Source: a virus. Taken from it: 64,000 nucleotides of DNA. Positions 1 through 64,000 of the stretch are shown here, piece after piece. Under the pieces are notes generated by a model. That model saw only the letters and a list, made by a program, of their open reading frames with translations, searched no databases and was not told the DNA's origin. Within the stretch, counting starts at the first letter, position 1; the number at the start of each line of letters is the position of its first letter. The position numbers and the translations under genes are program-made. The DNA is taken from IMG/VR virus record IMGVR_UViG_3300031730_000002, positions 1 to 64,000 of that record. The stretch is one strand, 5' to 3'.

Positions 1-66
1 GGTGCGCACCACGTAGCGGCGGCCGCGCGGCGTCGAGATAGGCTGCAGGTTGATGGCGTGTGCCAT
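1..66 (-). CDS. partial hypothetical protein (N-terminus only)
   Basis: A minus-strand ATG at 66-64 has a very good ribosome-binding site (AAAGGAG) seven bases upstream, and the frame stays open to the window edge. Only 22 residues are visible (MAHAINLQPIS..., then a basic RGRRY segment), so no function can be given. It lies downstream of the gene ending at 93 and probably continues the same small-gene operon. Confidence 0.55.
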   Translation of the reverse strand, partial: MAHAINLQPISTPRGRRYVVRT

Positions 67-92
67 GTCGTTCTCCTTTGAAGTGTTGAGGG

Positions 93-296
93 TCAGCAGC
101 CGAGACGCACCACAGGCACGTCCCACGGCTCGACATCGATCTGGCCGTGAGGCGTGAGGTACGCCTCACGGTGCAGGCGCAGTGTAGGGATCACTGCGGC
201 TTCGGATGTGGCAAGCACGACGAATCGCGTGACTGCCGGTTTGCGCTGCCGAGGCTGCAGCGGGTCGGTGATGGTGACCAGCCACAGGCCGGCCAT
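93..296 (-). CDS. hypothetical protein, 67 aa
   Basis: Small unknown protein. Its ATG overlaps the stop of the upstream gene by one base (TGATG at 298-294), a typical arrangement for translational coupling and the main reason to accept it. It is a mixed alpha/beta-looking sequence without signal peptide, membrane segment or cysteine cluster. It is followed after about 26 bases by the ribosome-binding site of the gene leaving the window at position 1. I recognise no family. Confidence 0.55.
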   Translation of the reverse strand: MAGLWLVTITDPLQPRQRKPAVTRFVVLATSEAAVIPTLRLHREAYLTPHGQIDVEPWDVPVVRLGC

Positions 297-526
297 CAGC
301 GGGTCGAGCGGGCGCGGATCGCCGCGCTGATCTGCGCCAGGGCGATGACGGCTCGCAAGTCGCGCTGGTGCGAGGGCAAGGCCGCGGCGTTGCGCTCGCG
401 GCGCACCTCGCTGATGGAGACGCCGCGGGTGGCGGCTTCCTTGGCCACGGTGGCGGCCTTGGCGGGGGCCTGGTTGGTCGGCTTCACGATGCCGGCGGCG
501 ATGAGTTGGGCACGGGTCTGGCGCAT
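296..526 (-). CDS. hypothetical protein, 76 aa
   Basis: The frame is open further upstream to 607, but the ATG at 526 has a clear GGAG ribosome-binding site, so I start there (MRQTRAQLIAAG...). The protein is rich in alanine and arginine and predicted mostly helical, with a basic middle part (SEVRRERNAA). A nucleic-acid-binding role is possible but unproven. It is coupled to the downstream gene through TGATG. Confidence 0.55.
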   Translation of the reverse strand: MRQTRAQLIAAGIVKPTNQAPAKAATVAKEAATRGVSISEVRRERNAAALPSHQRDLRAVIALAQISAAIRARSTR

Positions 527-575
527 GGCAGGGGCTCCTTCAAGTGTGCGCACTGGGCGCGGTTGGGTGAAACGG

Positions 576-584
576 TTATCCACA
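576..584 (+). other. DnaA-box-like site in a 16-bp repeat
   Basis: TTATCCACA, a perfect match to the strong bacterial DnaA box, lies at 576-584. It is inside a 16-bp element (acggttatccacaggc, 572-587) that recurs at 929-944 with one mismatch (acggttatcaacaggc). The neighbourhood is intergenic, relatively AT-rich and full of dyads, so a replication-origin role is worth considering. A single perfect box may also be chance. Confidence 0.4.
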
Positions 585-643
585 GGCAGAAATTGGTTAG
601 TGGGCACTTCAGAGGCAAAATCGCGTTTCTGTTTTGCTCAGGT

Positions 644-683
644 GATATCCGAAAGGTATTGCAGGTAATACCCTTAGGATATC
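644..683. repeat. 40-bp hyphenated dyad (17-bp arms)
   Basis: The left arm gatatccgaaaggtatt (644-660) and right arm aatacccttaggatatc (667-683) are reverse complements at 15 of 17 positions around a 6-base centre. It lies in a gene-free stretch upstream of the leftmost minus-strand genes. There is no T-run next to it, so it looks more like an operator or a structured RNA element than a terminator. A related GGGTATTACGGG string occurs near 870. Confidence 0.55.
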
Positions 684-744
684 AACGGCCTTTCGAGAGG
701 GCGCGGACGACGGAAGCGGTCGAAATAAGGGCTAGGCAGGCGTT

Positions 745-758
745 CGTTACGTGTAACG
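745..758. repeat. short palindrome CGTTAC-gt-GTAACG
   Basis: Perfect 6-bp arms around a 2-base centre, 60 bases from the 644-683 dyad. The half-site CGTTA also occurs in the CGTTATGT / ACATAACG elements at 1220-1258. It may be a binding site for a phage regulator; this is inference from symmetry only. Confidence 0.35.
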
Positions 759-803
759 TATATCCTTCGTCACTTTTGGACATCATCCTCTTTTTGGACG
801 AGG

Positions 804-830
804 AAAAAGTGATCTGGAAAATCACTTTTT
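804..830. terminator. bidirectional hairpin terminator
   Basis: AAAAAGTGAT (804-813) pairs perfectly with ATCACTTTTT (821-830) around a 7-base loop, giving a stem flanked by A and T runs in both directions. It can end minus-strand transcription coming from the genes at 901-1184 and any plus-strand read-through. The stem is not GC-rich, so efficiency is uncertain and an operator role is the alternative. The rest of 530-900 holds no gene that I accept. Confidence 0.5.
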
Positions 831-900
831 CGTAGTTTCAAAAGAGGGCGCCGTTTTTAAATCACCTTCGGGTATTACGGGTAGTACTGGGTTGTTATTG

Positions 901-1044
901 TTATGAAGCGAGCACGGACAGGGTGATGACGGTTATCAACAGGCTTGCGAGGGTCGCAGCTTGCTCGAATGGCATGGGTGTCAGGGCCGGATAGAACAGG
1001 CTTGCGGCTGCGAGGATCGCAGTGCAGAAGTGGCGGGGGCGCAT
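901..1044 (-). CDS. small predicted membrane protein, 47 aa
   Basis: MRPRHFC then two hydrophobic stretches (about residues 7-20 and 30-47), so probably an inner-membrane protein with two short segments. It starts 5 bases after the stop of the upstream gene and has no clear ribosome-binding site of its own, which fits translational coupling. Function unknown. The second copy of the 16-bp DnaA-box-like repeat lies inside its 3' part (929-944). Confidence 0.4.
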   Translation of the reverse strand: MRPRHFCTAILAAASLFYPALTPMPFEQAATLASLLITVITLSVLAS

Positions 1045-1049
1045 GGGTG

Positions 1050-1184
1050 TTAGGCCACGCGCAAGCCGTCGCGCCAGGCTTGCGGCCGGTAGCCGTGCCG
1101 GCTCAGGTAGTCCATGGGCGCGAGGCTCGTTGCGGGCAGACGGCGCTCGAACCCGTCGAAGGTCCAGAAAACGATCGTGTACAT
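1050..1184 (-). CDS. hypothetical protein, 44 aa
   Basis: The ATG at 1184 is preceded by GGAG with about 8 bases spacing, which decides this start over a longer open frame reaching 1241. The protein starts MYTIVFWTFDGFERRLPA and ends in a basic tail with a tyrosine- and arginine-rich part (SRHGYRPQAWRDG). No family recognised. The paired ACATAACG elements lie just upstream (1220-1258) and could control it. Confidence 0.5.
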   Translation of the reverse strand: MYTIVFWTFDGFERRLPATSLAPMDYLSRHGYRPQAWRDGLRVA

Positions 1185-1214
1185 GGTGAGGGCTCCAAAA
1201 TTTCGAGGGGCGCG

Positions 1215-1329
1215 AGTTGACATAACGTGCGGCGTGCGCATCGATCAAACCGTTATGTAGTTGGGTTCACAGCGACGCCGCGCCTATGGCGGTCGTGTGG
1301 AATCGGAAAAGTTGTCAGTTGACATAACG
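1215..1329. repeat. AGTTGACATAACG direct repeats with an inverted partner
   Basis: The 13-mer AGTTGACATAACG occurs at 1215-1227 and 1317-1329, 102 bp apart. Its ACATAACG core (1220-1227) also has an exact reverse complement, CGTTATGT, at 1251-1258. The elements sit upstream of the minus-strand gene starting at 1184, where a repressor or activator would bind. Each repeat contains TTGACA, a consensus -35 box on the plus strand, but I see no convincing -10 box at the right distance. Confidence 0.45.
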
Positions 1330-2024
1330 CATGAGCATGCGCAAACCGCAGGGCTTGCGAATGCTCGCGCATTCGGGAATGCAGCGGCGCGCCTGGTTAA
1401 CTTTCGTTCCAGCGGTGCGCGGCTGTTAGGGGGCAAGGACCAGTGTTTTCGGAGTCCTTGTCTCGGCATTCCTACTAGATAGCACTCACGCGAGAAGTAC
1501 CAGACAAACGAGTCTCGGTGCTCTTGGTGCGTATAGACATCCGCGACGATTCATAGCCTTGAGAGCGTGTCTCAGCTGGATAAGGTGGTTCTGTCGTGTG
1601 TATCACTCAGGCAGAGTCTTTGTCCTGTTGCGGCGCTCAGGTCCGCAGGGTCTTTCATTGGCCGGGATGTTCACTCACTAGATGCAGCGTGCGCCTATAC
1701 GGTCCGGGCGACGTGGTTTCGGGTGAGTGCTTTCTAGTCGCACCTGCATCGATCGTTCACACGTCTAATGCAGCGTACTTGCGTGACTAGGTTTGAAGTA
1801 GTCAGCTAATCGGTGGCTGTAGAGATTCTGTCCTAGTCCTGTTTGCAGGGTTGTTAGTCAAGCATCTAAGCGGATAGGCAAAGATGAAACGAGACGAACG
1901 CGCCCGCTAGTAAGACTAGCGTTAGGTCTACAGCACATTGTTAGAGAGCGTCTAGGGGGTTAGGTGCGCCGATTAGAGGGACAAACCTCTAGCGGGTTAC
2001 CTCACTGCCTAGTCTGCTATGGCG
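1330..2024. other. gene-free, CTAG-rich structured region
   Basis: I find no convincing gene here: open frames are short and lack ribosome-binding sites. Two kinds of structure stand out. First, small perfect hairpins: CGAATGC/GCATTCG at 1358-1375, CAAGGAC/GTCCTTG near 1434-1460, and CGCTAG/CTAGCG at 1905-1921. Second, the tetranucleotide CTAG, usually rare in bacterial and phage DNA, occurs about a dozen times between roughly 1470 and 2075. The composition looks less GC-rich than the flanking genes. A non-coding RNA, packaging or replication site, or decayed DNA are all possible. Confidence 0.5.
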
Positions 2025-2045
2025 CGGCCGTTAGGCCGGGCTTTT
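2025..2045 (+). terminator. possible plus-strand terminator
   Basis: CGGCC-gtta-GGCCG (2025-2038) followed by GGCTTTT forms a short GC-rich hairpin with a T-run at the end of the gene-free region. It would stop plus-strand transcripts before the minus-strand gene at 2110. Confidence 0.4.
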
Positions 2046-2047
2046 AA

Positions 2048-2103
2048 GGTGCAGAGCACTAGCTCGGAGCTAGTGCTCTGCACCCTACTGGCGTAGGGTG
2101 CAG
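2048..2103. repeat. two overlapping perfect palindromes
   Basis: GGTGCAGAGCACTAGCT (2048-2064) pairs perfectly with 2068-2084, a 17-bp stem with a 3-base loop. CTGCACCCTAC (2078-2088) pairs perfectly with 2093-2103, an 11-bp stem with a 4-base loop. The two share CTGCACC (2078-2084), so only one can form at a time in a transcript. They lie directly after the stop codon of the minus-strand gene at 2110 and probably end its transcript, although no long T-run follows. Confidence 0.6.
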
Positions 2104-2109
2104 CGGGGT

Positions 2110-2793
2110 TTAGTGCGTTAGCGCGAGTGCCGCGCTCTGCGACACTTCGCGGGCTTGCACGTCGATGACATCGGCCTGCGGGGTGACATCCGCATAGAAC
2201 TCCGAAACGAGTGCATCCAGCTGCAGGCCTGCGTCGATGTTGCCCGATGCGAGCGCGGCGCGGATGAACGCGAACGCGTCAGCCAGTGTGAGGGGGATCG
2301 GCTGCGCGGCGGCCTTGGCGGCCTTCTCTGCAGCCTTGGCGGCCTTTTCCTTGGCGGCCTTGGTAGCGGCGGCCTTTTCCTTGCGCTCTTCGCTGGCCTT
2401 GTCAGCGGCAAGCCCGGCCCGGGTGCATTCGGAGTCGAAGGCTTCTGATGCGATAAGTGAGAGTTCAGCCGCGCGCACCTCTGCATCGGGCTTTGCCATC
2501 GGCTGCGCTGCATGCTGCGCTACTGCGGCTGTATAGGCGCCCTGCATGACAGTGAGCACGCGGGCAGCTTGCGCGGCGGCGAGCTTGCGCTGGGGCTTGC
2601 TTCCTTCCAATTGGCCTTCGATGCTGGCCAGTGAGGTGAGCACCTCGATTGTGTCGTTCAGGTTGCGCTTGTTGCCATCCTTCAGGATGTAGACCAGTGT
2701 TTGCGTGAGTGCTGCGAACGCCTGTTCGTATTGCACCTCACGGGCGCCAGCGAACGCGAGAATGGCGGGAATGGGCTTCAATTGTGCGGACAT
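2110..2793 (-). CDS. alanine/lysine-rich coiled-coil protein, 227 aa
   Basis: The start at 2793 has GGAG about nine bases upstream; the frame is open further but without a better start. Residues 1-100 look helical. Residues about 130-165 are an A/K/E-rich repeat (AAKAAEKAAKAAA type) predicted as a long coiled coil or single helix, followed by a compact C-terminal part (about 166-227). No signal peptide or membrane segment. I recognise no family; histone-like or structural roles are only guesses from composition. It is the largest gene of the left minus-strand block and ends at the palindromes at 2048-2103. Confidence 0.6.
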   Translation of the reverse strand: MSAQLKPIPAILAFAGAREVQYEQAFAALTQTLVYILKDGNKRNLNDTIEVLTSLASIEGQLEGSKPQRKLAAAQAARVLTVMQGAYTAAVAQHAAQPMAKPDAEVRAAELSLIASEAFDSECTRAGLAADKASEERKEKAAATKAAKEKAAKAAEKAAKAAAQPIPLTLADAFAFIRAALASGNIDAGLQLDALVSEFYADVTPQADVIDVQAREVSQSAALALTH

Positions 2794-2888
2794 GGTACGG
2801 ACTCCAGTAGAGGGGGTTGCATGCGCTAGGTGAGGCATGGCAGGGCGTGTGCACTGCGGTATAGGCTCATGCCTATACCGCATGGCAC

Positions 2889-3071
2889 TCACCCCATGAG
2901 TGCGAACATGAGGCGACCGAGCCACGAGAGGGGGCGCGGTTCAGGGTAGCGCAGGGTATATGGGGTGCGCTGGCGCAGAGGTGCGGGTTGTGTGAACGTG
3001 GCGCCGATGCGTGGCGCATTGTGTTCAGCGTATGCCACTAAGGCCGTGTGTTCAGCGTAGTCGAATCGCAT
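2889..3071 (-). CDS. hypothetical protein, 60 aa
   Basis: The ATG at 3071 is chosen because GGAG precedes it at good distance (TAGGAGTAACGCG); the frame extends to 3155 without a ribosome-binding site. The N-terminal half has a repeated YAEH pattern (DYAEHTALVAYAEHN) and the C-terminus is hydrophobic (SWLGRLMFALMG), perhaps membrane-associated. First gene of the left minus-strand operon, next to the divergent region 3157-3492. No family recognised. Confidence 0.5.
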   Translation of the reverse strand: MRFDYAEHTALVAYAEHNAPRIGATFTQPAPLRQRTPYTLRYPEPRPLSWLGRLMFALMG

Positions 3072-3156
3072 CGCGTTACTCCTATTTGTTGGGCCAATGA
3101 CAACGCCACCGGCACAGACCCTATCGCATACGCTGTGCCAGCCCTGTTTAGGCATT

Positions 3157-3492
3157 AAAACAACGCTATTCTGACCATTTACGTCACATTGGGGGCCATG
3201 CCAAGACGCAAAACGTCAGCTCCATGACAAGGAACGTCACTTTGCGTACATGTTGACACTGTTTGTTACATGCACGCTGTCCTGGTGGCCGGGGCAAGGA
3301 CAAGACCGGGCCGGCGTTCGGGTCGGAGTGACAGGCCTTGTCCTGTTTCCCTGACAGGGGCGCGGACGGGTAGGCTTTCTTGGGGGAGTCGGAGGCCTGG
3401 CCCTACCCAACCCCTCCCGCCATATGAAATATTTTTCCAAACTTTCCTACACACCCCGTATTTTTGTCACCCTACGTGCCACAATCCGTCGC
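3157..3492. other. divergent intergenic region with ACGTCA repeats
   Basis: No gene is supported here. The hexamer ACGTCA occurs three times in the same orientation at 3181, 3213 and 3234, and TTGACA lies at 3253-3258 on the plus strand without a clear -10 box. The minus-strand genes start to the left and the terminase operon to the right, so promoters and operators for both should be here. The ACGTCA copies are candidate regulator sites. Confidence 0.4.
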
Positions 3493-3792
3493 ATGGAGAT
3501 CTCGCGTAAAGACCTGGCCGCCCTGCAGGCCCGCCGCATCACCAAGACCGCGCTCGCGGCCCATCTAGGCGTCAGCGCCACCTACCTCATGCGCATCACG
3601 CCACCGCTGCCGCCCGGCCCCGTGGCCGCGCAGCGGCGCGCGAACTCGACCTTCGCCGAGAGCCGGAAAGCGTTCCGCGCCCGACTGGCCAAGCAGGTAC
3701 TCGCCGGCAGCAAGTCGATAACCAAGGCCGCGGCCGAAGCCAAGTGCTCCGAACGAACCATGTACAGGTATCTATGCAAATCGACGAAGTGA
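3493..3792 (+). CDS. helix-turn-helix DNA-binding protein, 99 aa
   Basis: Two stretches look like helix-turn-helix motifs: about residues 15-35 (TKTALAAHLGVSATYLMRI) and about 75-95 (ITKAAAEAKCSERTMYRYL). The protein is basic and small. As first gene before the terminase subunits it could be a regulator of the late operon or a DNA-recognition partner for packaging. Start choice is uncertain: the frame opens at an upstream ATG (3424) and neither ATG has a clear ribosome-binding site; 3493 is preferred because homology-like sequence begins there. It overlaps the next gene by 19 bases. Confidence 0.6.
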   Translation: MEISRKDLAALQARRITKTALAAHLGVSATYLMRITPPLPPGPVAAQRRANSTFAESRKAFRARLAKQVLAGSKSITKAAAEAKCSERTMYRYLCKSTK

Positions 3793-3971
3793 GCACGCCA
3801 GTACTGCCCGGCAGACCTTACTTCTATACTGCCCTGCAGCTGGAGGATTACGACTTCCTGGTATCAGGCCCATCCGGTCCCGATAAGCACAAGGTCATCG
3901 CCGAGATCTACCTCTATCACGGCCTCGTTCGCGCAACCATCATCCACGCATATGTCCCTTACCTCACCTGA
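3774..3971 (+). CDS. hypothetical protein, 65 aa
   Basis: Begins MQIDEVSTPV and overlaps both neighbours (19-20 bases each side), as expected in a compact operon. Aromatic-rich with alternating polar and hydrophobic residues, so probably a small beta protein. No motif recognised. Its position between the HTH protein and the putative small terminase suggests a role around DNA packaging, but this is context only. Confidence 0.5.
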   Translation: MQIDEVSTPVLPGRPYFYTALQLEDYDFLVSGPSGPDKHKVIAEIYLYHGLVRATIIHAYVPYLT

Positions 3972-4389
3972 CAAGTCGCCGCTGATTCCGCGGGTGCCCT
4001 TTTCTCCGACCACGCAAAAGCAGGTCGAAGATCTGGAGGACAAACTCGCAGAGATGGAGGATGAAGCCGATATGGTCGATGCAGACCCTGGCAAGGAAAC
4101 CCTCATCTCGATCGATATGCTGGCCGAGACCGTGCAGCTATACCGCAGCACCAAACGCTTACACCGTCGCGCGATCCAATTTGACAGCAAGGCACCGCTG
4201 AATCAGCAGGCACAGGTGGTCAATAGCCTCGGCGGCTTGCTGAAGTCTCTCGCTGCCTTGCAGATTCGCCTGTATGACAGCGAGCGGCTGAAGAAACTTG
4301 AAACCGCACTCATTGAGATGCTGAGCGACTTGCCGGTGGAGCAGCAGAACACCTTTTTGGCCCGCTATAAGGAATTGACGGATGTTTGA
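3952..4389 (+). CDS. putative terminase small subunit
   Basis: A 145-residue, largely helical and acidic protein with a predicted coiled coil around residues 22-45 and a helical C-terminus. It overlaps the large terminase gene by 8 bases. In tailed phages the gene directly upstream of the large terminase usually encodes the small subunit, which binds the packaging site and feeds DNA to the motor. The size fits, but I see no clear N-terminal helix-turn-helix, so the HTH protein at 3493-3792 is an alternative candidate for the DNA-recognition role. Confidence 0.5.
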   Translation: MSLTSPDKSPLIPRVPFSPTTQKQVEDLEDKLAEMEDEADMVDADPGKETLISIDMLAETVQLYRSTKRLHRRAIQFDSKAPLNQQAQVVNSLGGLLKSLAALQIRLYDSERLKKLETALIEMLSDLPVEQQNTFLARYKELTDV

Positions 4390-6049
4390 GGGTCACTTCG
4401 AGCGCATTCGCGCGGCTGTGCAGAAAGAGTATGGCCTCGGTACTGTGCCGGAGTGGATCTGCAAGCACACAAAGCTGGGTGGCAAGCCCTACAGCTACAA
4501 GAATCACGAGTTTCAGCTGCAGATTCTGCGTGATCAGAGCCCTGAGAAGATCATTCGCAAGTGCTCACAGGTCGGTTTGACCGAGTTGAGCTTCCGCGAG
4601 GTGCTCGCGATACTGCGAATCATCGACGGCTTTACCGCGATTTACACCATGCCGAGTGCCACTGACATGGCAAAAGTGGTGCAAACACGCCTCGATCCGA
4701 TCGTGACAGGCAGTGCTGACCTGACATATGCGCTCTCTTCGAGCGTGGATTCGGCCATCGTGAAGCAGTTTGGCCTCAGTTTTCTCCATTTGTCGGGTAC
4801 TTTTGGCCAACAGCAGGCCATTTCAGTGCCTGCGGACATGGTTGTGCACGATGAGGTCGATTTCAGCAATTTGAAGGTGCTGACGACCTACGAGTCACGA
4901 CTCACGCACAGCAAGTACAAGATGCGGCGCGAGTTCTCGACTCCGACGCTGCCAGGGCGCGGGATCTCAGCCCGATTCGATCGATCGCGCCGCCATTTCA
5001 ATATGGTGAAGTGCCATCGCTGCAATCACTGGTTTTTGCCCGACTATTACCTGCATGTGAGGGTGCCGGGGTACGACGACGACCTGAAACTGATCACCAA
5101 CCGCAATCTGCACCACTACGACTGGCGGCATGCGGCGCTGCACTGCCCGCACTGCGCTGGAATTCCGAGCTTGCAGCACGAGAACCGCAACTGGGTGCTC
5201 GAAAATCAGAATGAGAACTACACCGCGGCAGGGTATGCGGTGTCCCCATTCGACGCGCCTAACATCATCTCGACTCCGTTCCTGGTGGAGAAGTCGACAA
5301 AGTACGAGCGCATTGCCGACTTCGTCAATTTCAATCTCGGGCAGCCGTATGAGGACGCGACAGTAAGCCTGACCGACTCATTCCTGCGTAGTTTGTTCGT
5401 GCCAGGCAGCCCACCAACGAGTAGTGCCAATTTCATGGGCATCGACATGGGCGCTTTGTGCCATATCGTTGTCGGGAATGCCCAATCGACCGGCGAGTTG
5501 GTGGTTTTGCACTACGAGCGGGTGACTTTGGCCGATTTCGAGCGGCGCAAACGCGAGCTTGCGATCGAGTATCGAGTGCTTGTGACGGTGATGGATGCCT
5601 TGCCGTATACCGACATGGTAATGCGGCTGCAAATTAGCGACCCGAATTTGTTCGGTGCGATCTATCTCGACATGAAGAATATCGTCACCTATGCGGTGAA
5701 GGACCAGCGAAAAGACCCTGAGAAGGGCAAGTTGAACATCCGGCAGGTGCAAATCAACCGGAATGTGGCATTCGACGACATGGTGCAGTCGATTATTCGG
5801 CGCGAGGTGGTGTTTTTCGACCGACCGGAGAAGGACATCTTCATTGCGCACCTGTTGGACATGAAGCGGCAGACAGTATCGGACTCGAATGGTGAGCTGG
5901 TGTACAAGTGGATTAAGTCGGAGCAGGGGGACGACCACTTCATGCATGCGATGATGTATCTCTACACCGCGTGCAAGCTGCGGGCGCTGACGACGGGCAG
6001 TGCGCCGATTCAGACGCTGATTTCGAGCTTCAGGGTCAAAACCATGTGA
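4382..6049 (+). CDS. terminase large subunit (GpA-like)
   Basis: ATP-driven DNA packaging motor and nuclease that cuts concatemers and fills proheads through the portal. 555 residues. The ATP site resembles lambda gpA: a deviant Walker A (KCSQVGLTE, 60-68) with lysine at its start instead of before Thr, and Walker B MVVHDE at 153-158. Two CxxC pairs (C211/C214 and C255/C258) form a likely zinc site seen in GpA-type proteins. The nuclease domain shows the expected acidic residues D355 (GIDMG), D405 (VMDALPYT) and D517/518 (GDDHFMHA). GpA-type terminases usually make cohesive ends. Followed by a 67-base gap, then portal. Confidence 0.92.
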   Translation: MFEGHFERIRAAVQKEYGLGTVPEWICKHTKLGGKPYSYKNHEFQLQILRDQSPEKIIRKCSQVGLTELSFREVLAILRIIDGFTAIYTMPSATDMAKVVQTRLDPIVTGSADLTYALSSSVDSAIVKQFGLSFLHLSGTFGQQQAISVPADMVVHDEVDFSNLKVLTTYESRLTHSKYKMRREFSTPTLPGRGISARFDRSRRHFNMVKCHRCNHWFLPDYYLHVRVPGYDDDLKLITNRNLHHYDWRHAALHCPHCAGIPSLQHENRNWVLENQNENYTAAGYAVSPFDAPNIISTPFLVEKSTKYERIADFVNFNLGQPYEDATVSLTDSFLRSLFVPGSPPTSSANFMGIDMGALCHIVVGNAQSTGELVVLHYERVTLADFERRKRELAIEYRVLVTVMDALPYTDMVMRLQISDPNLFGAIYLDMKNIVTYAVKDQRKDPEKGKLNIRQVQINRNVAFDDMVQSIIRREVVFFDRPEKDIFIAHLLDMKRQTVSDSNGELVYKWIKSEQGDDHFMHAMMYLYTACKLRALTTGSAPIQTLISSFRVKTM

Positions 6050-6116
6050 TGTTCCACGTGAAGCAGTCTTCTCCCGCTATAGCCTTTCCCATCGGCTTCT
6101 GCAATACTCCCTGCCC

Positions 6117-7637
6117 ATGAACCTGCTCGACAAACTCACCTCCTTTCTGGCGCCCAAGCCAACGGCATGGGACGGGGTGGTGACGGAAGCGGCGAGCACG
6201 GCGCTGCCGGTGCAGGCGCCGCCGAAGGTCAAGCCCAAGCAGCAGTCGGTGCCGCCGTTCTCGCCGCAGGTCAAGCCGGGCGAGGCCGTGCTGGTCAAGG
6301 CCGACCGGCAGCTGGCCAACACGGACATCCTCAGCTACCGGCGCAGCGCGACGACGGGCGCGACGCTGCGCGACTTGGTGGTGGCAAGCCCCGACCTGTC
6401 GGCGGCGGTCTCGGCCAACTTGCGGCTGGGCATCACCGAGAGCTACATCCTGAAGGCGTGGAATCCGGACGGCAGCTTCAACGCCGACGCGACGCGGCTG
6501 GCCTACCAGCTGCTCATGCGCATGGACCTGGTGCCGGACTACACGCAGGGCTTCAACGTCACGAACAGCTTGCTGGCCACGTCGGAGGCGCTGGCCAAGG
6601 ACATGATGACCTACGGCGCCATGGCGATGGAGCTGGTGCTCGACTCGTCGCGCCTGCCGGCGCAGTTCGTGCCGCTGAGCAGCAGCCAGATCTTTTTCTT
6701 CCCTGAAGACAAGGGTGTGCGGCCGGTGCAGCGGATCGCTGGTGTCGACATCGACATGGACCAGCCGACGTTCTTCTACCTCTCGCTCGATCAGGACTTG
6801 CTGACCGCCTACGCCACGTCGCCGCTCGAAGCAGCGATTCAGCCGGTGCTGGCCGACAGCGAGTTCACGAACGACATGCGCCGGGTGATCAAGCGCGCGG
6901 CGTTCCCGCGGCTGGACGTGGAGATCGACGATGAGCTGATGCGCCAGTCGATCCCGCCCGAGATCTTGAACGACCCGGTGAAGCTGACCGACTACCGCAA
7001 CACAGTCACTCGGGCAGTGTCCGACGTGGTCAACGGGCTGGCGCCGGAAGATGCGCTGGTGCACTACAGCTTCCTGAAGGTCAGCTACATCGAGGGTGGC
7101 ACAGGCCCGGTCGAGCAGACGTTCCAGGGTGTGCAGGATCTGATCAACGCCAAGCTGTCGACCGGTGCGAAGGTTCTGCCGAGCGTGCTGGGTCATGGCA
7201 GTGGCAGCCAGAACGTCGCGAGCAGCGAGACGCTGCTGTCGATGAAGACGGCAGACGGCCAGATCCGCCGCAAGCTCAACGAGATGTACAGCAAGGCGTT
7301 CACGCTGGCTGTGCGCCTGTTCGGCATGGACGTGTGTGTCGAGTTCACCTACCGCCCGATCAACCTGCGCCCGACCATCGAGGTCGAGGCGTTCGAAGCG
7401 CAGCGGCAGGCTCGGATTCTGGAGCTGCTGTCGGTGGGCATGATGGGTGACGAAGAGGCTTGCCTGGAGCTGACCGGCAACTTGCCGCCGGCAGGGTTCA
7501 AGCCGCTGTCGGGCACGATGTTCTACAAAGCCGATGCTTCAGTGCCGGCCGGCTCGGAAAGCTCGACCACCGGCGGCTTGAACCAGGCGATCACGAGCGA
7601 TGCGCCGAAGGGCAAGCGCGGAGGCAACGGCAAATGA
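6117..7637 (+). CDS. portal protein
   Basis: 506 residues, directly after the terminase and two to five genes before the protease and capsid genes, the usual place of the portal. It should form the dodecameric ring at one prohead vertex through which DNA enters and leaves. The sequence shows the helical, acidic stem-and-wing character of portals, including an N-terminal region on antirepeat helices (about 60-140) and a central part with many aromatic residues. The C-terminus is a low-complexity basic tail (PKGKRGGNGK). No clear ribosome-binding site precedes the ATG. Family assignment is by context and overall look, not by a short motif. Confidence 0.82.
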   Translation: MNLLDKLTSFLAPKPTAWDGVVTEAASTALPVQAPPKVKPKQQSVPPFSPQVKPGEAVLVKADRQLANTDILSYRRSATTGATLRDLVVASPDLSAAVSANLRLGITESYILKAWNPDGSFNADATRLAYQLLMRMDLVPDYTQGFNVTNSLLATSEALAKDMMTYGAMAMELVLDSSRLPAQFVPLSSSQIFFFPEDKGVRPVQRIAGVDIDMDQPTFFYLSLDQDLLTAYATSPLEAAIQPVLADSEFTNDMRRVIKRAAFPRLDVEIDDELMRQSIPPEILNDPVKLTDYRNTVTRAVSDVVNGLAPEDALVHYSFLKVSYIEGGTGPVEQTFQGVQDLINAKLSTGAKVLPSVLGHGSGSQNVASSETLLSMKTADGQIRRKLNEMYSKAFTLAVRLFGMDVCVEFTYRPINLRPTIEVEAFEAQRQARILELLSVGMMGDEEACLELTGNLPPAGFKPLSGTMFYKADASVPAGSESSTTGGLNQAITSDAPKGKRGGNGK

Positions 7638-7960
7638 CCACGCCGATGCAGATCGTCGAGCACAAGCGCGGCGACACCTTCAACCCGACTTGCACGTACC
7701 TGAATTCGGCAGGAGTTGCCTACGACTACACGCTTGACGGCATCACGATCGCGAGTCAGGTGCGTACTCCGGCTGGTAAGCTGGTTGGTACTCTGACTGC
7801 GGCACCCGGTGTCGGCACGGGAGTATTCACGCTGGAGTCCGGAAGTACTCAAAATTGGCCTCTCGGCTCACTGCGCTGGGACATACAATTCACCCAAGGC
7901 GGCCACATCTTTTCCACCAAAACGGCAGAGCTGATGCTTGTGGCCGACAACACCCTGTAA
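7634..7960 (+). CDS. beta-sandwich virion-associated protein, 108 aa
   Basis: Starts at an ATG overlapping the portal stop (ATGA). Pattern of alternating strands (IVEHKRGDTFNPTC, ASQVRTPAGKLVGTL, SLRWDIQFTQGG) resembles small immunoglobulin-like or baseplate/fibre attachment domains found in phage structural proteins. It is the first of four adhesin- or fibre-like genes placed between portal and protease. Function unknown; a fibre-anchoring or head-decoration domain is plausible. Confidence 0.55.
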   Translation: MTTPMQIVEHKRGDTFNPTCTYLNSAGVAYDYTLDGITIASQVRTPAGKLVGTLTAAPGVGTGVFTLESGSTQNWPLGSLRWDIQFTQGGHIFSTKTAELMLVADNTL

Positions 7961-7972
7961 ACGGAGAATCGC

Positions 7973-8401
7973 ATGTCCAAGTCAAATACCTACGAAAACG
8001 ACCTCCTGCTTTTGCTGTTCAATGCGACAGCGATCGCGAACGTCGCGGACAATGCCGCCAGCTCTCCGCTGACCAACCTGTTCGTCGCGCTGCATACCGC
8101 CGACCCCGGCGAAGCTGGCACGCAGACCACGTCCGAAGCGACCTACACGAGCTATGCCCGTGTCTCTGTCGCCCGCACCGCGGGTGGCTGGACGGTGGCT
8201 GCCAACTCGGTCTCGCCGGTGGCGACGATCTCGTTCCCGGCTTGCACGGCCGGCACCAACACCATCACCCACTTCTCGGTGGGTGCGGCGACCAGCGGAG
8301 GCTCGAAGATCTTCTACAGCGGCACCGTGACGCCGAACATCAGCGTGAGCACCGGTGTGACGCCGCAGCTCGCGACCAGCTCGACCATCACCGAAGACTA
8401 A
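7973..8401 (+). CDS. virion fibre-like domain protein, 142 aa
   Basis: A short N-terminal helix (NTYENDLLLLLFNA), then beta-rich sequence with LFVALHTADPG, YARVSV, a THFSVGAATSGG segment and a final Thr/Ser-rich strand. The same order of elements occurs twice in the 290-residue protein at 32587-33459, so the three domains are probably homologous. These domains are common in phage structural or fibre proteins of unknown detail. It has an AACGGAG-type ribosome-binding site and is followed by a hairpin terminator. Confidence 0.6.
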   Translation: MSKSNTYENDLLLLLFNATAIANVADNAASSPLTNLFVALHTADPGEAGTQTTSEATYTSYARVSVARTAGGWTVAANSVSPVATISFPACTAGTNTITHFSVGAATSGGSKIFYSGTVTPNISVSTGVTPQLATSSTITED

Positions 8402-8419
8402 GTCTAGGGCCTGGTGGCG

Positions 8420-8454
8420 GCACAGGCTGAGGCTGGTCCTCCAGCCTGTGCTTT
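8420..8454 (+). terminator. hairpin terminator after the 142-aa gene
   Basis: GCACAGGCT (8420-8428) pairs with AGCCTGTGC (8443-8451), with an inner GAGG/CCTC extension, followed by TTT. It lies between two structural genes, so it would lower rather than abolish expression of the following fibre genes. Confidence 0.5.
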
Positions 8455-8472
8455 CGCGTATCTGGAGTAAAC

Positions 8473-9738
8473 ATGCTGCTGCTCAATTCCGCCACGATGA
8501 AGGTCACGATCACCACCGGCTCTGCCGGTGACATCGAGATCGGCTGGTCGGGTATCGACAAGACCGGGACTGGGCCGGCGTCATATTCCTACGCCTCAGT
8601 GCCGACCGATGTGCCGGCGAACATCAGCGGGAGTGGCACGAACGATCTTGTGCCAGTACCAGCAGCGAGTACCGAACGCAATGTCGGCGCAATGTACGCA
8701 GCGAACAACCACGCCACGACATCGAATGCCATCACGATCCAGCTCACGGACGGCACCGACACAACGCGGCTGTGGCGCGGCACCTTGCTCGCGCAAGAGG
8801 CTGTGGTGTTCGATCAGGGCGGTGTGTGGACCGTGTACGGTACGGACGGCAACCCAAAGCAGACTGGTCAGCTTCTCGGTTTGGTGCTCGGCGCTGTTGG
8901 TGCTGCCAATCTGGCAGCATCGGATACCGACACTCTGAATGTCTTTGCTCGCAAAGTTGCTGGCTGCATGGCGCTCAAGACACAAGCACCGTCCGGTATC
9001 GAGCAGTTCTTGCAAGAGAGTTTGAGCCACAACGGCAGCTCGCTCTACTTGCCGAACAACGGCACGACGGTTGGCCTCAACACCGGGCTCGCCTGGACGA
9101 CTGGCGGCACCGTCAGCCACCCCACACCAAGCAGCACCAGCCCGGCGATCTACAACCAGCAAAAGCGCACGCGCTGGGCCAACGTCGTCACCACGACCAA
9201 TCAGGTGCTCGGCTTGCGCACCGCCACCGCGGAGAAGCGCTACTGGCGCGGCAACGCGGCAGGGCTTGGTGGCTGGTTCTTCCACGCGCGGTTTGCTATC
9301 GGCTTGTGGCCGGCGGCCACCGTGCGCCTGTTTGTCGGCTTGAACGACTCGAACTCGGGCTGGGTTATCTCCGACACGCTGACCGGCAACGGCTGCGGGT
9401 TCTGGCATGACACGACTGACGCCGCTTCGGTTCTCAGCTTTGCTACCCGAGACGGCACGACCGCCAACAAGGCGGCGATCACACTCGCCGCAAACCTTGC
9501 TGCTGGACAGTGTTTTGATGCCTACATCTACTCGCCACCAAACGGGAGCTTCATCGGTTACCGGCTGGTCGAGTTGAACACCGGCACGGTGCTGGTCGAC
9601 ACCACGACCACAACGAACATTCCACTGACGACTGCATTCCTTGGGCAAGAGCTTGCGATGTCGAACGGTACAGCCAACACCACAGTCACCACGACTGCCT
9701 TCGAGCTGTCAGGCCACAGCTGCCAGTCCGACTACTAA
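8473..9738 (+). CDS. fibre/adhesin-like structural protein, 421 aa
   Basis: Preceded by CTGGAG. The first 120 residues are Thr/Ser/Gly-rich beta strands with no enzyme motif. The centre and C-terminus (about 190-421) contain alternating aromatic and hydrophobic strands (GGWFFHARFAIGLWP, RLFVGLNDSNSGW) typical of a jelly-roll or lectin-like receptor-binding domain. It probably sits on the virion surface. Its place in the head module rather than at the tail end raises the possibility of a head fibre, but tail location cannot be excluded. Confidence 0.6.
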   Translation: MLLLNSATMKVTITTGSAGDIEIGWSGIDKTGTGPASYSYASVPTDVPANISGSGTNDLVPVPAASTERNVGAMYAANNHATTSNAITIQLTDGTDTTRLWRGTLLAQEAVVFDQGGVWTVYGTDGNPKQTGQLLGLVLGAVGAANLAASDTDTLNVFARKVAGCMALKTQAPSGIEQFLQESLSHNGSSLYLPNNGTTVGLNTGLAWTTGGTVSHPTPSSTSPAIYNQQKRTRWANVVTTTNQVLGLRTATAEKRYWRGNAAGLGGWFFHARFAIGLWPAATVRLFVGLNDSNSGWVISDTLTGNGCGFWHDTTDAASVLSFATRDGTTANKAAITLAANLAAGQCFDAYIYSPPNGSFIGYRLVELNTGTVLVDTTTTTNIPLTTAFLGQELAMSNGTANTTVTTTAFELSGHSCQSDY

Positions 9739-9748
9739 GTAGCAGCCC

Positions 9749-12700
9749 ATGAGTGCTGCCGTTCTCGTAGCTGGGGACTTCTTCTATCGCATAGCGACAG
9801 TCCCAAATCAGTTTCCGATTACTGTCACAGGTTGGATGCGCTGTGACTCGTTGGGTGCTGCCGCGTCTCCGATTTATGTTCGTTATGCCGACGCAGGCGG
9901 CAGCGAGCGATCGGGCATGTTTATCGACGCTGCTACCACAGGTGTTTTCATTGAGGGCACTTCGTCGACTGGCAACTGGAGCCCCAGTGAGCCTCGTTCG
10001 TTGGGGGTCTTCCAGCACTGGACCTATCGTAATGACGGCACCACGCACACGTTGGCTTTCAATGGCCGCGTTACCCGCGAAACAGGTGGTCAGCCGGCTA
10101 CAGACACATCCCCTTCGATCGCAATCGGAGGTGCTGGCAGCGAGTTCATCCTAGGGCAGATCTCTCGTGTCAAGGTGTGGGAAGCCATCTTGACTGACGC
10201 AGAGGTTCGCGCTGAGATGGCTTCAGTCGCACCTGTTCGTACCTCGAATCTGTGGGCTGATTACCGCTTCGCGTCGGGAGCGTTGCTTACAGACTCCAGC
10301 GGGAACAGTCGCAGCCTGACCGCGGCGACCAATCAGGTCAATGGCGCTGACGAAGTGCCTCTCGGCCCGATCATCTTCACGCAACCGGTGCGTCAGCAAG
10401 TATTCGCAGGGAAGGACGCGACCTTCAGCGTACTTGCCTACCCGAGCGCAGGTACGCTGAGCTATCAGTGGAAGCGCGATGGGGTCAATGTCGGCACCGA
10501 TAGCTCTACGTACACGCTGCCAACGAGCATCGCAGACAACGGCGCGCAGATCACAGTCGCCATCACCGACAGCAACGCAACGACAACATCAAGCGTGGCG
10601 ATGCTGGCTGTGCTGCGCACATCGCGCAGCCACGGGGCGAAGGTCAAGAAGACTCGTCGCAGCACTCTGATCGAGTACGCAAACTCGGTTGCATCGTGGT
10701 TCAGTGCTCTCCTGGTGCCCAACGGCAGCTTTGCCGATGGCATGGTGAACGCTCCGAGTGGGGCGAGCGGAGACGGCGTTGGTGCCTCAACCGGCACAGG
10801 AACAGCGACTGGTGTCGGTCAGGCTGCAACGCTGCAGCCCGGCACCGCGACTGGCTCCAGCACAGCGACAGGCGTTGGTCGAGCCAATGCGGAAGGTGTC
10901 GAGTCCGCGGCCGGCACTTCGACCGTCACCGGTGTCGGGTCAGCAGCCTTTCTCGGTGTAGCCGCTTCAACCGGAACCGGCGCAGCGGCGGCCGATGGCC
11001 GATCGCTCTCGACGCAGGTCGCCGCCGCGGCTGGTACGAGCACGCCGACTGCAGTCGGCCAGTCGACCACGGTCGAGCCTGGTGCTTCGACCGGGGCAAG
11101 CACAGCAACAGCCACAGGCCAGACCAGCGCACTTGCGGACGCGGCCTCGGCCGGCATCTCGACGGTCTCTGGAGTGTCTCAAGCGATCTCGATCGCAGAC
11201 GGCGCTGCCGCAGGCACCAGCACAGCCACTGGTGTGGGTGCGACCGAGCAGGTCGCGTCGGCTGCAGGCACCAGCACTGCGACTGCAGTAGGTCAATCGC
11301 TCGCGATCAGCGACGGCGCGGCGCCGGGCACCAGTACTGTCACCGGCGTCGGGCAGGCAGCAACTGCTGCTGTTGCTGCCGCGGACGGCATTGCAACTGC
11401 GACTGCAACCGGGCAATCGCTCTCGACACAGGTCGGCTCGGCTGTAGGCACTAGCACTGCGGACGCTACGGCGGGAGCGTCGATCGGCGCTGCCGCAGGC
11501 GCGAGCACGCCACTTGCGGTTGGCCAAGCCCTCTCGACGCAGGTCGGCGCGGCAGCAGGCACCAGCACAGTGGCAGCCACGAGTGACGCACTTGCGATTA
11601 GCGTGGGCTCGGCCGCCGGCACCAGCACAGCGGCTGCTGATGGTCAGACGACATCGATCGCTACCTCAGTCGGCGCCAGCACAGTTGCAGCCGATGGCCG
11701 ATCGCTCTCGACGCAGGTCGCCAGCTCGACCGGCACCGGTGCAGCTACCGGCGTCAGCAGCCAAGCCGGCACAGGCAACGCTGCGGCAGATGGCACCAGC
11801 ACCGCGACAGCGGTTGGGCAGTCGCTCTTCACAGGTGACGCGAGCGCGGCAGGCACCAGCACAGTCCAGGCTGATCGGCTGATGCTGGTTGCGGCAGTTG
11901 CCAGCTCGATCGGCGCGAGCACGGTATCTGGTGTCGGTGAGGCGCCGGCTGCAGGCGTCGCCGCGGCGACCGGTACGAGCACTGTTGCTGCTGCAGGCGA
12001 GTCGCTCTCGACGCAGGTTGCCAGCTCGACCGGCACGAGCACGGTGCTCGGGATCGAGCAAGGCGCGGCGTCGGTCGCTTCGTCGAACGGGGCTGGCGAT
12101 GCTGCGGCTGTCGGCCAGTCGACCGTCGATGCAGTTGTGGCCGCAGCCTCGACCAGCACTGTCACAGGTGATGGTCAGGCGCTGGCGCGCGCTGACGCGA
12201 GTGCGGCCGGCACCAGCACTGCGCAAGCGTCACCGTCTCTGCTGAGTGTCGCGAGTTCGAGCGGTGTCAGCACGGCCGCGGCCACCGGGCAGTCGATCGC
12301 TGATGCCACGGCAGCAGCGGCTGGCGCGAGCACGGCTGCAGCGGACGGCGCCCCACTTGCGATCAGCGTTGGGGCGGCGACAGGCACGAGCACGGCACTT
12401 GCCGACAGCCAGGCGCCAGCGGTCGGCACCGGCGCAGCAGCAGGCACGAGTACTGTGCAGGCCCAGCCGGCGCTGCTTGGTGTTGCTTCGTCGGTCGGGA
12501 CTGCTGCGTCGGTCGTTGTCGGTCAGGCCAACGCGCTCGCAACAGCCGCTGCTGCCGGGTCGAGCACCGCTGATGCGCTGGGTGTCCAGCAAGGGCAGGC
12601 TGTCGCACAGTCCACCGGCGCAGGCACTGCGCTGGCAGTCGGCGCGCCGCTGGCAGTCGCTACCGCAGCGGCAGCAGGCAGCTCGACCGCACTTGCGACA

Positions 12701-13321
12701 GCGAACGCGCCGAGTGTTGGCTCTTCTGCAGGTTCGAGCACGGCGAGTGCCGGCGGCATCATGGCCATCCAGGCCGTTGCCACGAGCGCTGCAGCTGCAT
12801 CGGATACTGCGGTCTCCGACGCCATCGCGCTTTTGGTGGCCACGGCTTCAGGGTCGTCTATCGCCGCTGCGGTGTCCGATGCTATCGCGTTGATGGTGGC
12901 CACGGCAGTCGGGTCTTCTGATGTTCAAGGCTACCCGAGCAGCTCGGCAACATCACCCGCGACTGCCGCAGGCACCTCGACTGCTCAGGCTGTTGGCCAA
13001 AGCGCGCTGACCGGTGTCGGCAATGCGGCAGGGTCTGCGACAGTTCTCGGTTACTGGCAGAAGTCGGGCTATATCGACGTTTCTGTGTCGATCGCACCGC
13101 GGCTCACGCCGAAGATCAACGTGGCATTCCAGAACTTCAGCGGTGTGCGCGTGGTGCTCGCGTCTTCGGCCGGTCGGATTCAGGTTGATCTGCCAGCTCA
13201 AGGCGGGAGTACCTTTACTGGCTTTGGTCACCGCACGACTTACCTGCTGATGCCCACGCAGCAACTCGTGCTTGAGTACGCACCAACTGCGTTTCAACTG
13301 CAGCCAGCTTCTCAGGTCTGA
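9749..13321 (+). CDS. giant repeat adhesin: LamG-like, Ig-like and 20-residue repeats
   Basis: 1190 residues in four parts. Residues about 10-190 look like a LamG/concanavalin-like carbohydrate-binding domain. Residues about 205-290 look like an immunoglobulin-like domain (strand pattern FSVLAYPSAG, SYQWKRDG, ITVAITDSN). Residues about 345-1100 are about 39 copies of a roughly 20-residue repeat with core AAGTSTATAVGQS, almost free of charge and rich in Ala, Gly, Ser, Thr and Val. Residues about 1105-1190 form a distinct beta-rich C-terminal domain. The repeats would suit an elongated beta-structured shaft. No signal peptide, so it is likely a virion protein. The ATG has no strong ribosome-binding site. 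The same repeat recurs in the tail gene at 26510-27370. Confidence 0.75.
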   Translation: MSAAVLVAGDFFYRIATVPNQFPITVTGWMRCDSLGAAASPIYVRYADAGGSERSGMFIDAATTGVFIEGTSSTGNWSPSEPRSLGVFQHWTYRNDGTTHTLAFNGRVTRETGGQPATDTSPSIAIGGAGSEFILGQISRVKVWEAILTDAEVRAEMASVAPVRTSNLWADYRFASGALLTDSSGNSRSLTAATNQVNGADEVPLGPIIFTQPVRQQVFAGKDATFSVLAYPSAGTLSYQWKRDGVNVGTDSSTYTLPTSIADNGAQITVAITDSNATTTSSVAMLAVLRTSRSHGAKVKKTRRSTLIEYANSVASWFSALLVPNGSFADGMVNAPSGASGDGVGASTGTGTATGVGQAATLQPGTATGSSTATGVGRANAEGVESAAGTSTVTGVGSAAFLGVAASTGTGAAAADGRSLSTQVAAAAGTSTPTAVGQSTTVEPGASTGASTATATGQTSALADAASAGISTVSGVSQAISIADGAAAGTSTATGVGATEQVASAAGTSTATAVGQSLAISDGAAPGTSTVTGVGQAATAAVAAADGIATATATGQSLSTQVGSAVGTSTADATAGASIGAAAGASTPLAVGQALSTQVGAAAGTSTVAATSDALAISVGSAAGTSTAAADGQTTSIATSVGASTVAADGRSLSTQVASSTGTGAATGVSSQAGTGNAAADGTSTATAVGQSLFTGDASAAGTSTVQADRLMLVAAVASSIGASTVSGVGEAPAAGVAAATGTSTVAAAGESLSTQVASSTGTSTVLGIEQGAASVASSNGAGDAAAVGQSTVDAVVAAASTSTVTGDGQALARADASAAGTSTAQASPSLLSVASSSGVSTAAATGQSIADATAAAAGASTAAADGAPLAISVGAATGTSTALADSQAPAVGTGAAAGTSTVQAQPALLGVASSVGTAASVVVGQANALATAAAAGSSTADALGVQQGQAVAQSTGAGTALAVGAPLAVATAAAAGSSTALATANAPSVGSSAGSSTASAGGIMAIQAVATSAAAASDTAVSDAIALLVATASGSSIAAAVSDAIALMVATAVGSSDVQGYPSSSATSPATAAGTSTAQAVGQSALTGVGNAAGSATVLGYWQKSGYIDVSVSIAPRLTPKINVAFQNFSGVRVVLASSAGRIQVDLPAQGGSTFTGFGHRTTYLLMPTQQLVLEYAPTAFQLQPASQV
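10781..13053 (+). repeat. tandem about 60-bp coding repeats (about 39 units)
   Basis: The DNA encoding the AAGTSTxTGVGQS-type repeats. Most units are 60 bp (20 codons), with some of 51-63 bp. Units are diverged at DNA level, with changed third positions and varied linkers, so the array is old and under protein-level constraint, not a fresh slippage expansion. Confidence 0.8.
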
Positions 13322-13356
13322 CCTTTTGACCTACACTTCGCGAAACTGGAGAGATC

Positions 13357-14157
13357 ATGTGGCGTTTCGGTAATCTGTGGGCGGGTAACGAGGCGTCTTA
13401 CGAGGCCCTGATCGCTGTCAGTGCGCAGGTATCTGCGATGATTGGCTCCGGTCAGCAGGCCCCACTGCCGGAACTGCTGCACATCGATTCAGGTGTGGGC
13501 GTCGTGAGTATCGAGGGTGCTTTGATTCCTGGCGATGCCGGGTTTTATTCGTACTTCGGGTATGTCGGCTACAACGACATTCGCACCGCTGCAATGGCAG
13601 CGGTGATGAATCCCGACGTGAAATCCATCATGCTTCACATGAACTCGCCGGGTGGCGCAGTCGACGGCTGCCAAGACTGCGCCAACATGCTTGCGCAGAT
13701 CTCGTCGCTCAAGCCGACGATGGTTTTCGCCGACAACAGCCTCGGATCAGGCGCTTACTGGCTTGCAACTTCGGCCGGGAAGATCTTCATCAGCACCACG
13801 ACCGAAGCTGGCAGTGTTGGCGTGATCGCCAAAGCGGCCGAGTACAGCAAGGCGCGTGCAGCAGCCGGCATTACCGACCTGGTTGTGCGCTCTGGCCCTT
13901 ACAAGCAGCTGATCAATCCGGTCGAACCGCACAGCGATGCAGGTATTGCGATGCTGCAAGAGCGGGTGAACGCAATTGCCGATGTGTTTTTGGAGCATGT
14001 CTCTGATGCACGCGGTGTTTCGGCCAAGCAATTCGATGCGACAATGGGCCAAGGACGAGTATTCACCGGCGCGAAAGCGGTCGCAGTGGGAATCGTCGAT
14101 GGTCTCGCTACATACGATTCCGCACTTTCTGCCGCAATACTCATTCAACCCCGTTGA
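13357..14157 (+). CDS. S49 family prohead protease
   Basis: 266 residues resembling SppA/S49 serine peptidases used by phages to remove scaffold and process capsid proteins. The nucleophile is likely S131 in GSGAYW, after the oxyanion region MNSPGG (95-100). The general base is likely K183 in SGPYKQ, 52 residues later, the same spacing as in bacterial SppA. Preceded by CTGGAG. Placed between portal and the scaffold-like gene, the standard order. There is no fused scaffold domain: the scaffold seems to be the separate next gene. Confidence 0.88.
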   Translation: MWRFGNLWAGNEASYEALIAVSAQVSAMIGSGQQAPLPELLHIDSGVGVVSIEGALIPGDAGFYSYFGYVGYNDIRTAAMAAVMNPDVKSIMLHMNSPGGAVDGCQDCANMLAQISSLKPTMVFADNSLGSGAYWLATSAGKIFISTTTEAGSVGVIAKAAEYSKARAAAGITDLVVRSGPYKQLINPVEPHSDAGIAMLQERVNAIADVFLEHVSDARGVSAKQFDATMGQGRVFTGAKAVAVGIVDGLATYDSALSAAILIQPR

Positions 14158-14182
14158 CAGTCGTGTACCTGCTAGTCAGAAT
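14154..14182 (+). promoter_or_regulatory. sigma70-like promoter before scaffold/capsid genes
   Basis: TTGACA (14154-14159), 17-base spacer, CAGAAT (14177-14182). The -35 box overlaps the protease stop codon. It would give extra transcription of the scaffold, decoration and major capsid genes, which are needed in large amounts. Confidence 0.5.
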
Positions 14183-14206
14183 ACGCGGCAACGTACTGGA
14201 GCCCAC

Positions 14207-14830
14207 ATGCTGAAGAAAACCACTCTGAGCGCTGCAGCAATTGCTGCAATCGCATCTGGCGCACCGCTCCCTGCCGATACCAATCTGGCCGCGGCCGACA
14301 CAACCGGCGGGGAGCAGCTTGACGCTGCTGCTGTTGCCGCTGCTGCCGCGCTCGCTGCTGGTGCCGCGAAGACCCCCGAACAGATTGCTGCCGACGAGGC
14401 AGCTGCTGCTACTGCCGCCGCAGCCACTGCCGCCGCTGCTGCAGGCACCGCCGCGACTGCCGAGTCCGAGCTGGTGAAGTTCCTGCGCACCGAGCTGTCG
14501 ACTGCGCAAGCGACGATCACTGCCAACGCCATCAAGATCTCGACGCTCGAAGCTGCGTCGACCGGCATGGCCGCGACTCATCCGAAGCTGCTGGAGATCG
14601 CGCGTGGCGCGGTCAAGAAGATGCGCGTCGCGCTCGGCGCATCGGGCGACGGTGCCGATGTGATGTCGGCTGAAGAGGCCATCACCGCGCATGCCGAGAC
14701 CAGTGCGACCTTCGCCAAGAAGTTCGTTGTCGGCGGTGCCGCGGCGACCAGCTCTTCGGCTGAAGAGTCTGCCCAGCAAGGCCCCAACGTCATCCCCCTG
14801 TTCATCCAAGCGGCCAAAGCCGCCAAGTAA
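14207..14830 (+). CDS. putative scaffold / prohead core protein
   Basis: 207 residues, started at the ATG with CTGGAG upstream (the frame is open far upstream but overlaps the protease). Strongly alanine-rich and helical, with a low-complexity acidic A/T/E region (about 40-90), a coiled-coil-like segment (about 88-120) and a charged C-terminal half. Scaffolding proteins are typically helical, compositionally simple and encoded between protease and major capsid, so this is the best candidate. No sequence motif proves it. Confidence 0.62.
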   Translation: MLKKTTLSAAAIAAIASGAPLPADTNLAAADTTGGEQLDAAAVAAAAALAAGAAKTPEQIAADEAAAATAAAATAAAAAGTAATAESELVKFLRTELSTAQATITANAIKISTLEAASTGMAATHPKLLEIARGAVKKMRVALGASGDGADVMSAEEAITAHAETSATFAKKFVVGGAAATSSSAEESAQQGPNVIPLFIQAAKAAK

Positions 14831-14839
14831 GGAACTCAC

Positions 14840-15313
14840 ATGAGCCGCGCCTTCTACCGTCAAGAAATCCTGGCGACCCAAAACGCCCCGGTCACGTCCC
14901 GACTGGGCCTGGTCAGCGCGCCCTACGGTGCGACCGAGATCGGCAAGTTCGTCAAGAACGGCGCCGAGTCGGCCCACATCCTGTGCGCCGCCGGTGATGC
15001 CATCGAAGGCTACATCGCTTCTGTCGAGTCTGCCACGTCGGCTGGCTTCGGCATCGGTGCAGTGCAGCAGCGCGACCCGAAGTTCGTGACCTTCGACGGC
15101 TTGCAGGCCACGCCCGGCACCGGCACCGTGACCATCGGCTCGTATGTCGTGTGCGGCACGGTCGTCGCCAAGGACACCGCGCTGACCGCTTACGCGAAGG
15201 TCTGCAAGGCCACCACCGAACCGCCTGCCGGCCCCTACGCATGGCGCGTGGTGTCGCTGGGTTCGGTCGGCACCGGCGCTGTTGGCACCACTGGTCTCAT
15301 CGAGCGCGTCTAA
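14840..15313 (+). CDS. putative capsid decoration protein, 157 aa
   Basis: Starts 9 bases after the scaffold gene with GGAACTC upstream. Glycine- and valine-rich beta pattern with short strands (TVTIGSYVVCGTVVA) and no catalytic motif, resembling small head-decoration or stabilising proteins placed directly before the major capsid gene in many siphoviruses. Probably binds the outside of the expanded capsid. Assignment rests on position and composition. Confidence 0.6.
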   Translation: MSRAFYRQEILATQNAPVTSRLGLVSAPYGATEIGKFVKNGAESAHILCAAGDAIEGYIASVESATSAGFGIGAVQQRDPKFVTFDGLQATPGTGTVTIGSYVVCGTVVAKDTALTAYAKVCKATTEPPAGPYAWRVVSLGSVGTGAVGTTGLIERV

Positions 15314-15355
15314 GCGCACCCCGTCACCGTTCTCTCAAACACCAAGGAGCCCACG

Positions 15356-16576
15356 ATGGGTGCGAAGTTTTTCAATGCTGCTGGCGCGATCCAGGACGTC
15401 GATCTGCCTGCGAGCATCTACTCGCTGGCTTCCGCCGCGAACCGGTCCGTGGCCGCCTACATCAACTCGAAGTACGAGACCGATGAGGCCAAGTTCGGTA
15501 CGACCTTCAACCAGATGCTTGCCGCGGCTGGCCTGCTGGTTCCCGATCCCAAGGTGCAGAAGAACTTCGGCCTCCGCGCGCCGATGATGGCCGACGTGCT
15601 TGCGGGCACGGTCGACTTCTCGGCTGCCTCGAACAGCCAACAGTTCGGCAATGCCGCACCGTCCACCGGCACCTCGCGCACCCTGTTCCCGGCCGCACTG
15701 ATCGCCTACATGGAGACGGCGCTCGTCAAGAACTACGAGATGGACGCCGCGGTGTTCGATCAGATGGTCGCGACCGACTTCTCGATCAACGGTGACCGTT
15801 TCGAGCAGCCGCAGATCAACATGGCCACCCTGAACGGCCCGAACAGCGCGCTGGCTTCGCGCCGAGCGCAGCTCGCCGGCCCGGCCGCGATGATGCAGTT
15901 CACGACTTCGGACGTGACCCGCAAAATCCCGACCTACGCACTGGGCATGGAGTTCTCGAAAGAGGCTCTCAAGGCCACCACGCTGGATCTGGTCGGCATG
16001 TCCGTCAGCCGTCAGCTGATGGTCGAGCGCGACTCCTGGGTGAACTCCTACATCAGCGACATCTACGCTGGTGACCTGGACATCAACACCGGTTCGCTGT
16101 CTTCGCTGGGCTACTCGGTGAACACCAGCACGCTGGACGCGACCGCGACCACGACCATCACGCAGAAGGCGTGGCTGAAGTGGCTGTTCCGCAATCGCAA
16201 GTACCGCATCATCAACTGGGTGATGTGCGACCTGGCGACGTACCTGCTGATCGAAGGTCGCACCGGTCGTCCGTCGCTGACCGCGATCGACATGACCCTG
16301 CCGCGTCTCGACCCGCAAGCGCGGATCGTCAACGGCGTCATCGGCGACGTGAAGGTCTTCATCGTCGACGATGCGAGCGCTGGTGGCCCGCTGCCGGCCG
16401 GCACCGTGCTGGGCTTGGACAGCCGCTACGGCATCGCACGCGTGCGCAACGCGAGCGCTGACGTGTCGGCCGCCGAGAGCTACGCTCTGCGCCAGACCGA
16501 AGCCTTCATGGTTCAGTTCGCCGAGATCTGCTACCGTCTGCACCCCGACGCCTTCGACACCCTCGTGGTGGCGTAA
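15356..16576 (+). CDS. major capsid protein
   Basis: 406 residues, with a strong AAGGAG ribosome-binding site. It follows protease, scaffold and decoration genes and precedes the connectors, the usual place of the HK97-fold capsid protein. The sequence has an N-terminal helical arm, a long mixed alpha/beta core and a C-terminal part with strands such as VFIVDDASAGG and GIARVRNASADV that fit the A-domain. A coliphage-like lysine/asparagine crosslink cannot be judged. High confidence by context; no short signature exists. Confidence 0.82.
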   Translation: MGAKFFNAAGAIQDVDLPASIYSLASAANRSVAAYINSKYETDEAKFGTTFNQMLAAAGLLVPDPKVQKNFGLRAPMMADVLAGTVDFSAASNSQQFGNAAPSTGTSRTLFPAALIAYMETALVKNYEMDAAVFDQMVATDFSINGDRFEQPQINMATLNGPNSALASRRAQLAGPAAMMQFTTSDVTRKIPTYALGMEFSKEALKATTLDLVGMSVSRQLMVERDSWVNSYISDIYAGDLDINTGSLSSLGYSVNTSTLDATATTTITQKAWLKWLFRNRKYRIINWVMCDLATYLLIEGRTGRPSLTAIDMTLPRLDPQARIVNGVIGDVKVFIVDDASAGGPLPAGTVLGLDSRYGIARVRNASADVSAAESYALRQTEAFMVQFAEICYRLHPDAFDTLVVA

Positions 16577-16605
16577 GCGACAACGCCACTTCACAGGAGA
16601 GCTAC

Positions 16606-16902
16606 ATGAGCAAAATGGTCTACGTCAACAGCCACGCCCAGTTCCCGATGATCGACGCCGTGGACGGTACACGCTTCGAAGCTGGCGAGCCGAAGAAGGT
16701 GGCCGACAACCGCTGGATCGCAGCGCAGGTGGATGCCGGTGTGCTCTACTACTGCGATGCGGACGGCGTTGCGATTGTGGCCAAGGGCGCTGCCGATACC
16801 CCGGCAGAAACCCAAGCGAAGGCCGCGGACAAAGACCCCATGCTCACCAAAGAGGCCGTTCCGGCACTCGGCGGCGGCGTGAAGTCCGGCACCGCGACCT
16901 GA
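16606..16902 (+). CDS. small head-associated protein, 98 aa
   Basis: Preceded by AGGAGAG. Begins MSKMVYVNSHAQFPM; the first 60 residues look like a compact beta domain, followed by a flexible Ala/Lys-rich tail. Sits between major capsid and connectors and is followed by a strong terminator, so it is likely made with the capsid protein. Possibly a head-completion or decoration protein; unproven. Confidence 0.55.
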   Translation: MSKMVYVNSHAQFPMIDAVDGTRFEAGEPKKVADNRWIAAQVDAGVLYYCDADGVAIVAKGAADTPAETQAKAADKDPMLTKEAVPALGGGVKSGTAT

Positions 16903-16924
16903 GCGCAACAGGCACCTGTCTGGA

Positions 16925-16947
16925 GGCCCGCTACGAGCGGGCCTTTT
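16925..16947 (+). terminator. rho-independent terminator after capsid genes
   Basis: GGCCCGCT (16925-16932), 3-base loop, AGCGGGCC (16936-16943), then TTTT. A perfect 8-bp GC-rich stem with a T-run, 22 bases after the 98-aa gene. It separates the highly expressed capsid block from the connector genes. Confidence 0.8.
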
Positions 16948-16977
16948 CATTCCTGCAGCCCTGCGAGACAATGCGAC

Positions 16978-17460
16978 ATGCTGACCGACTACACCTCGTA
17001 TGACGACATCCGCGCAGCACTGGGTGTCGCGCCGGAAGAGATCACCGATGAGGTGCTCGCGCTCAACAGCTACGAGCAGATCCTGACGTTCGATCTCTAT
17101 GATCTGACGCCGGCCATCGGCCCCTACTACTTGGCGCTGTCTGGTGTGCTGACAGCCGACCAGGAGCGCTTCAAGGATCTGATGCAGGTCTACGCCGCCT
17201 ACGTGATCGCGAAGCATCTGCTCACCAGCCTGCCGATGTTCGGGCCACAGAGCATCAAGGACGCCAAGACCGAGATCCAGCGGATCAGCGACCCGTACAA
17301 GGCGACGCGAGAGGGTGTCCTGGCGTTCTACGAGCTGATGCGGGCCCGCTTGCTGGCCGCCTATCTGGTGCTGGTGCCCAGCGCGCCGATCTCGTCTGCC
17401 GCGGTCTTCAATGTGATGGCCGCAATCCCGCTGGGGGCTGACCCTGTTACTGGAGTCTGA
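16978..17460 (+). CDS. head-tail connector / adaptor protein, 160 aa
   Basis: Mostly helical protein beginning MLTDYTSYDDIRAALGV, a form typical of head-tail adaptors (HK97 gp6 type) that bind under the portal and close the head. The first of four small genes in the order adaptor, stopper, tail completion, tail terminator. An aromatic- and acid-rich N-terminal half and hydrophobic C-terminus (YLVLVPSAPISSAAVF) are visible. Starts soon after the terminator, without a strong ribosome-binding site. Confidence 0.65.
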   Translation: MLTDYTSYDDIRAALGVAPEEITDEVLALNSYEQILTFDLYDLTPAIGPYYLALSGVLTADQERFKDLMQVYAAYVIAKHLLTSLPMFGPQSIKDAKTEIQRISDPYKATREGVLAFYELMRARLLAAYLVLVPSAPISSAAVFNVMAAIPLGADPVTGV

Positions 17461-17462
17461 GC

Positions 17463-18293
17463 ATGCGCCTTAAGGACGCCGCCAAGCGCTTCAACGACGC
17501 GCAGGCATACGACGCCTACACCAGCGATCCGCTGTTCAAGTGCCAGTTCACGAGCTTCGATGACCATTCGGCAGATGGCGCCACGGCGCGCCGCCGGGTG
17601 CTCAACATCCCCGAGAACCTCACGATCCCGACGCGGCGCTGCATCCGGCTGTACGACCAGGCTTGGCTTGTGGGCGTGGGGTCGCCAGACAGCTTCGCCG
17701 GCAGCGCGATCCGGGTCCAGTACGGCATGAAGAAGGCCACGGACCTTGCCCTGCTGGCCACGCCTGCCGGCGTGCTCACGTCGACCGGCATGCGGGCCTA
17801 CGTGCAGAAGCACTACTACCGCGACAACATGGACACGAAGACCGAGTCGGACAACCAGATCGCCTGGAACGTCTTCGTCGCGCCGGTCGAGACTGTGATC
17901 ACCGGCATGTTCATCGTGGCCGATGTGCTGCTGCGGGTACGGAACACCTACCTGCCGGTCGAGGGCTTGCGCGTGGCGCAGTGTGATGATCTCGGGCCGG
18001 TCTCGATCGTTGCGGCCACCTTCACCGAGAACGGTACGTACAACCCACTGACAGACACTTGGGGCACTGTCAACATCGCCACGACGGTGATCCTGGTGGA
18101 CTACGCACGGCTGTACCAACTCGCCTCGAAGGCAGATCCGACCTACGAGCCGGGCGATGTCTCGGTACTTGTGCGGCAGGCCGCCGTGACCCCGGCTGTG
18201 GGGGCACGCTTCACCATGAATGGCAAAACCTGGAGGGTGCTGTCAGTCCAGTCTGAGCTGGATAGCTGGCTGCTGCACGCACGAATTGGTTGA
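17463..18293 (+). CDS. head closure (stopper) protein
   Basis: 276 residues, starting two bases after the adaptor gene. Beta-rich, with a C-terminal segment (GDVSVLVRQAAVTPAVGARFTMNGKTWRV) of the kind seen in phage head-tail joining proteins, where a loop plugs the portal channel. It is longer than the usual 110-residue stopper, so it may carry an extra N-terminal domain. Function inferred from position and strand pattern. Confidence 0.55.
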   Translation: MRLKDAAKRFNDAQAYDAYTSDPLFKCQFTSFDDHSADGATARRRVLNIPENLTIPTRRCIRLYDQAWLVGVGSPDSFAGSAIRVQYGMKKATDLALLATPAGVLTSTGMRAYVQKHYYRDNMDTKTESDNQIAWNVFVAPVETVITGMFIVADVLLRVRNTYLPVEGLRVAQCDDLGPVSIVAATFTENGTYNPLTDTWGTVNIATTVILVDYARLYQLASKADPTYEPGDVSVLVRQAAVTPAVGARFTMNGKTWRVLSVQSELDSWLLHARIG

Positions 18294-18771
18294 GCTGGAT
18301 ACTTCCGGGATCGATGCGTTTCTCCTGCAGCTCAACACGCTGCAGGCGAGTTTCAACTCGCAGGTGAACGAGAGGTTTCGTCACTGGGTTGGTGTGATTT
18401 TCGAGGACATCGTGCAGCTCACTCCTCAGTGGTCAGGGAATCTCGCAGCCAACTGGTATGTGGGTGTCGACGCGCTGAGTGAAGCTGAGAATACGATACC
18501 CGAGAAGGCGATCATGTGGCCGCTCGATCTTTACGCCGCAGCGCATGAGCGTGGGGACGAGGCGGCTGTGGAAATTTCACTGCGCCGGTTTGCCGAAGAG
18601 ACGTTCAACTGGTCGGAGAGGGTCTATATTTACAACCCGACCGAGATCGCTCCCGATGTCGAGGCTCAATCCATCTACATTCGGCCGGAGAATCTGGTTG
18701 ATGGTCGTGTGCACATGATCGCGCACGCGGCCTTCTTCTACTCCAGCTACCAACCTCCAGGCTTGCAATGA
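18286..18771 (+). CDS. tail completion protein (HK97 gp10-like)
   Basis: About 161 residues. The helical segment around residues 20-50 (RFRHWVGVIFEDIVQLTPQ then SGNLAANW) matches the pattern of gp10-type neck proteins, in which a helix is followed by TPxxxGxLxxxW. These attach the tail to the head. The start is unclear: I use a TTG at 18286 overlapping the previous stop, because the only in-frame ATG (18220) lies deep within the stopper gene and has no ribosome-binding site. It overlaps the next gene by 4 bases (ATGA). Confidence 0.65.
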   Translation: MVELDTSGIDAFLLQLNTLQASFNSQVNERFRHWVGVIFEDIVQLTPQWSGNLAANWYVGVDALSEAENTIPEKAIMWPLDLYAAAHERGDEAAVEISLRRFAEETFNWSERVYIYNPTEIAPDVEAQSIYIRPENLVDGRVHMIAHAAFFYSSYQPPGLQ

Positions 18772-19184
18772 CTTTCGAAGCTGCACGAGTGGCGCTGGTG
18801 ACGCGGTTCGAGCTTGCGCTCGCTGCATACCCGACGACAAAACCGAAGGTGCAGTACCAAAACCGTGACCTGATCGACACCAAGGTGCAGGTCGAGCCTT
18901 GGGTTTCTTTCTCGATCGTGAATCTCACAGGCAAGCAGCTCGATCTGTCGAATAAGCCCATGAGTGGGCAATATGGCCAGATTGTGCTGGCTGCGATGGC
19001 CAGAGAGAACACCGGCAGTAGCAAGGCTAACCTGCTGCTTGACTACTTCCTGCCTTGGCTCGAATTGAAAGAGCTTGGCGTGGTACGCACCCATTCTGCG
19101 ATGGGGGCGAAGAATTTCGTGAAAGACGGCTGGGAAGGTTACCCGCTTTTGATTCCTTTCTGGTGGCTGCGAGTTGCCACTTGA
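18768..19184 (+). CDS. tail terminator protein
   Basis: 138 residues, resembling DUF4128-type tail terminators: an N-terminal helix (FEAARVALVTRFELALAAYP), strands with conserved PWV, and a C-terminal hydrophobic strand (LIPFWWLRVAT). Such proteins cap the growing tail tube and form the joining surface for the head. Overlaps the preceding gene by four bases and lies directly before the tail tube gene, as expected. Confidence 0.7.
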   Translation: MTFEAARVALVTRFELALAAYPTTKPKVQYQNRDLIDTKVQVEPWVSFSIVNLTGKQLDLSNKPMSGQYGQIVLAAMARENTGSSKANLLLDYFLPWLELKELGVVRTHSAMGAKNFVKDGWEGYPLLIPFWWLRVAT

Positions 19185-19202
19185 CCCACCCTCGTACATA
19201 AT
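19174..19202 (+). promoter_or_regulatory. sigma70-like promoter before tail tube gene
   Basis: TTGCCA (19174-19179), 17-base spacer, CATAAT (19197-19202). Located at the 3' end of the tail terminator gene and 37 bases upstream of the tube gene, which is needed in many copies. Confidence 0.45.
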
Positions 19203-19238
19203 CGGCGCTGATCGCGCCTTCCTCATTCGGAGAAAACT

Positions 19239-20459
19239 ATGCCGACGCTTGCCTCAACCAGTCGTGTCCAGCTGGCCTACATTCTGGAGTCGGTCTTTGG
19301 CACGACGCCGGGCGCCGGCAACGGCAGCTACCTGCGTTGCACCGGGGAGTCGATGGACTTCGCGGTCACGAAAGAGACCTCCAAGGAGCTGCGCTCCGAT
19401 CGTCAGCTGTCGAGCGTTGTGCCGGTATCGGCGCAGGGATCGGGCGGCTTCAACTTCCACCTGAACTACGCCGAGTACGATCCGTTCCTGCAGTCGCTGC
19501 TGCAGAACGCGCCGACCGTGTTCGGCACCAATGGCGAGTCGGCCGGCGCATCGGTGGTGACCTTCGCTACCGGCACGCTGACCGCCAGCGTGGCGACGGC
19601 CGGCGCAGACAGCTGGGCTACCTTGCAGCTGGGCCAGTTTTTCCAGGTCAGTGCGACCGGCGACGCCAACGATCTTAAGGTGCTGCGGGTCTCGACCACC
19701 GTCGCCCCGACCACCACCGTCATCACGCTCGATGCGGGCACGCCAGCCGTCGCCAGTGTTGCAGTGGCGGGCGTCAAGCTGCGGGCCGCGCGCTTCACCA
19801 ACGGCGTGACGCAGACCAGCTTCACCATCGAGCGCCAGTCGCCCGACGTGACGCAGGTGCTGACCTACCGCGGCATGACCCCCAGCAAGATGTCGCTCAA
19901 GTTCGAGGCTGCGGCGCTGACCGATGGCTCGTTCGAGTTCATCGGCAAGGGTGCCACGCGTGGCACCGCGACGGCACTGCCCGGCACGCTGGTCGCATCG
20001 AAGACCTACGACATCCACAACGCAGCGTCCGGCATCGGCCTGGTGTGGGAAGCTGGCGTGCCGCTGGTTTCGACCTTCATCAAGAGCCTGTCGCTCGACT
20101 ACGACAACAACCACCGCGCGCAGCAAGCCATCGGCATCCTGGGTCTGGTGGGCGTCGGCTCGGGCACCATCCAGTTCAAGGCCACGATGGAGATGTACTT
20201 CGCTGACGGTGCGATGTACGACAAGTTCCTGGCCAACACCTACACCTCGCTGGCAGTGTCGTCGATCGACTCCACCGGCGCGGGCTACGTCTTCAGCTTC
20301 CCGAAGGTCAACTTCATGTCGTCGAAGATCGTCGCCGGTGCGAAGGACCAAGACCTGATGGCCAGCTTCGAAGTGATGATGGTGGCCGACGACAGCAACG
20401 CGGTTCCCGCGCTGCGCAAGACGATCTTCATCGATCGCGTCGGCCCGGCGGTTCCGTAA
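19239..20459 (+). CDS. major tail tube protein
   Basis: 406 residues, resembling the Phage_tube_2 family: an N-terminal part with VQLAYILESVFGTTP and GESMDFAVTKETSKELR, then long beta-rich regions. Many copies polymerise as hexameric rings to make the tail tube. Residues about 95-180 look like an inserted Thr/Val/Ala-rich beta domain. It has an own upstream promoter and a strong downstream terminator, consistent with high expression. Confidence 0.82.
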   Translation: MPTLASTSRVQLAYILESVFGTTPGAGNGSYLRCTGESMDFAVTKETSKELRSDRQLSSVVPVSAQGSGGFNFHLNYAEYDPFLQSLLQNAPTVFGTNGESAGASVVTFATGTLTASVATAGADSWATLQLGQFFQVSATGDANDLKVLRVSTTVAPTTTVITLDAGTPAVASVAVAGVKLRAARFTNGVTQTSFTIERQSPDVTQVLTYRGMTPSKMSLKFEAAALTDGSFEFIGKGATRGTATALPGTLVASKTYDIHNAASGIGLVWEAGVPLVSTFIKSLSLDYDNNHRAQQAIGILGLVGVGSGTIQFKATMEMYFADGAMYDKFLANTYTSLAVSSIDSTGAGYVFSFPKVNFMSSKIVAGAKDQDLMASFEVMMVADDSNAVPALRKTIFIDRVGPAVP

Positions 20460-20475
20460 TCCTTGCCGGGATGAG

Positions 20476-20497
20476 GCGGGACTGCGGTCCCGCTTTT
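20476..20497 (+). terminator. rho-independent terminator after tail tube gene
   Basis: GCGGGAC (20476-20482), 4-base loop, GTCCCGC (20487-20493), then TTTT. Lies 16 bases after the tube gene stop and just before a promoter for the chaperone genes. Confidence 0.8.
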
Positions 20498-20509
20498 CTT
20501 CCTTCACAC

Positions 20510-20537
20510 TTGACACTATTACCAACGCTGCTATATT
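20510..20537 (+). promoter_or_regulatory. strong sigma70-like promoter before tail chaperones
   Basis: TTGACA (20510-20515), 16-base spacer, TATATT (20532-20537). Close to consensus. Directly follows a terminator, so the tail assembly genes from 20560 on can be transcribed as a separate unit. Confidence 0.65.
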
Positions 20538-20559
20538 GCAGCTTTCATCTGGAGATCTC

Positions 20560-20952
20560 ATGGACATCGGCAAAGAATTCACCACCGACCTCGGCAAAGA
20601 AGAGGACGGTGTGCCCGTTGAGTTGGGTGATGCGACGCTGATCATCGCGCGCACCTCGACCGACGCCTACGAAAAGATGGTCGACAGTCTGTTCAAGAAG
20701 CACAAGAAGGTGCTCGACATGAAGAACAAGGCCTCGAAGACCCTCTCCGACAATCTGATGGCTGAAGTCGTTGGCAGCACGGTACTGAAGGGCTGGAGTG
20801 GCGTGACCGAGAACGGCGTCGAGTTGCCCTTCAGCAAAGAGAATGCGATTCGCCTGAGCCGCATCAAGGACTTCCGGGCCTTCGTGATGTCGAAGGCCAG
20901 TGACTTCGAGCTGTACAAGCTGGCAGTCGAGGAAGAAGTCACGGGAAACTGA
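20560..20952 (+). CDS. tail assembly chaperone G
   Basis: 130-residue protein starting at an ATG with CTGGAG upstream. Equivalent in position, size and downstream frameshift site to lambda gpG, which with gpG-T coats the tape measure before tube polymerisation. Helical, charged sequence, ending EEEVTGN. The stop codon at 20950-20952 immediately follows the slippery heptamer at 20943-20949. Confidence 0.85.
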   Translation: MDIGKEFTTDLGKEEDGVPVELGDATLIIARTSTDAYEKMVDSLFKKHKKVLDMKNKASKTLSDNLMAEVVGSTVLKGWSGVTENGVELPFSKENAIRLSRIKDFRAFVMSKASDFELYKLAVEEEVTGN

Positions 20953-21341
20953 TCGAGTGCCTCCAGTGGCAGGTGGTGTGGGGGCACCAGATCGAGTACC
21001 TCGAAGGGCTCGAAGAGAAGCTCGGGATCACCCCGAAAGCGTTGCTGAATCGCCCCGAGCCTCACCAGCTCGGCGGTCGGCTTTATAGCGGCTTCAACGC
21101 CCTCTCGTCCAGCCGTGGGTACGGCATGGGCGGGCCACTTGCGATCACGATCGAGGCCATCTTTGCTTACTGCCAGATGTTCGAGATCGGCAGCCCTGAT
21201 GAACGTCTGACATTCCTTCGGGCTGTGCAGCGTCTTGATGCTGCCTACCTGGCTGCAGTGGCTGCTCGTGCTGACAACCCTACTGGGGCTGCAGTTGTCG
21301 ACCAAGGCATTCCCCTCGACAATCCAGCATCAAAGGGGTAA
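20560..21341 (+). CDS. tail assembly chaperone G-T (-1 frameshift product)
   Basis: A -1 shift on GGGAAAC (20943-20949, read as G GGA AAC in frame 0) moves ribosomes from codon AAC at 20947-20949 into the frame that continues GKLIECLQWQVVWG and ends at 21341. The fusion is about 260 residues: 130 of G plus 130 of T. The T part has no ribosome-binding site and no plausible start in the gap, which supports frameshifting. Lambda uses the nearly identical GGGAAAG. The T part should recruit the tail tube protein or tape measure. Confidence 0.88.
20943..20949 (+). promoter_or_regulatory. programmed -1 frameshift slippery site
   Basis: Heptamer GGGAAAC fits X XXY YYZ in the correct frame and sits immediately before the frame-0 stop TGA. 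The -1 frame is open for about 130 codons after it. Both tRNAs can re-pair after slipping by one base. Confidence 0.88.
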
Positions 21342-21347
21342 GAGCAC

Positions 21348-24300
21348 ATGGGTCCGTCACTCGCGCTAGGCGTAAACGCAAAGGGCCAAGAAACTCTCGT
21401 CGGGCTTAACGAGCAGCTGGCCCTGCTTCGCGCCAATCTCGCAGCTCTGAAAGGCTCCGGGAAAGCAGACCTCTCCGGTCTGTCGAGTGCCGCCGCAGAG
21501 ATCAAGAAGTTTCGTAGCGAGTTCGCAGACTCAAACGCAGGTCTGCGCACGTCATTCGCCGAGCTTGCCGAAGCGATCAAGGGCGGTTTCAGCAAGGTCT
21601 CCAGCGAAGCCGAGACATCAGGCAAGAAGACCCGCAGCATCGTCTCGAAAGAGCGTGCCGGCCTGCAGGCTGAGTACGAGAAGTACCTTGCCGATGGCGT
21701 CAAGTTCACCGACGCTCAACTGCAACAGATGAAGGACTCAGGTATTCGGCTTGTGGCTGCTCAAGCTGCGATGCTGAAGGCCCGACAAGTCGCTGCGCCG
21801 GCCAACAAGCAGATCCTCAGTGGCGGGGACTTCACCAATCCGCGCCCGCCGTCAGCCAAGGACACCGAGATCGAGGCGGCGTGGGCCGCCTACTCGAAGT
21901 CGACTGCTGACAGCGTTGCTGCCAGCAAGGCCTCCGCGTGGGTGCGCGCCGAGAGTGCGGCCAACACCGAGATCTCGGCAGCGATGGTGCAGTCCGACAG
22001 GGGCTTTGCTGAGCTGGCCAAGCAGTCAGCCGCGCGGCGTGTCGCTGCGGCTGAAGCGGCAGCTGCGGTGGAATCCAAGGGCATCGCTGCGGCAGAGGCG
22101 TTCGCCACCAAGCAGATCCTTGCCGATCGAGCTGAGGCCGACGCGCGGTACGCCGCCGGCCTGAAGGCGTCGAGCGACATCCGGCAGGCTGCGCAGACCA
22201 AGGCCCGTCAGGAGGACGCCGCGTGGGCCAGCCGTGCCCCGAAGTCGGGCATCAACGATGCGTGGGACAAGATCGAGAAGGATCGGGCCACGCAGCAGGT
22301 CTCCAGCTTCAAGCAGGCCAACCAGGGCTTCAAGGCTATCGAGATGGCTGCCGCGGCCGAGCGCGTCGCCGCGCACGAGAGCAGCGTTGCTGCTGAGGTG
22401 GCTGGCATCAAGGCAGCCGACGCCTTCGCCCATGCCGACATGCAGCGCCGGCACGCCAACAACGTGAAGGCAGCGAAAGAGTACGCCGACACCCAAGCTG
22501 AGGTGCAGGCGCTGCGTGAGCGCGATCAGAAGCTCGATGCCGCCTTCGCAGCATCGAACGAGCGGGCTCGCGCCCGCACGTTGGTGGGTGCGCGGGCCCA
22601 GCTCGACCAAGGCCTGCCGGTGGCCACGGTGCAGCAGAACTTCGGTGGGCAGGCCACGGGCCTTGCCCAAGCTGCAACAAGCCTGAAGAGCCTGCAGGCC
22701 GAGCTTGCGACGGCGCCCACCAAGACCAAGATCATGTCCGCGGCGCTCAACGACCTGCACAGCGCGGCGCGCGGGGTTGCATCGGGCTTTGGCGCCATGT
22801 TCCTGACGTGGGGCAACATCGCCCCGCTGCTGGCCGGCGCGGCGCTGTCCAACGCCTTCGTGCAGACCGTCAAGCTGGGCTCGGCGGTCCAGCAGACCCT
22901 CGCGATCATCAAGGAGCTGGGCGGCAATACTGTGGCCGAGGTTGGCCAGGTGAAGGCCACGTTGCTCGACCTCGCTGCAGCGGGTCCGTATGGGCCGCGC
23001 GAGATCGCGGAAGCGTTCAAGACGCTGTCACTCGCTGGTCTCGATGCGAAGCAGCAAGTTGCGGCAATCAAGGATGTCTTGAACTTCTCGGTTGCTGGTG
23101 ACCTCGGGATCGAGAAGGCCGCCGAGTCTTTGGTGACCATCGGTACTGCCTTCAAGTACACCGCAGACAACTACAACCGAGTTGGCGATGTCATCGCCAA
23201 GACTGCGGCTGTGTCTGTGGCCAGCGTTGAAGGCACGGCCAAGGCATTCGCCACTGCATCACCACTTGCGGAACAGTATGGCATCTCGCTTGAAGATGTT
23301 GCTGTGCAGGTTGCACTGCTGAGCAACATCGGCATCAAGAACACTGCGGCCGGTACTTCGATTCGTAACTTCTACCAGCAGATCTTGGCCGAGACGCCCA
23401 AGGTCGTGAACGCGCTCAAGCAGTTGAAGTTTGATCCGCGCGACGCACAAGGCAATGTGAAGGAGTCTGTCCAGCTTGTGACCGAGCTGGCAGCTGCACT
23501 GAACAAGCTGGATAACCGCGGTCGGCAGAATGCCATTGCGCAGATCACCAACGAGCGAGGCAATAAGGATGTCGCCTCGTTGCTCGATGCTGTCAACAAG
23601 ACAGTTGAGGTGAAGCAAGCAGACGGTACTGTCCAGATTTTGTCTGGCCTTCAGGCCGCCAAGCGAGCGATCGTTGATGCTGCAGGCTTCGCTTCGATCG
23701 CAGCAGCGAACATGTCGTTGACGACATCCAATCAGATTAAGGGCGTCTTCTCCGCTTTGCAGGGCTCGTTGCTGACTGCCTTCGATGAGATCGAGCCCTC
23801 GGTCCTGAAGGTTGCAGTTACTCTCAAGCAAGCGTTCAACTCCGACGACTTCAAATCGGCAGTGCAGGGTCTGGCCAGCACGGTGGCCAACCTGACGGTG
23901 TTCCTTGTTGAGCACGCTGCGGCTATTGGTGGGGTGATCGCCGCCTACATCGCCTTCAAGGGTGCGATGGCGGGTGTGGCAATCGCCACTGGTGTGCTCG
24001 CAGGTGTCACTACGCTGACCACCGCATACCGCGCAATGAAGGTTGAGGTGGCTGCCACCGCGCTGATCTGGCCTGTGCTCAGTACCGGAATGGCTGCGAC
24101 TACCGGTGTGACTGTGGCGAACACTGCAGCGACTGCCGGCAACACCATCGCGCAAGAGGCATCGGCCATTGCTACCACAGCAGCAGGTGTTGCTTCGCGC
24201 GGAGCAGCTACCGGATTTGCGCTGATGCGTGCTGCACTCGGCCCGATCGCCTTCCTGCTTGGCGGCATCGTGACCCTGTGGATGCTCTACAAGAGCACGA

Positions 24301-26510
24301 CCGCGAGCGCTAACGTGACTTCGGCTGAGGCCGCGGACATCACCGGACGCTTGCAGGTGGAGGCGCTGGAGAAGGAGCACAAGCGCCTCAAAGAGCGCAA
24401 CGACATGATCGAGGCCGGCACGGAAGCGCGCAAGGCCGACATGAACATTCAGAACGCGCAGGTGCTGGCTGAGCTGAGTGCTCAGCAGATCCGCGCGAAG
24501 AATGATGTGCAGAGCCAGGCTGATGCGGCGAAGAAGCGGCTCACTCAGGCTGAGGGTCTGAGCAACGTTCCAGGCGCAGGGCCGGAGGCCGAGTACCTTG
24601 CGCAGAACGACATCAACAAGGCCGCAGAAGACTACCGGAAGGCACAAGCCGCGGTGCTGGCACTTGAGCAGCAACAGACTGCCCAGCTTGGGCTGGTTCG
24701 TGCTGCTCAGCGCGGCATCATGGAAGAGAGCCAGCGCCAGGAAGATCGTCGGCTGAAGGAAGCTGCGGACTCTCGCCGCACGCCAGGGACAACTCCCTTC
24801 GTTAAGGTCAAGCCAGATCTGACTGCTTTTTCTGGCGCCAAGCGTGAGTTCCAAGAAGAAGAGCAGATGATCGCTAAGCGCTTTGGCGATCAGCAGAAGC
24901 TGCTCGACCTGAGCAACAAGAACAAGCTGATCAGCGATGCGGCTTACGCATTTCAGTCGGAGCAGATCGCTGACGCGCAGTACAAGGCGCAGGTCGCCGC
25001 GCTCGAACGCTATATCAGCGAGTCCGAAGGACTCATTGCAGCAATGCGCGCCAAGAACAAGGGCGGCAAGGCTGACGCAGAAGAGACCAGTCAATCGAAC
25101 CTGTCGAAGAAGTACAAGGAACAGCTTGAGTTCTTGAAGGCTGAGGCCGCGCTGAAGAAGCAAGGTGGCGAGCGCAAGATCGATGACTCCTTTGACAAGG
25201 AGACTGCCAAGATCGATCAAGCTGTGACCTTGGCAAAAGCTCAGCAGCAGATCGCGCAAGATACAGCCAACTTGACCGAGCGGCAGGTCGCCTACTACAC
25301 GGCTGAGAACGCCGCACTTGCGACGAGCAATGAGTTTTTGCGCGAGAAGCGCACGATCCTGACACAGTTGCAGGATGAGATCGCTCGCGCATCTGACACC
25401 AGTCAAGGCCCGGTCGATGACCCTTATGTTGCTTATCTTCAGAAGCGTGCTGACACACTGCAGGAGCAAGTGGACAAATTCACTGTCGCCCGCAACAAGG
25501 ACGCCGCCGCTCTCGGCCAGATCGCGGCTGACAACGCACAGCCCAACTGGGAGAAGATGCTCAACGGGTTCAAGAACGTTGTGCAGCAGATGGAGTCGGC
25601 CTACAACGAAGTGGTCGAAGGCTTCGTCACGAAGGGGCAGGACATCTTCGCGGATATCGTGAAGAACGGGAAGTTCTCATTGAAGAGTCTTCTCGATGTG
25701 ATCGAGAACGCGCTGATCAAAGAGGTCTATCAGACTCAGATCGCGCCGCTCTTCGCTGACATGGGTAAGGCAGTGGCTGGTGCGATCTTTCCGCAAGGCG
25801 GCAAGAACCCCAACTACAGCAACGAAGGCAACAACTACAAGATCGGCAGTGTTGACACGGCAGCGTCTAACACATCAAGCGCGTTCACGTCTCTGCAGAC
25901 CACTGGCATCACGCCCACGACCTCAGCTTTCGGCACACTCAAGCTGGCTCTCGATGCCGCGGCTGCGGCTGCCTACCGCTTGGCGAATAGCGGCGGTGGC
26001 GGTGGCTATGGTGGGTTGGGCAAAGTCACCGGTAGTGGCGGCAGCAGCGGTGGTGGAGTTGATCCTGGTGGTGATGGCGGCTACACGGACTACTACTCTG
26101 CGAAGGGGAATGTCTTTGGCTTTGCCAGGGGCGGAGCCTTCACCAACTCGATCGTGACCGAGCGCACGCCGTTCCATTTTGCTCGCGGAGGCAAGTTTAG
26201 TCGCGGCGAGATGGGCGAAGCTGGCCCCGAGGCTGTCATGCCTCTGAAGCGAGGCGCCAACGGTGCGCTCGGCGTGGCGATGATGGGTGGTGGTGGCGGC
26301 AACAACACGTCGGTCGAGGTGCACAACTACGGCGACAGCAAGGCACGCACCGAAGAGAAGAAGAATCCGGATGGCAGCAAGATCATTCGGGTGATCATCG
26401 ATCAGACGAAGCGCGAGGTTGCAGGTGACATTCAGCGCGGGGGGCAGATTGGTGACGCGGTCGAGACCCAGTACGGCATGAATCGGGCTAACGGCTTGCC
26501 GCGTCGCTGA
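21348..26510 (+). CDS. tape measure protein
   Basis: 1720 residues, by far the longest gene, following the G/G-T chaperones. It spans the tail lumen and sets tail length; the usual rule of about 1.5 angstrom per residue suggests a tail near 250 nm. Residues 1-480 are helical, rich in Ala, Glu and Lys. About 480-790 resembles the conserved core of TP901-type tape measures. Hydrophobic segments at about 860-890 and 963-982 may insert in the host membrane. A coiled-coil region follows to about 1400. The Gly-rich C-terminus contains GEMGEAGPEAVMPL, the classic tape-measure end motif. Starts 6 bases after T. Confidence 0.95.
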   Translation: MGPSLALGVNAKGQETLVGLNEQLALLRANLAALKGSGKADLSGLSSAAAEIKKFRSEFADSNAGLRTSFAELAEAIKGGFSKVSSEAETSGKKTRSIVSKERAGLQAEYEKYLADGVKFTDAQLQQMKDSGIRLVAAQAAMLKARQVAAPANKQILSGGDFTNPRPPSAKDTEIEAAWAAYSKSTADSVAASKASAWVRAESAANTEISAAMVQSDRGFAELAKQSAARRVAAAEAAAAVESKGIAAAEAFATKQILADRAEADARYAAGLKASSDIRQAAQTKARQEDAAWASRAPKSGINDAWDKIEKDRATQQVSSFKQANQGFKAIEMAAAAERVAAHESSVAAEVAGIKAADAFAHADMQRRHANNVKAAKEYADTQAEVQALRERDQKLDAAFAASNERARARTLVGARAQLDQGLPVATVQQNFGGQATGLAQAATSLKSLQAELATAPTKTKIMSAALNDLHSAARGVASGFGAMFLTWGNIAPLLAGAALSNAFVQTVKLGSAVQQTLAIIKELGGNTVAEVGQVKATLLDLAAAGPYGPREIAEAFKTLSLAGLDAKQQVAAIKDVLNFSVAGDLGIEKAAESLVTIGTAFKYTADNYNRVGDVIAKTAAVSVASVEGTAKAFATASPLAEQYGISLEDVAVQVALLSNIGIKNTAAGTSIRNFYQQILAETPKVVNALKQLKFDPRDAQGNVKESVQLVTELAAALNKLDNRGRQNAIAQITNERGNKDVASLLDAVNKTVEVKQADGTVQILSGLQAAKRAIVDAAGFASIAAANMSLTTSNQIKGVFSALQGSLLTAFDEIEPSVLKVAVTLKQAFNSDDFKSAVQGLASTVANLTVFLVEHAAAIGGVIAAYIAFKGAMAGVAIATGVLAGVTTLTTAYRAMKVEVAATALIWPVLSTGMAATTGVTVANTAATAGNTIAQEASAIATTAAGVASRGAATGFALMRAALGPIAFLLGGIVTLWMLYKSTTASANVTSAEAADITGRLQVEALEKEHKRLKERNDMIEAGTEARKADMNIQNAQVLAELSAQQIRAKNDVQSQADAAKKRLTQAEGLSNVPGAGPEAEYLAQNDINKAAEDYRKAQAAVLALEQQQTAQLGLVRAAQRGIMEESQRQEDRRLKEAADSRRTPGTTPFVKVKPDLTAFSGAKREFQEEEQMIAKRFGDQQKLLDLSNKNKLISDAAYAFQSEQIADAQYKAQVAALERYISESEGLIAAMRAKNKGGKADAEETSQSNLSKKYKEQLEFLKAEAALKKQGGERKIDDSFDKETAKIDQAVTLAKAQQQIAQDTANLTERQVAYYTAENAALATSNEFLREKRTILTQLQDEIARASDTSQGPVDDPYVAYLQKRADTLQEQVDKFTVARNKDAAALGQIAADNAQPNWEKMLNGFKNVVQQMESAYNEVVEGFVTKGQDIFADIVKNGKFSLKSLLDVIENALIKEVYQTQIAPLFADMGKAVAGAIFPQGGKNPNYSNEGNNYKIGSVDTAASNTSSAFTSLQTTGITPTTSAFGTLKLALDAAAAAAYRLANSGGGGGYGGLGKVTGSGGSSGGGVDPGGDGGYTDYYSAKGNVFGFARGGAFTNSIVTERTPFHFARGGKFSRGEMGEAGPEAVMPLKRGANGALGVAMMGGGGGNNTSVEVHNYGDSKARTEEKKNPDGSKIIRVIIDQTKREVAGDIQRGGQIGDAVETQYGMNRANGLPRR

Positions 26511-27370
26511 TGGCACTCCCGCAAATCCTTTTGCCCTACGGGACGCCACCGTTCCTGCGGGATACGCACGAGCTTGAGACGATCTCGCTCTATGCGAACA
26601 CACAGGTGCAGACCGGTGCGGCGATCCGTCGTCGCATGTGGGTCAGCGCACCGCGGTATGCCAATGTGGTGCTTGAGCTGAGCACGCCGCTGATGGAGGA
26701 CTTCGATGAGTTCTACGAAGAGACGCTGGGCGGTGGTGTCAAGAAGTTCTCTGCGCAGGTCCAGAACCAGGGACCAGGTCTTCTGTGGTGGTCGTGCCGT
26801 TTCTTCGAGCCTTACACGGTCGAGTATCTCGGCGGCCTTTGGTGGCGTGTCTCGGCCAAGCTGATCTTGTTCGATGAGGGCAGCGAGGATGGTCCGGAAC
26901 CTACAACGCTGGTTGGTAGTGTTCGTGTTGATCTACAGGCTACTGCTTTGCTGGTGGTCGAGCAGCCGTTGAGCGGTAGCGTGACGATCGCACTTGAGTT
27001 CAATCCAAACATAACTGCCTTGTCAGGTTCGGTCGTCGCTGCGCTGGAATATGCAACCTACTTTGGACCGGCACCTGTCGGATCTGCTGCAGGTACATCG
27101 ACAGTGTTGGGTGTCAAAGCTGGTCCTTTGGTTGCTGCGGCTGCAGGCACATCGACTGCATCTGCAGTCGGTCGAGGTGTTGCTTCGACGGTGGGGTCTT
27201 CGGCAGGTGCTGCCGTGGCCAGTGGGGTTGGGGGCAGCAATGTTGGTGTTGGATCTGCGGCAGGCACATCGACTGCCAACGCTGTTGGGCCGGCTGAGTA
27301 CTTGCTGCTCGAAGACGGAGTTAGCTACTTGCTGCTCGAAGACGGCGTTTCAAAACTGATTTTGGGGTAA
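26510..27370 (+). CDS. tail tip protein with adhesin-type repeats
   Basis: 286 residues, start overlapping the tape-measure stop (TGATG). Residues about 1-120 resemble those of the product at 27916-28764 (shared WWRVSAKLIL / YWRVSADLEL and a preceding FYEE-type segment), so the two are probably paralogous distal-tail domains. Residues about 187-262 contain about four AAGTSTxxAVG repeats of the same kind as in the 1190-residue protein at 9749. The end has the 9-residue unit YLLLEDGVS twice in tandem, a form common at the C-terminus of phage tail proteins. Confidence 0.68.
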   Translation: MALPQILLPYGTPPFLRDTHELETISLYANTQVQTGAAIRRRMWVSAPRYANVVLELSTPLMEDFDEFYEETLGGGVKKFSAQVQNQGPGLLWWSCRFFEPYTVEYLGGLWWRVSAKLILFDEGSEDGPEPTTLVGSVRVDLQATALLVVEQPLSGSVTIALEFNPNITALSGSVVAALEYATYFGPAPVGSAAGTSTVLGVKAGPLVAAAAGTSTASAVGRGVASTVGSSAGAAVASGVGGSNVGVGSAAGTSTANAVGPAEYLLLEDGVSYLLLEDGVSKLILG

Positions 27371-27373
27371 GCA

Positions 27374-27919
27374 ATGGCTGATACGAAACTCACAGACCTG
27401 ACCGCGATCACCAGCACGGACGGCTCTGAAGCTCTGTATGCGGTGAAGGGTGGAGTACCAGGGTCGCTCAATATCGATGTGATCTGCAATCGTGCAGTAG
27501 CGCTTGTGCCTGCAGCGCCTGAGAGCATGTACTACTTCGGCACTACGACTGATGCCACACCAACTGACCTGACAAACGACGGCACAGGCAGTTTTTCCGG
27601 CTCTAACGGTCTGCTTTTGGATTTTGGTGCTGGCCCCGGTGTCGTTGGGTATGAGGCGATGCTGGTCGCGCACTCGACAAGTGGTGAGCATCTCTTCTCG
27701 ACCACGAAGAATGTGGCCAGCTATGACCTGAGCGGGCCTACGGCAGCCTTGCTTGGAACGGACACCTTCACGGTCGTTGATGATTCTGCCGGGGCGTCTG
27801 CTTGGGTCGTGACTACGGTCGTCGACCCCACCACGATGTATCTGTACTTCCAGGTGACCGGAGACATTGGCACCACGATCACATGGGGCCTGCGCCTCAC
27901 GCCTGTGCGCCTGCAATGA
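27374..27919 (+). CDS. tail-associated beta protein, 181 aa
   Basis: Ribosome-binding site GGGG shortly upstream. Begins MADTKLTDLTAIT, a start typical of fibre or structural attachment proteins, followed by beta-rich sequence (GLLLDFGAG, TFTVVDDSAG, WGLRLTPV). No catalytic motif. Lies between two paralogous tail-tip genes and overlaps the next gene by 4 bases, so very likely a virion component of the tip. Confidence 0.55.
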   Translation: MADTKLTDLTAITSTDGSEALYAVKGGVPGSLNIDVICNRAVALVPAAPESMYYFGTTTDATPTDLTNDGTGSFSGSNGLLLDFGAGPGVVGYEAMLVAHSTSGEHLFSTTKNVASYDLSGPTAALLGTDTFTVVDDSAGASAWVVTTVVDPTTMYLYFQVTGDIGTTITWGLRLTPVRLQ

Positions 27920-28764
27920 ACCAGTACCCTCTGACCCTGCCAGGGCCATCTAAGATCCTGCTGAAGCCGGCCGAGCGCCGCCGTGTGTCTTCGCTCAGCG
28001 AGGGCTTGCAGCAGGTGTTGGGGCGTCAGCGTGACTTCCTCGGTGTCGAGGAAGTCGAGTGGGAGTTCGTGGCATCGTACGCCGAGATCTTCGACACCTG
28101 GTGGAAGGATGAGCTGGTCTATGGTGGGGGCTGGTTCTCTGCAGGTTGGCCGTCTTCTCGCTTGCTGACTGGAGGCAACCGACGCTTCATTACAGTGCCG
28201 AAATGGACGCTGATCGGGCACGAATACTGGCGTGTGTCTGCGGACCTTGAGCTGCGCGGTGGTGCTGTGCCTATGGAGCCGGGCGGCACACGGCCCTACG
28301 ATATGTATGCCTCCTTTCCGAGCCAGGCAGGGAACAACCGACTGATGTACGGCGGGTTCTCTGAACTTACCTACCCATGGACTCTGCACGTCACTACGCA
28401 CAACACTGCGGTTGATATTGCGGCAGGGCCTGTAGTTGAGTTCACTTTTACTGTGGTCAATGTGGACACGGTGAACTTCTCAGCCCCAAGTTTCTCTCCG
28501 GTCACAAGCACAACAACCCGAACAGTCTCTCTTCGTGACTTCGATACCAACAGTGCGACCATCCGGGCGCTTAATACGCTTCCAGGCAACTTCTACACGA
28601 CGCAGACCATCACAGTGCATGCGACGGTTGATGGCGTGGATATCGGGCAGGCTTTCCAACTTATCTGCAATCCGGATGAGACGACCAACTCCGGCACTGC
28701 TGTCGTCACCGGCTATCCAGGCGGGCGCACCACCTACGCTGATTACACCTGGAGCACTTTCTAA
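27916..28764 (+). CDS. tail tip protein, paralogue of 26510-27370
   Basis: 282 residues, starting at an ATGA overlap. Residues about 30-118 (FDTWWKDELVYGGGWF, then HEYWRVSADLELRGG) parallel the N-terminal domain of the protein at 26510. The rest, about 130-282, is an Ig- or fibronectin-like beta region (VVEFTFTVVNVDTVNF, TVSLRDFDTNS). It probably builds part of the tail tip ring. Exact equivalent in lambda is unclear; position fits gpL/gpM-like tip proteins. Confidence 0.62.
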   Translation: MNQYPLTLPGPSKILLKPAERRRVSSLSEGLQQVLGRQRDFLGVEEVEWEFVASYAEIFDTWWKDELVYGGGWFSAGWPSSRLLTGGNRRFITVPKWTLIGHEYWRVSADLELRGGAVPMEPGGTRPYDMYASFPSQAGNNRLMYGGFSELTYPWTLHVTTHNTAVDIAAGPVVEFTFTVVNVDTVNFSAPSFSPVTSTTTRTVSLRDFDTNSATIRALNTLPGNFYTTQTITVHATVDGVDIGQAFQLICNPDETTNSGTAVVTGYPGGRTTYADYTWSTF

Positions 28765-29334
28765 ATGCCTGTCTACCTGCCAGCAATCAACGGCCTCAAA
28801 GTGAGCCAAGCCTACGCTGAAGCCATGTCTTCAGAGCTGATCACGCGCGTGATGGTCTTGTGCTACGAGTTCAATCATCCCGAGTTCGTCGATGAGAACG
28901 GAGACCAGGAAGCCATCCGCATCGTCAACGAGTATCTCGACATGACGATGACGCTCGAACCTGGAGCGCCAATGAACGGAGGCGAAGCTGTGCTGTTTAC
29001 CGCGCTGCCGTGCCGTGTCTCCGGGCCGAACGAAGGAGACAGCGGAGAGGCGCAAGGCATCTCACTCGAAGTCGACGGAGTCAGCGGCGAGCTGGTCGAA
29101 CGCTTGCGACTTGCACTCAACTCATCGGCGCCGGTGACAGTCATGGAGCGTATTTACGCGAGCGATGATTTGAGCGGTCCGGCGCAGTTGCCTGTATTGC
29201 AGATGATCTTGCGCAATGTCTCGGTTGGTGATGTGACAGTCACTGCCAACCCAACGTTCTTTGACGCGTCGAACAACCCGTTCCCTCGCACTGAGTACTC
29301 GAAAGAGGAATACGCAGGACTGGCATCGCGATGA
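28765..29334 (+). CDS. tail protein, DUF1833 family
   Basis: 189 residues, starting directly after the previous stop. The C-terminal half shows the DUF1833 pattern: VMERIYASDD, then LPVLQMILRNVSVGDVTVTA, then FDASNNPFPRTEY. This family is found in tail-tip operons next to an NlpC/P60 peptidase, exactly as here. Role in the tip is structural and not worked out in detail. Confidence 0.78.
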   Translation: MPVYLPAINGLKVSQAYAEAMSSELITRVMVLCYEFNHPEFVDENGDQEAIRIVNEYLDMTMTLEPGAPMNGGEAVLFTALPCRVSGPNEGDSGEAQGISLEVDGVSGELVERLRLALNSSAPVTVMERIYASDDLSGPAQLPVLQMILRNVSVGDVTVTANPTFFDASNNPFPRTEYSKEEYAGLASR

Positions 29335-29759
29335 AACACTGGGCCTACGAACATATCGGCAAGCCTTACACGGATGGCAACGACGGCTTGCCTATGGACG
29401 GTCCTGACACGTTCAACTGTTGGGGTTTTGTGCGCTTCATCTTTCGCACGGTGCGCGGCATTGAGATGCCGTTGGTGCACATCGATCGCTTCTTGTCTGA
29501 TGATGCAGCGAATCGAGTGGCGATCCGGGAAGTCTTCTCCAAGAGCGGCTGGCGTCCAGTGAGAGACTCGATCCCGCAGGAGTTCGACATTGCGCTGACA
29601 TCGAATGTGAACGGTAGACACGTAGGCATCGCCAGTCACGTGAATGACCGTATGCATTTGATCCATGCGATCGAGCGTGAGGGGGTGTCTGCGATCTCAT
29701 TCGCGGATCTGTGGATGCTTGGATATCGCAAGCCGACTTTCTGGAGATACCAAGCGTGA
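29331..29759 (+). CDS. NlpC/P60 tail peptidase
   Basis: 142 residues. Catalytic cysteine likely C30 in FNCWGFVR, histidine likely H97 in GRHVGIAS. The N-terminal GKPY/PDTFNCW arrangement is characteristic of phage NlpC/P60 tip proteins, which cut peptidoglycan crosslinks during DNA entry (as the C-terminal part of lambda gpK). Overlaps the DUF1833 gene (ATGA) and the J-like gene (GTGA). Confidence 0.87.
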   Translation: MKHWAYEHIGKPYTDGNDGLPMDGPDTFNCWGFVRFIFRTVRGIEMPLVHIDRFLSDDAANRVAIREVFSKSGWRPVRDSIPQEFDIALTSNVNGRHVGIASHVNDRMHLIHAIEREGVSAISFADLWMLGYRKPTFWRYQA

Positions 29760-32575
29760 ACACTTTGCCTGCGCTGTTGCCGACCGCCCGTATTTGGGAC
29801 ATCCCCTTCGACGGTGAAGAGGTTGATCCGCTGTTTGCTTACCACCCTTCGCTCGGCGGCTCTATTCGTGACTGGATTCCGCCGGGTTGCGGGCGCGCGA
29901 TGGTGATCGTCAATGGTGTCGCGCTGATGCAGCGTGAGTGGATCTTCCGTCCAGTGCTTCCAGGAGACGTGATCGACTGGCACTTGCTGCCGACTGGTGG
30001 CGGTGACAACAAGGGCACGTCACGTCAAGTACTGACGATCATTGCGATCATTGTCATCGCCTATTTTCTTGGGCCTGCAGGCGCAGGTCTGTCAGGCACC
30101 GAACTCGCGGTGGCGACAGTAGCTGCAAACCTTGCGGCCACAGTGCTGATCAACGCGATCATTCCGATCAAGGCACTTGATGTCAGCGCGAACTCGGCAT
30201 CGTCGGTCTATAACGTCGCGCTGTCTGCCAACTCAGCTCGTCTGAACCAGCCGATCCCGGTCATCTATGGTCGCATGAAGACCTTTCCGGACTTCGCCGC
30301 TCAGCCTTATTCCTACTACGCCAACAACAATCAGTACTACGCCGCGGTCTTCTGCATCGGGCAGGGCCACTACACCATCGAGCGGGTGATGATCGATGAC
30401 ACGAACATCCGCAACTTTGAAGATGTGAAGTATCGCATCCTGCCTCCAGGCTCATTGCCTACGCTGGTGCAAACCAATGTGGTGACGGCACCGGAGATCG
30501 CAGGCCAAGAGCTGAAGGCTGGGCGCTTCACCGCAGGCTACACAGTCTGTGCTGCAGGCTACGTTGTTTCGCGCATCGAGATCGATGTGACGATGGATCA
30601 AGGCATCGGCTACATGGAGAACGACGGCTCGATCACGCCGTTCCCATTGGATATGCGAGTCGACGCACGCTACGTCGATGACTTCGGTGTGCCCACCAGC
30701 GCGGTGACCGGCTCGGCGTCTTGGTTCAACATCATGCTGCCGAACATCACCGGGGCAACGCGCACACCAATCCGCCGGACCTTTGGTGTGGACATTACGC
30801 CGGGTCGGGTCGAGGTGCGGATGACTCGCACAACACTCTTCTACACCGACAACCACTACGTCAACACTGTCAACTGGGCGTCGATGCGTGGCTTCATTGT
30901 CGACGCCGATGGGGCAGTTCTGCACGCAGGTGCAACACACATGGAAGTGCTGATGAAGGCCAGCGAACAGCTGACCGGCTTGAATCAGCGCAAGGTGAAT
31001 GTGATCGCGCGCCGAAAGCTCAGCGTGCAGACTGCCACAGGCGTGTACGGCCCACTTGCGGAGACCCGCAGCATCGCTTGGGCGATTCAGGACATCTGGC
31101 TCAACCAAGATTACGGTGCGCGACAGGCATTCAGCACACATGACTACGACACCTTGGTGATCCTGGATGCCATTTGGGCAGCCCGCCAGGACTACCTCGA
31201 CATCATCTTCGACAGCCGCATCACTGTGCGTGAGGCGTTGAAGATCGTGACGCAGGCGGGTCGCGCTATTGCCTATCAGCGCATGGGCATGCTGACCGTG
31301 GCACGCGATCAGATGCAGACGCTTCCGATCGCAGGCTTCAGTGGGCGCAACATTGTGGCTGGCAGCGCGACGATCGGATATGCGCTACCGACACCAGAAA
31401 CGGCTGACGCAGTTGTTGTTGAGTACTTCGACAATCGCATTTGGGACTGGGTGCCTGTGGTCTGCCCGGCGCCTGGTGTTGTGACGCCGGTCAACCCAGT
31501 GACGCTGCGGCTTGCAGGCATCACGCAGTACTACCAAGCCAAACGCGAGGGTACTTACAAGGCCGCTGACAACCTCTGGCGCCGCGAGTTCCCTCGGTGG
31601 CAGACCGAGCTGCTGGGCCGGCTGCCGACTTACGGAAGTCCGGTACTCTTTGCCCCGGCGATGCCGGGCTGGGCACAGAGTGGTGATGTGGTTGATGTGA
31701 GCGGGCTCAGCATCACGCTCAGCGAGCCCGTAGTCTTCGAGACTGGTGTCGACAACTTCATCAGCTTCATGGGGCCTTACGGCAACTATGGCGCCGCGAT
31801 CGTCGCATCTCCAGGCAGCGACTCGAACACAGTTGTGCTCGCATCAGCGCCAGCCTTCGCTCTGGTCTTCAGCGATTCAGATCGAGCGCGCACGCGCTAC
31901 ATCTTCGGGCCGCAAGGTCACGCAGAGATGATGGTGCGCATCTTGAGCTTGCAGTACAAGGGGCACTCGGAGACCGGGCCGATCGTCGAGCTCTCTGGAG
32001 TGTCGGAAGACAACCGCGTGCATGCTGCTGACAACGAGTTTTTGCCTGTTGGTGGGGTGGTTCAGAGCCCAGTGCCTACCAGTGAAGCCGGCGACTTGGA
32101 CAATCCGCCTGTCGGTGAAGGTGCACCAGGTGACGGCGGCGAGTACTACTACACCGTCGACATTGGAGATCCTTGGATCACCGAGACCACATCTTTCGCT
32201 GCGCCGAAGTCAATCAGCTTCACGTTCAAGAACGATGGCACACTTCTCAGCGACCCGACCTATCCAGGGTCTGATGTGCACCCGCTCTGGATGCTCTATG
32301 GGGCGGTCGAATCGTCGATTGCTGCGCAGTACGAGGTACGAGCAGTCATCACTTCTACTGACCCGGTTATTCCTACCGATTTTGATTTGGTGGCAACTTT
32401 CACAGATGACACCGGGGCTTGGCACAACCTCGGCGCGGATGTGACCTACACACTGAATCTGACAGCCGGCGAGACCGCCATTGTGCAAGGCTATTTTGAG
32501 ATTCGGGATGTCGCGACGCATACAGTCCAGGACTCTGGCGGTATGCTCTTTGCGATCTACACCAGCATCATCTGA
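29756..32575 (+). CDS. tip attachment protein J-like (host specificity)
   Basis: 939 residues. I use the GTG at 29756 overlapping the peptidase stop, with GGAG nine bases upstream; the frame opens earlier but inside the peptidase gene. Shows a hydrophobic segment about residues 92-115 (IIAIIVIAYFLGPAGAG), then QPIPVIYGRMKTFPDF, typical for lambda J-like and GTA-like tip proteins, then a long beta-rich body. It should form the central tail spike, anchor fibres and contact the host receptor. C-terminal 170 residues are fibronectin-like strands. Confidence 0.8.
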   Translation: MNTLPALLPTARIWDIPFDGEEVDPLFAYHPSLGGSIRDWIPPGCGRAMVIVNGVALMQREWIFRPVLPGDVIDWHLLPTGGGDNKGTSRQVLTIIAIIVIAYFLGPAGAGLSGTELAVATVAANLAATVLINAIIPIKALDVSANSASSVYNVALSANSARLNQPIPVIYGRMKTFPDFAAQPYSYYANNNQYYAAVFCIGQGHYTIERVMIDDTNIRNFEDVKYRILPPGSLPTLVQTNVVTAPEIAGQELKAGRFTAGYTVCAAGYVVSRIEIDVTMDQGIGYMENDGSITPFPLDMRVDARYVDDFGVPTSAVTGSASWFNIMLPNITGATRTPIRRTFGVDITPGRVEVRMTRTTLFYTDNHYVNTVNWASMRGFIVDADGAVLHAGATHMEVLMKASEQLTGLNQRKVNVIARRKLSVQTATGVYGPLAETRSIAWAIQDIWLNQDYGARQAFSTHDYDTLVILDAIWAARQDYLDIIFDSRITVREALKIVTQAGRAIAYQRMGMLTVARDQMQTLPIAGFSGRNIVAGSATIGYALPTPETADAVVVEYFDNRIWDWVPVVCPAPGVVTPVNPVTLRLAGITQYYQAKREGTYKAADNLWRREFPRWQTELLGRLPTYGSPVLFAPAMPGWAQSGDVVDVSGLSITLSEPVVFETGVDNFISFMGPYGNYGAAIVASPGSDSNTVVLASAPAFALVFSDSDRARTRYIFGPQGHAEMMVRILSLQYKGHSETGPIVELSGVSEDNRVHAADNEFLPVGGVVQSPVPTSEAGDLDNPPVGEGAPGDGGEYYYTVDIGDPWITETTSFAAPKSISFTFKNDGTLLSDPTYPGSDVHPLWMLYGAVESSIAAQYEVRAVITSTDPVIPTDFDLVATFTDDTGAWHNLGADVTYTLNLTAGETAIVQGYFEIRDVATHTVQDSGGMLFAIYTSII

Positions 32576-32586
32576 CCGAGAAGACC

Positions 32587-33459
32587 ATGAGCCAACTATC
32601 CAACTACACCGAGAACGAGCTTGCCGATTTCATTCGAGGGCAGGGAGCGGCGGGCATCAACGCCATCTCGCTCTTCTACATCGGGCTTGCGACTGCAGCG
32701 AGCGACGGCAGCATCACGGAGTGCTCTGGCACCGGGTATGCACGGCAAGCGTATGGGCGCGGCTTGACCCAGTGGTGCGGTACTCAAGGCTCTGGCACTA
32801 CGCTGGCCAGTACTGGGGTCAGCCACGCGATCAGCAACAACAACTCATGCTCCTTTGGCACATCGGGTGCAGCGTGGGGCACTGCCACACACGCAGTGCT
32901 GTACAGCGCAATCACTGGCGGCAATGTCATCGCTTACTGCGAACTGCCCAGTCCGATCTCTATCGGGTCTGGTGTGCCGGTTAGCTTGGCTGCAGGCGCG
33001 ATCTCGATGACGTTGGGGTTGACTGGCGGGTTGAGCAACTACCTGTCCAACAAGCTACTCGATTTTGTGTTTCGCGCCGTGGCCTACACGATGCCGGCCA
33101 ATCTGTTCTTCGGCCTGTTCACGACCGCGCCGACGAATGCTGGTGGCGGCGTCGAGGTGTCGGGTGGGGCCTACGCCCGCCAGAGCCTGCCGGCGTCTAT
33201 GGCTGGCCTCTGCGGTACGCAGGGTGCTGGAACCACAGTGGCCAGCACCGGTACAAGCGGTCGAATTGCCAACAACCTGACCCTTGCTTTCCCCACTCCA
33301 ACGGCCAACTGGGGCACAATCACGCATGAGGCGGTTTTCGATGCTGTGAGCGCTGGGAACCTGCTCTTCTGGAACGTGCTCGATGTGCCCCGCACGGTGC
33401 TCTCAGCCAGCAGCCCGCAGACGCATGCAGCAGACACATGGGAGCTGACCTTTGCCTAA
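32587..33459 (+). CDS. duplicated-domain fibre protein, 290 aa
   Basis: Two tandem copies of one domain (about residues 3-140 and 145-290). Each has a short N-terminal helix (SNYTENELADF / SNYLSNKLLDF), an LF-type strand, a GYARQ / AYARQ turn, and CGTQGSGTTLASTG / CGTQGAGTTVASTG, then THAVLYSA / THEAVFDA. The single domain at 7973-8401 has the same order. Located after J, so probably a tail fibre or tip appendage. Confidence 0.68.
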   Translation: MSQLSNYTENELADFIRGQGAAGINAISLFYIGLATAASDGSITECSGTGYARQAYGRGLTQWCGTQGSGTTLASTGVSHAISNNNSCSFGTSGAAWGTATHAVLYSAITGGNVIAYCELPSPISIGSGVPVSLAAGAISMTLGLTGGLSNYLSNKLLDFVFRAVAYTMPANLFFGLFTTAPTNAGGGVEVSGGAYARQSLPASMAGLCGTQGAGTTVASTGTSGRIANNLTLAFPTPTANWGTITHEAVFDAVSAGNLLFWNVLDVPRTVLSASSPQTHAADTWELTFA

Positions 33460-33484
33460 CTCTCGAAATCACCGGGACTTTGCC

Positions 33485-33820
33485 ATGACTGCACCAGACA
33501 CAGGCTCCATGCCGCTCGACTCTCACGGGCGCCGCAAGTTCTTTCAGTTCAACCCGAACATCGACTCAGGCACCTTGCTGAACATCCTGGTGATGGTCGT
33601 TGGCGGTTTCATCGCCTACGGAACCTACACCAGCGACAAGGCCTTGCAGACCGCGCGCATCACCGCGGTCGAGAAGGAGGTGATCGAGAACAAAGGTACT
33701 GTCAAGGAGGCTGTGACCGACTTGAAAGGTGAGGTCAAAGACGTGCAGCGCACGCTGCGCGATGTGAACGAGAGCCTTGCGGTGCTCAAGGCTCGCCCCA
33801 GCATTCAACCGAGGCCGTGA
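33485..33820 (+). CDS. membrane-anchored coiled-coil protein (possible i-spanin)
   Basis: 111 residues, start at the ATG with GGGA upstream. Basic residues (GRRK) precede one transmembrane helix (about 33-52), followed by a coiled coil (about 60-105). With N-terminus inside, the coiled coil would be periplasmic, as in inner-membrane spanins; a lipoprotein that could be the partner is encoded at 34823. A holin accessory is the alternative. Start of the lysis cassette. Confidence 0.5.
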   Translation: MTAPDTGSMPLDSHGRRKFFQFNPNIDSGTLLNILVMVVGGFIAYGTYTSDKALQTARITAVEKEVIENKGTVKEAVTDLKGEVKDVQRTLRDVNESLAVLKARPSIQPRP

Positions 33821-33821
33821 C

Positions 33822-34151
33822 ATGGAAATGCCCAAAGTTCCTCAGGCCTTCATGCAAGGTCTCATTGCTTTGCTGCTGATCGGCAACTTCACCTTCATGC
33901 TGGTTGCGCCCTCAATCTTCCCCAGCTACAAGCCGCCCGGCGACGCGCTGACGCAGACGCTGGTCAATCTCGTGATCCTTGCTGTGGGCTACTACCTCGG
34001 CAGCTCGCAGGGCTCAGCCCGCAAAGATGAGCTGAACGCCAGCCAGCAGGACAAGGCGATCGTGGCGCTGACCGGCGCTGCACCTCTTGCTGCGCCCGTG
34101 AAGATCGACGACAGCACCCCCATCAAGGTTGAAGAGACTGCACCGAAATGA
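33822..34151 (+). CDS. putative holin
   Basis: 109 residues with two hydrophobic segments (about 9-28 and 42-63) and a charged, flexible tail. GAGG ribosome-binding site six bases upstream of the ATG. It overlaps the endolysin gene by four bases (ATGA). Two-helix membrane proteins in this position are usually class II holins that release endolysin to the cell wall. No sequence motif defines holins, so this is by topology and place. Confidence 0.68.
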   Translation: MEMPKVPQAFMQGLIALLLIGNFTFMLVAPSIFPSYKPPGDALTQTLVNLVILAVGYYLGSSQGSARKDELNASQQDKAIVALTGAAPLAAPVKIDDSTPIKVEETAPK

Positions 34152-34792
34152 TCACCGCCTCGCAGTGGCTGCGCGTGCTGGCCTACTGCGGTGTGAAGTT
34201 CACCACCGCGACCAGCTGGGCCAAGGTCTTCGAAGCCAGGGTGCAGCCCGAGCTGTTCTCGCTCGGGCAGGCCGAGCTGGACGACTTCGTCGGCCAGACC
34301 CTGCACGAGTCGGCGATGCTGGAGCATCTGGTCGAGAACCTGAACTACAGCGCGAAGCGAATCCGCGAGATCGGCAATGAATCCCCGGTTGGCTCGCGCT
34401 GGCGCTCGTTGGTGCCGATGGCCGACAGCCTGGCTTACAAGCCTCGCGAATTCGGCAACGCCGTCTACGGCGGCCGGCTGGGCAACACGCTGCCAGAGTC
34501 GGGCTTCAAGTACCGGGGCCGCGGCATCCCGATGATCACCGGCTACGACAACTACGCCTTGGTGCAGAAGCTCACCGGCTTGCCTATCGTGGCCGTGCCC
34601 GAGCTGCTCGAACAGCCGGACATGGCGCTGCGCTGCGCGATCCTTTGGTGGGAGAAGAAGGTGCCGGACAGCGCGATCGACAGTGTCGAGCGTGTGACAA
34701 AGGCGGTGCAGGGCGCCCAGCTCGGGCTCGATGATCGGAGACAGCTTACGCAAAAAGCGTCACAAGCTCTCAAGGAATGCCTTAAAGTGTGA
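34148..34792 (+). CDS. endolysin, glycoside hydrolase family 19
   Basis: 214 residues. Shows the GH19 chitinase-like lysin core: LHESAMLEHLVENLNY with E54 as likely catalytic acid, then FGNAVYGGRLGN and GFKYRGRGIPMITGYDNY. These lysins cut the glycan backbone of peptidoglycan. No signal peptide, so it depends on the holin. No separate cell-wall-binding domain is visible. Confidence 0.9.
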   Translation: MITASQWLRVLAYCGVKFTTATSWAKVFEARVQPELFSLGQAELDDFVGQTLHESAMLEHLVENLNYSAKRIREIGNESPVGSRWRSLVPMADSLAYKPREFGNAVYGGRLGNTLPESGFKYRGRGIPMITGYDNYALVQKLTGLPIVAVPELLEQPDMALRCAILWWEKKVPDSAIDSVERVTKAVQGAQLGLDDRRQLTQKASQALKECLKV

Positions 34793-34822
34793 GTCTCCCT
34801 CCACTGCCTTGAAAGGCCTCCC

Positions 34823-35185
34823 ATGCTCAAACGACTCGATCCGCGCGGCTTCATTGCCGCGTTCCTACTGGTGATGCTGGTTAGCGCTTGCAGCACCTTC
34901 GGCGTGCCAACGCCGCAGACCTTCAACCAGAACCTTGCGGTCAGCATTGCTGCGAACACCTCGGTGCGCGAGACCGCGACCACGCTGCTGCAAGCTGGCA
35001 AGATCTCGGCGATCGACGCGCAGAACATCCAGGCTCAGGCTGATGTGGCGCGTGAAGGCTTGAACGTCGCGCGAACGCTGTCAGGCACCGACCTTGCGAG
35101 TGCGCAGGGTCGACTTGAAGCCACGACTGCGGCGTTGAAGGCGCTGCAGGCCTACCTCGCAACGAAACAAGGAGCGCCGAAATGA
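34823..35185 (+). CDS. lipoprotein (possible o-spanin)
   Basis: 120 residues: basic N-terminus, hydrophobic core and lipobox LVSAC with lipidated Cys23. The mature part is helical and Ala/Gln-rich. In the lysis cassette it could be the outer-membrane spanin partner, but it is longer than usual Rz1 proteins and not proline-rich. Overlaps the next gene by 4 bases. Confidence 0.6.
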   Translation: MLKRLDPRGFIAAFLLVMLVSACSTFGVPTPQTFNQNLAVSIAANTSVRETATTLLQAGKISAIDAQNIQAQADVAREGLNVARTLSGTDLASAQGRLEATTAALKALQAYLATKQGAPK

Positions 35186-35370
35186 ACGCACTCGCCATCA
35201 TCACGCTGCTGCTGCAGTACTCCGACAAAATCGCGCAGATCGGCGGTCTTCTGTCGAAGGCCCAGTCCGAAGGCCGCGACGTGACCGACGCCGAACTGGA
35301 CACCCTGTTCGCCGGTGACGACGCTGCTCGCGCAGCGCTGGCCGCGGCAATCGCTGCAGCCCAGCCGTAA
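35182..35370 (+). CDS. hypothetical protein, 62 aa
   Basis: Starts in an ATGA overlap with the lipoprotein gene. An N-terminal moderately hydrophobic helix (ALAIITLLLQYSDKIAQIGG) and an acidic then alanine-rich helix at the end. Perhaps a membrane-associated lysis accessory; no family recognised. Confidence 0.5.
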   Translation: MNALAIITLLLQYSDKIAQIGGLLSKAQSEGRDVTDAELDTLFAGDDAARAALAAAIAAAQP

Positions 35371-35380
35371 GGGGAGAGCC

Positions 35381-36061
35381 ATGCGTCAGATCTTTCTTTT
35401 GGCGCTGGCTCTGCTGTGCGCGCCTGTGCAGGCAGCCATCGGCTGCCTGCCTGTCACGATCTTCACGCCTTTTCCCATTGCGATGGGGTCTGTGACGAAG
35501 TCTGTGGAGACCGACGCGGCCACTGCTGATGCATGGTGGTGCCCGATCTATCCGGACGGTGTTCTCAGGTATCAAGTCAACGTGATGTGGAGCCTGAAGA
35601 AGACCAAAGCTGCCTACGACTGGGGTGCAGCCTTTATCCGGATCAAGGCAGCTCCCTCCATGCTCGACGCGCTCAATGGGGAGCTGGCATCGAACAGCGC
35701 GGCAACAGCACCTGGCTCGCAGGATGAGTACGAAGTCAACCTTGTGAAGTATCGAGCTTGTCTCGCACTGGCGACCAAGCCCTATGTTGTGAGCATCCCG
35801 GATCTACCGGCCAACTTCTGCGGTGTGGCGCCTACGCCGCCCGGCCCAAGCGCTGTCACATGGCTGACACCGAGCAGCACTACCTTGAAGGTGTACTCGA
35901 ACAACAGCGGGAAGCTGGGCCCCGCCATCGCAGGGCGCACTGCACCGCCAAATGCGAAATGCAACAGCTCGGTGCCCCAAGTGAAGCTCGGTACGTCTGT
36001 TTACTTTCCTCTTCTCACCGGCCCACTCAACGAGCTGGTTTTGTGTAAACTGGTGCAATAA
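35381..36061 (+). CDS. secreted protein of unknown function, 226 aa
   Basis: Strong AAGGGGAG ribosome-binding site decides the ATG at 35381. A signal peptide (about 1-18, ending PVQA) and several cysteines (C21, C47, C110-120 region, C185, C223) suggest a disulphide-bonded periplasmic or exported protein. Rich in Pro, Ser, Thr. It overlaps the next gene by one base. A superinfection-exclusion or moron role is imaginable but unsupported. Confidence 0.6.
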   Translation: MRQIFLLALALLCAPVQAAIGCLPVTIFTPFPIAMGSVTKSVETDAATADAWWCPIYPDGVLRYQVNVMWSLKKTKAAYDWGAAFIRIKAAPSMLDALNGELASNSAATAPGSQDEYEVNLVKYRACLALATKPYVVSIPDLPANFCGVAPTPPGPSAVTWLTPSSTTLKVYSNNSGKLGPAIAGRTAPPNAKCNSSVPQVKLGTSVYFPLLTGPLNELVLCKLVQ

Positions 36062-36444
36062 TGCACGTCACGATCCAACGTCTCGAAGTTCACATCCACG
36101 CCGACTTCTCGGCTCTTCTTCCATCCATCGGAGCAATCATGGCAACCCTCGACGAACTGCAAGCCAAGGCCACCCAAGCAGCTGAGGCTGTGGCATCCCT
36201 CACCGCTGCTGTCACGGCATCGAACGACAAGACCGACGAACTGATCACCGTGGCCGGCGCCACCAAGGACGCACTGGAAGCGCTGCGCGCCGATGTGGCC
36301 AACGGTATCGTGGTCGACCCCGCGCGCCTCGACGCCATCCTGGCGCAGATGGACAGCGTGGTCGTGGCTGCCGAAGCCTCGAAGGTCGCCGTGGCCGAAC
36401 AAGACGCGCAGACCGGTGCCGCGGCCGAAGCAAACGTGCCCTGA
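36061..36444 (+). CDS. small helical late protein, 127 aa
   Basis: Start in a TAATG overlap. N-terminal VTIQRLEVHIHADF strand, then a long alanine-rich helical region (about 28-120) typical of small coiled-coil phage proteins. Last gene of the plus-strand operon before the bidirectional hairpin at 36512. No recognised family. Confidence 0.5.
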   Translation: MHVTIQRLEVHIHADFSALLPSIGAIMATLDELQAKATQAAEAVASLTAAVTASNDKTDELITVAGATKDALEALRADVANGIVVDPARLDAILAQMDSVVVAAEASKVAVAEQDAQTGAAAEANVP

Positions 36445-36511
36445 GTCTCGGGTGAAGGTGGACTACGGCGCGGGAACGCGCCGTGGTTACCTTGTCCCTG
36501 GAGAGGCATTC

Positions 36512-36545
36512 AAAGCCGTCGACGACGAGTGCGTTCGACGGCTTT
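36512..36545. terminator. hairpin between converging operons
   Basis: AAAGCCGTCGA (36512-36522) pairs perfectly with TCGACGGCTTT (36535-36545), an 11-bp stem with a 12-base loop. It lies between the end of the late plus-strand genes (36444) and the end of the minus-strand operon (36585) and can act in both directions, though T-runs are short. Confidence 0.6.
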
Positions 36546-36584
36546 CGTCCATTCTGAGCGAACGTACAGGCTCAACAGAGCTTG

Positions 36585-36818
36585 TCAAAAGCTCGACGTT
36601 GGCACCGGATCTGCTCTACCCTTCCGAAGCGCCCACGCCCGCACACCGTCAAGCAGCACCCACACGCCAGCCCCGAAGGGCTTGACGTACTGCTCCCCCT
36701 CCAGCCAGAGGCCCTTGTGGATGCGCTGGTAGATCGTGTTGGCGTTCTCTCCCGAGATCTCGCAGTAGCGCTTGAGCGGCAAGCCGCCCAAGCGCTCGAC
36801 TGCCTCGTTCGGAGTCAC
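36585..36818 (-). CDS. excisionase-like HTH DNA-binding protein, 77 aa
   Basis: GTG start overlapping the SbcC stop (GTGA). The pattern GLPLKRYCEISGENANTIYQRI followed by a wing (GEQYVKPFGAGVWVLL) is that of excisionase/MerR-type winged helices that recognise DNA. Because no integrase is present in the window, it is more likely a regulator or architectural protein than a real excisionase. Confidence 0.62.
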   Translation of the reverse strand: MTPNEAVERLGGLPLKRYCEISGENANTIYQRIHKGLWLEGEQYVKPFGAGVWVLLDGVRAWALRKGRADPVPTSSF

Positions 36819-38920
36819 AAGGACACCACCTGGCTTGCGAAGGCGTCGACCAGCGGGCTGTGCGTCACCAGCAGCGTCTGATCGAAGCCGGCCGATGCCA
36901 CCAAGCCCAGCATGTTGGTCTCGCGCTCATCGTCGCAGGCCGCCCCCGGCTCATCGAGCATGAGGAAGCGGGCGTTCGGCAGGAAGGTCTTGGTGAGGGC
37001 GATTCGGATCGCGAGCCCGAGCGCATCGAGCGTCGAGCCCGAGAGCCCGCCCACGTCCTGCCCATCGGCCTTGAAGCCGCCGTCTGTGCGGGTGATCACC
37101 GACTGCACGCCACGAACCGACGAGAAGTAGCTGCTCACCGACGCCAGCACGATCGTCCACAGCTTGTCGGAGATCGCCGGCCGCGCGCCGCGCAGCTTCT
37201 TGATAAGCGCGTTGTTCCGGTTCATGGCTGCGAGCCGATCCCGTGCAGTGTCGAGCTGGACCTGCAGGGTGTGGCGCTGCTGTACCCGCTGGGCGTGCAG
37301 CTGCAGCTTGTGCTCCATCTCGACCCGCTTGGCGTCGAGCGCAGCCTTCACGTCGCGGATCTCGTCGCCCAGCACGCGCACACGGTGCTCCAGCGCGTCG
37401 CCAGCGTCGAGCCGAGCCTTGGCCAGCACCGCGGCAGCTTCGAGGCCTTCCTGCGCCGCCTGCAAGGCCGCCAGCTGCCCTTGCAGTGCTGAGAGCTGCC
37501 GTTCGCTGGCCGCCTTGTCCGACGCCGAGCTGAAGTATGCGCGGTGCTCGGCCTCAGCCCTGGCGATCAGCTCGGCGTAGGCCGGTCGTTCGCCAGCGGC
37601 TTGCGGCACTTCGCCTTTCCACTTCCAGCTGTGTGGCACCTGATCGTCAGCGATCTCTATGTAGGCACTATGCTTCCCTATTGCCCGCTCGTATGCGGTC
37701 GCCTGCTGGTCGAGTAGCAACAGCTCATCATATTCAGCCTTAGTGCCGGCATAGGCTGTCTCACAAGCCAACACAGCCGTGTCGATCTCAGCCACTTCAG
37801 CATTCACTGCGATGTTGCGCTGCACGACTTCAGGCACCGATGCCAGATCCTTGTCACAGAAGGCACAGGTCTGTTCTTTGACCAGGCCTGCGACCACAGT
37901 AGCGCGGCGAGTAAGCAGGGCGTTGTTCTGGTTGATTAAGTTGTTGACCGTCTGCAGTGAATCCTTGAGCGCTTCTGCCAATGAGGCACGACTACCAGCC
38001 CACACCAGTTCAGGCACAGGCAGGTTGTGCAGCTGGCCATAGGCCGTCAGCGCAGCGTCCTCCTGCACGCGGCTGAACAGCGCCTTGCGCCAGTCCTCGA
38101 CCTGCTCCTGCGTGGTGGTCGGCTGGATGAGCAGGCGCACAGTGGCCGGTAGCACTTCGGAGATCCGTAGCGACACCTGATCGGCGTCGCGCACGCCCGC
38201 GGCGGCGTCGACGATGGCCTTCCGCGCGTCGCCGAGCGCCAGGGCATTCAGCTCTGTCGACTTGAGCTTCTGCTCTTCGTAGGCCGCGCCCATGCGGCTG
38301 TTGAGCGCGTCGATCTCGATCTCCATCGCCGCCGTGTCCAGCGGCTCAACCGCCGCAGCTTCGAGCTGGCCAGCCAGCGTGGCCAGCTGAGTCTCGACAT
38401 CCTTCGTCGCGCCGGTGGGCAGGTCGTGCTGCACCATCTCCACGATCCGGTCGATGAGGTTGAAGTCGGCCAACGTCTCGATCAGCGCCGCCGCCTCGCT
38501 CGGGCCGCCGGCCAGCGCACCACGCAGCGCACCTTGCGACGCGAGCATCATCTTGCTGGCTGTGTCGGCAGTGGTGCCCAACAGGTTCTCGCAGAAGCGA
38601 GTGACTTCGGTCTGGCCAGTGACCTTGCCGCCAGCGTAGTTCAGCTCGGCACCGGACTTCTTGCGCACGATCGTGTAGCTCACGCCATCGAAGTGGAATG
38701 CAAGCTCGATGCGCAGCGCGCTCTCGGGCTGGCCCCACGTCACGCATCGGTCGAGCGGCTGGCGCAAGGCGCGGAAGCCGAACAGCGCAGCTGCAAGCGC
38801 TTCCTGGACCGTGGTCTTCCCGGCTTCATTCAAGCCGCGGATGGCCACAAGGCCTTGGGCAAAGTTGATGGTCAGATCTTCGTGCTTGCGGAAGAACTTG
38901 AGAGTGAGACGATCAAACAT
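36815..38920 (-). CDS. SbcC/Rad50-like ATPase (T4 gp46-like)
   Basis: 701 residues. Walker A GLNEAGKT at 29-36 and Walker B FLMLDEP at 652-658 form an ABC-type ATPase head from N- and C-terminal parts. Between them are long coiled coils and the zinc-hook motif CAFC (C352-C355), at the apex. With SbcD (next gene) it makes a nuclease that processes double-strand ends and drives recombination-dependent replication. Overlaps the SbcD gene by 8 bases and the HTH gene by 4. Confidence 0.9.
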   Translation of the reverse strand: MFDRLTLKFFRKHEDLTINFAQGLVAIRGLNEAGKTTVQEALAAALFGFRALRQPLDRCVTWGQPESALRIELAFHFDGVSYTIVRKKSGAELNYAGGKVTGQTEVTRFCENLLGTTADTASKMMLASQGALRGALAGGPSEAAALIETLADFNLIDRIVEMVQHDLPTGATKDVETQLATLAGQLEAAAVEPLDTAAMEIEIDALNSRMGAAYEEQKLKSTELNALALGDARKAIVDAAAGVRDADQVSLRISEVLPATVRLLIQPTTTQEQVEDWRKALFSRVQEDAALTAYGQLHNLPVPELVWAGSRASLAEALKDSLQTVNNLINQNNALLTRRATVVAGLVKEQTCAFCDKDLASVPEVVQRNIAVNAEVAEIDTAVLACETAYAGTKAEYDELLLLDQQATAYERAIGKHSAYIEIADDQVPHSWKWKGEVPQAAGERPAYAELIARAEAEHRAYFSSASDKAASERQLSALQGQLAALQAAQEGLEAAAVLAKARLDAGDALEHRVRVLGDEIRDVKAALDAKRVEMEHKLQLHAQRVQQRHTLQVQLDTARDRLAAMNRNNALIKKLRGARPAISDKLWTIVLASVSSYFSSVRGVQSVITRTDGGFKADGQDVGGLSGSTLDALGLAIRIALTKTFLPNARFLMLDEPGAACDDERETNMLGLVASAGFDQTLLVTHSPLVDAFASQVVSL

Positions 38921-39965
38921 TGTTGTGCTTCTCCAGCAGCGCAGTCACGGTGGCGCGCTCTTCTTCGTTGAGGATCTTCAGCAGCTCTTCGAGCACCGAG
39001 AATGAGCGGATCTGTTCGAGCGAGACCTGCAGCGATTCGCCGTCGTTGGTTCCTTCGACTTCGACAGCGTTGGTGATGACCAGCGATTCGCTGTGCTTGC
39101 GGAAGCTGGAGATCGCGGTGATCACGTCCGAGGCCTGTGCCGCCGTCGCCTTGCCGACCACACGCACGAAGTCGGTGATGCCAAGCGGCTGCAGCATCTG
39201 CCAGTCCAGCTCAGCGAAGCAGCCTTCGCGAGTCCACGTTGGCAGCCACTCGATGCCAGAGTCCGTGATGCGCAAGGCGTACTTCATGTCGTTGCCGAGA
39301 CAGTCGGCCACGCTGCTCGGCACCTGGTTGCCGACGATGAGGACTTTGTTGTCCAGGTACTCTCGGCGCTGGTGCTCGTGCGCCACGATGATCTTCTCGA
39401 CCTTCAGCGTGGCAGCCTGCTCCAGCGACAGGTTCAGCGAGTGGTCCGACTTCGCCGCAAAGTTGTTCGACACGTTGCAGTGCAGGAATAGGTACTTCGT
39501 GTCGGCCGGCACCTTGCTCAGCTCCAGCTCGAACAGGTCTTGGTTGGCCACGTGTGGGATGACGTACACGCCTTCGTCAATCGTGGTGCCTTCCTTGATC
39601 ACGACCACTTGGCCAGGGAAGCTCAAGGACAACAACTCGCAGAGGATGTCGAAGCTCGACAGCACAGCCGAGTTTTTCGTCATGTCGTGGTTGCCGCGAG
39701 AAGCGTAGAGGGTAGGCACCGGCTTGTATGAGCACTCCAGCCACGCTGCGGTGATCTTGTAGATTTGCAGTAAGTCGCTCAGCGGGATCGCTGCGGTGTC
39801 GAGCCAGTCGCCGTTGATCAGCACGTCGTCGGTGCCGGCCATATCGAGCAGACCGCCGTAGTCGGCGAGCAGGTTGGCTCGTAGTTGCATCGCTGTGGCC
39901 GGCGTGGTGCCGCCGGTGCGGATCGCACCGAGGTGCAGATCGTTGATGTGGAAGAGGGGCTTCAC
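38913..39965 (-). CDS. SbcD/Mre11-like nuclease (T4 gp47-like)
   Basis: 350 residues, starting at a GTG that overlaps the upstream stop (GTGA), with GAAGG before it. Contains the calcineurin-type metallophosphoesterase motifs in order: DLHLG, NGDWLD, RGNHD, HCNVSN and AHEHQ. These bind two metal ions for 3'-5' exonuclease and endonuclease activity. Works with the SbcC-like ATPase encoded next. Confidence 0.9.
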   Translation of the reverse strand: MKPLFHINDLHLGAIRTGGTTPATAMQLRANLLADYGGLLDMAGTDDVLINGDWLDTAAIPLSDLLQIYKITAAWLECSYKPVPTLYASRGNHDMTKNSAVLSSFDILCELLSLSFPGQVVVIKEGTTIDEGVYVIPHVANQDLFELELSKVPADTKYLFLHCNVSNNFAAKSDHSLNLSLEQAATLKVEKIIVAHEHQRREYLDNKVLIVGNQVPSSVADCLGNDMKYALRITDSGIEWLPTWTREGCFAELDWQMLQPLGITDFVRVVGKATAAQASDVITAISSFRKHSESLVITNAVEVEGTNDGESLQVSLEQIRSFSVLEELLKILNEEERATVTALLEKHNNV

Positions 39966-40189
39966 AGATATGACCTTCGGAACATGAGATCCAGAGAGGT
40001 TGTGGCGACCTCGACAGGCTTGACGCGCACATCGATAAATTGTGGGTGGCCGTAGTCCCGCCGCAGCTCGATGCACAGGCGGTTGTTGAGCCTAGCGAGG
40101 CCAAAGTCTTTGGCAAGGCCAAGAAGACCTTCGGCTTCGAAGCCTTCGATCTCGGCGATGTCGACGCCGTCGATTTGCAGCTTGGCCAT
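39962..40189 (-). CDS. hypothetical protein, 75 aa
   Basis: The ATG at 40189 overlaps the upstream stop (TGATG); a GTG three bases earlier is an alternative. Mixed alpha/beta with IDGVDIAEIEGF and RVKPVEVATTSLDL. It is coupled to SbcD and may be an accessory of the nuclease or of recombination. No family recognised. Confidence 0.55.
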   Translation of the reverse strand: MAKLQIDGVDIAEIEGFEAEGLLGLAKDFGLARLNNRLCIELRRDYGHPQFIDVRVKPVEVATTSLDLMFRRSYL

Positions 40190-40431
40190 CACTTGAACAC
40201 CTGCTCTAGACGTGCAGTGACTGCAGCGCGAGCCTCTTGTCGAATGATGTCGGTCACGTTGTAGCCGCGCACCAACTCCTTCAGCGCGTCAGGCTTGCAC
40301 ATGCTCTCAACTGTGTGCGCCACTGCTTCTCGGATCTCTTCGCGTGTGATGGTCAGCAGGTGCTCGTTGATGAGCACGCGGACTTGGCCACGCAGCTCTT
40401 TGTCGTCGGATGTGTCGAGGGTGATCTTCAA
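40189..40431 (-). CDS. hypothetical helical protein, 80 aa
   Basis: CTGGAG ribosome-binding site upstream. Charged helical protein (KITLDTSDDKELRGQ, then EEIREAVAHTVESMCK). First gene of the unit formed with the 75-aa protein, SbcD, SbcC and the HTH protein, downstream of a near-consensus promoter at 40457-40485. Function unknown. Confidence 0.55.
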   Translation of the reverse strand: MKITLDTSDDKELRGQVRVLINEHLLTITREEIREAVAHTVESMCKPDALKELVRGYNVTDIIRQEARAAVTARLEQVFK

Positions 40432-40456
40432 GGTCTTCTCCAGTTAAGGTGTAGAA

Positions 40457-40485
40457 AGAATAACACCGCCCTCAGGCGATGTCAA
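40457..40485 (-). promoter_or_regulatory. strong minus-strand sigma70-like promoter
   Basis: Read on the minus strand: TTGACA (40485-40480), 17-base spacer, TATTCT (40462-40457), 26 bases before the gene at 40431. Exact -35 and good -10 with optimal spacing. It should drive the SbcCD operon with host RNA polymerase. Confidence 0.75.
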
Positions 40486-40502
40486 CAGAGTCAGGAAATG
40501 TG

Positions 40503-40961
40503 TCAGAGATCCAGGATCGGCTGCACGTCTTCCCACTGTACGTAGCCGCTGAGATCCCAGCTACCGAACGCCGGACCAGGCCGTGTGCGGAACAGCTCCA
40601 AAGGTGGGCTGACCCACGTCTTCGTGATCGAGCTGTAGACCAGCACATGCACCACGCCGCCGGCCATCTCGCGAATGCGGCACTTGCCCACCTGCGAGTC
40701 TTCGAAGTTCTTGTAGGGTAAGCGGTGCTCCTTGTGCGCCACCTCCTTCACCTCGATGATCCCGTGCCTGCCCGGCATGTACCAGCTGAAGTCTCCGGCG
40801 ATGCGCTGGAACTTCCCGCCGGCAGATCTGGCGTCGTAGCCGCGGTGCCAGTCGAAGGCTTGGCGCTGCGAGTGAAGGCCTTCGAGGTAAGCCTTGACGA
40901 TCGCCTCGGCACTCTTGCCCTGCTGGCCCTTGGCCTTGGTCTTCTTGTCGTCACCGAACAT
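40503..40961 (-). CDS. RecU-like Holliday junction resolvase / PD-(D/E)xK nuclease
   Basis: 152 residues, GGAG ribosome-binding site. The active-site pattern is visible: GDFSWYMPG (D57) and IIEVKEV (E70, K72), preceded by AFDWHRGYDARSAGGKF, as in RecU-related and penicillin-binding-factor-A-like nucleases. Likely resolves branched DNA before packaging, since concatemers made by recombination must be free of junctions. Ends just upstream of the SbcCD promoter. Confidence 0.72.
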   Translation of the reverse strand: MFGDDKKTKAKGQQGKSAEAIVKAYLEGLHSQRQAFDWHRGYDARSAGGKFQRIAGDFSWYMPGRHGIIEVKEVAHKEHRLPYKNFEDSQVGKCRIREMAGGVVHVLVYSSITKTWVSPPLELFRTRPGPAFGSWDLSGYVQWEDVQPILDL

Positions 40962-41160
40962 CTTGATCTCCAGTCAGTGCAGCTTCATCGTTGGCCGCCT
41001 GCACGACCACACCCAATGCCCGCATGTTCTCGCTCTGCACGAACAGGCTGATGGTCTTGGGCACGATGCCCGGCAGCTGCTCCCACGTGTAGCCACCTTG
41101 CTTGAGATGGCGCTCGAAGATGCCGAGCTTCCAGCTGTCGATGATGATTCCTGCTTTCAC
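40951..41160 (-). CDS. conserved-looking hypothetical protein, 69 aa
   Basis: GTG start (41160) with CAGGAGA upstream. Starts MKAGIIIDSWKLGIFERHL, a compact alpha/beta protein; similar small proteins are common in phage replication operons, function unknown. Overlaps the resolvase gene by 11 bases. Confidence 0.6.
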   Translation of the reverse strand: MKAGIIIDSWKLGIFERHLKQGGYTWEQLPGIVPKTISLFVQSENMRALGVVVQAANDEAALTGDQDVR

Positions 41161-41187
41161 ATCTGTCTCCTGAATTTCTGGCGCCAG

Positions 41188-41571
41188 TCAAAACGGGCAC
41201 ACTTTGGTTTCAACGCCGCCAGTCTCCCATGCAAGGTCGACGGACAGCTCCATGATTTGCGATGGCGTCGCTCCATCGCGTATCGCTCTAAGTAGGTCAG
41301 CTCTTTTGGATTGGGAGCAAAACGAGCTTCCCAGTCGATGTGGGAAATGGAAGCCGTGGCAGCGACAGGCCACACGACTGACACGTTCGCGATCTGCATA
41401 GAAGTGATAGTGCCCGCAATGCCGGCATAGACGACCCCCATTTGCTTTCAACTCCTTCTTCAACGCTGCACCGGTGAGAGGTGGAAGACCTCTCACCTGC
41501 GTGTAGCTCACAACAGCTTTCTTGAACGTGTTCCGCGTGCGGCACTTGCTGCAGCGGTAGATGTAGCTCAC
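41188..41571 (-). CDS. zinc-ribbon protein, 127 aa
   Basis: GTG start in a GTGA overlap with the upstream gene. Two CxxC pairs (CSKC near residue 8-11, CRHC near 49-52), then a further cysteine-histidine cluster (VACRCHGFHF), indicate zinc binding. A basic middle fits nucleic-acid contact. No family name can be given. Confidence 0.6.
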   Translation of the reverse strand: MSYIYRCSKCRTRNTFKKAVVSYTQVRGLPPLTGAALKKELKANGGRLCRHCGHYHFYADRERVSRVACRCHGFHFPHRLGSSFCSQSKRADLLRAIRDGATPSQIMELSVDLAWETGGVETKVCPF

Positions 41572-41939
41572 TTGTTCAGATGAGCCAGAGCCCCGTGGAA
41601 GCGCGGCTTGCCCATCGTCGCCGTGACGATCTTCTGCTCGATCAGGATGAAGGTCACCACCTCGACATCCTGCTTTCTCCGCGTCGGGTCTTTGCGGACC
41701 TTGGCCACGTGCTCAGGGTAAGGGTCTTCGGGGCCTTGCTGCACCACCAGCTCCACACGCCCCCGCAGCCACGAGGCCATAGCGCAGACCGCAGCATGCT
41801 TGTTGTGGAACAGCTTTGGCTGCCCAGTCTCGTAGTCGCTGTCGACCATGCCTGGAGTCCAGTGGCTGCTGCCCTTCTGCTGCTTGCGCTGCGGCATGAA
41901 GGCCTGCGTCGGAATGTGGCGAATGGCGAAGACTTCCAT
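41568..41939 (-). CDS. hypothetical protein, 123 aa
   Basis: GGAGG ribosome-binding site five bases upstream of the ATG. Alpha/beta protein starting MEVFAIRHIPTQAFMP, with a conserved-looking HNKHAAVCAMASWL helix. Directly downstream of thyX and in the same operon. I recognise no domain. Confidence 0.58.
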   Translation of the reverse strand: MEVFAIRHIPTQAFMPQRKQQKGSSHWTPGMVDSDYETGQPKLFHNKHAAVCAMASWLRGRVELVVQQGPEDPYPEHVAKVRKDPTRRKQDVEVVTFILIEQKIVTATMGKPRFHGALAHLNK

Positions 41940-41940
41940 G

Positions 41941-42723
41941 TCAGGCCTCCAGGCGAAACTTGCGGAACGCGGCCACCGAGTGCGGGCAGATCTGCTCGAT
42001 CAGGTCGAGCATCGCATCGCTGTACACACGGATCTCGTGCTGCGCATGGTTGTCCGAGCGCAAGCCGATGAAGTGGAAGAGGTTGTGCAAGTCCACCGTG
42101 CCGAACATGCGGCTGTAGGTGGCGAAGGGCAGGTTGTCCCTCGCAAGCTCGCGCGGCATGCCTTCGTCCATCTGCTTCCTGTAGAGCGCGAAGCCGGCTT
42201 CCATGTGGGCGCGCTGCTCTTCCTGCCAGCGCCGATCGCGAGCTTCGATCTCGGGTGTCAGCTCGGTGCTGTCGTCGCGCATCTGCTTGTTGCTCTTCGA
42301 CTGCGTGCCGAAGTTGCCGACTTCCGGCACGTAGAACTCTTCCGGCAACGGAGCGTAGCGAGCGCTCAGCTCGTTGTAGCTCCACATACGATGGCGGTGC
42401 CATTGGCGGAACACCATGATCGGAGCCTTCACCTCGAACGTGAAAACCATCGCCTCGAACGGCGACGTGTGCCGGTTCTTCATCAGGTAGGCGATGAGCT
42501 TGGCGTCCTTCTCGTCTTCACCGACCCGCCAGTCAGCGTCGTAGCTGACCCGAGCGTTGCGCACCACTTCGAGATCGCCGGACCAGTCGCCGTGGTCGGC
42601 CTTGAGATAGCCGCTGGTGGTGTGCGAGACGGCATCGTGAGTCGCTATGGACTGGGGGATGGGCTGCATGCAGGAGACGAGACGGACGAAGCCGTGGTCG
42701 AGAAGATCAGTTTTGGTTTTCAT
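41941..42723 (-). CDS. thyX: FAD-dependent thymidylate synthase ThyX
   Basis: 260 residues with the ThyX signature RHRxxSxNxxSxRY-like segment RHRMWSYNELS at 110-120. Converts dUMP to dTMP using methylene-tetrahydrofolate and NADPH, supplying dTTP for phage DNA. A second typical feature, HTSPFE with the following strand, lies at about 85-90. AAGGA ribosome-binding site. Part of a nucleotide-metabolism set with dNMP kinase and two MazG-like enzymes. Confidence 0.93.
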   Translation of the reverse strand: MKTKTDLLDHGFVRLVSCMQPIPQSIATHDAVSHTTSGYLKADHGDWSGDLEVVRNARVSYDADWRVGEDEKDAKLIAYLMKNRHTSPFEAMVFTFEVKAPIMVFRQWHRHRMWSYNELSARYAPLPEEFYVPEVGNFGTQSKSNKQMRDDSTELTPEIEARDRRWQEEQRAHMEAGFALYRKQMDEGMPRELARDNLPFATYSRMFGTVDLHNLFHFIGLRSDNHAQHEIRVYSDAMLDLIEQICPHSVAAFRKFRLEA

Positions 42724-42832
42724 GTTGTTCCTTTGAAGTTGGGTGAACGTAGGGTGGTAGCGCGTTGCTCATGCAGGCGCTGAAGATGACGTAGAAGATG
42801 CCGGCGAAGAGGATCACGGCGCAGGCTCCCAT
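42707..42832 (-). CDS. very small membrane protein, 41 aa
   Basis: An open frame from an ATG at 42832 to a TGA at 42709-42707 inside the start of thyX. It begins with a strongly hydrophobic stretch (CAVILFAGIFYVIFSAC) and ends in a polar tail. It fills the otherwise empty gap between the gene ending at 42814 and thyX and overlaps both. No own ribosome-binding site, so expression would rely on coupling. Confidence 0.42.
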   Translation of the reverse strand: MGACAVILFAGIFYVIFSACMSNALPPYVHPTSKEQHENQN

Positions 42833-43017
42833 GAGTGGATGTCTTTCATCGCGAAGTCGCGATCAGCGTTCTTCTCAATGTCGACAGCAGCGAGCAACCA
42901 CTGCATCTCTGTATGAAACTGGCTGCTACGGAAGGAGATGAAGTGCGGCTGGATCAGTCGTTTGCTGCGCTCCCCGCGATAGTTCGTGTAATCGATGACT
43001 ACTCTGTCATGGATCAT
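42814..43017 (-). CDS. WYL-like small protein, 67 aa
   Basis: Ribosome-binding site AAGGA. The order VVIDYTNYRGERSKRLIQPH, then FHTEMQWLLAAVDIEKNADRDFAMKDI, is like the core of WYL domains (ligand-sensing, nucleic-acid-related) or similar phage proteins. Overlaps the polymerase gene by 4 bases (ATGA). Role could be regulatory; uncertain. Confidence 0.6.
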   Translation of the reverse strand: MIHDRVVIDYTNYRGERSKRLIQPHFISFRSSQFHTEMQWLLAAVDIEKNADRDFAMKDIHSWEPAP

Positions 43018-46000
43018 GCTGCTTCCTTTTCAAGTTGACGATCTGCCATCGCTTTGTACATCTTGACCAAGCCTTCAGCGATGGCTGCTGCTGTAGGCTC
43101 TGCACCGATCTCGGTCTGGTTGTAGAAGTCCGGCCCGAACGAGATGCTCGACGTGATCGGGATCTTCATGTCTGCGAACGTTGCCACCATGCAGGCGTGC
43201 ATGCGCGGGATGAAGGCCGGCAGGTCTTCGATCAGCACCGACGCCACCACTTCATCGTGAATGGGGCCGTAGCAGATGGCGTCGAAGTCAAAGAACAGGC
43301 CGTCCTTCCACATGCGGCCTTCAGCCAGCTTGGTCATCTCGCCAGCCGAGCCCTGCACCTTGGTGTTCACGGCTTGCCGCTCGGCCTTGCTCGACACCCA
43401 GCGGTCGCCCTTGAAGGCTTCAGCCAGGTGGCGCATCGCGCCCTTCATCGTGCGCACGAAGCCGTCCTCACGGGCCTTGGCGATCACGCGCTCCTTCCAG
43501 AGTGCCACCTCAGCGAACGCAGCTTCTCGCGCGTCGATGAAGGCCTGCGCTGCCTCTTCGCTGACCAGCAGCGTTTGCGCGACCTTGGGCGCCATCGCCC
43601 CGAACTCGGTGGTGAAGTTGACCTTCTTCCCGAGGTTGCGATCATCCTTTACGAACTGGAACAGCGGGTGCGACTTGTGCCCGTGCCGGATCTCTTCGAA
43701 CTGCTCGTAGTTCAGGTCAGGCACTTCAGCGCCCTTGGCCCGGCGCTCTGCTTGCTTGTACTTGTAGACACCGACACCGGTCAGTGCGTGCACGTCCTTC
43801 TTGTTGTCGCCGACATAGCAGGCCACCAAGTTCGGGTCTTCGCTGTAGTCGGCGATGATCTTCAGCTCTTGCGATTCGAAGTCCATCGACACCACGACGG
43901 CGTTGCGCTTGTGTGGCACCACGCACTCGCGGATCTTCGCGGCTTGCCCGTCGATCTTCTGGTGCTTCGCAAGCTGCTGCTTGTTCGGCGCGCTCTCACT
44001 TGCCCGCCGCGTGTTCGTCGCGCACTGGTTGTGCGACGGGTGGATCATGCCGTCCTTCCAGTGCACGAAGTACGGGTAGGTTGAGTAGTAAAGCGAGCGG
44101 CGGGTGCGCACCATCTGCATCAGCCTGAAGGCTTCGAGCACGCCCTTCTGATCTGGCGTGGCGTCCATCTGCAAGGCGTACTCGATCGAGAGCTGATCGG
44201 TCTTCGGGTTGCCCTCGTAGATGCCGGCCTGCCTCATCGTGTCGGTGGCCTTGTTGCGCACACGCACCGGCAAGCCCATCATCTCGTACATGAGCTTGGA
44301 CATCTTTGTGGGTGAGCCGAGCGGGTTGTCGGGCTCGCCCTTGAAGTGCGATGTCACGTACTTGTTGAAGAGCGCAAGGCCTTCCGGCCCGCTCGTACCC
44401 GCTTGCAGCGCCAGCGCAAACGACGGCTCGTTCTCGATCTCGCGGCAGTGTGTCACCAGCTTCGACAGCGTGCGCATCGCTGTGTCCATCTTCTTGCCGG
44501 TGCAGATGGTGAAGGCTTCCTTCACGTCGGCTGCGGTCAGCTCGGTGTAGACCGGCGGCTGCGTGCCTGTGTACTTCTTCTCGATGAGGTAGGCGCTGGC
44601 CACCTTCCAGGCATTCGCATACACGATGTCATCGGCCGCGCTCAGCTCGTTGATCTTCTCCACTGACACAGCCATGCCGGTCAGGAAGTTGACGGCATGC
44701 TGGTAGGCCGCATCGATCTCGACTTCGAGGTAGACCTGCCATGTGTGCTCGATCTCCATCACGAGCCGGTTGTAGACGTGCAGTGCCGCGGTGCAGATGG
44801 TGTCGTCGCAGCCGTAGCCGACCACCTGCTGAGCAGTCAGCTCGTTCATCTTGTAGCGGCGCTCTTCCCACTCTTCCATCGGGAACTGCACTTCGCTGTC
44901 AACAATCTCGCCGATGTTCGAAGCATGCTCGAACACGCGGAGCTGCCGGCCGCCCGGCTGCAGCGTGCCCACAGGCCCGGCCAGCTTGGTGACTTGGTCG
45001 AAGGTCTGCTGCTCGTAGCCCAGCACACGCTTGGAGCGGTCCTTTAGCCCGAGCTTGCTGTTCTCGTCGACGTAGCTGTTCTCGAACATCGTGTCGAGGA
45101 CATTGGGCAGGAAGCCGCGGTAGCCGTTGTCCTGCCAGTGCTCGGCGAACTCCTGATAGCACACGCACAGCTCGAAGGCAGTGTTCTGGATCACCAGATG
45201 CATCGTCTTCGGGATCATCTCGATGACCTTGCGCGCCTGCTCCAGCGTGATGTTGTTCGTGTTGGCATGGTCGACGCTGAAGTACATGGTGTACTGCGTG
45301 TTCTTGCCGAGCGTCAGGCTGAAGCCCGTCAGCTCGCTGCCAAGCTGGTCAAGGCGGTCTCCGTCCTTCTGTGCGGAGATCCACTCGTCGCTTGCGTCGG
45401 TTGTCGAGGTCTCGATGTCGAACGTGGCGAACGGCGACTCTTCGATGATGCGCGGCATCCACTCGACGAAGCCTTGCAGGTTGTCAGCTGTGACCAGAAA
45501 GGTCTCGCCATACCACTTGGACACACGTTCATCGGCTTGTGCAGGCCGCGGCGTCACCATGCCTGCCTCGATCACCAGCGGCACCTGCGCAGTGTTGACC
45601 CACTCAGGGTACAGGCGTGCCACGCGGTAGGAGCGGACGGCGTTCTTCTCTTGGTCGACGATCATCTTGATCAGCCTGTCGTCGCCGACCTGTGGGTACA
45701 GAGGCCCAAGGTCCGACTTTGCAAGCAGGTCGAGCAGCTCGTGCATACCGTCTTCGCCATAGGCAAGCAGCATCGCCTGGAATGACTTGACGCCGAAGCC
45801 TTCGACGCCGCGGATCTTGTCGGAGGTGTCGCCGACCAGCGACTTGTACAGCGTGATCAGCCGGCGATCCCACGGGCCGTAGGGATGCTGGCCGAGCGGG
45901 TCATGGTTGCGCCGCACGATGATCTTGGCGCCGTGCGCGTTGGTGCCGTGCAGGATGGTCAGGTCGCCGTCGCCGGTGGCGATGACGAGATCCTGTTCGG

Positions 46001-46412
46001 CTTCGCGAGCCAGGTAGGCGAGCACGTCGTCGCCTTCGACGAAGTCCTGCGACATCAGCGTGGAGCCAAGGCCGCGCCACAGGTTGCGCATCATCTCGCG
46101 CAGCTTCTCGAACTCGGCGTAGTTCTCAGGGGCCTTGTCTTCGCCAGCCTTGTAGATCGGGTCGAACGCACGCCGCTTCTGCTTCGAGTGCATGCCTTCG
46201 AACACGAGGATGGCGTCGATGGGCGCGAGGCCGAACTGGTCGAGAGCACCGACCATCATGTTCATCACGTTCTCGTAGCCGTGCTTGGCCGAGTTGATCC
46301 AAACCTTCTTGTCGGGGTCCACCGGACTTGCGACTTCGTAGCCGTTCTCGGTGTCCTTACCTGCAAAGAGTCCTGTCCACATGAAGCTGGACATATCGAA
46401 TGCGATGCGCAT
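43014..46412 (-). CDS. polA: DNA polymerase I with 5'-3' and 3'-5' exonuclease domains
   Basis: 1132 residues, three domains. Residues 1-about 290 resemble a FEN-like 5'-3' exonuclease with acidic motifs EGDDVLAY (127-134), ATGDGDL (145-151) and LVGDTSDKIRGVEGFG (192-207). About 325-600 is a 3'-5' proofreading exonuclease starting with DIET (332-335) and including QNTAFE and GYGCDD. The polymerase part has motif A-like MDFESQELK, motif B-like KKVNFTTEFG and motif C HDE (1052-1054). In motif B the usual YG is FG. Main replicative polymerase of the phage. Confidence 0.93.
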   Translation of the reverse strand: MRIAFDMSSFMWTGLFAGKDTENGYEVASPVDPDKKVWINSAKHGYENVMNMMVGALDQFGLAPIDAILVFEGMHSKQKRRAFDPIYKAGEDKAPENYAEFEKLREMMRNLWRGLGSTLMSQDFVEGDDVLAYLAREAEQDLVIATGDGDLTILHGTNAHGAKIIVRRNHDPLGQHPYGPWDRRLITLYKSLVGDTSDKIRGVEGFGVKSFQAMLLAYGEDGMHELLDLLAKSDLGPLYPQVGDDRLIKMIVDQEKNAVRSYRVARLYPEWVNTAQVPLVIEAGMVTPRPAQADERVSKWYGETFLVTADNLQGFVEWMPRIIEESPFATFDIETSTTDASDEWISAQKDGDRLDQLGSELTGFSLTLGKNTQYTMYFSVDHANTNNITLEQARKVIEMIPKTMHLVIQNTAFELCVCYQEFAEHWQDNGYRGFLPNVLDTMFENSYVDENSKLGLKDRSKRVLGYEQQTFDQVTKLAGPVGTLQPGGRQLRVFEHASNIGEIVDSEVQFPMEEWEERRYKMNELTAQQVVGYGCDDTICTAALHVYNRLVMEIEHTWQVYLEVEIDAAYQHAVNFLTGMAVSVEKINELSAADDIVYANAWKVASAYLIEKKYTGTQPPVYTELTAADVKEAFTICTGKKMDTAMRTLSKLVTHCREIENEPSFALALQAGTSGPEGLALFNKYVTSHFKGEPDNPLGSPTKMSKLMYEMMGLPVRVRNKATDTMRQAGIYEGNPKTDQLSIEYALQMDATPDQKGVLEAFRLMQMVRTRRSLYYSTYPYFVHWKDGMIHPSHNQCATNTRRASESAPNKQQLAKHQKIDGQAAKIRECVVPHKRNAVVVSMDFESQELKIIADYSEDPNLVACYVGDNKKDVHALTGVGVYKYKQAERRAKGAEVPDLNYEQFEEIRHGHKSHPLFQFVKDDRNLGKKVNFTTEFGAMAPKVAQTLLVSEEAAQAFIDAREAAFAEVALWKERVIAKAREDGFVRTMKGAMRHLAEAFKGDRWVSSKAERQAVNTKVQGSAGEMTKLAEGRMWKDGLFFDFDAICYGPIHDEVVASVLIEDLPAFIPRMHACMVATFADMKIPITSSISFGPDFYNQTEIGAEPTAAAIAEGLVKMYKAMADRQLEKEAA

Positions 46413-46651
46413 CAGTCTTCTTCTTTCTTTGCGAAGCGGAAGTTTTCGAAAATGTCCATCTGCACATCCAGCACCTCAGAGGCGATGAAGTAGAGCCACT
46501 TGCAGAAGATGTAGGCCCAAAGAATGCAAACCACCAGAACAGGCATCGTGTACAGGTCAGTCAGCATCCAGGCAACGACCGTCCAAAGAAGCGGGATGCT
46601 GGTGGGCAAGCACTTTGTCGAGAGCACAAGGTGCTCGTTCGGGTTCTTCAT
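46412..46651 (-). CDS. small membrane protein, 79 aa
   Basis: Two hydrophobic segments (about 17-36 and 40-58, with IPLLWTVVAWML and MPVLVVCILWAYIFCKWLYF), so an inner-membrane protein with a charged C-terminal tail. ATG at 46651 with AAGG upstream; overlaps polA by one base (TGATG) and the zinc-finger gene by four bases. Function unknown. Confidence 0.55.
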   Translation of the reverse strand: MKNPNEHLVLSTKCLPTSIPLLWTVVAWMLTDLYTMPVLVVCILWAYIFCKWLYFIASEVLDVQMDIFENFRFAKKEED

Positions 46652-46890
46652 CTTGCGATCAACCTTTGAAGTTTTTCTTTGCTCGTCTGGCAATGCACGC
46701 AACGTATGCGACAGAGAGCAAGCCGAGCGGGAGGAATGTCACCGTCGCAATCAAGACAGTGAGCACCGTCGAAGTCAGGGTGAGACTCAGGTGCAGTAAG
46801 TGCACGAATCTTTTCCAGAGCTGAGTCGTTGTAGATCTGCTGAAGCTCAGCAGCGCGGTCCAGATTGTCACTATGCCCGCCTTGCATCAC
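46648..46890 (-). CDS. TraR/DksA-type zinc finger protein, 80 aa
   Basis: Four cysteines in the DksA/TraR arrangement: C45 and C48 (HCLDC), then DIPPARLALC, then C64 and C67 (CVHC), preceded by a helical segment. Such phage proteins bind the secondary channel of host RNA polymerase and alter transcription, or act as small regulators. The N-terminal coiled-coil is short as in TraR. Overlaps the dNMP kinase gene by 20 bases. Confidence 0.78.
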   Translation of the reverse strand: MMQGGHSDNLDRAAELQQIYNDSALEKIRALTAPESHPDFDGAHCLDCDGDIPPARLALCRIRCVHCQTSKEKLQRLIAR

Positions 46891-47416
46891 AGGCCGCGTT
46901 GATGTACTGCTGCAACTGAAGCACGTCGACGCGAAGCTGGTCGAGACTGCCGATGTTGTTGATGATGTAGTCCTTCTCGTCAGGGATCAGACCGTGTTCG
47001 CTCGCATGCTTGCGGTCATCTTCCTTGATCGTGGTCTCGCGACCCTTGACGTGCACCAGCAGACCGCGCTCGCGCACCCAGTCGGCTTCGTTGTGGAACC
47101 GAACATCGGTGATCGTCACGCGCGCCCACATCGAGTGCTCGACGCGCGACTTGGTGATGGCCAGCCAGATGTCGGGCTGCAGCGCGCGGCCCCACTCGGT
47201 GCCCAGCGTCTGCGCCGCTTGCCGCCAGGAGAACTTGTAGCCGGGGATCGGCGCTTCCTTGTCCACCCTGTTCGGCGGCTCCGGGAAACCCATCGCGATG
47301 AGACCTTGCTTCAGCGGGCCTGCAAAAGCGATCATGTGGTAGCCAAGCAGTTGGCCGACTGTGTCTTTGCCGGCACCGCCAGCGCCTGTGATGCCGATGA
47401 CGAATGTGTCTTTCAT
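46871..47416 (-). CDS. deoxynucleoside monophosphate kinase
   Basis: 181 residues with the P-loop GAGGAGKDT at 11-19 after a beta strand (FVIGIT), and a lid-like region. Similar in size and start to phage dNMP kinases, which turn dNMPs into dNDPs during infection. AAGGA ribosome-binding site. Neighbours MazG-like and ThyX genes make a consistent nucleotide-supply set. Confidence 0.8.
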   Translation of the reverse strand: MKDTFVIGITGAGGAGKDTVGQLLGYHMIAFAGPLKQGLIAMGFPEPPNRVDKEAPIPGYKFSWRQAAQTLGTEWGRALQPDIWLAITKSRVEHSMWARVTITDVRFHNEADWVRERGLLVHVKGRETTIKEDDRKHASEHGLIPDEKDYIINNIGSLDQLRVDVLQLQQYINAACDARRA

Positions 47417-48477
47417 TCTTGGTCCTTGTTGTAGATGGAACGTTCTGCTTCGGGAAGAGTGTCAATCAGATCTTGCCTTAACTGCGTAAGGCTTTCCCTG
47501 ATCTTCTTGCTGGAACTCTCGCGCATCACCAGCGGCGGGTCGCGCTGGAAATTCCAGATCTTCGCAGCGAAGTCATGCTTGTTCAGTACCTCGGGCACAA
47601 GCCTCTCGCTCAGCTGCAGCAGCTTGACCCTGTCGTTGGCCATCCACTCCTGCAAGATCTCCACGCAGTCCTGGACGATACCGATCTGCCGCTGCACGCT
47701 ACGCACTTGCGGAACGGCTGCGAGGATTGCTTCAGGCAGCGGATCATTAAGCTCCCCACCTTGCAGGAAGTAGAGCATCTGCAGTGCGGAGTCGAGCGCC
47801 TCGGCCTCGTGGAAGCGACTGTCGTTTTCGAAGACCAGTGAACGCATGCGTGCGAGCGGGTCATGGCGGTATGACGTGATGGCTGCGCCGCGCGGCGACG
47901 TTGCCAGCGCCTCTATCAGACCGGTCACCGGCACATCCCAAGGCGAGTCAGGAGCGAAGGGAATGCCGGCGACAACGCCGACCGGACCACGTTCGGGAGT
48001 CTCGACGTAGAAGTCCGAAGCCGTCTGCACGAGTGGAGCGCCGCGGGACATAGAGATCGTGTAGGCCACCTCCATGCTGAACATCGCGCCGGCATACTCT
48101 GCCAGGTTGTTAGGGAAGCCTTCAGGGATACAGAAGCGCAGATGCCGATCGCCGATGGTTGTGTTGTGCAGCAGCCTGGAGGTGCGCTTCCAGCCGAAGG
48201 CACCGATGACCTTGTCCGGCTTGCGGAACATGTCGTGCAAGCTGTTGATCCAGAACTCGTACAGCAGATCGAACGTGATGCCTTCGCGCCGATCGATGAA
48301 CTCCTGCAGGCCCAGCCCTTCGAGCACGAGCGTAGAGCCGGTCAGTGGTGGAACCTGCCACGGCAGATCGAGGTGTTTGATCTCGCCTTGCAGAAGGTCC
48401 ACAGAGCCGAAGCCGGCCCTGTGGAATGCTTGGACGATGGCCCGAACCAGCGGGCCGCGGCGGTCAGCTCGCGCCAC
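47413..48477 (-). CDS. hypothetical protein, 354 aa
   Basis: GTG start (48477) inside the end of the MazG-like gene (14-base overlap), with AAGG-like bases just before. Residues about 30-200 contain many aromatic and acidic residues (EFIDRREGITFDLLYEFWINSL) and the last 150 are helical. No catalytic motif recognised. It is between nucleotide-metabolism genes, and ends in an ATGA overlap with the kinase gene. Function unknown. Confidence 0.6.
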   Translation of the reverse strand: MARADRRGPLVRAIVQAFHRAGFGSVDLLQGEIKHLDLPWQVPPLTGSTLVLEGLGLQEFIDRREGITFDLLYEFWINSLHDMFRKPDKVIGAFGWKRTSRLLHNTTIGDRHLRFCIPEGFPNNLAEYAGAMFSMEVAYTISMSRGAPLVQTASDFYVETPERGPVGVVAGIPFAPDSPWDVPVTGLIEALATSPRGAAITSYRHDPLARMRSLVFENDSRFHEAEALDSALQMLYFLQGGELNDPLPEAILAAVPQVRSVQRQIGIVQDCVEILQEWMANDRVKLLQLSERLVPEVLNKHDFAAKIWNFQRDPPLVMRESSSKKIRESLTQLRQDLIDTLPEAERSIYNKDQE

Positions 48478-49045
48478 CTTCGAGCACCTTGCGCTCGGCG
48501 CCGGTGTCGCGATTGAGCGCCATGTAGTCGCTGTACTTGTCGCCGTAGCGCAGCGCCAGCTTGTCGATGTTCTTGGTCAGCGCTGCGTCGAGCGTGTAGC
48601 CTGCGTAGACCAGATAACCGCACAGGCCTGTAGCGATGCCGACAACCATCTCTCGGTTGGAGACGCCACGCTCCTTCTCAGGGACAGCCACGCCGCCCAC
48701 AAGTGCAGCCGACATCAGCGCCATGTCAACGAGATCCCACAGGTCCGTTGACAGACCCTTGCCCGCCAAGAACCCGACCTTCGTCTCTTCCCAAATGTCA
48801 TCGACCAGCTTGCCGCCGAGATGCATCTCGTGCATGTACAGGTTCAGATACCAGCAGCAGTCGGCCACTTCTTCCATCATGTTGACGGCGTCGAAGGGCT
48901 TGCCATAGATGGCGAAACGCTTGACGTTGTCGGCAAGTTCGCCGATCTCGGTGACCAGACCGAGCAGCGCGTGCTTGACTTGCTGTTCGTGAGGGAAGGG
49001 CTTCGCGGTGCGAAGAGCGAGGGGCATGTATTCAGAGAAGTTCAC
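48464..49045 (-). CDS. MazG-like nucleotide pyrophosphohydrolase (first copy)
   Basis: 193 residues. The MazG-type helical motif is visible: LLGLVTEIGELADNVKR (about 27-43), then a second acidic helix MMEEVADCCWYLNLYM (about 56-71), which bind magnesium and hydrolyse NTPs or dNTPs to monophosphates. Phage MazG enzymes can alter nucleotide or ppGpp pools. Start is a GTG in a GTGA overlap with the exonuclease gene. Confidence 0.8.
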   Translation of the reverse strand: MNFSEYMPLALRTAKPFPHEQQVKHALLGLVTEIGELADNVKRFAIYGKPFDAVNMMEEVADCCWYLNLYMHEMHLGGKLVDDIWEETKVGFLAGKGLSTDLWDLVDMALMSAALVGGVAVPEKERGVSNREMVVGIATGLCGYLVYAGYTLDAALTKNIDKLALRYGDKYSDYMALNRDTGAERKVLEGGAS

Positions 49046-49725
49046 AGGCGTGCCTTTCGGAGAGTTTCGAGGGTGTACTTGAGGTTGGGGTCGATGTCCT
49101 GCTGCAGAAGCCAGTTGCGGTAGTCGTTGGGGATGTCGGTGATCTTCTTTCCTTTGTGTTCGCCGAAGGGCATCTCGTACAGCATGCTCGGCTTGTCGCC
49201 CATGCCAATCAGCTGGGCGAAGCTGCGGCCGGTGAGGGGCACTAGTGCTTTGAGCACATCGAGCACGGTCAGGATGTCGCCCATCGCCTCGTGCGCCGGC
49301 CGCTCGGGGCAGCCCAGCTCAGTGCGCAAGGTGCCGAGCCGGTGGTTGGGTGCCGCCGGCATGTGCTTGCGCGCCATCTCCAAGGTGCAGACCTGAGCCA
49401 CGATGTTCATGTGCGGACCGAAGAAGCGACGATCAAACCGGGCGTTGTGCGCGATGAAGATGACTGGCGGTTTCTCACCCGAGAAGATGAAGCCCATGGC
49501 CTCGGCCATCGTCGGCGCGCCGCGGACATCGGCGTCGGAGATCCCGTGGATCGCTTGCGCACCAGGCTCGATCTCGACGCCAGGGTTGATCAGCGACTCC
49601 CACTGATTCAAGACATTCAGGTCGATGTCGAGTTCGAGTAGCGCGATCTCGCAAGCGCCGGCCAGTGCGCTCAGCCCAGTCGTCTCACAGTCGCCCAACA
49701 CTATCCGGGGTGTCACATCATCCAT
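49042..49725 (-). CDS. DEDDh exonuclease with C-terminal DUF3820-like domain
   Basis: 227 residues. N-terminal exonuclease domain with D12/E14 in DCETTG, a middle Asp in HNARFDRRFFG and the C-terminal HEAMGD motif. The last 50 residues (MPFGEHKGKKITDIPNDYRNWLL) resemble the DUF3820 domain linked to exonuclease X-like proteins. Likely a 3'-5' exonuclease in DNA repair or in degrading host DNA. A free-standing DUF3820-like protein lies at 56502-56726. Confidence 0.87.
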   Translation of the reverse strand: MDDVTPRIVLGDCETTGLSALAGACEIALLELDIDLNVLNQWESLINPGVEIEPGAQAIHGISDADVRGAPTMAEAMGFIFSGEKPPVIFIAHNARFDRRFFGPHMNIVAQVCTLEMARKHMPAAPNHRLGTLRTELGCPERPAHEAMGDILTVLDVLKALVPLTGRSFAQLIGMGDKPSMLYEMPFGEHKGKKITDIPNDYRNWLLQQDIDPNLKYTLETLRKARL

Positions 49726-49744
49726 GCCTGTCTTTCGTAGGTGG

Positions 49745-49771
49745 AAAAAGACCCGGCACTGCCGGGTCTTT
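49745..49771 (-). terminator. rho-independent terminator (minus strand)
   Basis: AAAGACCCGGCA (49747-49758) and TGCCGGGTCTTT (49760-49771) pair perfectly around a single base; read on the minus strand the stem ends in TTTTT at 49749-49745. It follows the stop of the Ig-like gene at 49786 by 14 bases. Confidence 0.85.
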
Positions 49772-49785
49772 CGGGGCGCTGCAGG

Positions 49786-50094
49786 TTAAGCAGCCGGTGC
49801 GGCGTTGTCGGCGAAGGTCAAGGTGAGCTTGGCCGGCGTCGAGACCGTGGCAGCCGTGTAGACGACATCAGCGGTGACAAACAGCTGGTCGGGCGTGGAC
49901 ACGGTCAGCACACCGCTTGCGCTGACGGCTTCGTCGGCCGGTGCCAGATTGGCGCTGAGCGTGTCGGCAGATGCCACCACGACAAAGCCTTCGGTCACCG
50001 ACCAGATGGCCGGCGTGTTCGGAGCAACGTCGAGGCCGGCGGCATCGACTGCGCGGAGGGTCACGGTCGCACCTTGTTTGAGAATGACTGTCAT
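49786..50094 (-). CDS. Ig-like (BIG2-type) protein in the replication region
   Basis: 102 residues. The sequence has bacterial immunoglobulin-like strands (GATVTLRAVDAAG, AIWSVTEGFVVVAS, SGVLTVSTPDQLFV) and no catalytic or DNA-binding motif. Ig-like folds of this type are usually virion or cell-surface proteins, so its place in the middle of DNA-metabolism genes is odd. A strong AAAGGTG ribosome-binding site precedes the ATG at 50094 and a strong terminator follows, suggesting high expression. An in-frame GTG at 50262 would add 56 residues with an amphipathic basic N-terminus. Confidence 0.7.
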   Translation of the reverse strand: MTVILKQGATVTLRAVDAAGLDVAPNTPAIWSVTEGFVVVASADTLSANLAPADEAVSASGVLTVSTPDQLFVTADVVYTAATVSTPAKLTLTFADNAAPAA

Positions 50095-50266
50095 GATCTT
50101 TTCACCTTTCAAAGTGAGTGATGTGGTGGGAGAGAAGACGAGGTAGAGCAGCTGTGGGCCGCTGGGAACAGGGAAGTAGAACTCTAGCAGCCCTGCGAGA
50201 TAGTGCAGAACAATCTGCACTGCCCTCGCAAGGCGCCGCCACAGCCTCTTCAGCGGCGCCACTGGG
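50095..50266 (-). other. gap or N-terminal extension of the Ig-like gene
   Basis: The frame of the Ig-like gene stays open to a GTG at 50262, which has GAGG eight bases upstream and lies 5 bases after the stop of the upstream gene. If used, it encodes VAPLKRLWRRLARAVQIVL, then an aromatic-hydrophobic part. I see no promoter consensus in the gap. Confidence 0.35.
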
Positions 50267-51112
50267 TCAACCCTCAGCGAACTCGGCCGGGCCGACCTGC
50301 AGCAAGGTCCAGTTGTTCGTGCCGGTCTTCTTGGGCACCGCCTTGATGCTCAGGATGTTCGAGCCTTCGGCCGGCTGCTTGCCTGCAGCCACGTCGAACG
50401 TGCGGTCGAAGTTGAAGCGGTCGAACGTCTTGCGGGCCTGCGACGACAGGCTGACCTGCACCGTGCGATCGAGCAGGTTGGTGGGGTTCTCGGAGGCCAG
50501 CAGCACACCGACAAGCACCATCTTCTGTGCGACCTTGGCATTCGGAAATAGTGGGCGAACTTCTTCGAGGTAGTCGGCGATGGTCTGGCCTGAATCGCTG
50601 AGCGTCACGCCGTCGTTCGAGTAGCGCACGTACTCCTTGGCCTTGGCCGAGTCGTCACCCATGCCGATGTCCCAGGCGTGTTGCCACGAGCGCAGCTCGA
50701 TCGCGATCTCGCGCCCGAGGCTGTTGCCGCTGTTGTCCTGGATGTCACCAGCGCCAGCCTTCAGTCGCTCGAAGGTGTCGTACTCGACGGTGAAAGCGTC
50801 CTTGAAGGCGTTCAAGATCGGCTCGGGCATCGCCTTCACGGCGGCGGTCAGGGCGCCCGGAGGACGCACCAGCACGGCGCGTTGGGTGCTGGCAGGCTGC
50901 TGCTGCACGGCGGGCTTGACGGGGATCTGCACGGCGGCCGGCGCTGTGGTTGACGCAGGCGTCTGCGCTGCCCCGAGCTGTGCGGTCTGCGGCGTGGTGC
51001 CGGCTGCGGGGTTGTCGGCGGGAGCCACGGTCTGCTGCACGGGGGTCTGTGCGGCGGTCTCCACTGCGGGAGCAGCTTCGGCGGTGGCGTTGGGATTGCG
51101 GCGAATCAGCAT
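50267..51112 (-). CDS. putative single-stranded DNA-binding protein
   Basis: 281 residues. Residues 1-90 are low-complexity Ala/Pro/Thr/Gln. The rest is a compact beta-rich domain with a GREIAIELRSWQHAWDI segment, then LVGVLLASENPTNLL and VSLSSQARKTFDRFNFDR. Such proteins are common next to phage primase-helicases and might bind ssDNA, but the family has no clear name to me. An AGGAAATG ribosome-binding region and a promoter at 51172-51199 precede it. Unlike classical SSB, the acidic C-terminal tail is short (FAEG). Confidence 0.45.
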   Translation of the reverse strand: MLIRRNPNATAEAAPAVETAAQTPVQQTVAPADNPAAGTTPQTAQLGAAQTPASTTAPAAVQIPVKPAVQQQPASTQRAVLVRPPGALTAAVKAMPEPILNAFKDAFTVEYDTFERLKAGAGDIQDNSGNSLGREIAIELRSWQHAWDIGMGDDSAKAKEYVRYSNDGVTLSDSGQTIADYLEEVRPLFPNAKVAQKMVLVGVLLASENPTNLLDRTVQVSLSSQARKTFDRFNFDRTFDVAAGKQPAEGSNILSIKAVPKKTGTNNWTLLQVGPAEFAEG

Positions 51113-51171
51113 GGTGTCATTTCCTATTCAGGTTGGTAGTCACATAGTGGTCAAGAGAAGACCACGAGAGA

Positions 51172-51199
51172 AGTCTAGCGAGTTCAGTAGAAGTGTCAA
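51172..51199 (-). promoter_or_regulatory. minus-strand sigma70-like promoter
   Basis: On the minus strand: TTGACA (51199-51194), 16-base spacer, TAGACT (51177-51172). The -35 box overlaps the end of the primase-helicase gene. It would drive the putative ssDNA-binding protein and the genes after it. Confidence 0.6.
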
Positions 51200-54144
51200 G
51201 TGCCTTTGAAGTTATCCACCCCCAGTTTGCGAAGTTCATTCATGTCGAAGACGAACGTGCCGCCCGGCGCCACCAGCTTGTGCGATGCGCCTTGCTCCAG
51301 CAGAGCAGTCGAGTCACGCATGGCGTGCAGGAAAGCAGGGTCGCCGGAGAAGAGCGGCTTGTAGCTGATGTTCTTGCAGTGCACGCGGTACTTGTGATAG
51401 CAGCGACGCATCGAGAACTCGATCGCTTCCTTGCCGCCGAAGTCGAAGACTGCGAAGTCCTGGCCTTTGACCAACTTCGATGGCGAGTCCTCTTCCTCGT
51501 AGCTCATCGAGGCAAAGGTGTTGAGCACCTTCAGGTACTCGGCTTGCGTGGCCGGCAACAGATCCTGCATGCGGGAGTAGATCGCATCGTCGAGCACTGC
51601 GAACTGCTCGGCAAACTCTGCCTCACCGTACACCAGATCGATGATCCGCTTGAACTGCCGCAAGCCGAACTTGCTGACGGTGAAGTTGTAGACCGAGCGC
51701 TGCTTCGCGCCCTGCTTGCGCCGCATCTCTTCGTCGGTGATGCCATCGGTCAAGTCCTGCGCGGTCAGCATGTAGTGCGCCTGCGCCGCGTTGTACATCA
51801 CATCGAACTCGGTCTTCAACTGCTCCAGGCTGTAGTTGTGGACGATGTCGGCCGCAAGGTGGCGACCGATCACCGCCATGCTCTGCTTCTCGGCCACGAA
51901 GTGCATGAAGCGTGCGTACCAGGTCAAAGCCACCGACGACGGCGGTCGCACCACCGTGACCAGGACAACACGCTCCATCGTCGCCGGCTCTTCTTCCATC
52001 ACCTCACCGACAAAGCAGACCGGCGCCGAGATCTGCGTCTGGTTCAGAGAGCGGAAATCCTCGCTGTCCCGGTTGCCGCCACCCTTCGTGATCTCGCGGT
52101 TGTTGTAGGCATCGCGCCAGAGCAGCTTGAGTTTGCTGTGCAGATCCGGCGGCATCTCGTGCGGCTTGTACTCGTCGATCAGCAGCGGGATGCTTGCCGA
52201 TGCGGCCATGTGCTGCTGCAGAGCGAACAGGCTGGACTGCGGTGTCAGCTCTTTCGGCTCCTGGTTGAAGTAGAAGAGCGACAACATCGCCCGGTTCTGC
52301 TCGGTCTTGCCTGCACCAGCTGACCCATTCACATGCAGCAACGGGAACTTCTGGTAGACCTTGTTGAACATCATCCGGTAGAAGCATGACGTGTACCAGC
52401 CCAAATAATTCCCGATCACGTCGGGCTTCTGGCAGCCGATGAACGAGTGCAAGGCCTTGCGGAAAGACTCTTTACTTTCCGTGGCTGCCCAGTCCGCAAG
52501 CTCGGGCGCGTCGCTGAGATCCGTGCGGTAGATGCCGCGTGTGTCGGGGTAGCCTTGGAAGGACATCGTGATGCCGGTGGCTGCAGCACGCGGCTCCATC
52601 ATCACGCCGCGGTTGTCTGCCCACACCATGAAAGGTTTGTGCAGCTCGGTCTGCTCGTGGCCGGGGATGTTGAGTACGTCGAGGCCTTCGCGCTTGGCGA
52701 CGTAACGGACCTTGTCGTTGCTCATAGCTTTCTGCGCTACTCGCATGTGAAGTGATCGAACATGAGCATCGCTCCCTTGCATGATGTGGGCGTAGCGCCC
52801 GGCGAATTTGTTGAAGGCCTGCAGACCAGAGAAGGTGTCCAGCTCAAGGGTCTGCGTGCCGACGCTCTTGCCGTTGACGAAGACCGTGGCTTGGTAGCAT
52901 GACACCGCACTCTTCTCGGTGTCACGCAGGATCACCACGTCATCGAATGACAGAGCGCAGATGCGCTTCTTTCCGTCCTCGGTGTTGATGTAGACCCCGT
53001 ACTTGGTCATGTCGAGACCAGCGGCGATGTCGTTGTACGCATCGCTGACCGGCACCTCGGTGCTGGCTTCAGCCGGTGCATTCGCAGCCGCTTCGATGTT
53101 CGCCGCGACTTCAGCCTCGGTGACTGGGATGCCGTCAAGGTCTGGTGCATCGTGGCTGAGCAAGGTCTTGATCGCACCGATCGAGAACTCGTAGCACGGG
53201 TTGTCGTGCGTGTAGCGGTGCATGCGCACCAGCTCGGTCGCACGCTTGTCCGGCGTGTTGTAACGGTTGCCGTCGCCACCATGAGTCTCGATCAAGCCAG
53301 CGGCCTTGGCCACCAACGTCTCTTCATTCCAGCCCATCGCATCGGCCACGATGCCGAGCTGCAGTGACAGCTGATGGAAGCCGACATCGGCCTTGATGCC
53401 TTGGCCAGCCAGCATGTAATCGAGCGAGGGCAGCTTGGTCTGGCGCAGCTTGCTGTTGTCGGTCATCGCCTTCTTGCGACGCTTGGCCAGCTTGGCGTCA
53501 ACCGCCTGCACGGCCTTGTCGTAGAGCAAGGTCAAGTCGATCGACTGTGCGGCCGGCTCGGGCTGGATCAGCGGGCGCGGCGCCGAGGTCAGCTCGGTGT
53601 ACTGCTCGGTGGTCATGGCCTTCAGCTCGGACCAGGTGATCGCCACCTTGTAGCGCCCGTTCTCGCGCTGCACGTTCGTCGAGCGCCACATGCGCCCCTT
53701 GCGCGCCGAGTAGACCCGAAGGTCAAGGTGGTCGACTGCAACAGCCAGCGCCATCTCACGGTAGAAGAGCGGCAGGTTGACGACGCCGAGCTTCGGTGCC
53801 TTGGGCATGAAGACTTCCATCGGGATCTCGCAGTGGTAGCCGCGCCCGCCGGTAGCGAAGAGCTTCACCGTGCTCATCTTCAGGCCGCGCTCCTCCATGC
53901 CCGACAGCAGCTTGACGGCTTGCGTGGTCGCCGTGTCGATGTCGTTGCAGTCCCAGTCGAGGTACATCGGACCCTCGTACTTGAGCTTGTCGATCTCTTC
54001 GCGCGATAGGTCGTCGACCATCTGCGACACAGCGAGCACGGTCGAATAGCGTGGTCGTTTCTCGGCGCAGAAGGCAGGCCACATCGGCAGCGGAATGGGC
54101 TGCCATGTTTCTTCGCCCCCAACGATTTGCACGTACTTGTACAT
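51196..54144 (-). CDS. AEP-type primase fused to helicase
   Basis: 982 residues. Start at the ATG overlapping the upstream stop (TGATG at 54146-54142); the open frame extends further but inside the neighbour. N-terminal primase domain of the archaeo-eukaryotic type: DWD at 63-65 and GGRGYH at 99-104 with a following RVYSARKGR strand. C-terminal helicase/ATPase with Walker A GSAGAGKT at 607-614 and a LLIDEY Walker B. Synthesises primers and unwinds DNA at the fork. Confidence 0.85.
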   Translation of the reverse strand: MYKYVQIVGGEETWQPIPLPMWPAFCAEKRPRYSTVLAVSQMVDDLSREEIDKLKYEGPMYLDWDCNDIDTATTQAVKLLSGMEERGLKMSTVKLFATGGRGYHCEIPMEVFMPKAPKLGVVNLPLFYREMALAVAVDHLDLRVYSARKGRMWRSTNVQRENGRYKVAITWSELKAMTTEQYTELTSAPRPLIQPEPAAQSIDLTLLYDKAVQAVDAKLAKRRKKAMTDNSKLRQTKLPSLDYMLAGQGIKADVGFHQLSLQLGIVADAMGWNEETLVAKAAGLIETHGGDGNRYNTPDKRATELVRMHRYTHDNPCYEFSIGAIKTLLSHDAPDLDGIPVTEAEVAANIEAAANAPAEASTEVPVSDAYNDIAAGLDMTKYGVYINTEDGKKRICALSFDDVVILRDTEKSAVSCYQATVFVNGKSVGTQTLELDTFSGLQAFNKFAGRYAHIMQGSDAHVRSLHMRVAQKAMSNDKVRYVAKREGLDVLNIPGHEQTELHKPFMVWADNRGVMMEPRAAATGITMSFQGYPDTRGIYRTDLSDAPELADWAATESKESFRKALHSFIGCQKPDVIGNYLGWYTSCFYRMMFNKVYQKFPLLHVNGSAGAGKTEQNRAMLSLFYFNQEPKELTPQSSLFALQQHMAASASIPLLIDEYKPHEMPPDLHSKLKLLWRDAYNNREITKGGGNRDSEDFRSLNQTQISAPVCFVGEVMEEEPATMERVVLVTVVRPPSSVALTWYARFMHFVAEKQSMAVIGRHLAADIVHNYSLEQLKTEFDVMYNAAQAHYMLTAQDLTDGITDEEMRRKQGAKQRSVYNFTVSKFGLRQFKRIIDLVYGEAEFAEQFAVLDDAIYSRMQDLLPATQAEYLKVLNTFASMSYEEEDSPSKLVKGQDFAVFDFGGKEAIEFSMRRCYHKYRVHCKNISYKPLFSGDPAFLHAMRDSTALLEQGASHKLVAPGGTFVFDMNELRKLGVDNFKGT

Positions 54145-54638
54145 CAGAACCTCGTGTTTGCGAACTGCGGCCACTTGTGCCGGAACTCGCCGACTGGGGT
54201 CAGGTACGTGTCTCCTGCTACCCAGTGCGTCGGGTGACTTCTCATCTTCATCGCAAGGCTTAAACGCAGTACGCTGCGGCCGGGCACCTTGGTGTTCGGC
54301 AGCCAGCGCACATCGTTGTGGTACGGGCACCAGACGAAGACATCAGGGTGTAGCTCTGTCGGGCGCTGAGCAACAAGAGTGCTGCCTTCTTCTTTGCTGG
54401 TCAGGCAAAGCTCAACGCCGTGCGTGAAGTCAACGTGCAGACCAGTCAACTCGAACGAGTCCATCACCTCTGGCGACCCATCTGCCTTCGCCTTCCACAG
54501 CACCAGGACCAAGCCCTCGTGCACAGAAATCCGGTGCGAGATCCGCAAGCGTTGCCACTTGGCGTACTGGTGCAAGGGCAGCAGCGCTGCCGCCGCCTCG
54601 ACCAGTGTCACCTCTTCGGTCTGTCGATCACTTGCCAT
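54144..54638 (-). CDS. hypothetical protein, 164 aa
   Basis: I use the ATG at 54638, with AAGG ten bases upstream; an ATG at 54647 is possible. Beta-rich protein with many tryptophans and histidines (LHQYAKWQRLRISHR, VFVWCPYHNDVRWL). Lies between helicase and primase and overlaps both. Function unknown; replication accessory by context. Confidence 0.58.
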   Translation of the reverse strand: MASDRQTEEVTLVEAAAALLPLHQYAKWQRLRISHRISVHEGLVLVLWKAKADGSPEVMDSFELTGLHVDFTHGVELCLTSKEEGSTLVAQRPTELHPDVFVWCPYHNDVRWLPNTKVPGRSVLRLSLAMKMRSHPTHWVAGDTYLTPVGEFRHKWPQFANTRF

Positions 54639-56058
54639 ATACCGCATCCCTTAGATCTTGAAAGCCGCCTTGCACTCGGTTGAGCAGCTGGTCGTTGTGG
54701 AGAAGATTCTCGAAGAGATGCTTCTGAATGGTGCCGCTTGCGATGCCGATGTGAATGTTCGGCACGTTGGGCTGGCCGTCGCGATAGACGCGGCCGACGA
54801 CCTGGTTGAAGTGCAGCGGCATGCGCGGAGCTTCGGCGAACAGCACCTCGGAGCAGACGTGCTGATAGTCGCTACCGAACCCACCCGATGCGGGCTGGAT
54901 CACTGCGATACGGCAAGTCGGATCGAACTTGAATCGCTCGCTGTTGATCTCCTGCTTCTTCTGCGAGATCGCGCCGTACATTCCAACAGCGCCGAACTCT
55001 TGCAGGTACTGCAGGATCTTTGCGGAAGTGATCTGGTAGTAGCTGCCGATGATCAGTTTGGACTTGGCGGGGTTCATCACATCAGCCGAGTCCATGACGT
55101 GATCGATCAGATCGAACGTGGTGGACCGCGCATCTTCATTGCCGGAGAAGTAGTCCCAGTTGACGATGATCTGCTGCAGCGCGTTGTACAGCTTGCTTGC
55201 GGATGTGGCGTCGATCTTGCCACCGCTTTCGAGCAGCAAGATCTGCTCTTCGGCAAGTACGTCGTACAGCGCCTTGTGCTCTTTCTCAAGCTCGTACTCG
55301 ATCGGTATGTAGTTAGGCTTCTTGAGCCCCTTGAGCACGTTCTCTTTGAGCAGCCTCGCGCTGTGCATCATCAAGTTGCTCTGCATCAGCTCAAGGTTCT
55401 TCCACTCCGTGACCTTCTCGAAGAAGTCACGCTCGGCGACGTGGATGTTTTCGAACTGGGTCTTGCTCCGGTAGATGCCCGGCGTGATCAGCTTGACGTA
55501 TGCGTAGGCATCGTGGGGAGTACTGAGCGGTGTCCCTGTGAGAAGGGCAAGGTTCGAATCCTCGGCCAGACTCGCCACCGCTTTGTGGTTAGCGGACGCC
55601 GGATTCTTGACTGACGTGGCTTCATCCACGTCGATGGTCTTTGTCTTGCCAGCAAATGCATTGTGGATTCGCTTGTAGTCGTTCTTCAGGATGCCGATCG
55701 ACATCAAGATCCACTTCGGTTTGGTCAGGTCCATCGCAGCGCGCTGCTTGAGCGTGCCGCGATAGATCAGCACGTCGCCGATACCAGGGATCGAGGTGAG
55801 CCAGCGATGCCACTGCTTGAACAGGATGGGCGGCATGATCACCACGTTCACGTCGGCGTTCCAGCACAGCGTGAGATAGGTGGCCATGACCGTCTTCCCC
55901 GTGCCGACCTCAGCATAGAGGCCCGCACGCGGGTAGTCGATCTTGTCTTCGATGACCTCGATCTGGTCAGGCCGGAGCGTGAACGGAGGCGGGTGGTCCT
56001 TCAGCACCGACAGGAGATCCCGGAGCGCCGGGGCGCTCGGTGCGAGCTGCGCGCTCAC
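54628..56058 (-). CDS. SNF2/DEAD-type helicase
   Basis: 476 residues, GTG start with AAGG upstream. Walker A VGTGKT (51-56), a DEAT box (145-148, variant of DEAH), motif III LLTGTP, and a C-terminal segment with ASGGFGSDYQH and QVVGRVYRDGQ, the classical motifs V-VI of superfamily 2 helicases. Probably remodels DNA-protein complexes or reverses forks; phage homologues often lie in replication operons. Confidence 0.87.
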   Translation of the reverse strand: MSAQLAPSAPALRDLLSVLKDHPPPFTLRPDQIEVIEDKIDYPRAGLYAEVGTGKTVMATYLTLCWNADVNVVIMPPILFKQWHRWLTSIPGIGDVLIYRGTLKQRAAMDLTKPKWILMSIGILKNDYKRIHNAFAGKTKTIDVDEATSVKNPASANHKAVASLAEDSNLALLTGTPLSTPHDAYAYVKLITPGIYRSKTQFENIHVAERDFFEKVTEWKNLELMQSNLMMHSARLLKENVLKGLKKPNYIPIEYELEKEHKALYDVLAEEQILLLESGGKIDATSASKLYNALQQIIVNWDYFSGNEDARSTTFDLIDHVMDSADVMNPAKSKLIIGSYYQITSAKILQYLQEFGAVGMYGAISQKKQEINSERFKFDPTCRIAVIQPASGGFGSDYQHVCSEVLFAEAPRMPLHFNQVVGRVYRDGQPNVPNIHIGIASGTIQKHLFENLLHNDQLLNRVQGGFQDLRDAVYGK

Positions 56059-56059
56059 C

Positions 56060-56425
56060 TCAGACCTTCAGGCGCAAGGCGTCTTTGAGGGGTTCGAACA
56101 GAACAGTCTGCTGCGGGTGCGCGTCGAGGAAGGCGCTGAAGCGCTTGATGGGCATCGTTGCAGCGGCGATGCCGAGAGTGAGACGACCGAGCGGGAAGTT
56201 GGAGTAGCCACACACCCACAGCGCCTCGCGGCTGTACCGCACATAGTCGTCAGGCGGGCCACCTGCACCAGACATGAGCCACATCAAATTGAATGCGCCG
56301 ATGTCTTCGGGATAGCACAAACCCCAGCCTACCAAGTGCTTGCCTTCGCGCTGGATGTAGTAGGTGGGGTGCACCGGCGACCAGTACGGTCGGGTGATTT
56401 GCAAGAGGAAGTCGGAGAATTCCAT
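56060..56425 (-). CDS. hypothetical protein, 121 aa
   Basis: Ribosome-binding site AAAGGA at 56440-56435. Begins MEFSDFLLQITRPYWSPVHP; aromatic and glycine-rich with helical C-terminus. It precedes the helicase gene by one base between stop and start. No family recognised. An imperfect GAGGGC/GCCCTC hairpin lies just upstream (56468-56487). Confidence 0.57.
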   Translation of the reverse strand: MEFSDFLLQITRPYWSPVHPTYYIQREGKHLVGWGLCYPEDIGAFNLMWLMSGAGGPPDDYVRYSREALWVCGYSNFPLGRLTLGIAAATMPIKRFSAFLDAHPQQTVLFEPLKDALRLKV

Positions 56426-56501
56426 GCGCGTGATCCTTTCTAAGAGGGGATGATTCTGTCGTAAAGTGAGGGCCGGATCAAGCCCTCGTAAACGTGAATT
56501 T

Positions 56502-56726
56502 TTAGCGGAAGCGTGGGTAGTCTTCGTTGTGGGTTGGGTCGTCTTCCTCAGCCTCGACGCAGGCGTTGTACAGCACCTTGCTGCACGGCTGGTTGTCGAA
56601 CTCGTGGTACATCCAGATCACGTACTTCGGATCGATCTCGGCGATCTCACTCGGCGTCTTGCCGTTGTGCTTGCCGAAGTCGAGTGGTGTATGGTCAAGC
56701 TCTTCATCGCGTGTCTTGAACTTCAC
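56502..56726 (-). CDS. DUF3820-like small protein, 74 aa
   Basis: GTG start with CAGGAG upstream. The segment PLDFGKHNGKTPSEIAEIDP and WMYHEF resembles the DUF3820 domain that is also the C-terminus of the DEDDh exonuclease at 49042. Here it stands alone and could act as a partner or regulator of exonuclease. Its start region abuts the divergent H-NS-like promoter. Confidence 0.65.
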   Translation of the reverse strand: MKFKTRDEELDHTPLDFGKHNGKTPSEIAEIDPKYVIWMYHEFDNQPCSKVLYNACVEAEEDDPTHNEDYPRFR

Positions 56727-56738
56727 TGTCTTCTCCTG

Positions 56739-56767
56739 TTGACAAACTTACTAACTCTGTCTACTAT
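56739..56767 (+). promoter_or_regulatory. near-consensus promoter of the H-NS-like gene
   Basis: TTGACA (56739-56744), 17-base spacer, TACTAT (56762-56767). Exact -35, five of six in -10, ideal spacing. It is the only plus-strand promoter in the minus-strand half and points to the gene at 56824. Confidence 0.85.
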
Positions 56768-56779
56768 TCGCATGCGCTG

Positions 56780-56795
56780 TGAGTAGCGCTACTCA
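56780..56795. promoter_or_regulatory. 16-bp perfect palindrome (operator candidate)
   Basis: TGAGTAGCGCTACTCA is identical to its reverse complement. It starts 12 bases after the -10 box, in the expected early transcribed region, where a dimeric repressor would block the promoter. Confidence 0.7.
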
Positions 56796-56823
56796 ACCCA
56801 CTTACTGAACAAGGAACAATGTC

Positions 56824-57147
56824 ATGTCCATTCTCGACGAAATCGCAACCCTGAAGAAGCAGCTCGATGAAAAGATGGCTGCGGCCGAAGTCGAACTCCG
56901 TGCGCAGAAGTCCGGCGTCATCGCCGAGATCCTGGCGCACATGAAAGAGAACGGCGTCTCGCTCAAGGATCTGAACGCTGCGGCTCTCGTCGCCGCCAGC
57001 AAGTACAGCTCGGGCACGAAGACCTGGTCGGGCAAAGGCAAGCAGCCGGCTTGGCTGGTCGCGGGCATCGCTGCCGGCGCCACGCTCGACTCGTTCCTGA
57101 CGCACAAGGTGGCCAACGCCGCCGCTGCCGAACCGGCCTCAGCGTAA
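56824..57147 (+). CDS. H-NS-like nucleoid protein
   Basis: 107 residues. N-terminal coiled-coil dimerisation part (about 1-42), linker, and the H-NS-type DNA-binding motif YSSGTKTWSGKGKQPAWL (61-78), matching the pattern TWxGxGxxPxWL; the C-terminus ends in an Ala-rich tail. H-NS silences AT-rich foreign DNA, and phage-encoded relatives can counter or imitate host silencing. AAGGA ribosome-binding site. It is the only plus-strand gene in the replication half and has its own promoter, palindrome and terminator. Confidence 0.85.
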   Translation: MSILDEIATLKKQLDEKMAAAEVELRAQKSGVIAEILAHMKENGVSLKDLNAAALVAASKYSSGTKTWSGKGKQPAWLVAGIAAGATLDSFLTHKVANAAAAEPASA

Positions 57148-57148
57148 G

Positions 57149-57406
57149 CTACGCCGCTCGCTGCAAGGCCGCCTCCGGGCGGCCTTTTTCGTGTCTGAAA
57201 CGATCCCACATCAGCAGGTGCCGGAACTGGCTGCGGTCGTTGATGCCCATGCGCTTGCGAATCCGCAGCATGTGGGCCTCCGCAGTCTTCACTGCCATGC
57301 CCAGCTCTCGGGCCGCGGCCTTGCTGCCGCCCCACAGGATCACCGTGTCCATCAGCTGCTCTTCGCGTGGGGTCAAGCCCCAAGGGTTACTCTTCTTCTT
57401 GGTCAT
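57149..57406 (-). CDS. LuxR-type HTH regulator, 85 aa
   Basis: Residues about 10-70 show the GerE/LuxR helix-turn-helix (LTPREEQLMDTVIL, then AARELGMAVKTAEAHMLRIRKRMG). No receiver or autoinducer domain, so a DNA-binding regulator only. Its stop lies one base from the H-NS-like gene's stop on the other strand, and the H-NS terminator is inside its 3' coding part. It overlaps the Toprim gene by 20 bases. Confidence 0.82.
   Translation of the reverse strand: MTKKKSNPWGLTPREEQLMDTVILWGGSKAAARELGMAVKTAEAHMLRIRKRMGINDRSQFRHLLMWDRFRHEKGRPEAALQRAA
57165..57189 (+). terminator. terminator of the H-NS-like gene
   Basis: GGCCGCC (57167-57173), 4-base loop, GGCGGCC (57178-57184), then TTTTT. An excellent stem with T-run, located within the coding end of the convergent LuxR-type gene. 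Confidence 0.85.
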
Positions 57407-58295
57407 TCATCCACTCCGCGGCGTCAGCGATCTTCGCCTTGCCTTCTTCGATTTCCTGCTCGCGGGCTTCCCAAGCGTCTCGATCGATCAGCTCTTCAAG
57501 ATGCTCGACAATCATGCCGTCCATCTCGACAGGTGACAGAGCATCAAGCTCCCACGACTCGTCGCCGTGGACCTGCTCGTACTCCTTGAAGCGTGAGTCG
57601 GTCTGTTTGGCTGGGTTGGGTGGCAAGTCGCGCTCGTCGACCTGCTCGCGGTTAAGCGCGATGCGACGAAAATCGATGCTCAGGTTCGGCGTGTCGTGGT
57701 TGGCGAAGAGGTTGAAGCGCTGCTCCAGGTCTCGGCTCATGTCGATGCCACTGGGGTCATGGTCACCGAGGTGCAGGATCACCAGCTCTTGCTTCGCCTT
57801 CGACGCCTTGTAGAAGTAGCTCTGCACGATCTCACGCAAGATCGTGACGCTGGGGTAACCACGCGCCGCGAGGTAGGGCACGTCCCACTTCGTGCAGGTA
57901 CGGTCGATCACGCCGGCGAGAGCTTCCTTCTCCACCACGACCAGCACGCGCATCTTCTGCGTGGCCCACATGTCCATGTGAAACTGATCGGCGCAAGCCT
58001 CGACGATGCTCGATGCTGAAGACCACGATGCCTGCTGCACCAGATCTCGGGTGCGGTCTTCGATCGCCTCCCAGTCCAGCAGACCGGCCAGCCGGGCGTT
58101 GTTGCCCAGCATCGTGATGCGCTTGTAGCTCTCGACCGTATTGGGTATCCAGTCCTTCGCGACCAACTGGTAGTAGAGCTGGCGCATCGTCAGCCGATAG
58201 CCTTGCTTCTGGTAGGTGTCGATAATCGCCGTCATGCGCGAGATCATTGCTAGCGACTCGGGCTTGAATTTCGTGTGTTCGTAGGCTTGCTTCAA
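57387..58295 (-). CDS. Toprim-domain (topoisomerase VI A-like) protein
   Basis: 302 residues, with TTG start in a TTGA overlap and AAGGA seven bases upstream. An N-terminal winged-helix-like part (about 15-75, RLTMRQLYYQL) precedes a Toprim fold with VEKEA (about 121-125) and GDHDPSG (177-183), supplying the acidic metal-binding residues. Similar phage proteins are related to Spo11/TopoVI-A and may cut or relax DNA. The characteristic catalytic tyrosine of topoisomerases is not identifiable. Confidence 0.75.
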   Translation of the reverse strand: MKQAYEHTKFKPESLAMISRMTAIIDTYQKQGYRLTMRQLYYQLVAKDWIPNTVESYKRITMLGNNARLAGLLDWEAIEDRTRDLVQQASWSSASSIVEACADQFHMDMWATQKMRVLVVVEKEALAGVIDRTCTKWDVPYLAARGYPSVTILREIVQSYFYKASKAKQELVILHLGDHDPSGIDMSRDLEQRFNLFANHDTPNLSIDFRRIALNREQVDERDLPPNPAKQTDSRFKEYEQVHGDESWELDALSPVEMDGMIVEHLEELIDRDAWEAREQEIEEGKAKIADAAEWMNDQEEE

Positions 58296-58692
58296 GTGGA
58301 GATCCTTTCAAAGAGTTCAGCCTGTGTCTCAGGCATGTCGGGCCACCAGCGGTTGCCCTTCAGTACGTTCGCCTCAAGTGGGCTGAGTGTGAGATTGGCG
58401 GGACAGTGCAGGCCGCAGACCAGTGGGTGCCGCAGCGGCACGATGTGTTCCACCGACCAGCGCACTCCCGTGGCAGCGGTGGCAATGCGCGCGAGCCGGT
58501 AGAACTGACCGAGATCAGGCTTGTCGACCCAGCGCGGAACAGCGCGTCTCTCATGGCGACGGCGATGAGTTCCTGGTAGACGGGAACCAAAGACCTTCGG
58601 GCCTTTTCGTATAGCAAGCTGTCCGAAAAGTGGGCCTCTACAGTGCCCGTCACTGAGATCAAAGCTGGCCTGCATCTTCGTGGCGCACGCAA
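58292..58692 (-). pseudogene. HNH endonuclease gene with a frameshift
   Basis: Two overlapping frames together resemble one HNH endonuclease. The upstream frame (about 58655-58550) has a natural start of the family: LLYEKARRSLVPVYQELIAV then AMRD. The downstream frame (about 58560-58292) has VPRWVDKPDLGQFYRLARI, then SVEHIVPLRHPLVCGLH, the HNH core. Joining them needs a -1 shift near 58555, with no slippery sequence there. So either the gene is broken, or there is a sequencing error, or recoding is unusual. Confidence 0.62.
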
Positions 58693-58928
58693 CCGAAGGC
58701 TTCTCCAGTGCAGAGCACTGCGTAATACCCGCTGGCGTCCGTCATACCAAATCCGTTGGGCTCCACCACGGCTTCGGCGAAGGTCTGCGTCGGCATCTTG
58801 CAGATGCGGACTTCAAAGCCGCGGCTCATTGGAATGTACGTATCCGGGTCTACCGGCTCGCACAAGTCATTGGCACGGAAGTCACCGCCGGCCGGCACCC
58901 AGTGTTTGCAGGTCTTGCAGGTCTTCAT
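58659..58928 (-). CDS. cysteine-rich small protein, 89 aa
   Basis: CKTCKHW at the N-terminus, and later cysteines (C23, C43, C73, C80) suggest a structural zinc site. Similar short CxxC-starting proteins are common in phage accessory regions, without known function. It overlaps the start of the HNH region. Confidence 0.57.
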   Translation of the reverse strand: MKTCKTCKHWVPAGGDFRANDLCEPVDPDTYIPMSRGFEVRICKMPTQTFAEAVVEPNGFGMTDASGYYAVLCTGEAFGCVRHEDAGQL

Positions 58929-58929
58929 G

Positions 58930-59214
58930 TCAGTGCACCTGCCCGTTGTTCGCAGCCCCAGTCACGGTGTCTCTCGCCTGCTTGCGCATCGTCGCCACGA
59001 GATCTTCGTTGACTTGAGCGAACAGATGTTGCATCTGCTCTTCCGTGCCTCCGATGCGAGTGTCAACGAACTGGCCGTCGTTGCCGATCGTCAGACCCAT
59101 GAACATCCACTCGCCGGTGCTTGGGTCTTTGCCACACAGGAACGCTACCTGGTTGCCGTCTGCGTCACGCAGAACCTTGATGAAGTCTTTCACGCTTTGC
59201 TTTCTCTCGGCCAT
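58930..59214 (-). CDS. hypothetical protein, 94 aa
   Basis: Start is uncertain: ATG at 59214, GTG at 59193 (which would give 87 residues and a shorter overlap with the neighbour) or a GTG at 59244. Core sequence DFIKVLRDADGNQVAFLCGKD and EWMFMGLTIGNDGQ looks like a compact beta protein. No family recognised. Confidence 0.55.
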   Translation of the reverse strand: MAERKQSVKDFIKVLRDADGNQVAFLCGKDPSTGEWMFMGLTIGNDGQFVDTRIGGTEEQMQHLFAQVNEDLVATMRKQARDTVTGAANNGQVH

Positions 59215-59398
59215 CGGCCAGTTGAATGGTGCCAATGTAGACACCCTTGAGGGTCACGGCCACAAGTCGGCCGTTCTTGACCATGTCGTGCTGAGCCACG
59301 GCTGCACCGAAGACCGCACGGAACGACACACCCCAGTGGGGAATGTCGACCGTGCTGTCCTTGTAGGTGATGTTTGAGTTGACCGCGGGGTACAGCAT
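59165..59398 (-). CDS. hypothetical protein, 77 aa
   Basis: Beta-rich sequence (NITYKDSTVDIPHWGVSFR, LVAVTLKGVYIGTIQL) and a basic C-terminus. Overlaps both neighbours. No motif recognised; probably a small accessory protein of the early operon. Confidence 0.52.
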   Translation of the reverse strand: MLYPAVNSNITYKDSTVDIPHWGVSFRAVFGAAVAQHDMVKNGRLVAVTLKGVYIGTIQLADGREKAKRERLHQGSA

Positions 59399-59400
59399 GG

Positions 59401-59586
59401 TCAGCGGCTACCAGCGACGTGCTGATAGGTCTCCAGTTGGCCTTGGGCGTTCTGACGAAGGTGAGGCTTGCCCTCAACCTTCGTCAAGCATTTGGATTGG
59501 TCCTGGTCGTTCTTGGGCGGGTCCGTCAAACGCTTGGGGCTTCCAAGGGGTGACAAGGGTTCGGTTATCTCGTGTACCGGGCGCAT
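59401..59586 (-). CDS. hypothetical protein, 61 aa
   Basis: A textbook ribosome-binding site (AAGGAG, five bases from ATG) supports this gene although it overlaps the upstream gene by 113 bases. Proline- and lysine-rich, with KCLTKVEGKPHLRQNAQG. Function unknown. Confidence 0.52.
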   Translation of the reverse strand: MRPVHEITEPLSPLGSPKRLTDPPKNDQDQSKCLTKVEGKPHLRQNAQGQLETYQHVAGSR

Positions 59587-59758
59587 AGCGGCTCCTTGCT
59601 GACCTGACGTTGATATGCGAGCCGTAGTTTCCCATGGCGAGGGGGGTGTTGGGAATCAGGTCGATCGTGACGACGTAGCCGAGATACTCCAACTCCGTCA
59701 CGATCAGCGTGAGGGTGCTCATCAGCTCTTCGACCCGCCAATTGGTTTGCTTCCACAT
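59474..59758 (-). CDS. hypothetical protein, 94 aa
   Basis: Starts two bases after the stop of the Ser/Asp-rich protein. N-terminal helix (WRVEELMSTLTLIVTELEYLG) and a strand VTIDLIPNTPLAMG. The last 37 residues overlap the next gene in another frame, so the natural end may be shorter in relatives. Function unknown. Confidence 0.5.
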   Translation of the reverse strand: MWKQTNWRVEELMSTLTLIVTELEYLGYVVTIDLIPNTPLAMGNYGSHINVRSARSRYAPGTRDNRTLVTPWKPQAFDGPAQERPGPIQMLDEG

Positions 59759-59760
59759 GG

Positions 59761-60288
59761 TCAGTCGCTTGAGCTGGAGCTGCTGTCCGAACTGCTGCTG
59801 TCGGAGCTGCTGTCGGAGCTGCAGCTCGACGGCGGCTCGTAGCGCTCGATCGGCGTGCTGTCGATGCGGATGTCCTTGCAGACGCTGGCCTTGGCCACAT
59901 CGACCGGATTCGGTGCTTCCCACCCGCCGCTCGCGCCGCCACCATCGAACTCGCCGCCCTTGCCGGACTCGAACACAGCCGGCGCCGTGTCAAGCGGCGG
60001 CCATGCTGAGGGACGGTCAAGGCTGCGCTCGATCGGGTGACCGTAGAAGTAGACCACCTCTCCGCCCTTTGGCAGCACAAGAATCTCATCGTCCCTTATG
60101 GGCTTACGAGAAACTCCCTCGGCCTTGAAGCGAACGTTGGGCGGCCCCGGCGGTGCCGGAGGCTTGGGGTAGGTGGGTCTCGGGTTGTGCCCGTAGATCT
60201 GCGGCATCGGAGGGATGCGCCTTGGCTCAGGCAGTGCAACATTGCCGCCACCGCCGAACAGTCTCTTCAACCAGTTGAAGTTGAACAT
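59761..60288 (-). CDS. protein with Pro-rich middle and Ser/Asp tail, 175 aa
   Basis: GAAAGGA ribosome-binding site. Starts MFNFNWLKRLFGGGG (amphipathic, perhaps membrane-associating), continues with a proline-rich low-complexity part (PPMPQIYGHNPRPTYPKPP), and ends with an acidic tail of about 20 residues made almost only of Ser and Asp. The tail might mimic DNA or bind metal ions; no homologue recognised. Confidence 0.57.
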   Translation of the reverse strand: MFNFNWLKRLFGGGGNVALPEPRRIPPMPQIYGHNPRPTYPKPPAPPGPPNVRFKAEGVSRKPIRDDEILVLPKGGEVVYFYGHPIERSLDRPSAWPPLDTAPAVFESGKGGEFDGGGASGGWEAPNPVDVAKASVCKDIRIDSTPIERYEPPSSCSSDSSSDSSSSDSSSSSSD

Positions 60289-60359
60289 GGTCTTCCTTTC
60301 AAGTAGAGTAGGCCCGCCGACTCAGCAGGCCCCTGTTTCATGTGAGAGTGTCGGGAGCC

Positions 60360-60542
60360 CTAAGCCCCAAGCCCTGAGTCGGCACCCTCTAAACGCACCA
60401 GCTCCAGCAGCACTTTCTGTAGCGCCTGTTCCAGCGCGTCATACGCAAGTCGTCTGATGAGCTTGGTGTCCGTGACTGCACCCGGCTGCTGTACCAACTT
60501 CAGGTGAACAATCACAGAGTGGTCATCTGTGCATCTGCACAT
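60360..60542 (-). CDS. hypothetical protein, 60 aa
   Basis: ATG overlaps the upstream stop by one base (TAATG). A predicted strand (SVIVHLKLV) then helices (LIRRLAYDALEQALQKVLLELVRLE). Function unknown. An inverted repeat, GCCGACTCAG (60316-60325) with CTGAGTCGGC (60374-60383), surrounds its end, with no T-run. Confidence 0.5.
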   Translation of the reverse strand: MCRCTDDHSVIVHLKLVQQPGAVTDTKLIRRLAYDALEQALQKVLLELVRLEGADSGLGA

Positions 60543-61165
60543 TACCCACCCTCGACGCTGTTGCCAACGATCTTCACGCTGCAGCCAACGCGGTCGCTCA
60601 CCTCGTTGAACTTGTCGCGCACCGCGGCGCCAAGATCGACGCCGGTAGGGTGAGCCTTGTCAAAGCAGCCTGGAAGTCTTCGAGCGTCAAGGCAACGTCG
60701 CGCCAAGATGTCGAGGTAGCACTGCACGTCGGCCAGCTCCTTGCGCGCCTCGATCTCGTACTCATCGAAGCTCAAGTCGCCCCGCTCGTACTTCTTGCGG
60801 ATGTTCGCGAACTCGCCCAGCTCACCGACCAGCGCTTGCAGCCACTGAGCAGGAGACCAGTCGCTGCCGTCCGGCTCGCTGTGCGCGATGACGCCGTGCT
60901 TGTTCTTGAACTGCGGCAAGCGTGCGATGTTCGCCTTGCGCAAGGTGTCGAAGCTCAGCCCCTGCTCGGGCTCCTTCATCTCGTGCGCGCCGATGTTGCG
61001 CCCTGTGGCCGGCTCCAGCGCAATGCTCGGCTTGTACCCCAGCAACACGTGCGCCATGCCGCTCTCCAGATTCCGCAGCACGTTAAAGACTAGTGCCCAG
61101 CGTTGCTCCAGCGAGCAGTCGCGCGGATCGAACGTGCCCTGCGTGGGGTCGACGCCGCGGGTCAT
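60542..61165 (-). CDS. MazG-like nucleotide pyrophosphohydrolase (second copy)
   Basis: 207 residues, started at the ATG in an ATGA overlap with GGAG upstream. The MazG-like motif is in QWLQALVGELGEFANIRKK and ARKELADVQCYLDILARR (about 108-155), with acidic residues for metal binding. Only distantly like the first copy at 48464. Two such enzymes in one phage suggests different substrates. Confidence 0.75.
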   Translation of the reverse strand: MTRGVDPTQGTFDPRDCSLEQRWALVFNVLRNLESGMAHVLLGYKPSIALEPATGRNIGAHEMKEPEQGLSFDTLRKANIARLPQFKNKHGVIAHSEPDGSDWSPAQWLQALVGELGEFANIRKKYERGDLSFDEYEIEARKELADVQCYLDILARRCLDARRLPGCFDKAHPTGVDLGAAVRDKFNEVSDRVGCSVKIVGNSVEGG

Positions 61166-61557
61166 ACCGGCAACTCCACAGTCGAGCCGTGGTACTGGTA
61201 GGCACGCATGCGCATCGCAGCTTCGAGCCTGGTGTCGCTCAACGCTATCACCAGATCGACGGTCGAGCCAACCGTTGCCATCCAGCCAGAGCCTTCCGGG
61301 AACGTGCTGATCTTCTCCCGATCGATGATCGGCCCTGCGTGCCGGTCTTCCGAGCTGTAGCGCCGGATGTTCACGCCCCACTGCTCGGTGGCCACGTCCC
61401 AGCCAACAGCAGTGAGGTACTCGCTACCGGGGATCGAGAGCGGGAACAAGATCCCCGCCGCGGTGCGCGGCTGGCCAGTGCCCAGCTTGTAGCCTTCGGC
61501 CAGCGCGACCGCAAGGTCAAGGCGTGCGCCGCGTAATTCCGTGGTCTTGTACAGCAT
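61162..61557 (-). CDS. DUF2591 / NinX-like protein, 131 aa
   Basis: AAGGA ribosome-binding site, start at 61557. KTTELRGARLDLAVALAEG at the N-terminus, GPIIDREKI in the middle, and AAMRMRAY near the end are the order of the NinX-type DUF2591 family. Function unknown in that family. Overlaps its neighbours. Confidence 0.72.
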   Translation of the reverse strand: MLYKTTELRGARLDLAVALAEGYKLGTGQPRTAAGILFPLSIPGSEYLTAVGWDVATEQWGVNIRRYSSEDRHAGPIIDREKISTFPEGSGWMATVGSTVDLVIALSDTRLEAAMRMRAYQYHGSTVELPV

Positions 61558-61858
61558 TGGTGAATCCTTGAAGTTGTGCGATGGTGAGTTCGTAGGCGAA
61601 GGTCTCCAGCATGCCGGTGTCCTTGTTCCAGGCTGAACCGAAGACCGTGGCGATTGCGTTGCAGGCGCAGCTGAGGTTGAAGCTCTTCGTGTACTTGGGC
61701 AGGCCGAGTGCGTCGAGCAGTGCCTGCGGGAAGTTGACGCCATGCAGCGCAGGCGGCTGCTGCGCCGCTGCCATGTAGGCTTCGCTGATCTGCTGTGGGC
61801 TGTCTACCGGCTCCGGCTTGACCGCTTGGTCCTTGAACCAACGTCCAAAGTCCTTCAT
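61517..61858 (-). CDS. hypothetical protein, 113 aa
   Basis: Begins MKDFGRWFKDQAVKPEPVD; a helical part with SFNLSCACNAIATVFGSAW. Overlaps the DUF2591 gene by 41 bases. No family recognised. Confidence 0.52.
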   Translation of the reverse strand: MKDFGRWFKDQAVKPEPVDSPQQISEAYMAAAQQPPALHGVNFPQALLDALGLPKYTKSFNLSCACNAIATVFGSAWNKDTGMLETFAYELTIAQLQGFTNAVQDHGITRRTP

Positions 61859-61861
61859 GGC

Positions 61862-62029
61862 TCAGACCCGCTTGAGCTGCGACGGCCGAGCCTTGATGAC
61901 GCCGAGCATGCCGCAGTCGATGAAGCACCAGGTGCCGTTGGCCATCTCTTCGGTCTTGGTGACCTTGCCCTTGGCGGTCTCGCCGTTGCGACGGGTGAAC
62001 TTGACGGCGGTGCCCTTGGCGAATTTCAT
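61862..62029 (-). CDS. SH3/KOW-like small protein, 55 aa
   Basis: Basic beta protein (GTAVKFTRRNGETAKGKVTK, then GTWCFIDCGMLGVIKARP) with the look of a KOW/SH3-like RNA or protein-binding fold. Start is the ATG at 62029 (an ATG at 62038 is possible). It lies below a possible promoter at 62070-62099. Confidence 0.5.
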   Translation of the reverse strand: MKFAKGTAVKFTRRNGETAKGKVTKTEEMANGTWCFIDCGMLGVIKARPSQLKRV

Positions 62030-62069
62030 GGAAGTCATTTGTGTGTCTCGTGAAGTTGAAGAAGTTGTC

Positions 62070-62099
62070 AGTCTAACGGAGTGTGTGGTCTGCTGTCTA
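62070..62099 (-). promoter_or_regulatory. weak minus-strand promoter candidate
   Basis: On the minus strand: TAGACA (62099-62094), 18-base spacer, TAGACT (62075-62070), upstream of the gene starting at 62029. Good -35, moderate -10; it overlaps the stop of the J-domain gene. Confidence 0.35.
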
Positions 62100-62699
62100 G
62101 CCGGCTGTGAAGTTCCCTCCATGCCAGAAGACTGTGCCGGAAGGCTCCGGCGGATTCGTGTTCTCGGCATCATGTGCACGCAGCATCTCGAACGCCAGCT
62201 CATAGGCCGCAGAGATCCGCGCACCTTCAGCACGAACTCGCGGCAGTGGTTCCAGGCGCTGCTCGATAACGCGGTGCGCAAGGTTGGGCTTGCCGTCCTT
62301 GACCTGCACCTTCGCCTTCAGCGCCAGGAACTTCTTCTCGATCTCGTCAACCTTCTCCATGTTGCGTCGATGCTGTGCGTACTTGCCCTGCAGCATCACC
62401 GTGGCGTTGGTCACCACGTCACCTGCCGGTGTGTCGAGCACCGCGGCCATCGCCTCCATCACGAAGCCTGCAGCCTCCTGCTCGACTGGCGACTTCTCCT
62501 GCGCGCTGCCGGTCTCGTCATACTCCTTGCGTCGCTCAGGCACTGACAGCACGGCGTAGGCGTCGTTGACCTGCTGCATCTTCTCGGCGCTCCCGCCTTC
62601 ACGGTCGGGGTGCGCCTTTGAAGACGCCTTGCGGTACGCCTTCTTGATGGTGTCTTCGTCGGCGTCTTTGGGGACACCGAGGGTTTCGTAGAGGTTCAC
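62097..62699 (-). CDS. J-domain (DnaJ-like) protein
   Basis: 200 residues, GTG start in a GTGA overlap with GGAG upstream. The first 65 residues are a J domain: YETLGVPKDADEDTIKKAY, HPD at 30-32, then VLSVPERRKEYDE. The rest is a helical region without Gly/Phe or zinc-finger parts. It should stimulate host DnaK ATPase, perhaps for replication or virion assembly. Confidence 0.88.
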   Translation of the reverse strand: MNLYETLGVPKDADEDTIKKAYRKASSKAHPDREGGSAEKMQQVNDAYAVLSVPERRKEYDETGSAQEKSPVEQEAAGFVMEAMAAVLDTPAGDVVTNATVMLQGKYAQHRRNMEKVDEIEKKFLALKAKVQVKDGKPNLAHRVIEQRLEPLPRVRAEGARISAAYELAFEMLRAHDAENTNPPEPSGTVFWHGGNFTAG

Positions 62700-63097
62700 C
62701 GTTTGATCTCCACCACCGGGCACATCTTCTCCTTCCACCCTCGGTAGGCCTCGCGCAGAAGACTCCCGCTCGTTGTTGAGGCTGTGCGCTCGCTCAGCAT
62801 GTGCAGGCCCCCGACAAGCAGGCCAAAGGCCAGCAGGATCAGCGCGACTCCAGGCACCACGAAGAAGCCTGACTCGAACTCACCGAGGCCGATCCAGAAA
62901 AGAAGACCGAAGGCCGGCAGCACGACTGCACCACCGATGACGATAAAGCCTAAAAAGACCACCCCGATGAACTTGAGCGGGGCCACCAGCACGGAGCGCC
63001 AGAAGATCTCGCACAAGGTTTGCGTGCGTTGGTAGGGACTGAGCCCGCCGAACTCGGCCCACTTGATGAGGGCGCTTTGTCTGTTGATTGTGATCAC
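62696..63097 (-). CDS. membrane protein, 133 aa
   Basis: GTG start with GGAG upstream, overlapping the neighbour's stop (GTGA). At least two hydrophobic segments (about 38-70 with FIGVVFLGFIVIGGAVVL and 75-98), a basic C-terminus. The N-terminal SALIKWAEFGGLSPYQRTQ and EIFWRS are conserved-looking. Function unknown. Confidence 0.58.
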   Translation of the reverse strand: MITINRQSALIKWAEFGGLSPYQRTQTLCEIFWRSVLVAPLKFIGVVFLGFIVIGGAVVLPAFGLLFWIGLGEFESGFFVVPGVALILLAFGLLVGGLHMLSERTASTTSGSLLREAYRGWKEKMCPVVEIKR

Positions 63098-63270
63098 ACT
63101 GGCTCCGTTCTGATCTGTTTGCCGTCCGCGTCCTTGACGCAGACATGATGGGTACGATGCTCGGTGCCGCCGGGGTCAAGCACGACTGCGCAAGTCTGCG
63201 GTGTCTTCGTGTTGAAGTGGGCACCGAGCTTGCGCCCGCAGACCCAGCAGATGCTGGGTCTGGTCTTCAC
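63094..63270 (-). CDS. zinc-binding small protein, 58 aa
   Basis: Open frame with GTG start in a GTGA overlap with the upstream stop and ending in a GTGA overlap with the downstream start, filling a gap exactly. It reads MKTRPSICWVCGRKLGAHF, then a TCAVVLDPGG and THHVCVKD part: CxxC plus HHxC is a likely zinc site. Both overlaps and the zinc pattern argue that it is real. Confidence 0.62.
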   Translation of the reverse strand: MKTRPSICWVCGRKLGAHFNTKTPQTCAVVLDPGGTEHRTHHVCVKDADGKQIRTEPV

Positions 63271-63662
63271 AGCGAGTCGGCGATGGTGCGCAGCTCGTCG
63301 AGCGACTTGCTGGTGAGCACTTCGTTTTCCTTGTGCTCAATGATGCCCAGCAGGCGCTGCTTGCGCTCCTTGTTCTCGCGCGCCGTCGCCGCTGCAGCGT
63401 TCTCTTCCAGGCGCACCGCGATGATGTGCTTGACGATGTCGAACGCAAGCTCGGCCGTCTTGTCTGCCGCCGCCGGCTTGGTCACGAAGGAGATGGTGTT
63501 CTCTTCCTTCAGTTGGCTGTAGAAGCCGCGGGCGATGTCGTCCAGGTTGGCCGCGCTGTTGGCGCTGGTCAGCGGCAGCTCCCACAGGTCTTCCACCGTG
63601 AGCATGCCTTTGGTGGTGTTGAAGCGGAGCTTGAGACGAGTGGCTTGTTCGAAGATGTTCAT
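63267..63662 (-). CDS. hypothetical protein, 131 aa
   Basis: AAGGA ribosome-binding site. Helical and charged (MNIFEQATRLKLRF at the N-terminus, then EDLWELPL, then a long helical AAATARENKERKQRLLGII region). A small conserved-looking protein of replication operons; function unknown. Confidence 0.6.
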   Translation of the reverse strand: MNIFEQATRLKLRFNTTKGMLTVEDLWELPLTSANSAANLDDIARGFYSQLKEENTISFVTKPAAADKTAELAFDIVKHIIAVRLEENAAAATARENKERKQRLLGIIEHKENEVLTSKSLDELRTIADSL

Positions 63663-63684
63663 GTTGATTTCCTTGAAGTGAAGG

Positions 63685-64000
63685 TCAGAAGACCAGGTTG
63701 ATGATTCGAGAGAAGCTGCCCTTGACTCGGCAGCGCACGCTGTTGCGTTGGGTGGATGAGAAGCCGAGGCCGGACAGCTGACGATCGCTCTCGTCAGTGC
63801 GCATCTTGCTTCCCACGAGTTCGAGTGTTTTGCGGTGCGGGGTGAGTTCCTCCTTCAAAAATTCGTTGTAGAAGCCGCGGGCCTGTCCCTCATTACGGCA
63901 AGCCTCCAGCATGAAGAAGTAGTGGCGGTTGCCGGTCTCTTCGCCATCCCAGTGGTTCGGGCTCATCATCATCACGTTGACCGGCTGGAAGGTCTGCGTG
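63685..64000 (-). CDS. partial hypothetical protein (C-terminal part)
   Basis: The frame is open to the window edge, with no start codon that is better than those inside (TQTFQPVNVMMMSPNHW). Ends with RVKGSFSRIINLVF. The segment HYFFMLEACRNEGQARGFYNEFL is highly structured and suggests a conserved protein that starts outside the window. Function unknown. Confidence 0.6.
   Translation of the reverse strand, partial: TQTFQPVNVMMMSPNHWDGEETGNRHYFFMLEACRNEGQARGFYNEFLKEELTPHRKTLELVGSKMRTDESDRQLSGLGFSSTQRNSVRCRVKGSFSRIINLVF

Follow-up and report, generated by a model that had tools for sequence, protein, structure and literature searches.

A phage-biased 20-residue repeat family linked to Gp80 and its possible role in a virion appendage

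Between its portal and S49 protease genes, a virus known from a stretch of 64,000 nucleotides (the window, taken from a virus record of 85,865 bases) encodes a protein of 1190 residues that carries a long array of one short repeat. This raises the question of what such a protein, here called the payload, does, and where on the particle it might be placed. The source virus infects bacteria, and the tail genes, including that for the tape measure, stand 3' of the head genes. The features discussed below are collected in Table 1.

Table 1. Positions of the genes and protein regions considered in this study, numbered along the window.
Feature	Position	Strand	Basis or match
Terminase gene	4382-6049		profile matches
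Portal gene	6117-7637		profile matches
Small protein, 108 aa, first cassette gene, candidate docking piece	7634-7960	+	54% identity to L206 gene
Gp80 homologue, 142 aa, candidate fibril or tether	7973-8401	+	PF23140, 4.8e-16
Fibre-like protein, 421 aa, shared N-terminal adaptor module, possible second payload	8473-9738	+	phrog_13925, 1.1e-21
Payload protein, 1190 aa, ATG start	9749-13321	+	ORF list
LamG domain, residues 23-153	9815-10207	+	Laminin_G_3, 2e-11
Ig-like domain, residues ~207-289	10367-10615	+	5lxk match; L002, 42%
Basic linker with hydrophobic stretch, residues 290-345, common to L002	10616-10783	+	alignment with L002
Repeat region, residues 346-1095, 31 scored 20-residue units, ~37 units long	10784-13033	+	autocorrelation and matrix
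C-terminal part, residues 1096-1190, candidate tether or tip	13034-13318	+	
S49 protease gene	13357-14157		profile matches
Major head protein gene	15356-16576		profile matches
3-4 copies of the same 20-residue repeat, end of gene 26510-27370	27077-27286	+	

An exact 20-residue period in the payload protein

The open reading frame and the 20-residue periodicity described in a first-pass annotation of the sequence were both recovered, the latter as an exact period extending across 750 residues. Within the repeat region, identity was 0.33 at lags of 20 and 40, whereas the highest value at any lag in 200 shuffles was 0.19. When a 20-position matrix built from the repeat family was applied, 31 units with a score of 568 were detected, while shuffled residues yielded no more than 3 units and a score of no more than 21. 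The annotated number of about 39 copies was slightly high, since 31 are clear by the matrix and ~37 fit into the 750 residues; the majority of copies are degenerate, with a length of 18 residues in some. The array had also been described as uncharged, but residues 346-1120 are weakly acidic (25 D, 7 E, 6 R and 1 K). Identity is raised at even lags and not at odd lags, which is the signature of an extended beta zigzag, and the family consensus has G, A or S at most even positions and often T, V or I at odd positions.

GC-rich, low-complexity DNA might give a periodic reading frame by chance, and long open reading frames in other frames do overlap the repeat region, while the serine-rich model NF033849 matches the payload protein weakly (21 bits against a cut-off of 650, a match that was set aside as composition). 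Against this explanation, amino acids agree at 35% of positions at lag 20 but at only ~10% at lags 19 and 21, and residues that agree at lag 20 use the same codon in 36% of cases, compared with 33% expected from codon usage. Synonymous sites are therefore saturated while the protein pattern is kept, indicating that the period is held by protein-level selection and not by recent DNA duplication; Tandem Repeats Finder detected one short array only within the gene. Together with the shuffles, this refutes a composition artefact, to which we assign almost no weight, and the closest relative of the window (L206) moreover has a LamG homologue with the same architecture.

The repeat had not been recognised as a named family, and we find it covered by neither a Pfam model nor a useful PHROG model; a literature search by residue names returned nothing relevant. 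A tblastn search of phages with the whole payload protein gave no match, probably because low-complexity filtering strips the repeat, and relatives were sought with DNA patterns instead. The repeat pattern was present in at least 118 viral stretches, some of which are not true repeats, and a stricter pattern with a 60-base period was present in 54. Four or more scored units were found in 78 sequences including the window, ~53 of which are distinct by shared DNA words. Repeat-type proteins are also carried by two IMG/VR contigs (L033 and L063) that seem, from their names, to be isolate genomes. When the stricter pattern was applied to 84,980 bacterial and archaeal genomes, none of the 46 matches contained the family repeat and many were five-residue repeats, although rare prophage copies could escape such a search.

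The inserted cassette and the domains of the payload

Four genes separate portal from protease in the window, encoding the 108-residue protein, the Gp80 homologue, the fibre-like protein and the payload. The payload gene had been assigned to the head module, and it does sit between portal and protease, but as the last gene of an inserted fibre cassette with Gp80. L206 (terminase 53%, portal 57%, head protein 70%) shows the order portal, small protein (54%), Gp80 (81%), a 779-residue LamG-repeat protein and protease, and is without the 421-residue fibre-like gene. Two distant relatives, Pseudomonas phage Lana and Vibrio phage SHOU24, have related portal, terminase and head proteins; in both, the protease directly follows the portal and the cassette is absent; Gp80 was searched for in both genomes and found in neither.

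The Gp80 homologue scores 59.7 bits against the PF23140 (Gp80) cut-off of 27 and matches PDB 8jou_a (2.8e-7); a further match to a chain named RBL4 was set aside as composition. The 108-residue protein has a weak match to phrog_1084, a family of unknown function. The N-terminal module of the fibre-like protein is 43% identical to that of its counterpart in L002. The same module occurs in MW202497, L057 and L068 as well as in L002, and resembles a widespread adaptor of phage fibres, while the C-terminal part relates to proteins of Flavobacterium phage 11b and Microcystis phages. The L002 locus (5389-8046) has the same gene order and Ig-linker, but a 24-residue repeat of the GHITATGHQPTVVRT type; the type of repeat seems exchangeable.

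The LamG domain of the payload was confirmed with Laminin_G_3 (PF13385; 44.7 bits, curated cut-off 27.6), a match obtained with the isolated N-terminus and absent from the listing of the whole-protein scan. The domain is 41% identical to L014/L206, and a search of viral contigs with LamG alone detected no relative. An Ig-like domain had been annotated as well and is weakly supported, the label being based on the match of residues 218-285 to the Ig domain of T5 pb10 (5lxk, E 4.5e-4); the immunoglobulin model PF13927 reaches 14.5 bits in the payload, below its Pfam cut-off of 30. The homologous domain in L002 reaches 28.8 bits with this model, and the Ig-like domain and linker together are 42% identical between the two proteins. 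AlphaFold2 gave a pLDDT of 35 for the LamG-Ig segment, using an alignment of 4 sequences only. The C-terminal 125 residues had no relative among the viral contigs.

Linkage to Gp80 and likeness to known appendages

To evaluate the association between repeat and Gp80, we considered loci for which 5 kb or more of upstream sequence was available, leaving out L001, a copy of the window. Gp80 was encoded upstream on the same strand in 14 of 15 repeat loci, and it was found in 7 of 66 loci without four repeat units, several of the 7 having shorter or weaker repeats. The Gp80 proteins of repeat loci form 26 clusters at 80% identity, so the linkage does not derive from one lineage. A search of another 34 records over their whole length placed Gp80 above the cut-off in 16, most of them repeat contigs in which the shorter stretch had been blank. 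The reverse test used phage genomes found by Gp80 alone, which comprised eight distinct cases after removal of near duplicates and with a cyanophage pair counted as one. A period-20 gene was clearly present nearby in three of them (MW202711, Mae-JY04 and LR756502), borderline in Lacusarx, and absent from the vicinity in the other four, indicating that Gp80 does not require the repeat and also serves other payloads. The repeat, for its part, usually accompanies Gp80.

In the cultured Microcystis phage Mae-JY04, the gene directly after Gp80 encodes WWT39678.1, a hypothetical protein of 625 residues with a beta-type N-terminus followed by the same repeat (10 scored units), and with no LamG or Ig match. 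Fibre I of the Ralstonia podophage GP4 is gp80 (PDB 8JOU), and the homologue in the window is by sequence a member of PF23140; GP4 is a podovirus, whereas the phage of the window encodes a tape measure within a gene set for a long tail. In Alishewanella phage LSH1, gp34-gp36 are virion proteins by mass spectrometry, gp34 being the payload, gp35 a dimeric match to GP4 8JOU_g, the fibril that joins the adhesin to the tail collar, and gp36 a small protein with an Ig fold (PMC13243795, 2026). Only about half of the genomes related to LSH1 carry its module, and the C-terminal region of its payload is badly predicted by AlphaFold, for which the authors wonder about a repetitive motif and consider disorder, leaving the cause unexplained (PMC13243795).

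A Gp80-like protein beside a large payload, as in an LSH1-type module, is found in the window. Both modules combine a large payload with an adhesin-like N-terminus, a Gp80-like fibril and a small protein, but the N-terminus is lyase-like in LSH1 and LamG-Ig in the window, and gene order differs. The LSH1 authors do not describe the 20-residue repeat. In a relative of LSH1, Slickus01 (L213), the payload (2314 residues, 8380-15321, minus strand) adjoins a Gp80-like gene (E 8e-4), and a clear 20-residue period extends across its last ~800 residues, with quite different residues of the DKSTFDVSDISNAYISMTVD type. Judging from this relative, the badly predicted region of the LSH1 payload is likely a period-20 repeat as well. 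Three similar domains are also present in the Slickus01 payload, and no similarity was detected between the small protein of Slickus01 and the 108-residue protein of the window.

We consider it probable that the payload is the adhesin of a virion appendage in which Gp80 is the tether and the repeats form a long beta-type shaft, the genes for this appendage being inserted between portal and protease. By analogy with GP4 and LSH1, the 108-residue protein or Gp80 would dock to the neck, collar or head, and Gp80 would act, as in GP4, as the fibril that tethers the payload to the virion. The ~37 repeats might then project as a shaft that gives reach, as suggested by the sequence and a low-confidence model, while LamG and Ig, from what is known of these families, would contact surface glycans. 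The first-pass annotation had suggested carbohydrate binding and anchoring for LamG and Ig; they look like the outward-facing part, and attachment to the virion is more likely to involve Gp80 and the small protein than these two domains.

The payload could also be a capsid decoration protein or head fibre, in which the capsid is bound by the Ig domain or the parts around it and Gp80 is a mere neighbour. T5 pb10 and T4 Hoc resemble the payload in having an Ig-like domain, a neighbourhood of head genes and presumed surface contact, but have neither LamG nor the 20-residue repeat. Among PDB entries the Ig domain is matched best by pb10 itself, and Ig decoration proteins help adhesion to the host (PMC7602432). 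However, the LamG-repeat protein of L206 has no Ig domain, yet cassette and site are kept, and the repeat accompanies Gp80 at other genomic places in many phages, which speaks for the two being partners. We therefore regard decoration of the capsid as improbable and continue to favor the tethered adhesin.

Fold and reuse of the repeat

An AlphaFold2 model of eight units, obtained with a gap-free family alignment of 22 rows, contained a strand of 14-15 residues and a turn of 5 residues per unit, and this strand-turn pattern recurred in nearly every unit, with pLDDT 60 and pTM 0.51. No significant match to the model was detected with Foldseek in PDB or BFVD; the non-significant matches were mostly beta-solenoids in PDB and mostly uncharacterised phage proteins in BFVD. 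The repeat region is likely beta structure, for which solenoid, meander or partial disorder are all possible. The beta-structured shaft of the first-pass annotation is thus supported as to its beta character, while the geometry of a shaft is suggested by a model of modest confidence. The likeness to trimeric autotransporter heads found no support, since sequence matches are lacking and the Foldseek matches are insignificant; YadA-like head repeats were not recognised, the repeat region having no Pfam match. Beta-solenoids such as FHA, curli, FapC, ice-binding proteins and the YadA head likewise repeat at a short and exact interval, with small residues alternating with beta-branched ones, but no sequence similarity to the phage repeat was found.

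The low complexity of the region, with A, S, T and G making up ~70% of its residues, and the modest AlphaFold2 confidence would also suit a flexible disordered linker, the state weighed by the LSH1 authors for their own region (PMC13243795). A finding of disorder only had been named as a refutation of the beta shaft, and the model gives a strand-turn pattern, yet at pLDDT 60. A linker would hardly explain why an exact 20-residue register is held across many phages while synonymous sites are saturated, why identity is raised at even lags, or why the period persists in Slickus01 although the composition differs. A disordered linker is accordingly doubtful in our view, and a folded shaft is preferred. 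More tentatively, and with less confidence than in the appendage itself, the repeat may be a phage-specific beta fold of its own, with about one long strand per unit and a silk- or amyloid-like face of tiny residues, which LamG, Ig-like, glycine-rich, lyase-like and tail proteins alike would use as an exchangeable shaft; the badly predicted region of LSH1-type payloads would be an instance of this fold.

The repeat recurs at the end of a second gene in the window (26510-27370), the first after the tape measure, whose product matches phrog_384, a virion structural protein. Homologues of this gene occur in L086, L097, L099 and L131, loci that were brought in by the same repeat pattern. Its presence at the end of a virion gene supports a virion role for the repeat. 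The repeats in this gene are followed by YLLLEDGVSYLLLEDGVSKLILG. The tail-tip gene 32587-33456 encodes two Gp80 (PF23140) domains, which with the Gp80 of the cassette makes three in this phage.

The principle of such an appendage is already known from GP4 and, since 2026, LSH1; what is new is an unnamed, phage-biased 20-residue repeat family, its linkage to Gp80, its reuse on a tail gene, and the likelihood that the badly predicted part of LSH1-type payloads is the same kind of repeat. Absent from libraries of protein families, and undetected in bacterial genomes by the signature applied here, a repeat present in dozens of distinct phage genes would mark a widespread and overlooked virion appendage. 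It could supply a recognisable signature for the LSH1-type module and predict which hypothetical proteins are surface adhesins, and as a very regular building block of 20 residues its fold should be directly solvable.

The N-termini of repeat proteins vary, and include LamG, glycine-rich and other beta-type domains as well as short leaders. By eye, an apparent SGNH-hydrolase-like domain lies between two repeat blocks in L192 (1407-3977, minus strand), and the N-terminal part of the L201 protein (1-6288) appears kelch-like; 48 units were scored in the latter, and the strand of many of these contains tryptophan (STVSWVGEQ). Short repeat proteins of 300-345 residues in L035, L047, L111 and L207 have a tryptophan-containing tail of short PPVSTWNDIAPP-type units.

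Follow-up and report, generated by a model that had tools for sequence, protein, structure and literature searches.

A lone gene against a one-directional block

Why should a phage carry an H-NS-family gene that faces against the block of genes around it, and what would such a gene do during infection? We addressed this question in a 64,000-nucleotide stretch, here called the window, which covers positions 1 to 64,000 of the 85,865-bp IMG/VR virus record IMGVR_UViG_3300031730_000002. Our best explanation, which we place somewhat short of an even chance, is that this lineage of 86-kb tailed phages has a stand-alone H-NS paralogue unit, uncoupled in timing from the block, whose product would mix with host H-NS and reset silencing. 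The features of the locus are as follows:

56502 to 56726, minus strand: divergent neighbour with an ExoX-like C-terminal domain
56739 to 56767, plus strand: predicted sigma70 promoter TTGACA-17-TACTAT, 10/12 consensus match
56780 to 56795, no strand: perfect 16-bp palindrome TGAGTAGCGCTACTCA, candidate operator, starting 12 bp downstream of the -10 element
56811 to 56815, plus strand: ribosome-binding site AAGGA, ending 8 bp upstream of the ATG
56824 to 57147, plus strand: H-NS-family ORF of 107 aa with an ATG start
57149 to 57406, minus strand: convergent neighbour of 85 aa with a GerE (LuxR-type) HTH
57165 to 57190, plus strand: intrinsic terminator, stem at 57165-57186 with 9 pairs, then a T-run (z -2.6)
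57387 to 58295, minus strand: DNA topoisomerase-like protein (phrog_6247)

Our home-made codon-bias caller found 87 genes in the window, arranged as 7 on the minus strand, 36 on the plus strand, and then 43 on the minus strand with the H-NS gene as the one strand-opposed call among them. An earlier reading made from the sequence only (hereafter the sequence-only reading) had described one plus-strand gene in a 27-kb block read only on the minus strand. The lone reversal held but the length did not, as the block runs from 36585 to the end of the record at 85865 and comprises 43 + 68, or about 111, minus calls, a few of which may be double-counted at piece borders. Orientation counts rest on the window-trained model, which was correct throughout three annotated control stretches (plus/minus calls of 35/0 in L004, 29/0 in L140, and 19/0 in L002). 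Models trained on small pieces can flip strands (5/21 in the annotated control L004, 6/47 in the record piece L036, and 16/32 in L038 from the relative G011 described below), and their strand calls at other loci were set aside.

Profile-confirmed genes of the minus block include DNA polymerase, primase, helicase, topoisomerase, thymidylate synthase, MazG, and SbcC/D-like genes; the terminase is located in the plus block. The SbcC/SbcD-like nuclease pair (36815-38920 and 38913-39965) carries the PHROG name "palindrome specific endonuclease". Tyrosine integrase, the only integrase type searched for, was found neither in this record nor in G011, and the window gave no tRNA or Rfam match. Among the matches listed, the terminase shares 29-31% identity with Vibrio phages and the primase 27-30% with Pseudomonas and Vibrio phages; the topoisomerase is closer to named phages, at up to 55% identity to Pseudomonas phages. 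In a 22-kb stretch around the primase of phage Lana, all 30 annotated features run in the same direction, and none is named H-NS.

The same layout in a distant relative

Scans of IMG/VR with the primase (12 loci) and the topoisomerase (2 loci) gave 14 records related to the window. The H-NS DNA-binding domain PF00816 was over the cut-off in 2 of the resulting 15 records, several of which are fragments: the window's own and G011. A third record has a 12-bit match below the cut-off. G011 was the only relative obtained when the helicase and the G011 H-NS protein were used as scan queries, and the window H-NS protein as a query of viral and genome contigs found no relative.

At E 1e-5, 30 of the 87 window genes have a match in G011, whose gene order largely follows that of the window, with identities of 67% for the helicase, 60% for the primase, 51% for the ExoX-C neighbour, and 43% for the H-NS protein. 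The region is syntenic: the two genes that flank the H-NS gene in the window (58292 and 56502) have homologues that also flank the G011 copy, with the ExoX-C homologue on the same side of it. Extra genes lie on opposite sides of the H-NS gene in the two phages: the topoisomerase and LuxR-type genes in the window, neither with a match found in G011, and in G011, towards ExoX-C, three other ORFs, with the ExoX-C homologue about 1.4 kb from the H-NS gene and other ORFs between. In relatives without H-NS, we did not find this conserved flanking pair together at the locus. Again, the H-NS gene is the sole gene against its block, opposed by 69 + 32 + 12 = 113 calls. It also has its own strong stem with a T-rich tail (z -7.5), although this element is absent from the pattern-scan terminator list.

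The DNA-binding domain family, the layout, the place, and the reversed orientation are thus kept in a second phage, while the control sequences are not. The insulated arrangement proposed from the sequence is supported in the window and, as one gene with its own terminator against the block, also in a syntenic relative. A lone reversed orientation in two largely collinear phages, with an own terminator in both, suggests separate control. That place and orientation persist while protein and control sequences diverge further suggests that selection keeps this separate control, and the retention of the arrangement in so distant a relative hints that separate timing of the H-NS protein is important to the virus.

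The LuxR-type neighbour had been put forward as a possible binder of the palindrome. We found no support for this role: the protein has no match in L015 (E 0.05) or in the G011 pieces (E 1e-5), G011 being possibly incomplete, and no conserved partnership was seen that would make it a dedicated partner of the H-NS gene.

An H-NS-family protein with a basic-poor linker

The H-NS-family ORF has a coding score of 41 under the codon model of the window. The expectation that it encodes an H-NS-like protein was borne out for its C-terminal domain, which matches PF00816 at E 2.1e-9 and 37.4 bits (Pfam cut-off 25.6); the G011 copy matches the same family at E 1e-10. The N-terminal part matches PF22470 over residues 16-53 at E 9e-4, below the Pfam cut-off, and in the G011 copy no Pfam match to an N-terminal H-NS domain was obtained at E 0.1. 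A profile built from six phage copies matches the solved DNA-binding domains of Ler (E 1e-7), StpA, the H-NS protein 2l92, and H-NS. We also made an AlphaFold2 model on a six-row alignment (mean pLDDT 80, pTM 0.45), which has helices at residues 3-42 and 47-58. The predicted architecture is a long N-terminal helix and a second helix followed by the C-terminal DNA-binding domain. The best Foldseek matches of the modelled C-terminal part are Salmonella H-NS (2l93) and Ler (2lev), at probability 0.90 with weak E-values of 0.4-0.6, and structure comparison of this part (VIA) gave Z 4.1 and 3.4 for these matches, the former over 42 residues.

Two features bear on how tightly the protein would hold DNA. 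At the AT-hook-like position, where H-NS has Q/RGR, both the window protein and the G011 copy read KGK. The motif counts among 117 homologues from phage and genome contigs were 99 RGK, 10 RGR, 4 KGK, 3 KGR, and 1 RGL, biased by the recruitment of many of these homologues with a pattern demanding [RK]GK and by the inclusion of some duplicates. The linker is poor in basic residues as well: the 30 residues before the conserved W contain 4 K/R in the window protein and 3 in the G011 copy, against a median of 7 (range 3-11) in 97 genome-contig proteins, 6 of which are as basic-poor as the window protein. The Q/RGR motif and linker charge have been described as parts of H-NS DNA binding, and the review concerned regards positive linker residues as probably aiding it (PMC6936261). 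Judged from these residues, both features would be expected to lower DNA affinity.

An anti-silencer would be one use of such a protein: it would pair with host H-NS through its N-terminal helices and bind DNA poorly, so that the mixed filaments would not work and AT-rich genes of the phage or the host would be released. The KGK motif and the basic-poor linker of both phages, part of the latter predicted helical in the window protein (47-58), argue for this reading, as does the probable assistance of linker residues in DNA binding (PMC6936261). We nevertheless consider it unlikely. Both copies score above the Pfam cut-off for the DNA-binding domain, 6 of the 97 genome-contig homologues are equally low in basic residues, and a phage of 61% GC offers few AT-rich stretches on which such a release could act. 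The retained domain also sets the window protein apart from H-NS antagonists of the kind that lack one. H-NST and the T7 gp5.5-kind proteins are comparable as mobile-element proteins that act on host H-NS (PMC3097231, PMC7074111), but the similarity of H-NST is described as N-terminal only (PMC7074111) and the gp5.5-kind phage proteins as having the oligomerisation domain only (PMC3097231). The silencer reading is favoured over the anti-silencer one.

Predicted control signals of the unit

The near-consensus promoter, the perfect palindrome just after it, and the strong terminator named in the sequence-only reading were all found, and differ in how far they exceed chance. The promoter is the sole sigma70 site in 56300-57700, where shuffles average 0.4, so the match by itself is not beyond chance; the whole record has 8 sites scoring ≥10/12 on both strands. 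The best of the record, TTGACA-16-TATATT (11/12), is at 20510-20537 on the plus strand of the window, in an AT-rich gap before a gene called at 20560 in the plus-strand block. The terminator of the H-NS gene overlaps the convergent LuxR-type gene, lying within its 3' end.

If the transcript started at 56774, as the sequence-only reading supposed, the palindrome would span about +7 to +22. A perfect palindrome arose in 2 of 5000 shuffles of the 97-bp gap upstream of the H-NS gene, and palindromes with arms ≥8 number 4 in the window against 1.75 expected (20 simulations); it is thus beyond chance for its gap and unsurprising somewhere in the window. Neither the window nor the whole record has a second copy within 3 mismatches, and a phage-wide operator was rejected on this ground. 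An RNA hairpin was also rejected, as shuffled sequences fold as well as the leader (z -0.17), and this result leans towards a DNA site. A perfect 18-bp palindrome, GGTGCCACGCGTGGCACC, was seen elsewhere at 19950-19967, within the gene called at 19239-20459.

The region upstream of the H-NS gene has an 80-bp segment at 42.5% GC (61% for the record), tied second to fourth AT-richest among the separate segments of the record. In G011 the corresponding region is the second AT-richest 80-bp segment, at 40% GC. AT-rich DNA is the kind bound by H-NS. The sequences of promoter and palindrome are both not conserved in G011, where the best promoter candidate upstream of the H-NS gene is weak (8/12) and the upstream repeats GTTAGGG/CCCTAAC differ from the palindrome of the window and, equalled by 43 of 2000 shuffles, are weak evidence. 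For the window unit, an AT-rich promoter followed by a palindrome hints at autoregulation and at a repressor that binds as a dimer, and the proposal that the gene is on at once after infection unless repressor-bound is a plausible reading of the predicted promoter and palindrome.

Alternatively, the protein could act mainly on phage DNA, either by compaction or as a brake on the block convergent and divergent to its gene. The H-NS gene does lie among replication-type genes and has an AT-rich promoter, and its antisense position could reduce read-through. The palindrome is unrepeated in the record, so there is no phage-wide site of that kind, but this objection is weak, as H-NS itself needs no such site. 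We regard an action mainly on phage DNA as improbable.

Other phage copies and known systems

Phage-encoded H-NS is already known. A 2011 report presented EPV1 (EBPR podovirus 1) as the first case of an H-NS in a phage and proposed that it damps CRISPR and restriction loci (PMC3097231). A 2020 review gives EPV1 as its one phage copy of the H-NS family, lists Lsr2 homologues for other phages, and describes phage-encoded H-NS as still without experimental evidence (PMC7074111). EPV1 gp43 resembles the window protein in being a phage H-NS-family protein with both halves, the N-terminal half of the window protein being a putative one, and the two share 31% identity. The EPV1 gene runs with its neighbours, however, whereas the window gene runs against them. 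EPV1 was inferred to be lysogenic from its integrase, in contrast to the window phage and the tyrosine integrase result above, and its H-NS is 47% identical to that of the host (PMC3097231), while the best sampled cellular match of the window protein is at about 40% over most of its length.

We compared a sample of 13 further stand-alone phage H-NS genes (L002, which is EPV1, L023, L025, L030, L033, L124, L125, L127, L133, L136, L137, L138, and L139), leaving out ParB-H-NS fusions and a 213-aa protein in L027. Under the window-trained model, all 13 copies among the matches listed have at least one immediate neighbour in the same direction and none is alone against both neighbours, a test that the G011 copy passes. 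Weaker cases among them are L023, L033, and L133 (contig starts with one side seen) and L127 (one opposed neighbour), and L137 and L138 are near-copies. Since 0 of these 13 show the lone reversed layout, it is a trait of the window/G011 lineage among the copies listed. No lone reversed H-NS unit in phages appeared in the titles and abstract openings among the matches listed, which take in few subscription journals.

Silencer homologues carried by mobile elements also include Sfh, Pmr, and Acr2 (PMC7074111), which are plasmid-borne, whereas the window gene is on a lytic-type phage. The same review credits horizontally acquired homologues such as Sfh, Pmr, and Hfp with a modulating effect on part of the host silencer's regulon (PMC7074111). 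In a tblastn search with the window H-NS protein, 508 of 72,556 plasmid records had matches, with identities of 31-38% among the matches listed.

Origin of the gene

The coding sequence of the H-NS gene has 63% GC and a GC3 of 0.81, within the 0.74-0.83 of four other phage genes, and this fit in codon use argues against a fresh arrival. Among the cellular proteins sampled, the best matches reach about 40% when most of the length is aligned, and identity is higher only across stretches of 31-41 residues. A tree of 73 sequences, left from 110 after similar genome-contig rows were removed, has too few columns; in it the window and G011 copies fall, together with named rows that are mostly betaproteobacterial, in an unresolved fork (support 86/84). 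Taken together, the distant cellular matches, the unresolved tree, and the phage-like composition indicate that the gene is probably an old resident of the phage.

A phage moron is a gene of host origin that is carried along passively and brings its own signals. The window unit is similar in that a single gene, oriented against its neighbours, has a predicted promoter and terminator to itself. Morons have a foreign base composition, whereas this gene matches the phage. A moron without effect on infection, although consistent with those signals and with a search of 14 other records in which 13 gave no match over the cut-off, is very doubtful given that the region and orientation were kept while the proteins diverged to 43% and that codon use matches the phage.

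A proposed separately controlled silencer paralogue

In the silencer explanation, host RNA polymerase would read the H-NS gene from its own promoter, and the promoter, the terminator, and the reversed orientation would uncouple its timing from the large opposed block. A dimeric repressor at the palindrome may limit the dose, as may binding of the AT-rich promoter by the H-NS product. The product would then mix with host H-NS on AT-rich DNA, as expected from known family biology for a protein predicted to have both halves of H-NS, and reset silencing during infection. The DNA kept in check would most likely be AT-rich host loci such as defence islands, as proposed for EPV1, together with the phage's own AT-rich promoters.

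Several findings count against this silencer explanation: the promoter is within chance and neither promoter nor operator sequence is conserved; the basic-poor linker and KGK occur in both phages; the gene is over the cut-off in 2 of 15 records, several of them fragments; and the N-terminal match is sub-threshold in the window and absent in G011 at E 0.1. A more specific form is a dedicated switch, in which a basic-poor-linker H-NS set against a whole early-type block, with its own swappable operator, would form a mixed host-phage silencer before or independently of the block and retune host silencing in lytic infection. We offer this form only as a minority possibility. Phage-encoded H-NS has been a hypothesis since EPV1 (2011), to which a second phage lineage is now added, and the unit, small and self-contained, offers a way to test if phages reinforce host silencing or disrupt it.

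Other H-NS-domain proteins

Matches named "Acinetobacter phage" were set aside as evidence from phages, as the flanks of the one inspected are bacterial chromosome. This record, CAKLQH020000023.1 (L003, named "Acinetobacter phage MD-2021a"), holds hemC, trpE, and pulD in the inspected stretch and looks like host DNA at least there. The L027 protein left out above (5476-6117, 213 aa) has a C-terminal H-NS domain at E 1.7e-17 and an N-terminal part without a Pfam match at E 0.1. ParB-type partition proteins of about 620-830 aa with a C-terminal H-NS DNA-binding domain were found in the IMG/VR contigs L024 (3994-6117) and L031 (4279-6213), with ParB_N and PF00816 both over the cut-off, and further fusions were judged by reading in L026, L028, L029, L032, L034, L129, L131, L132, and L134. 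Such a fusion may be a partition protein that also binds AT-rich DNA.
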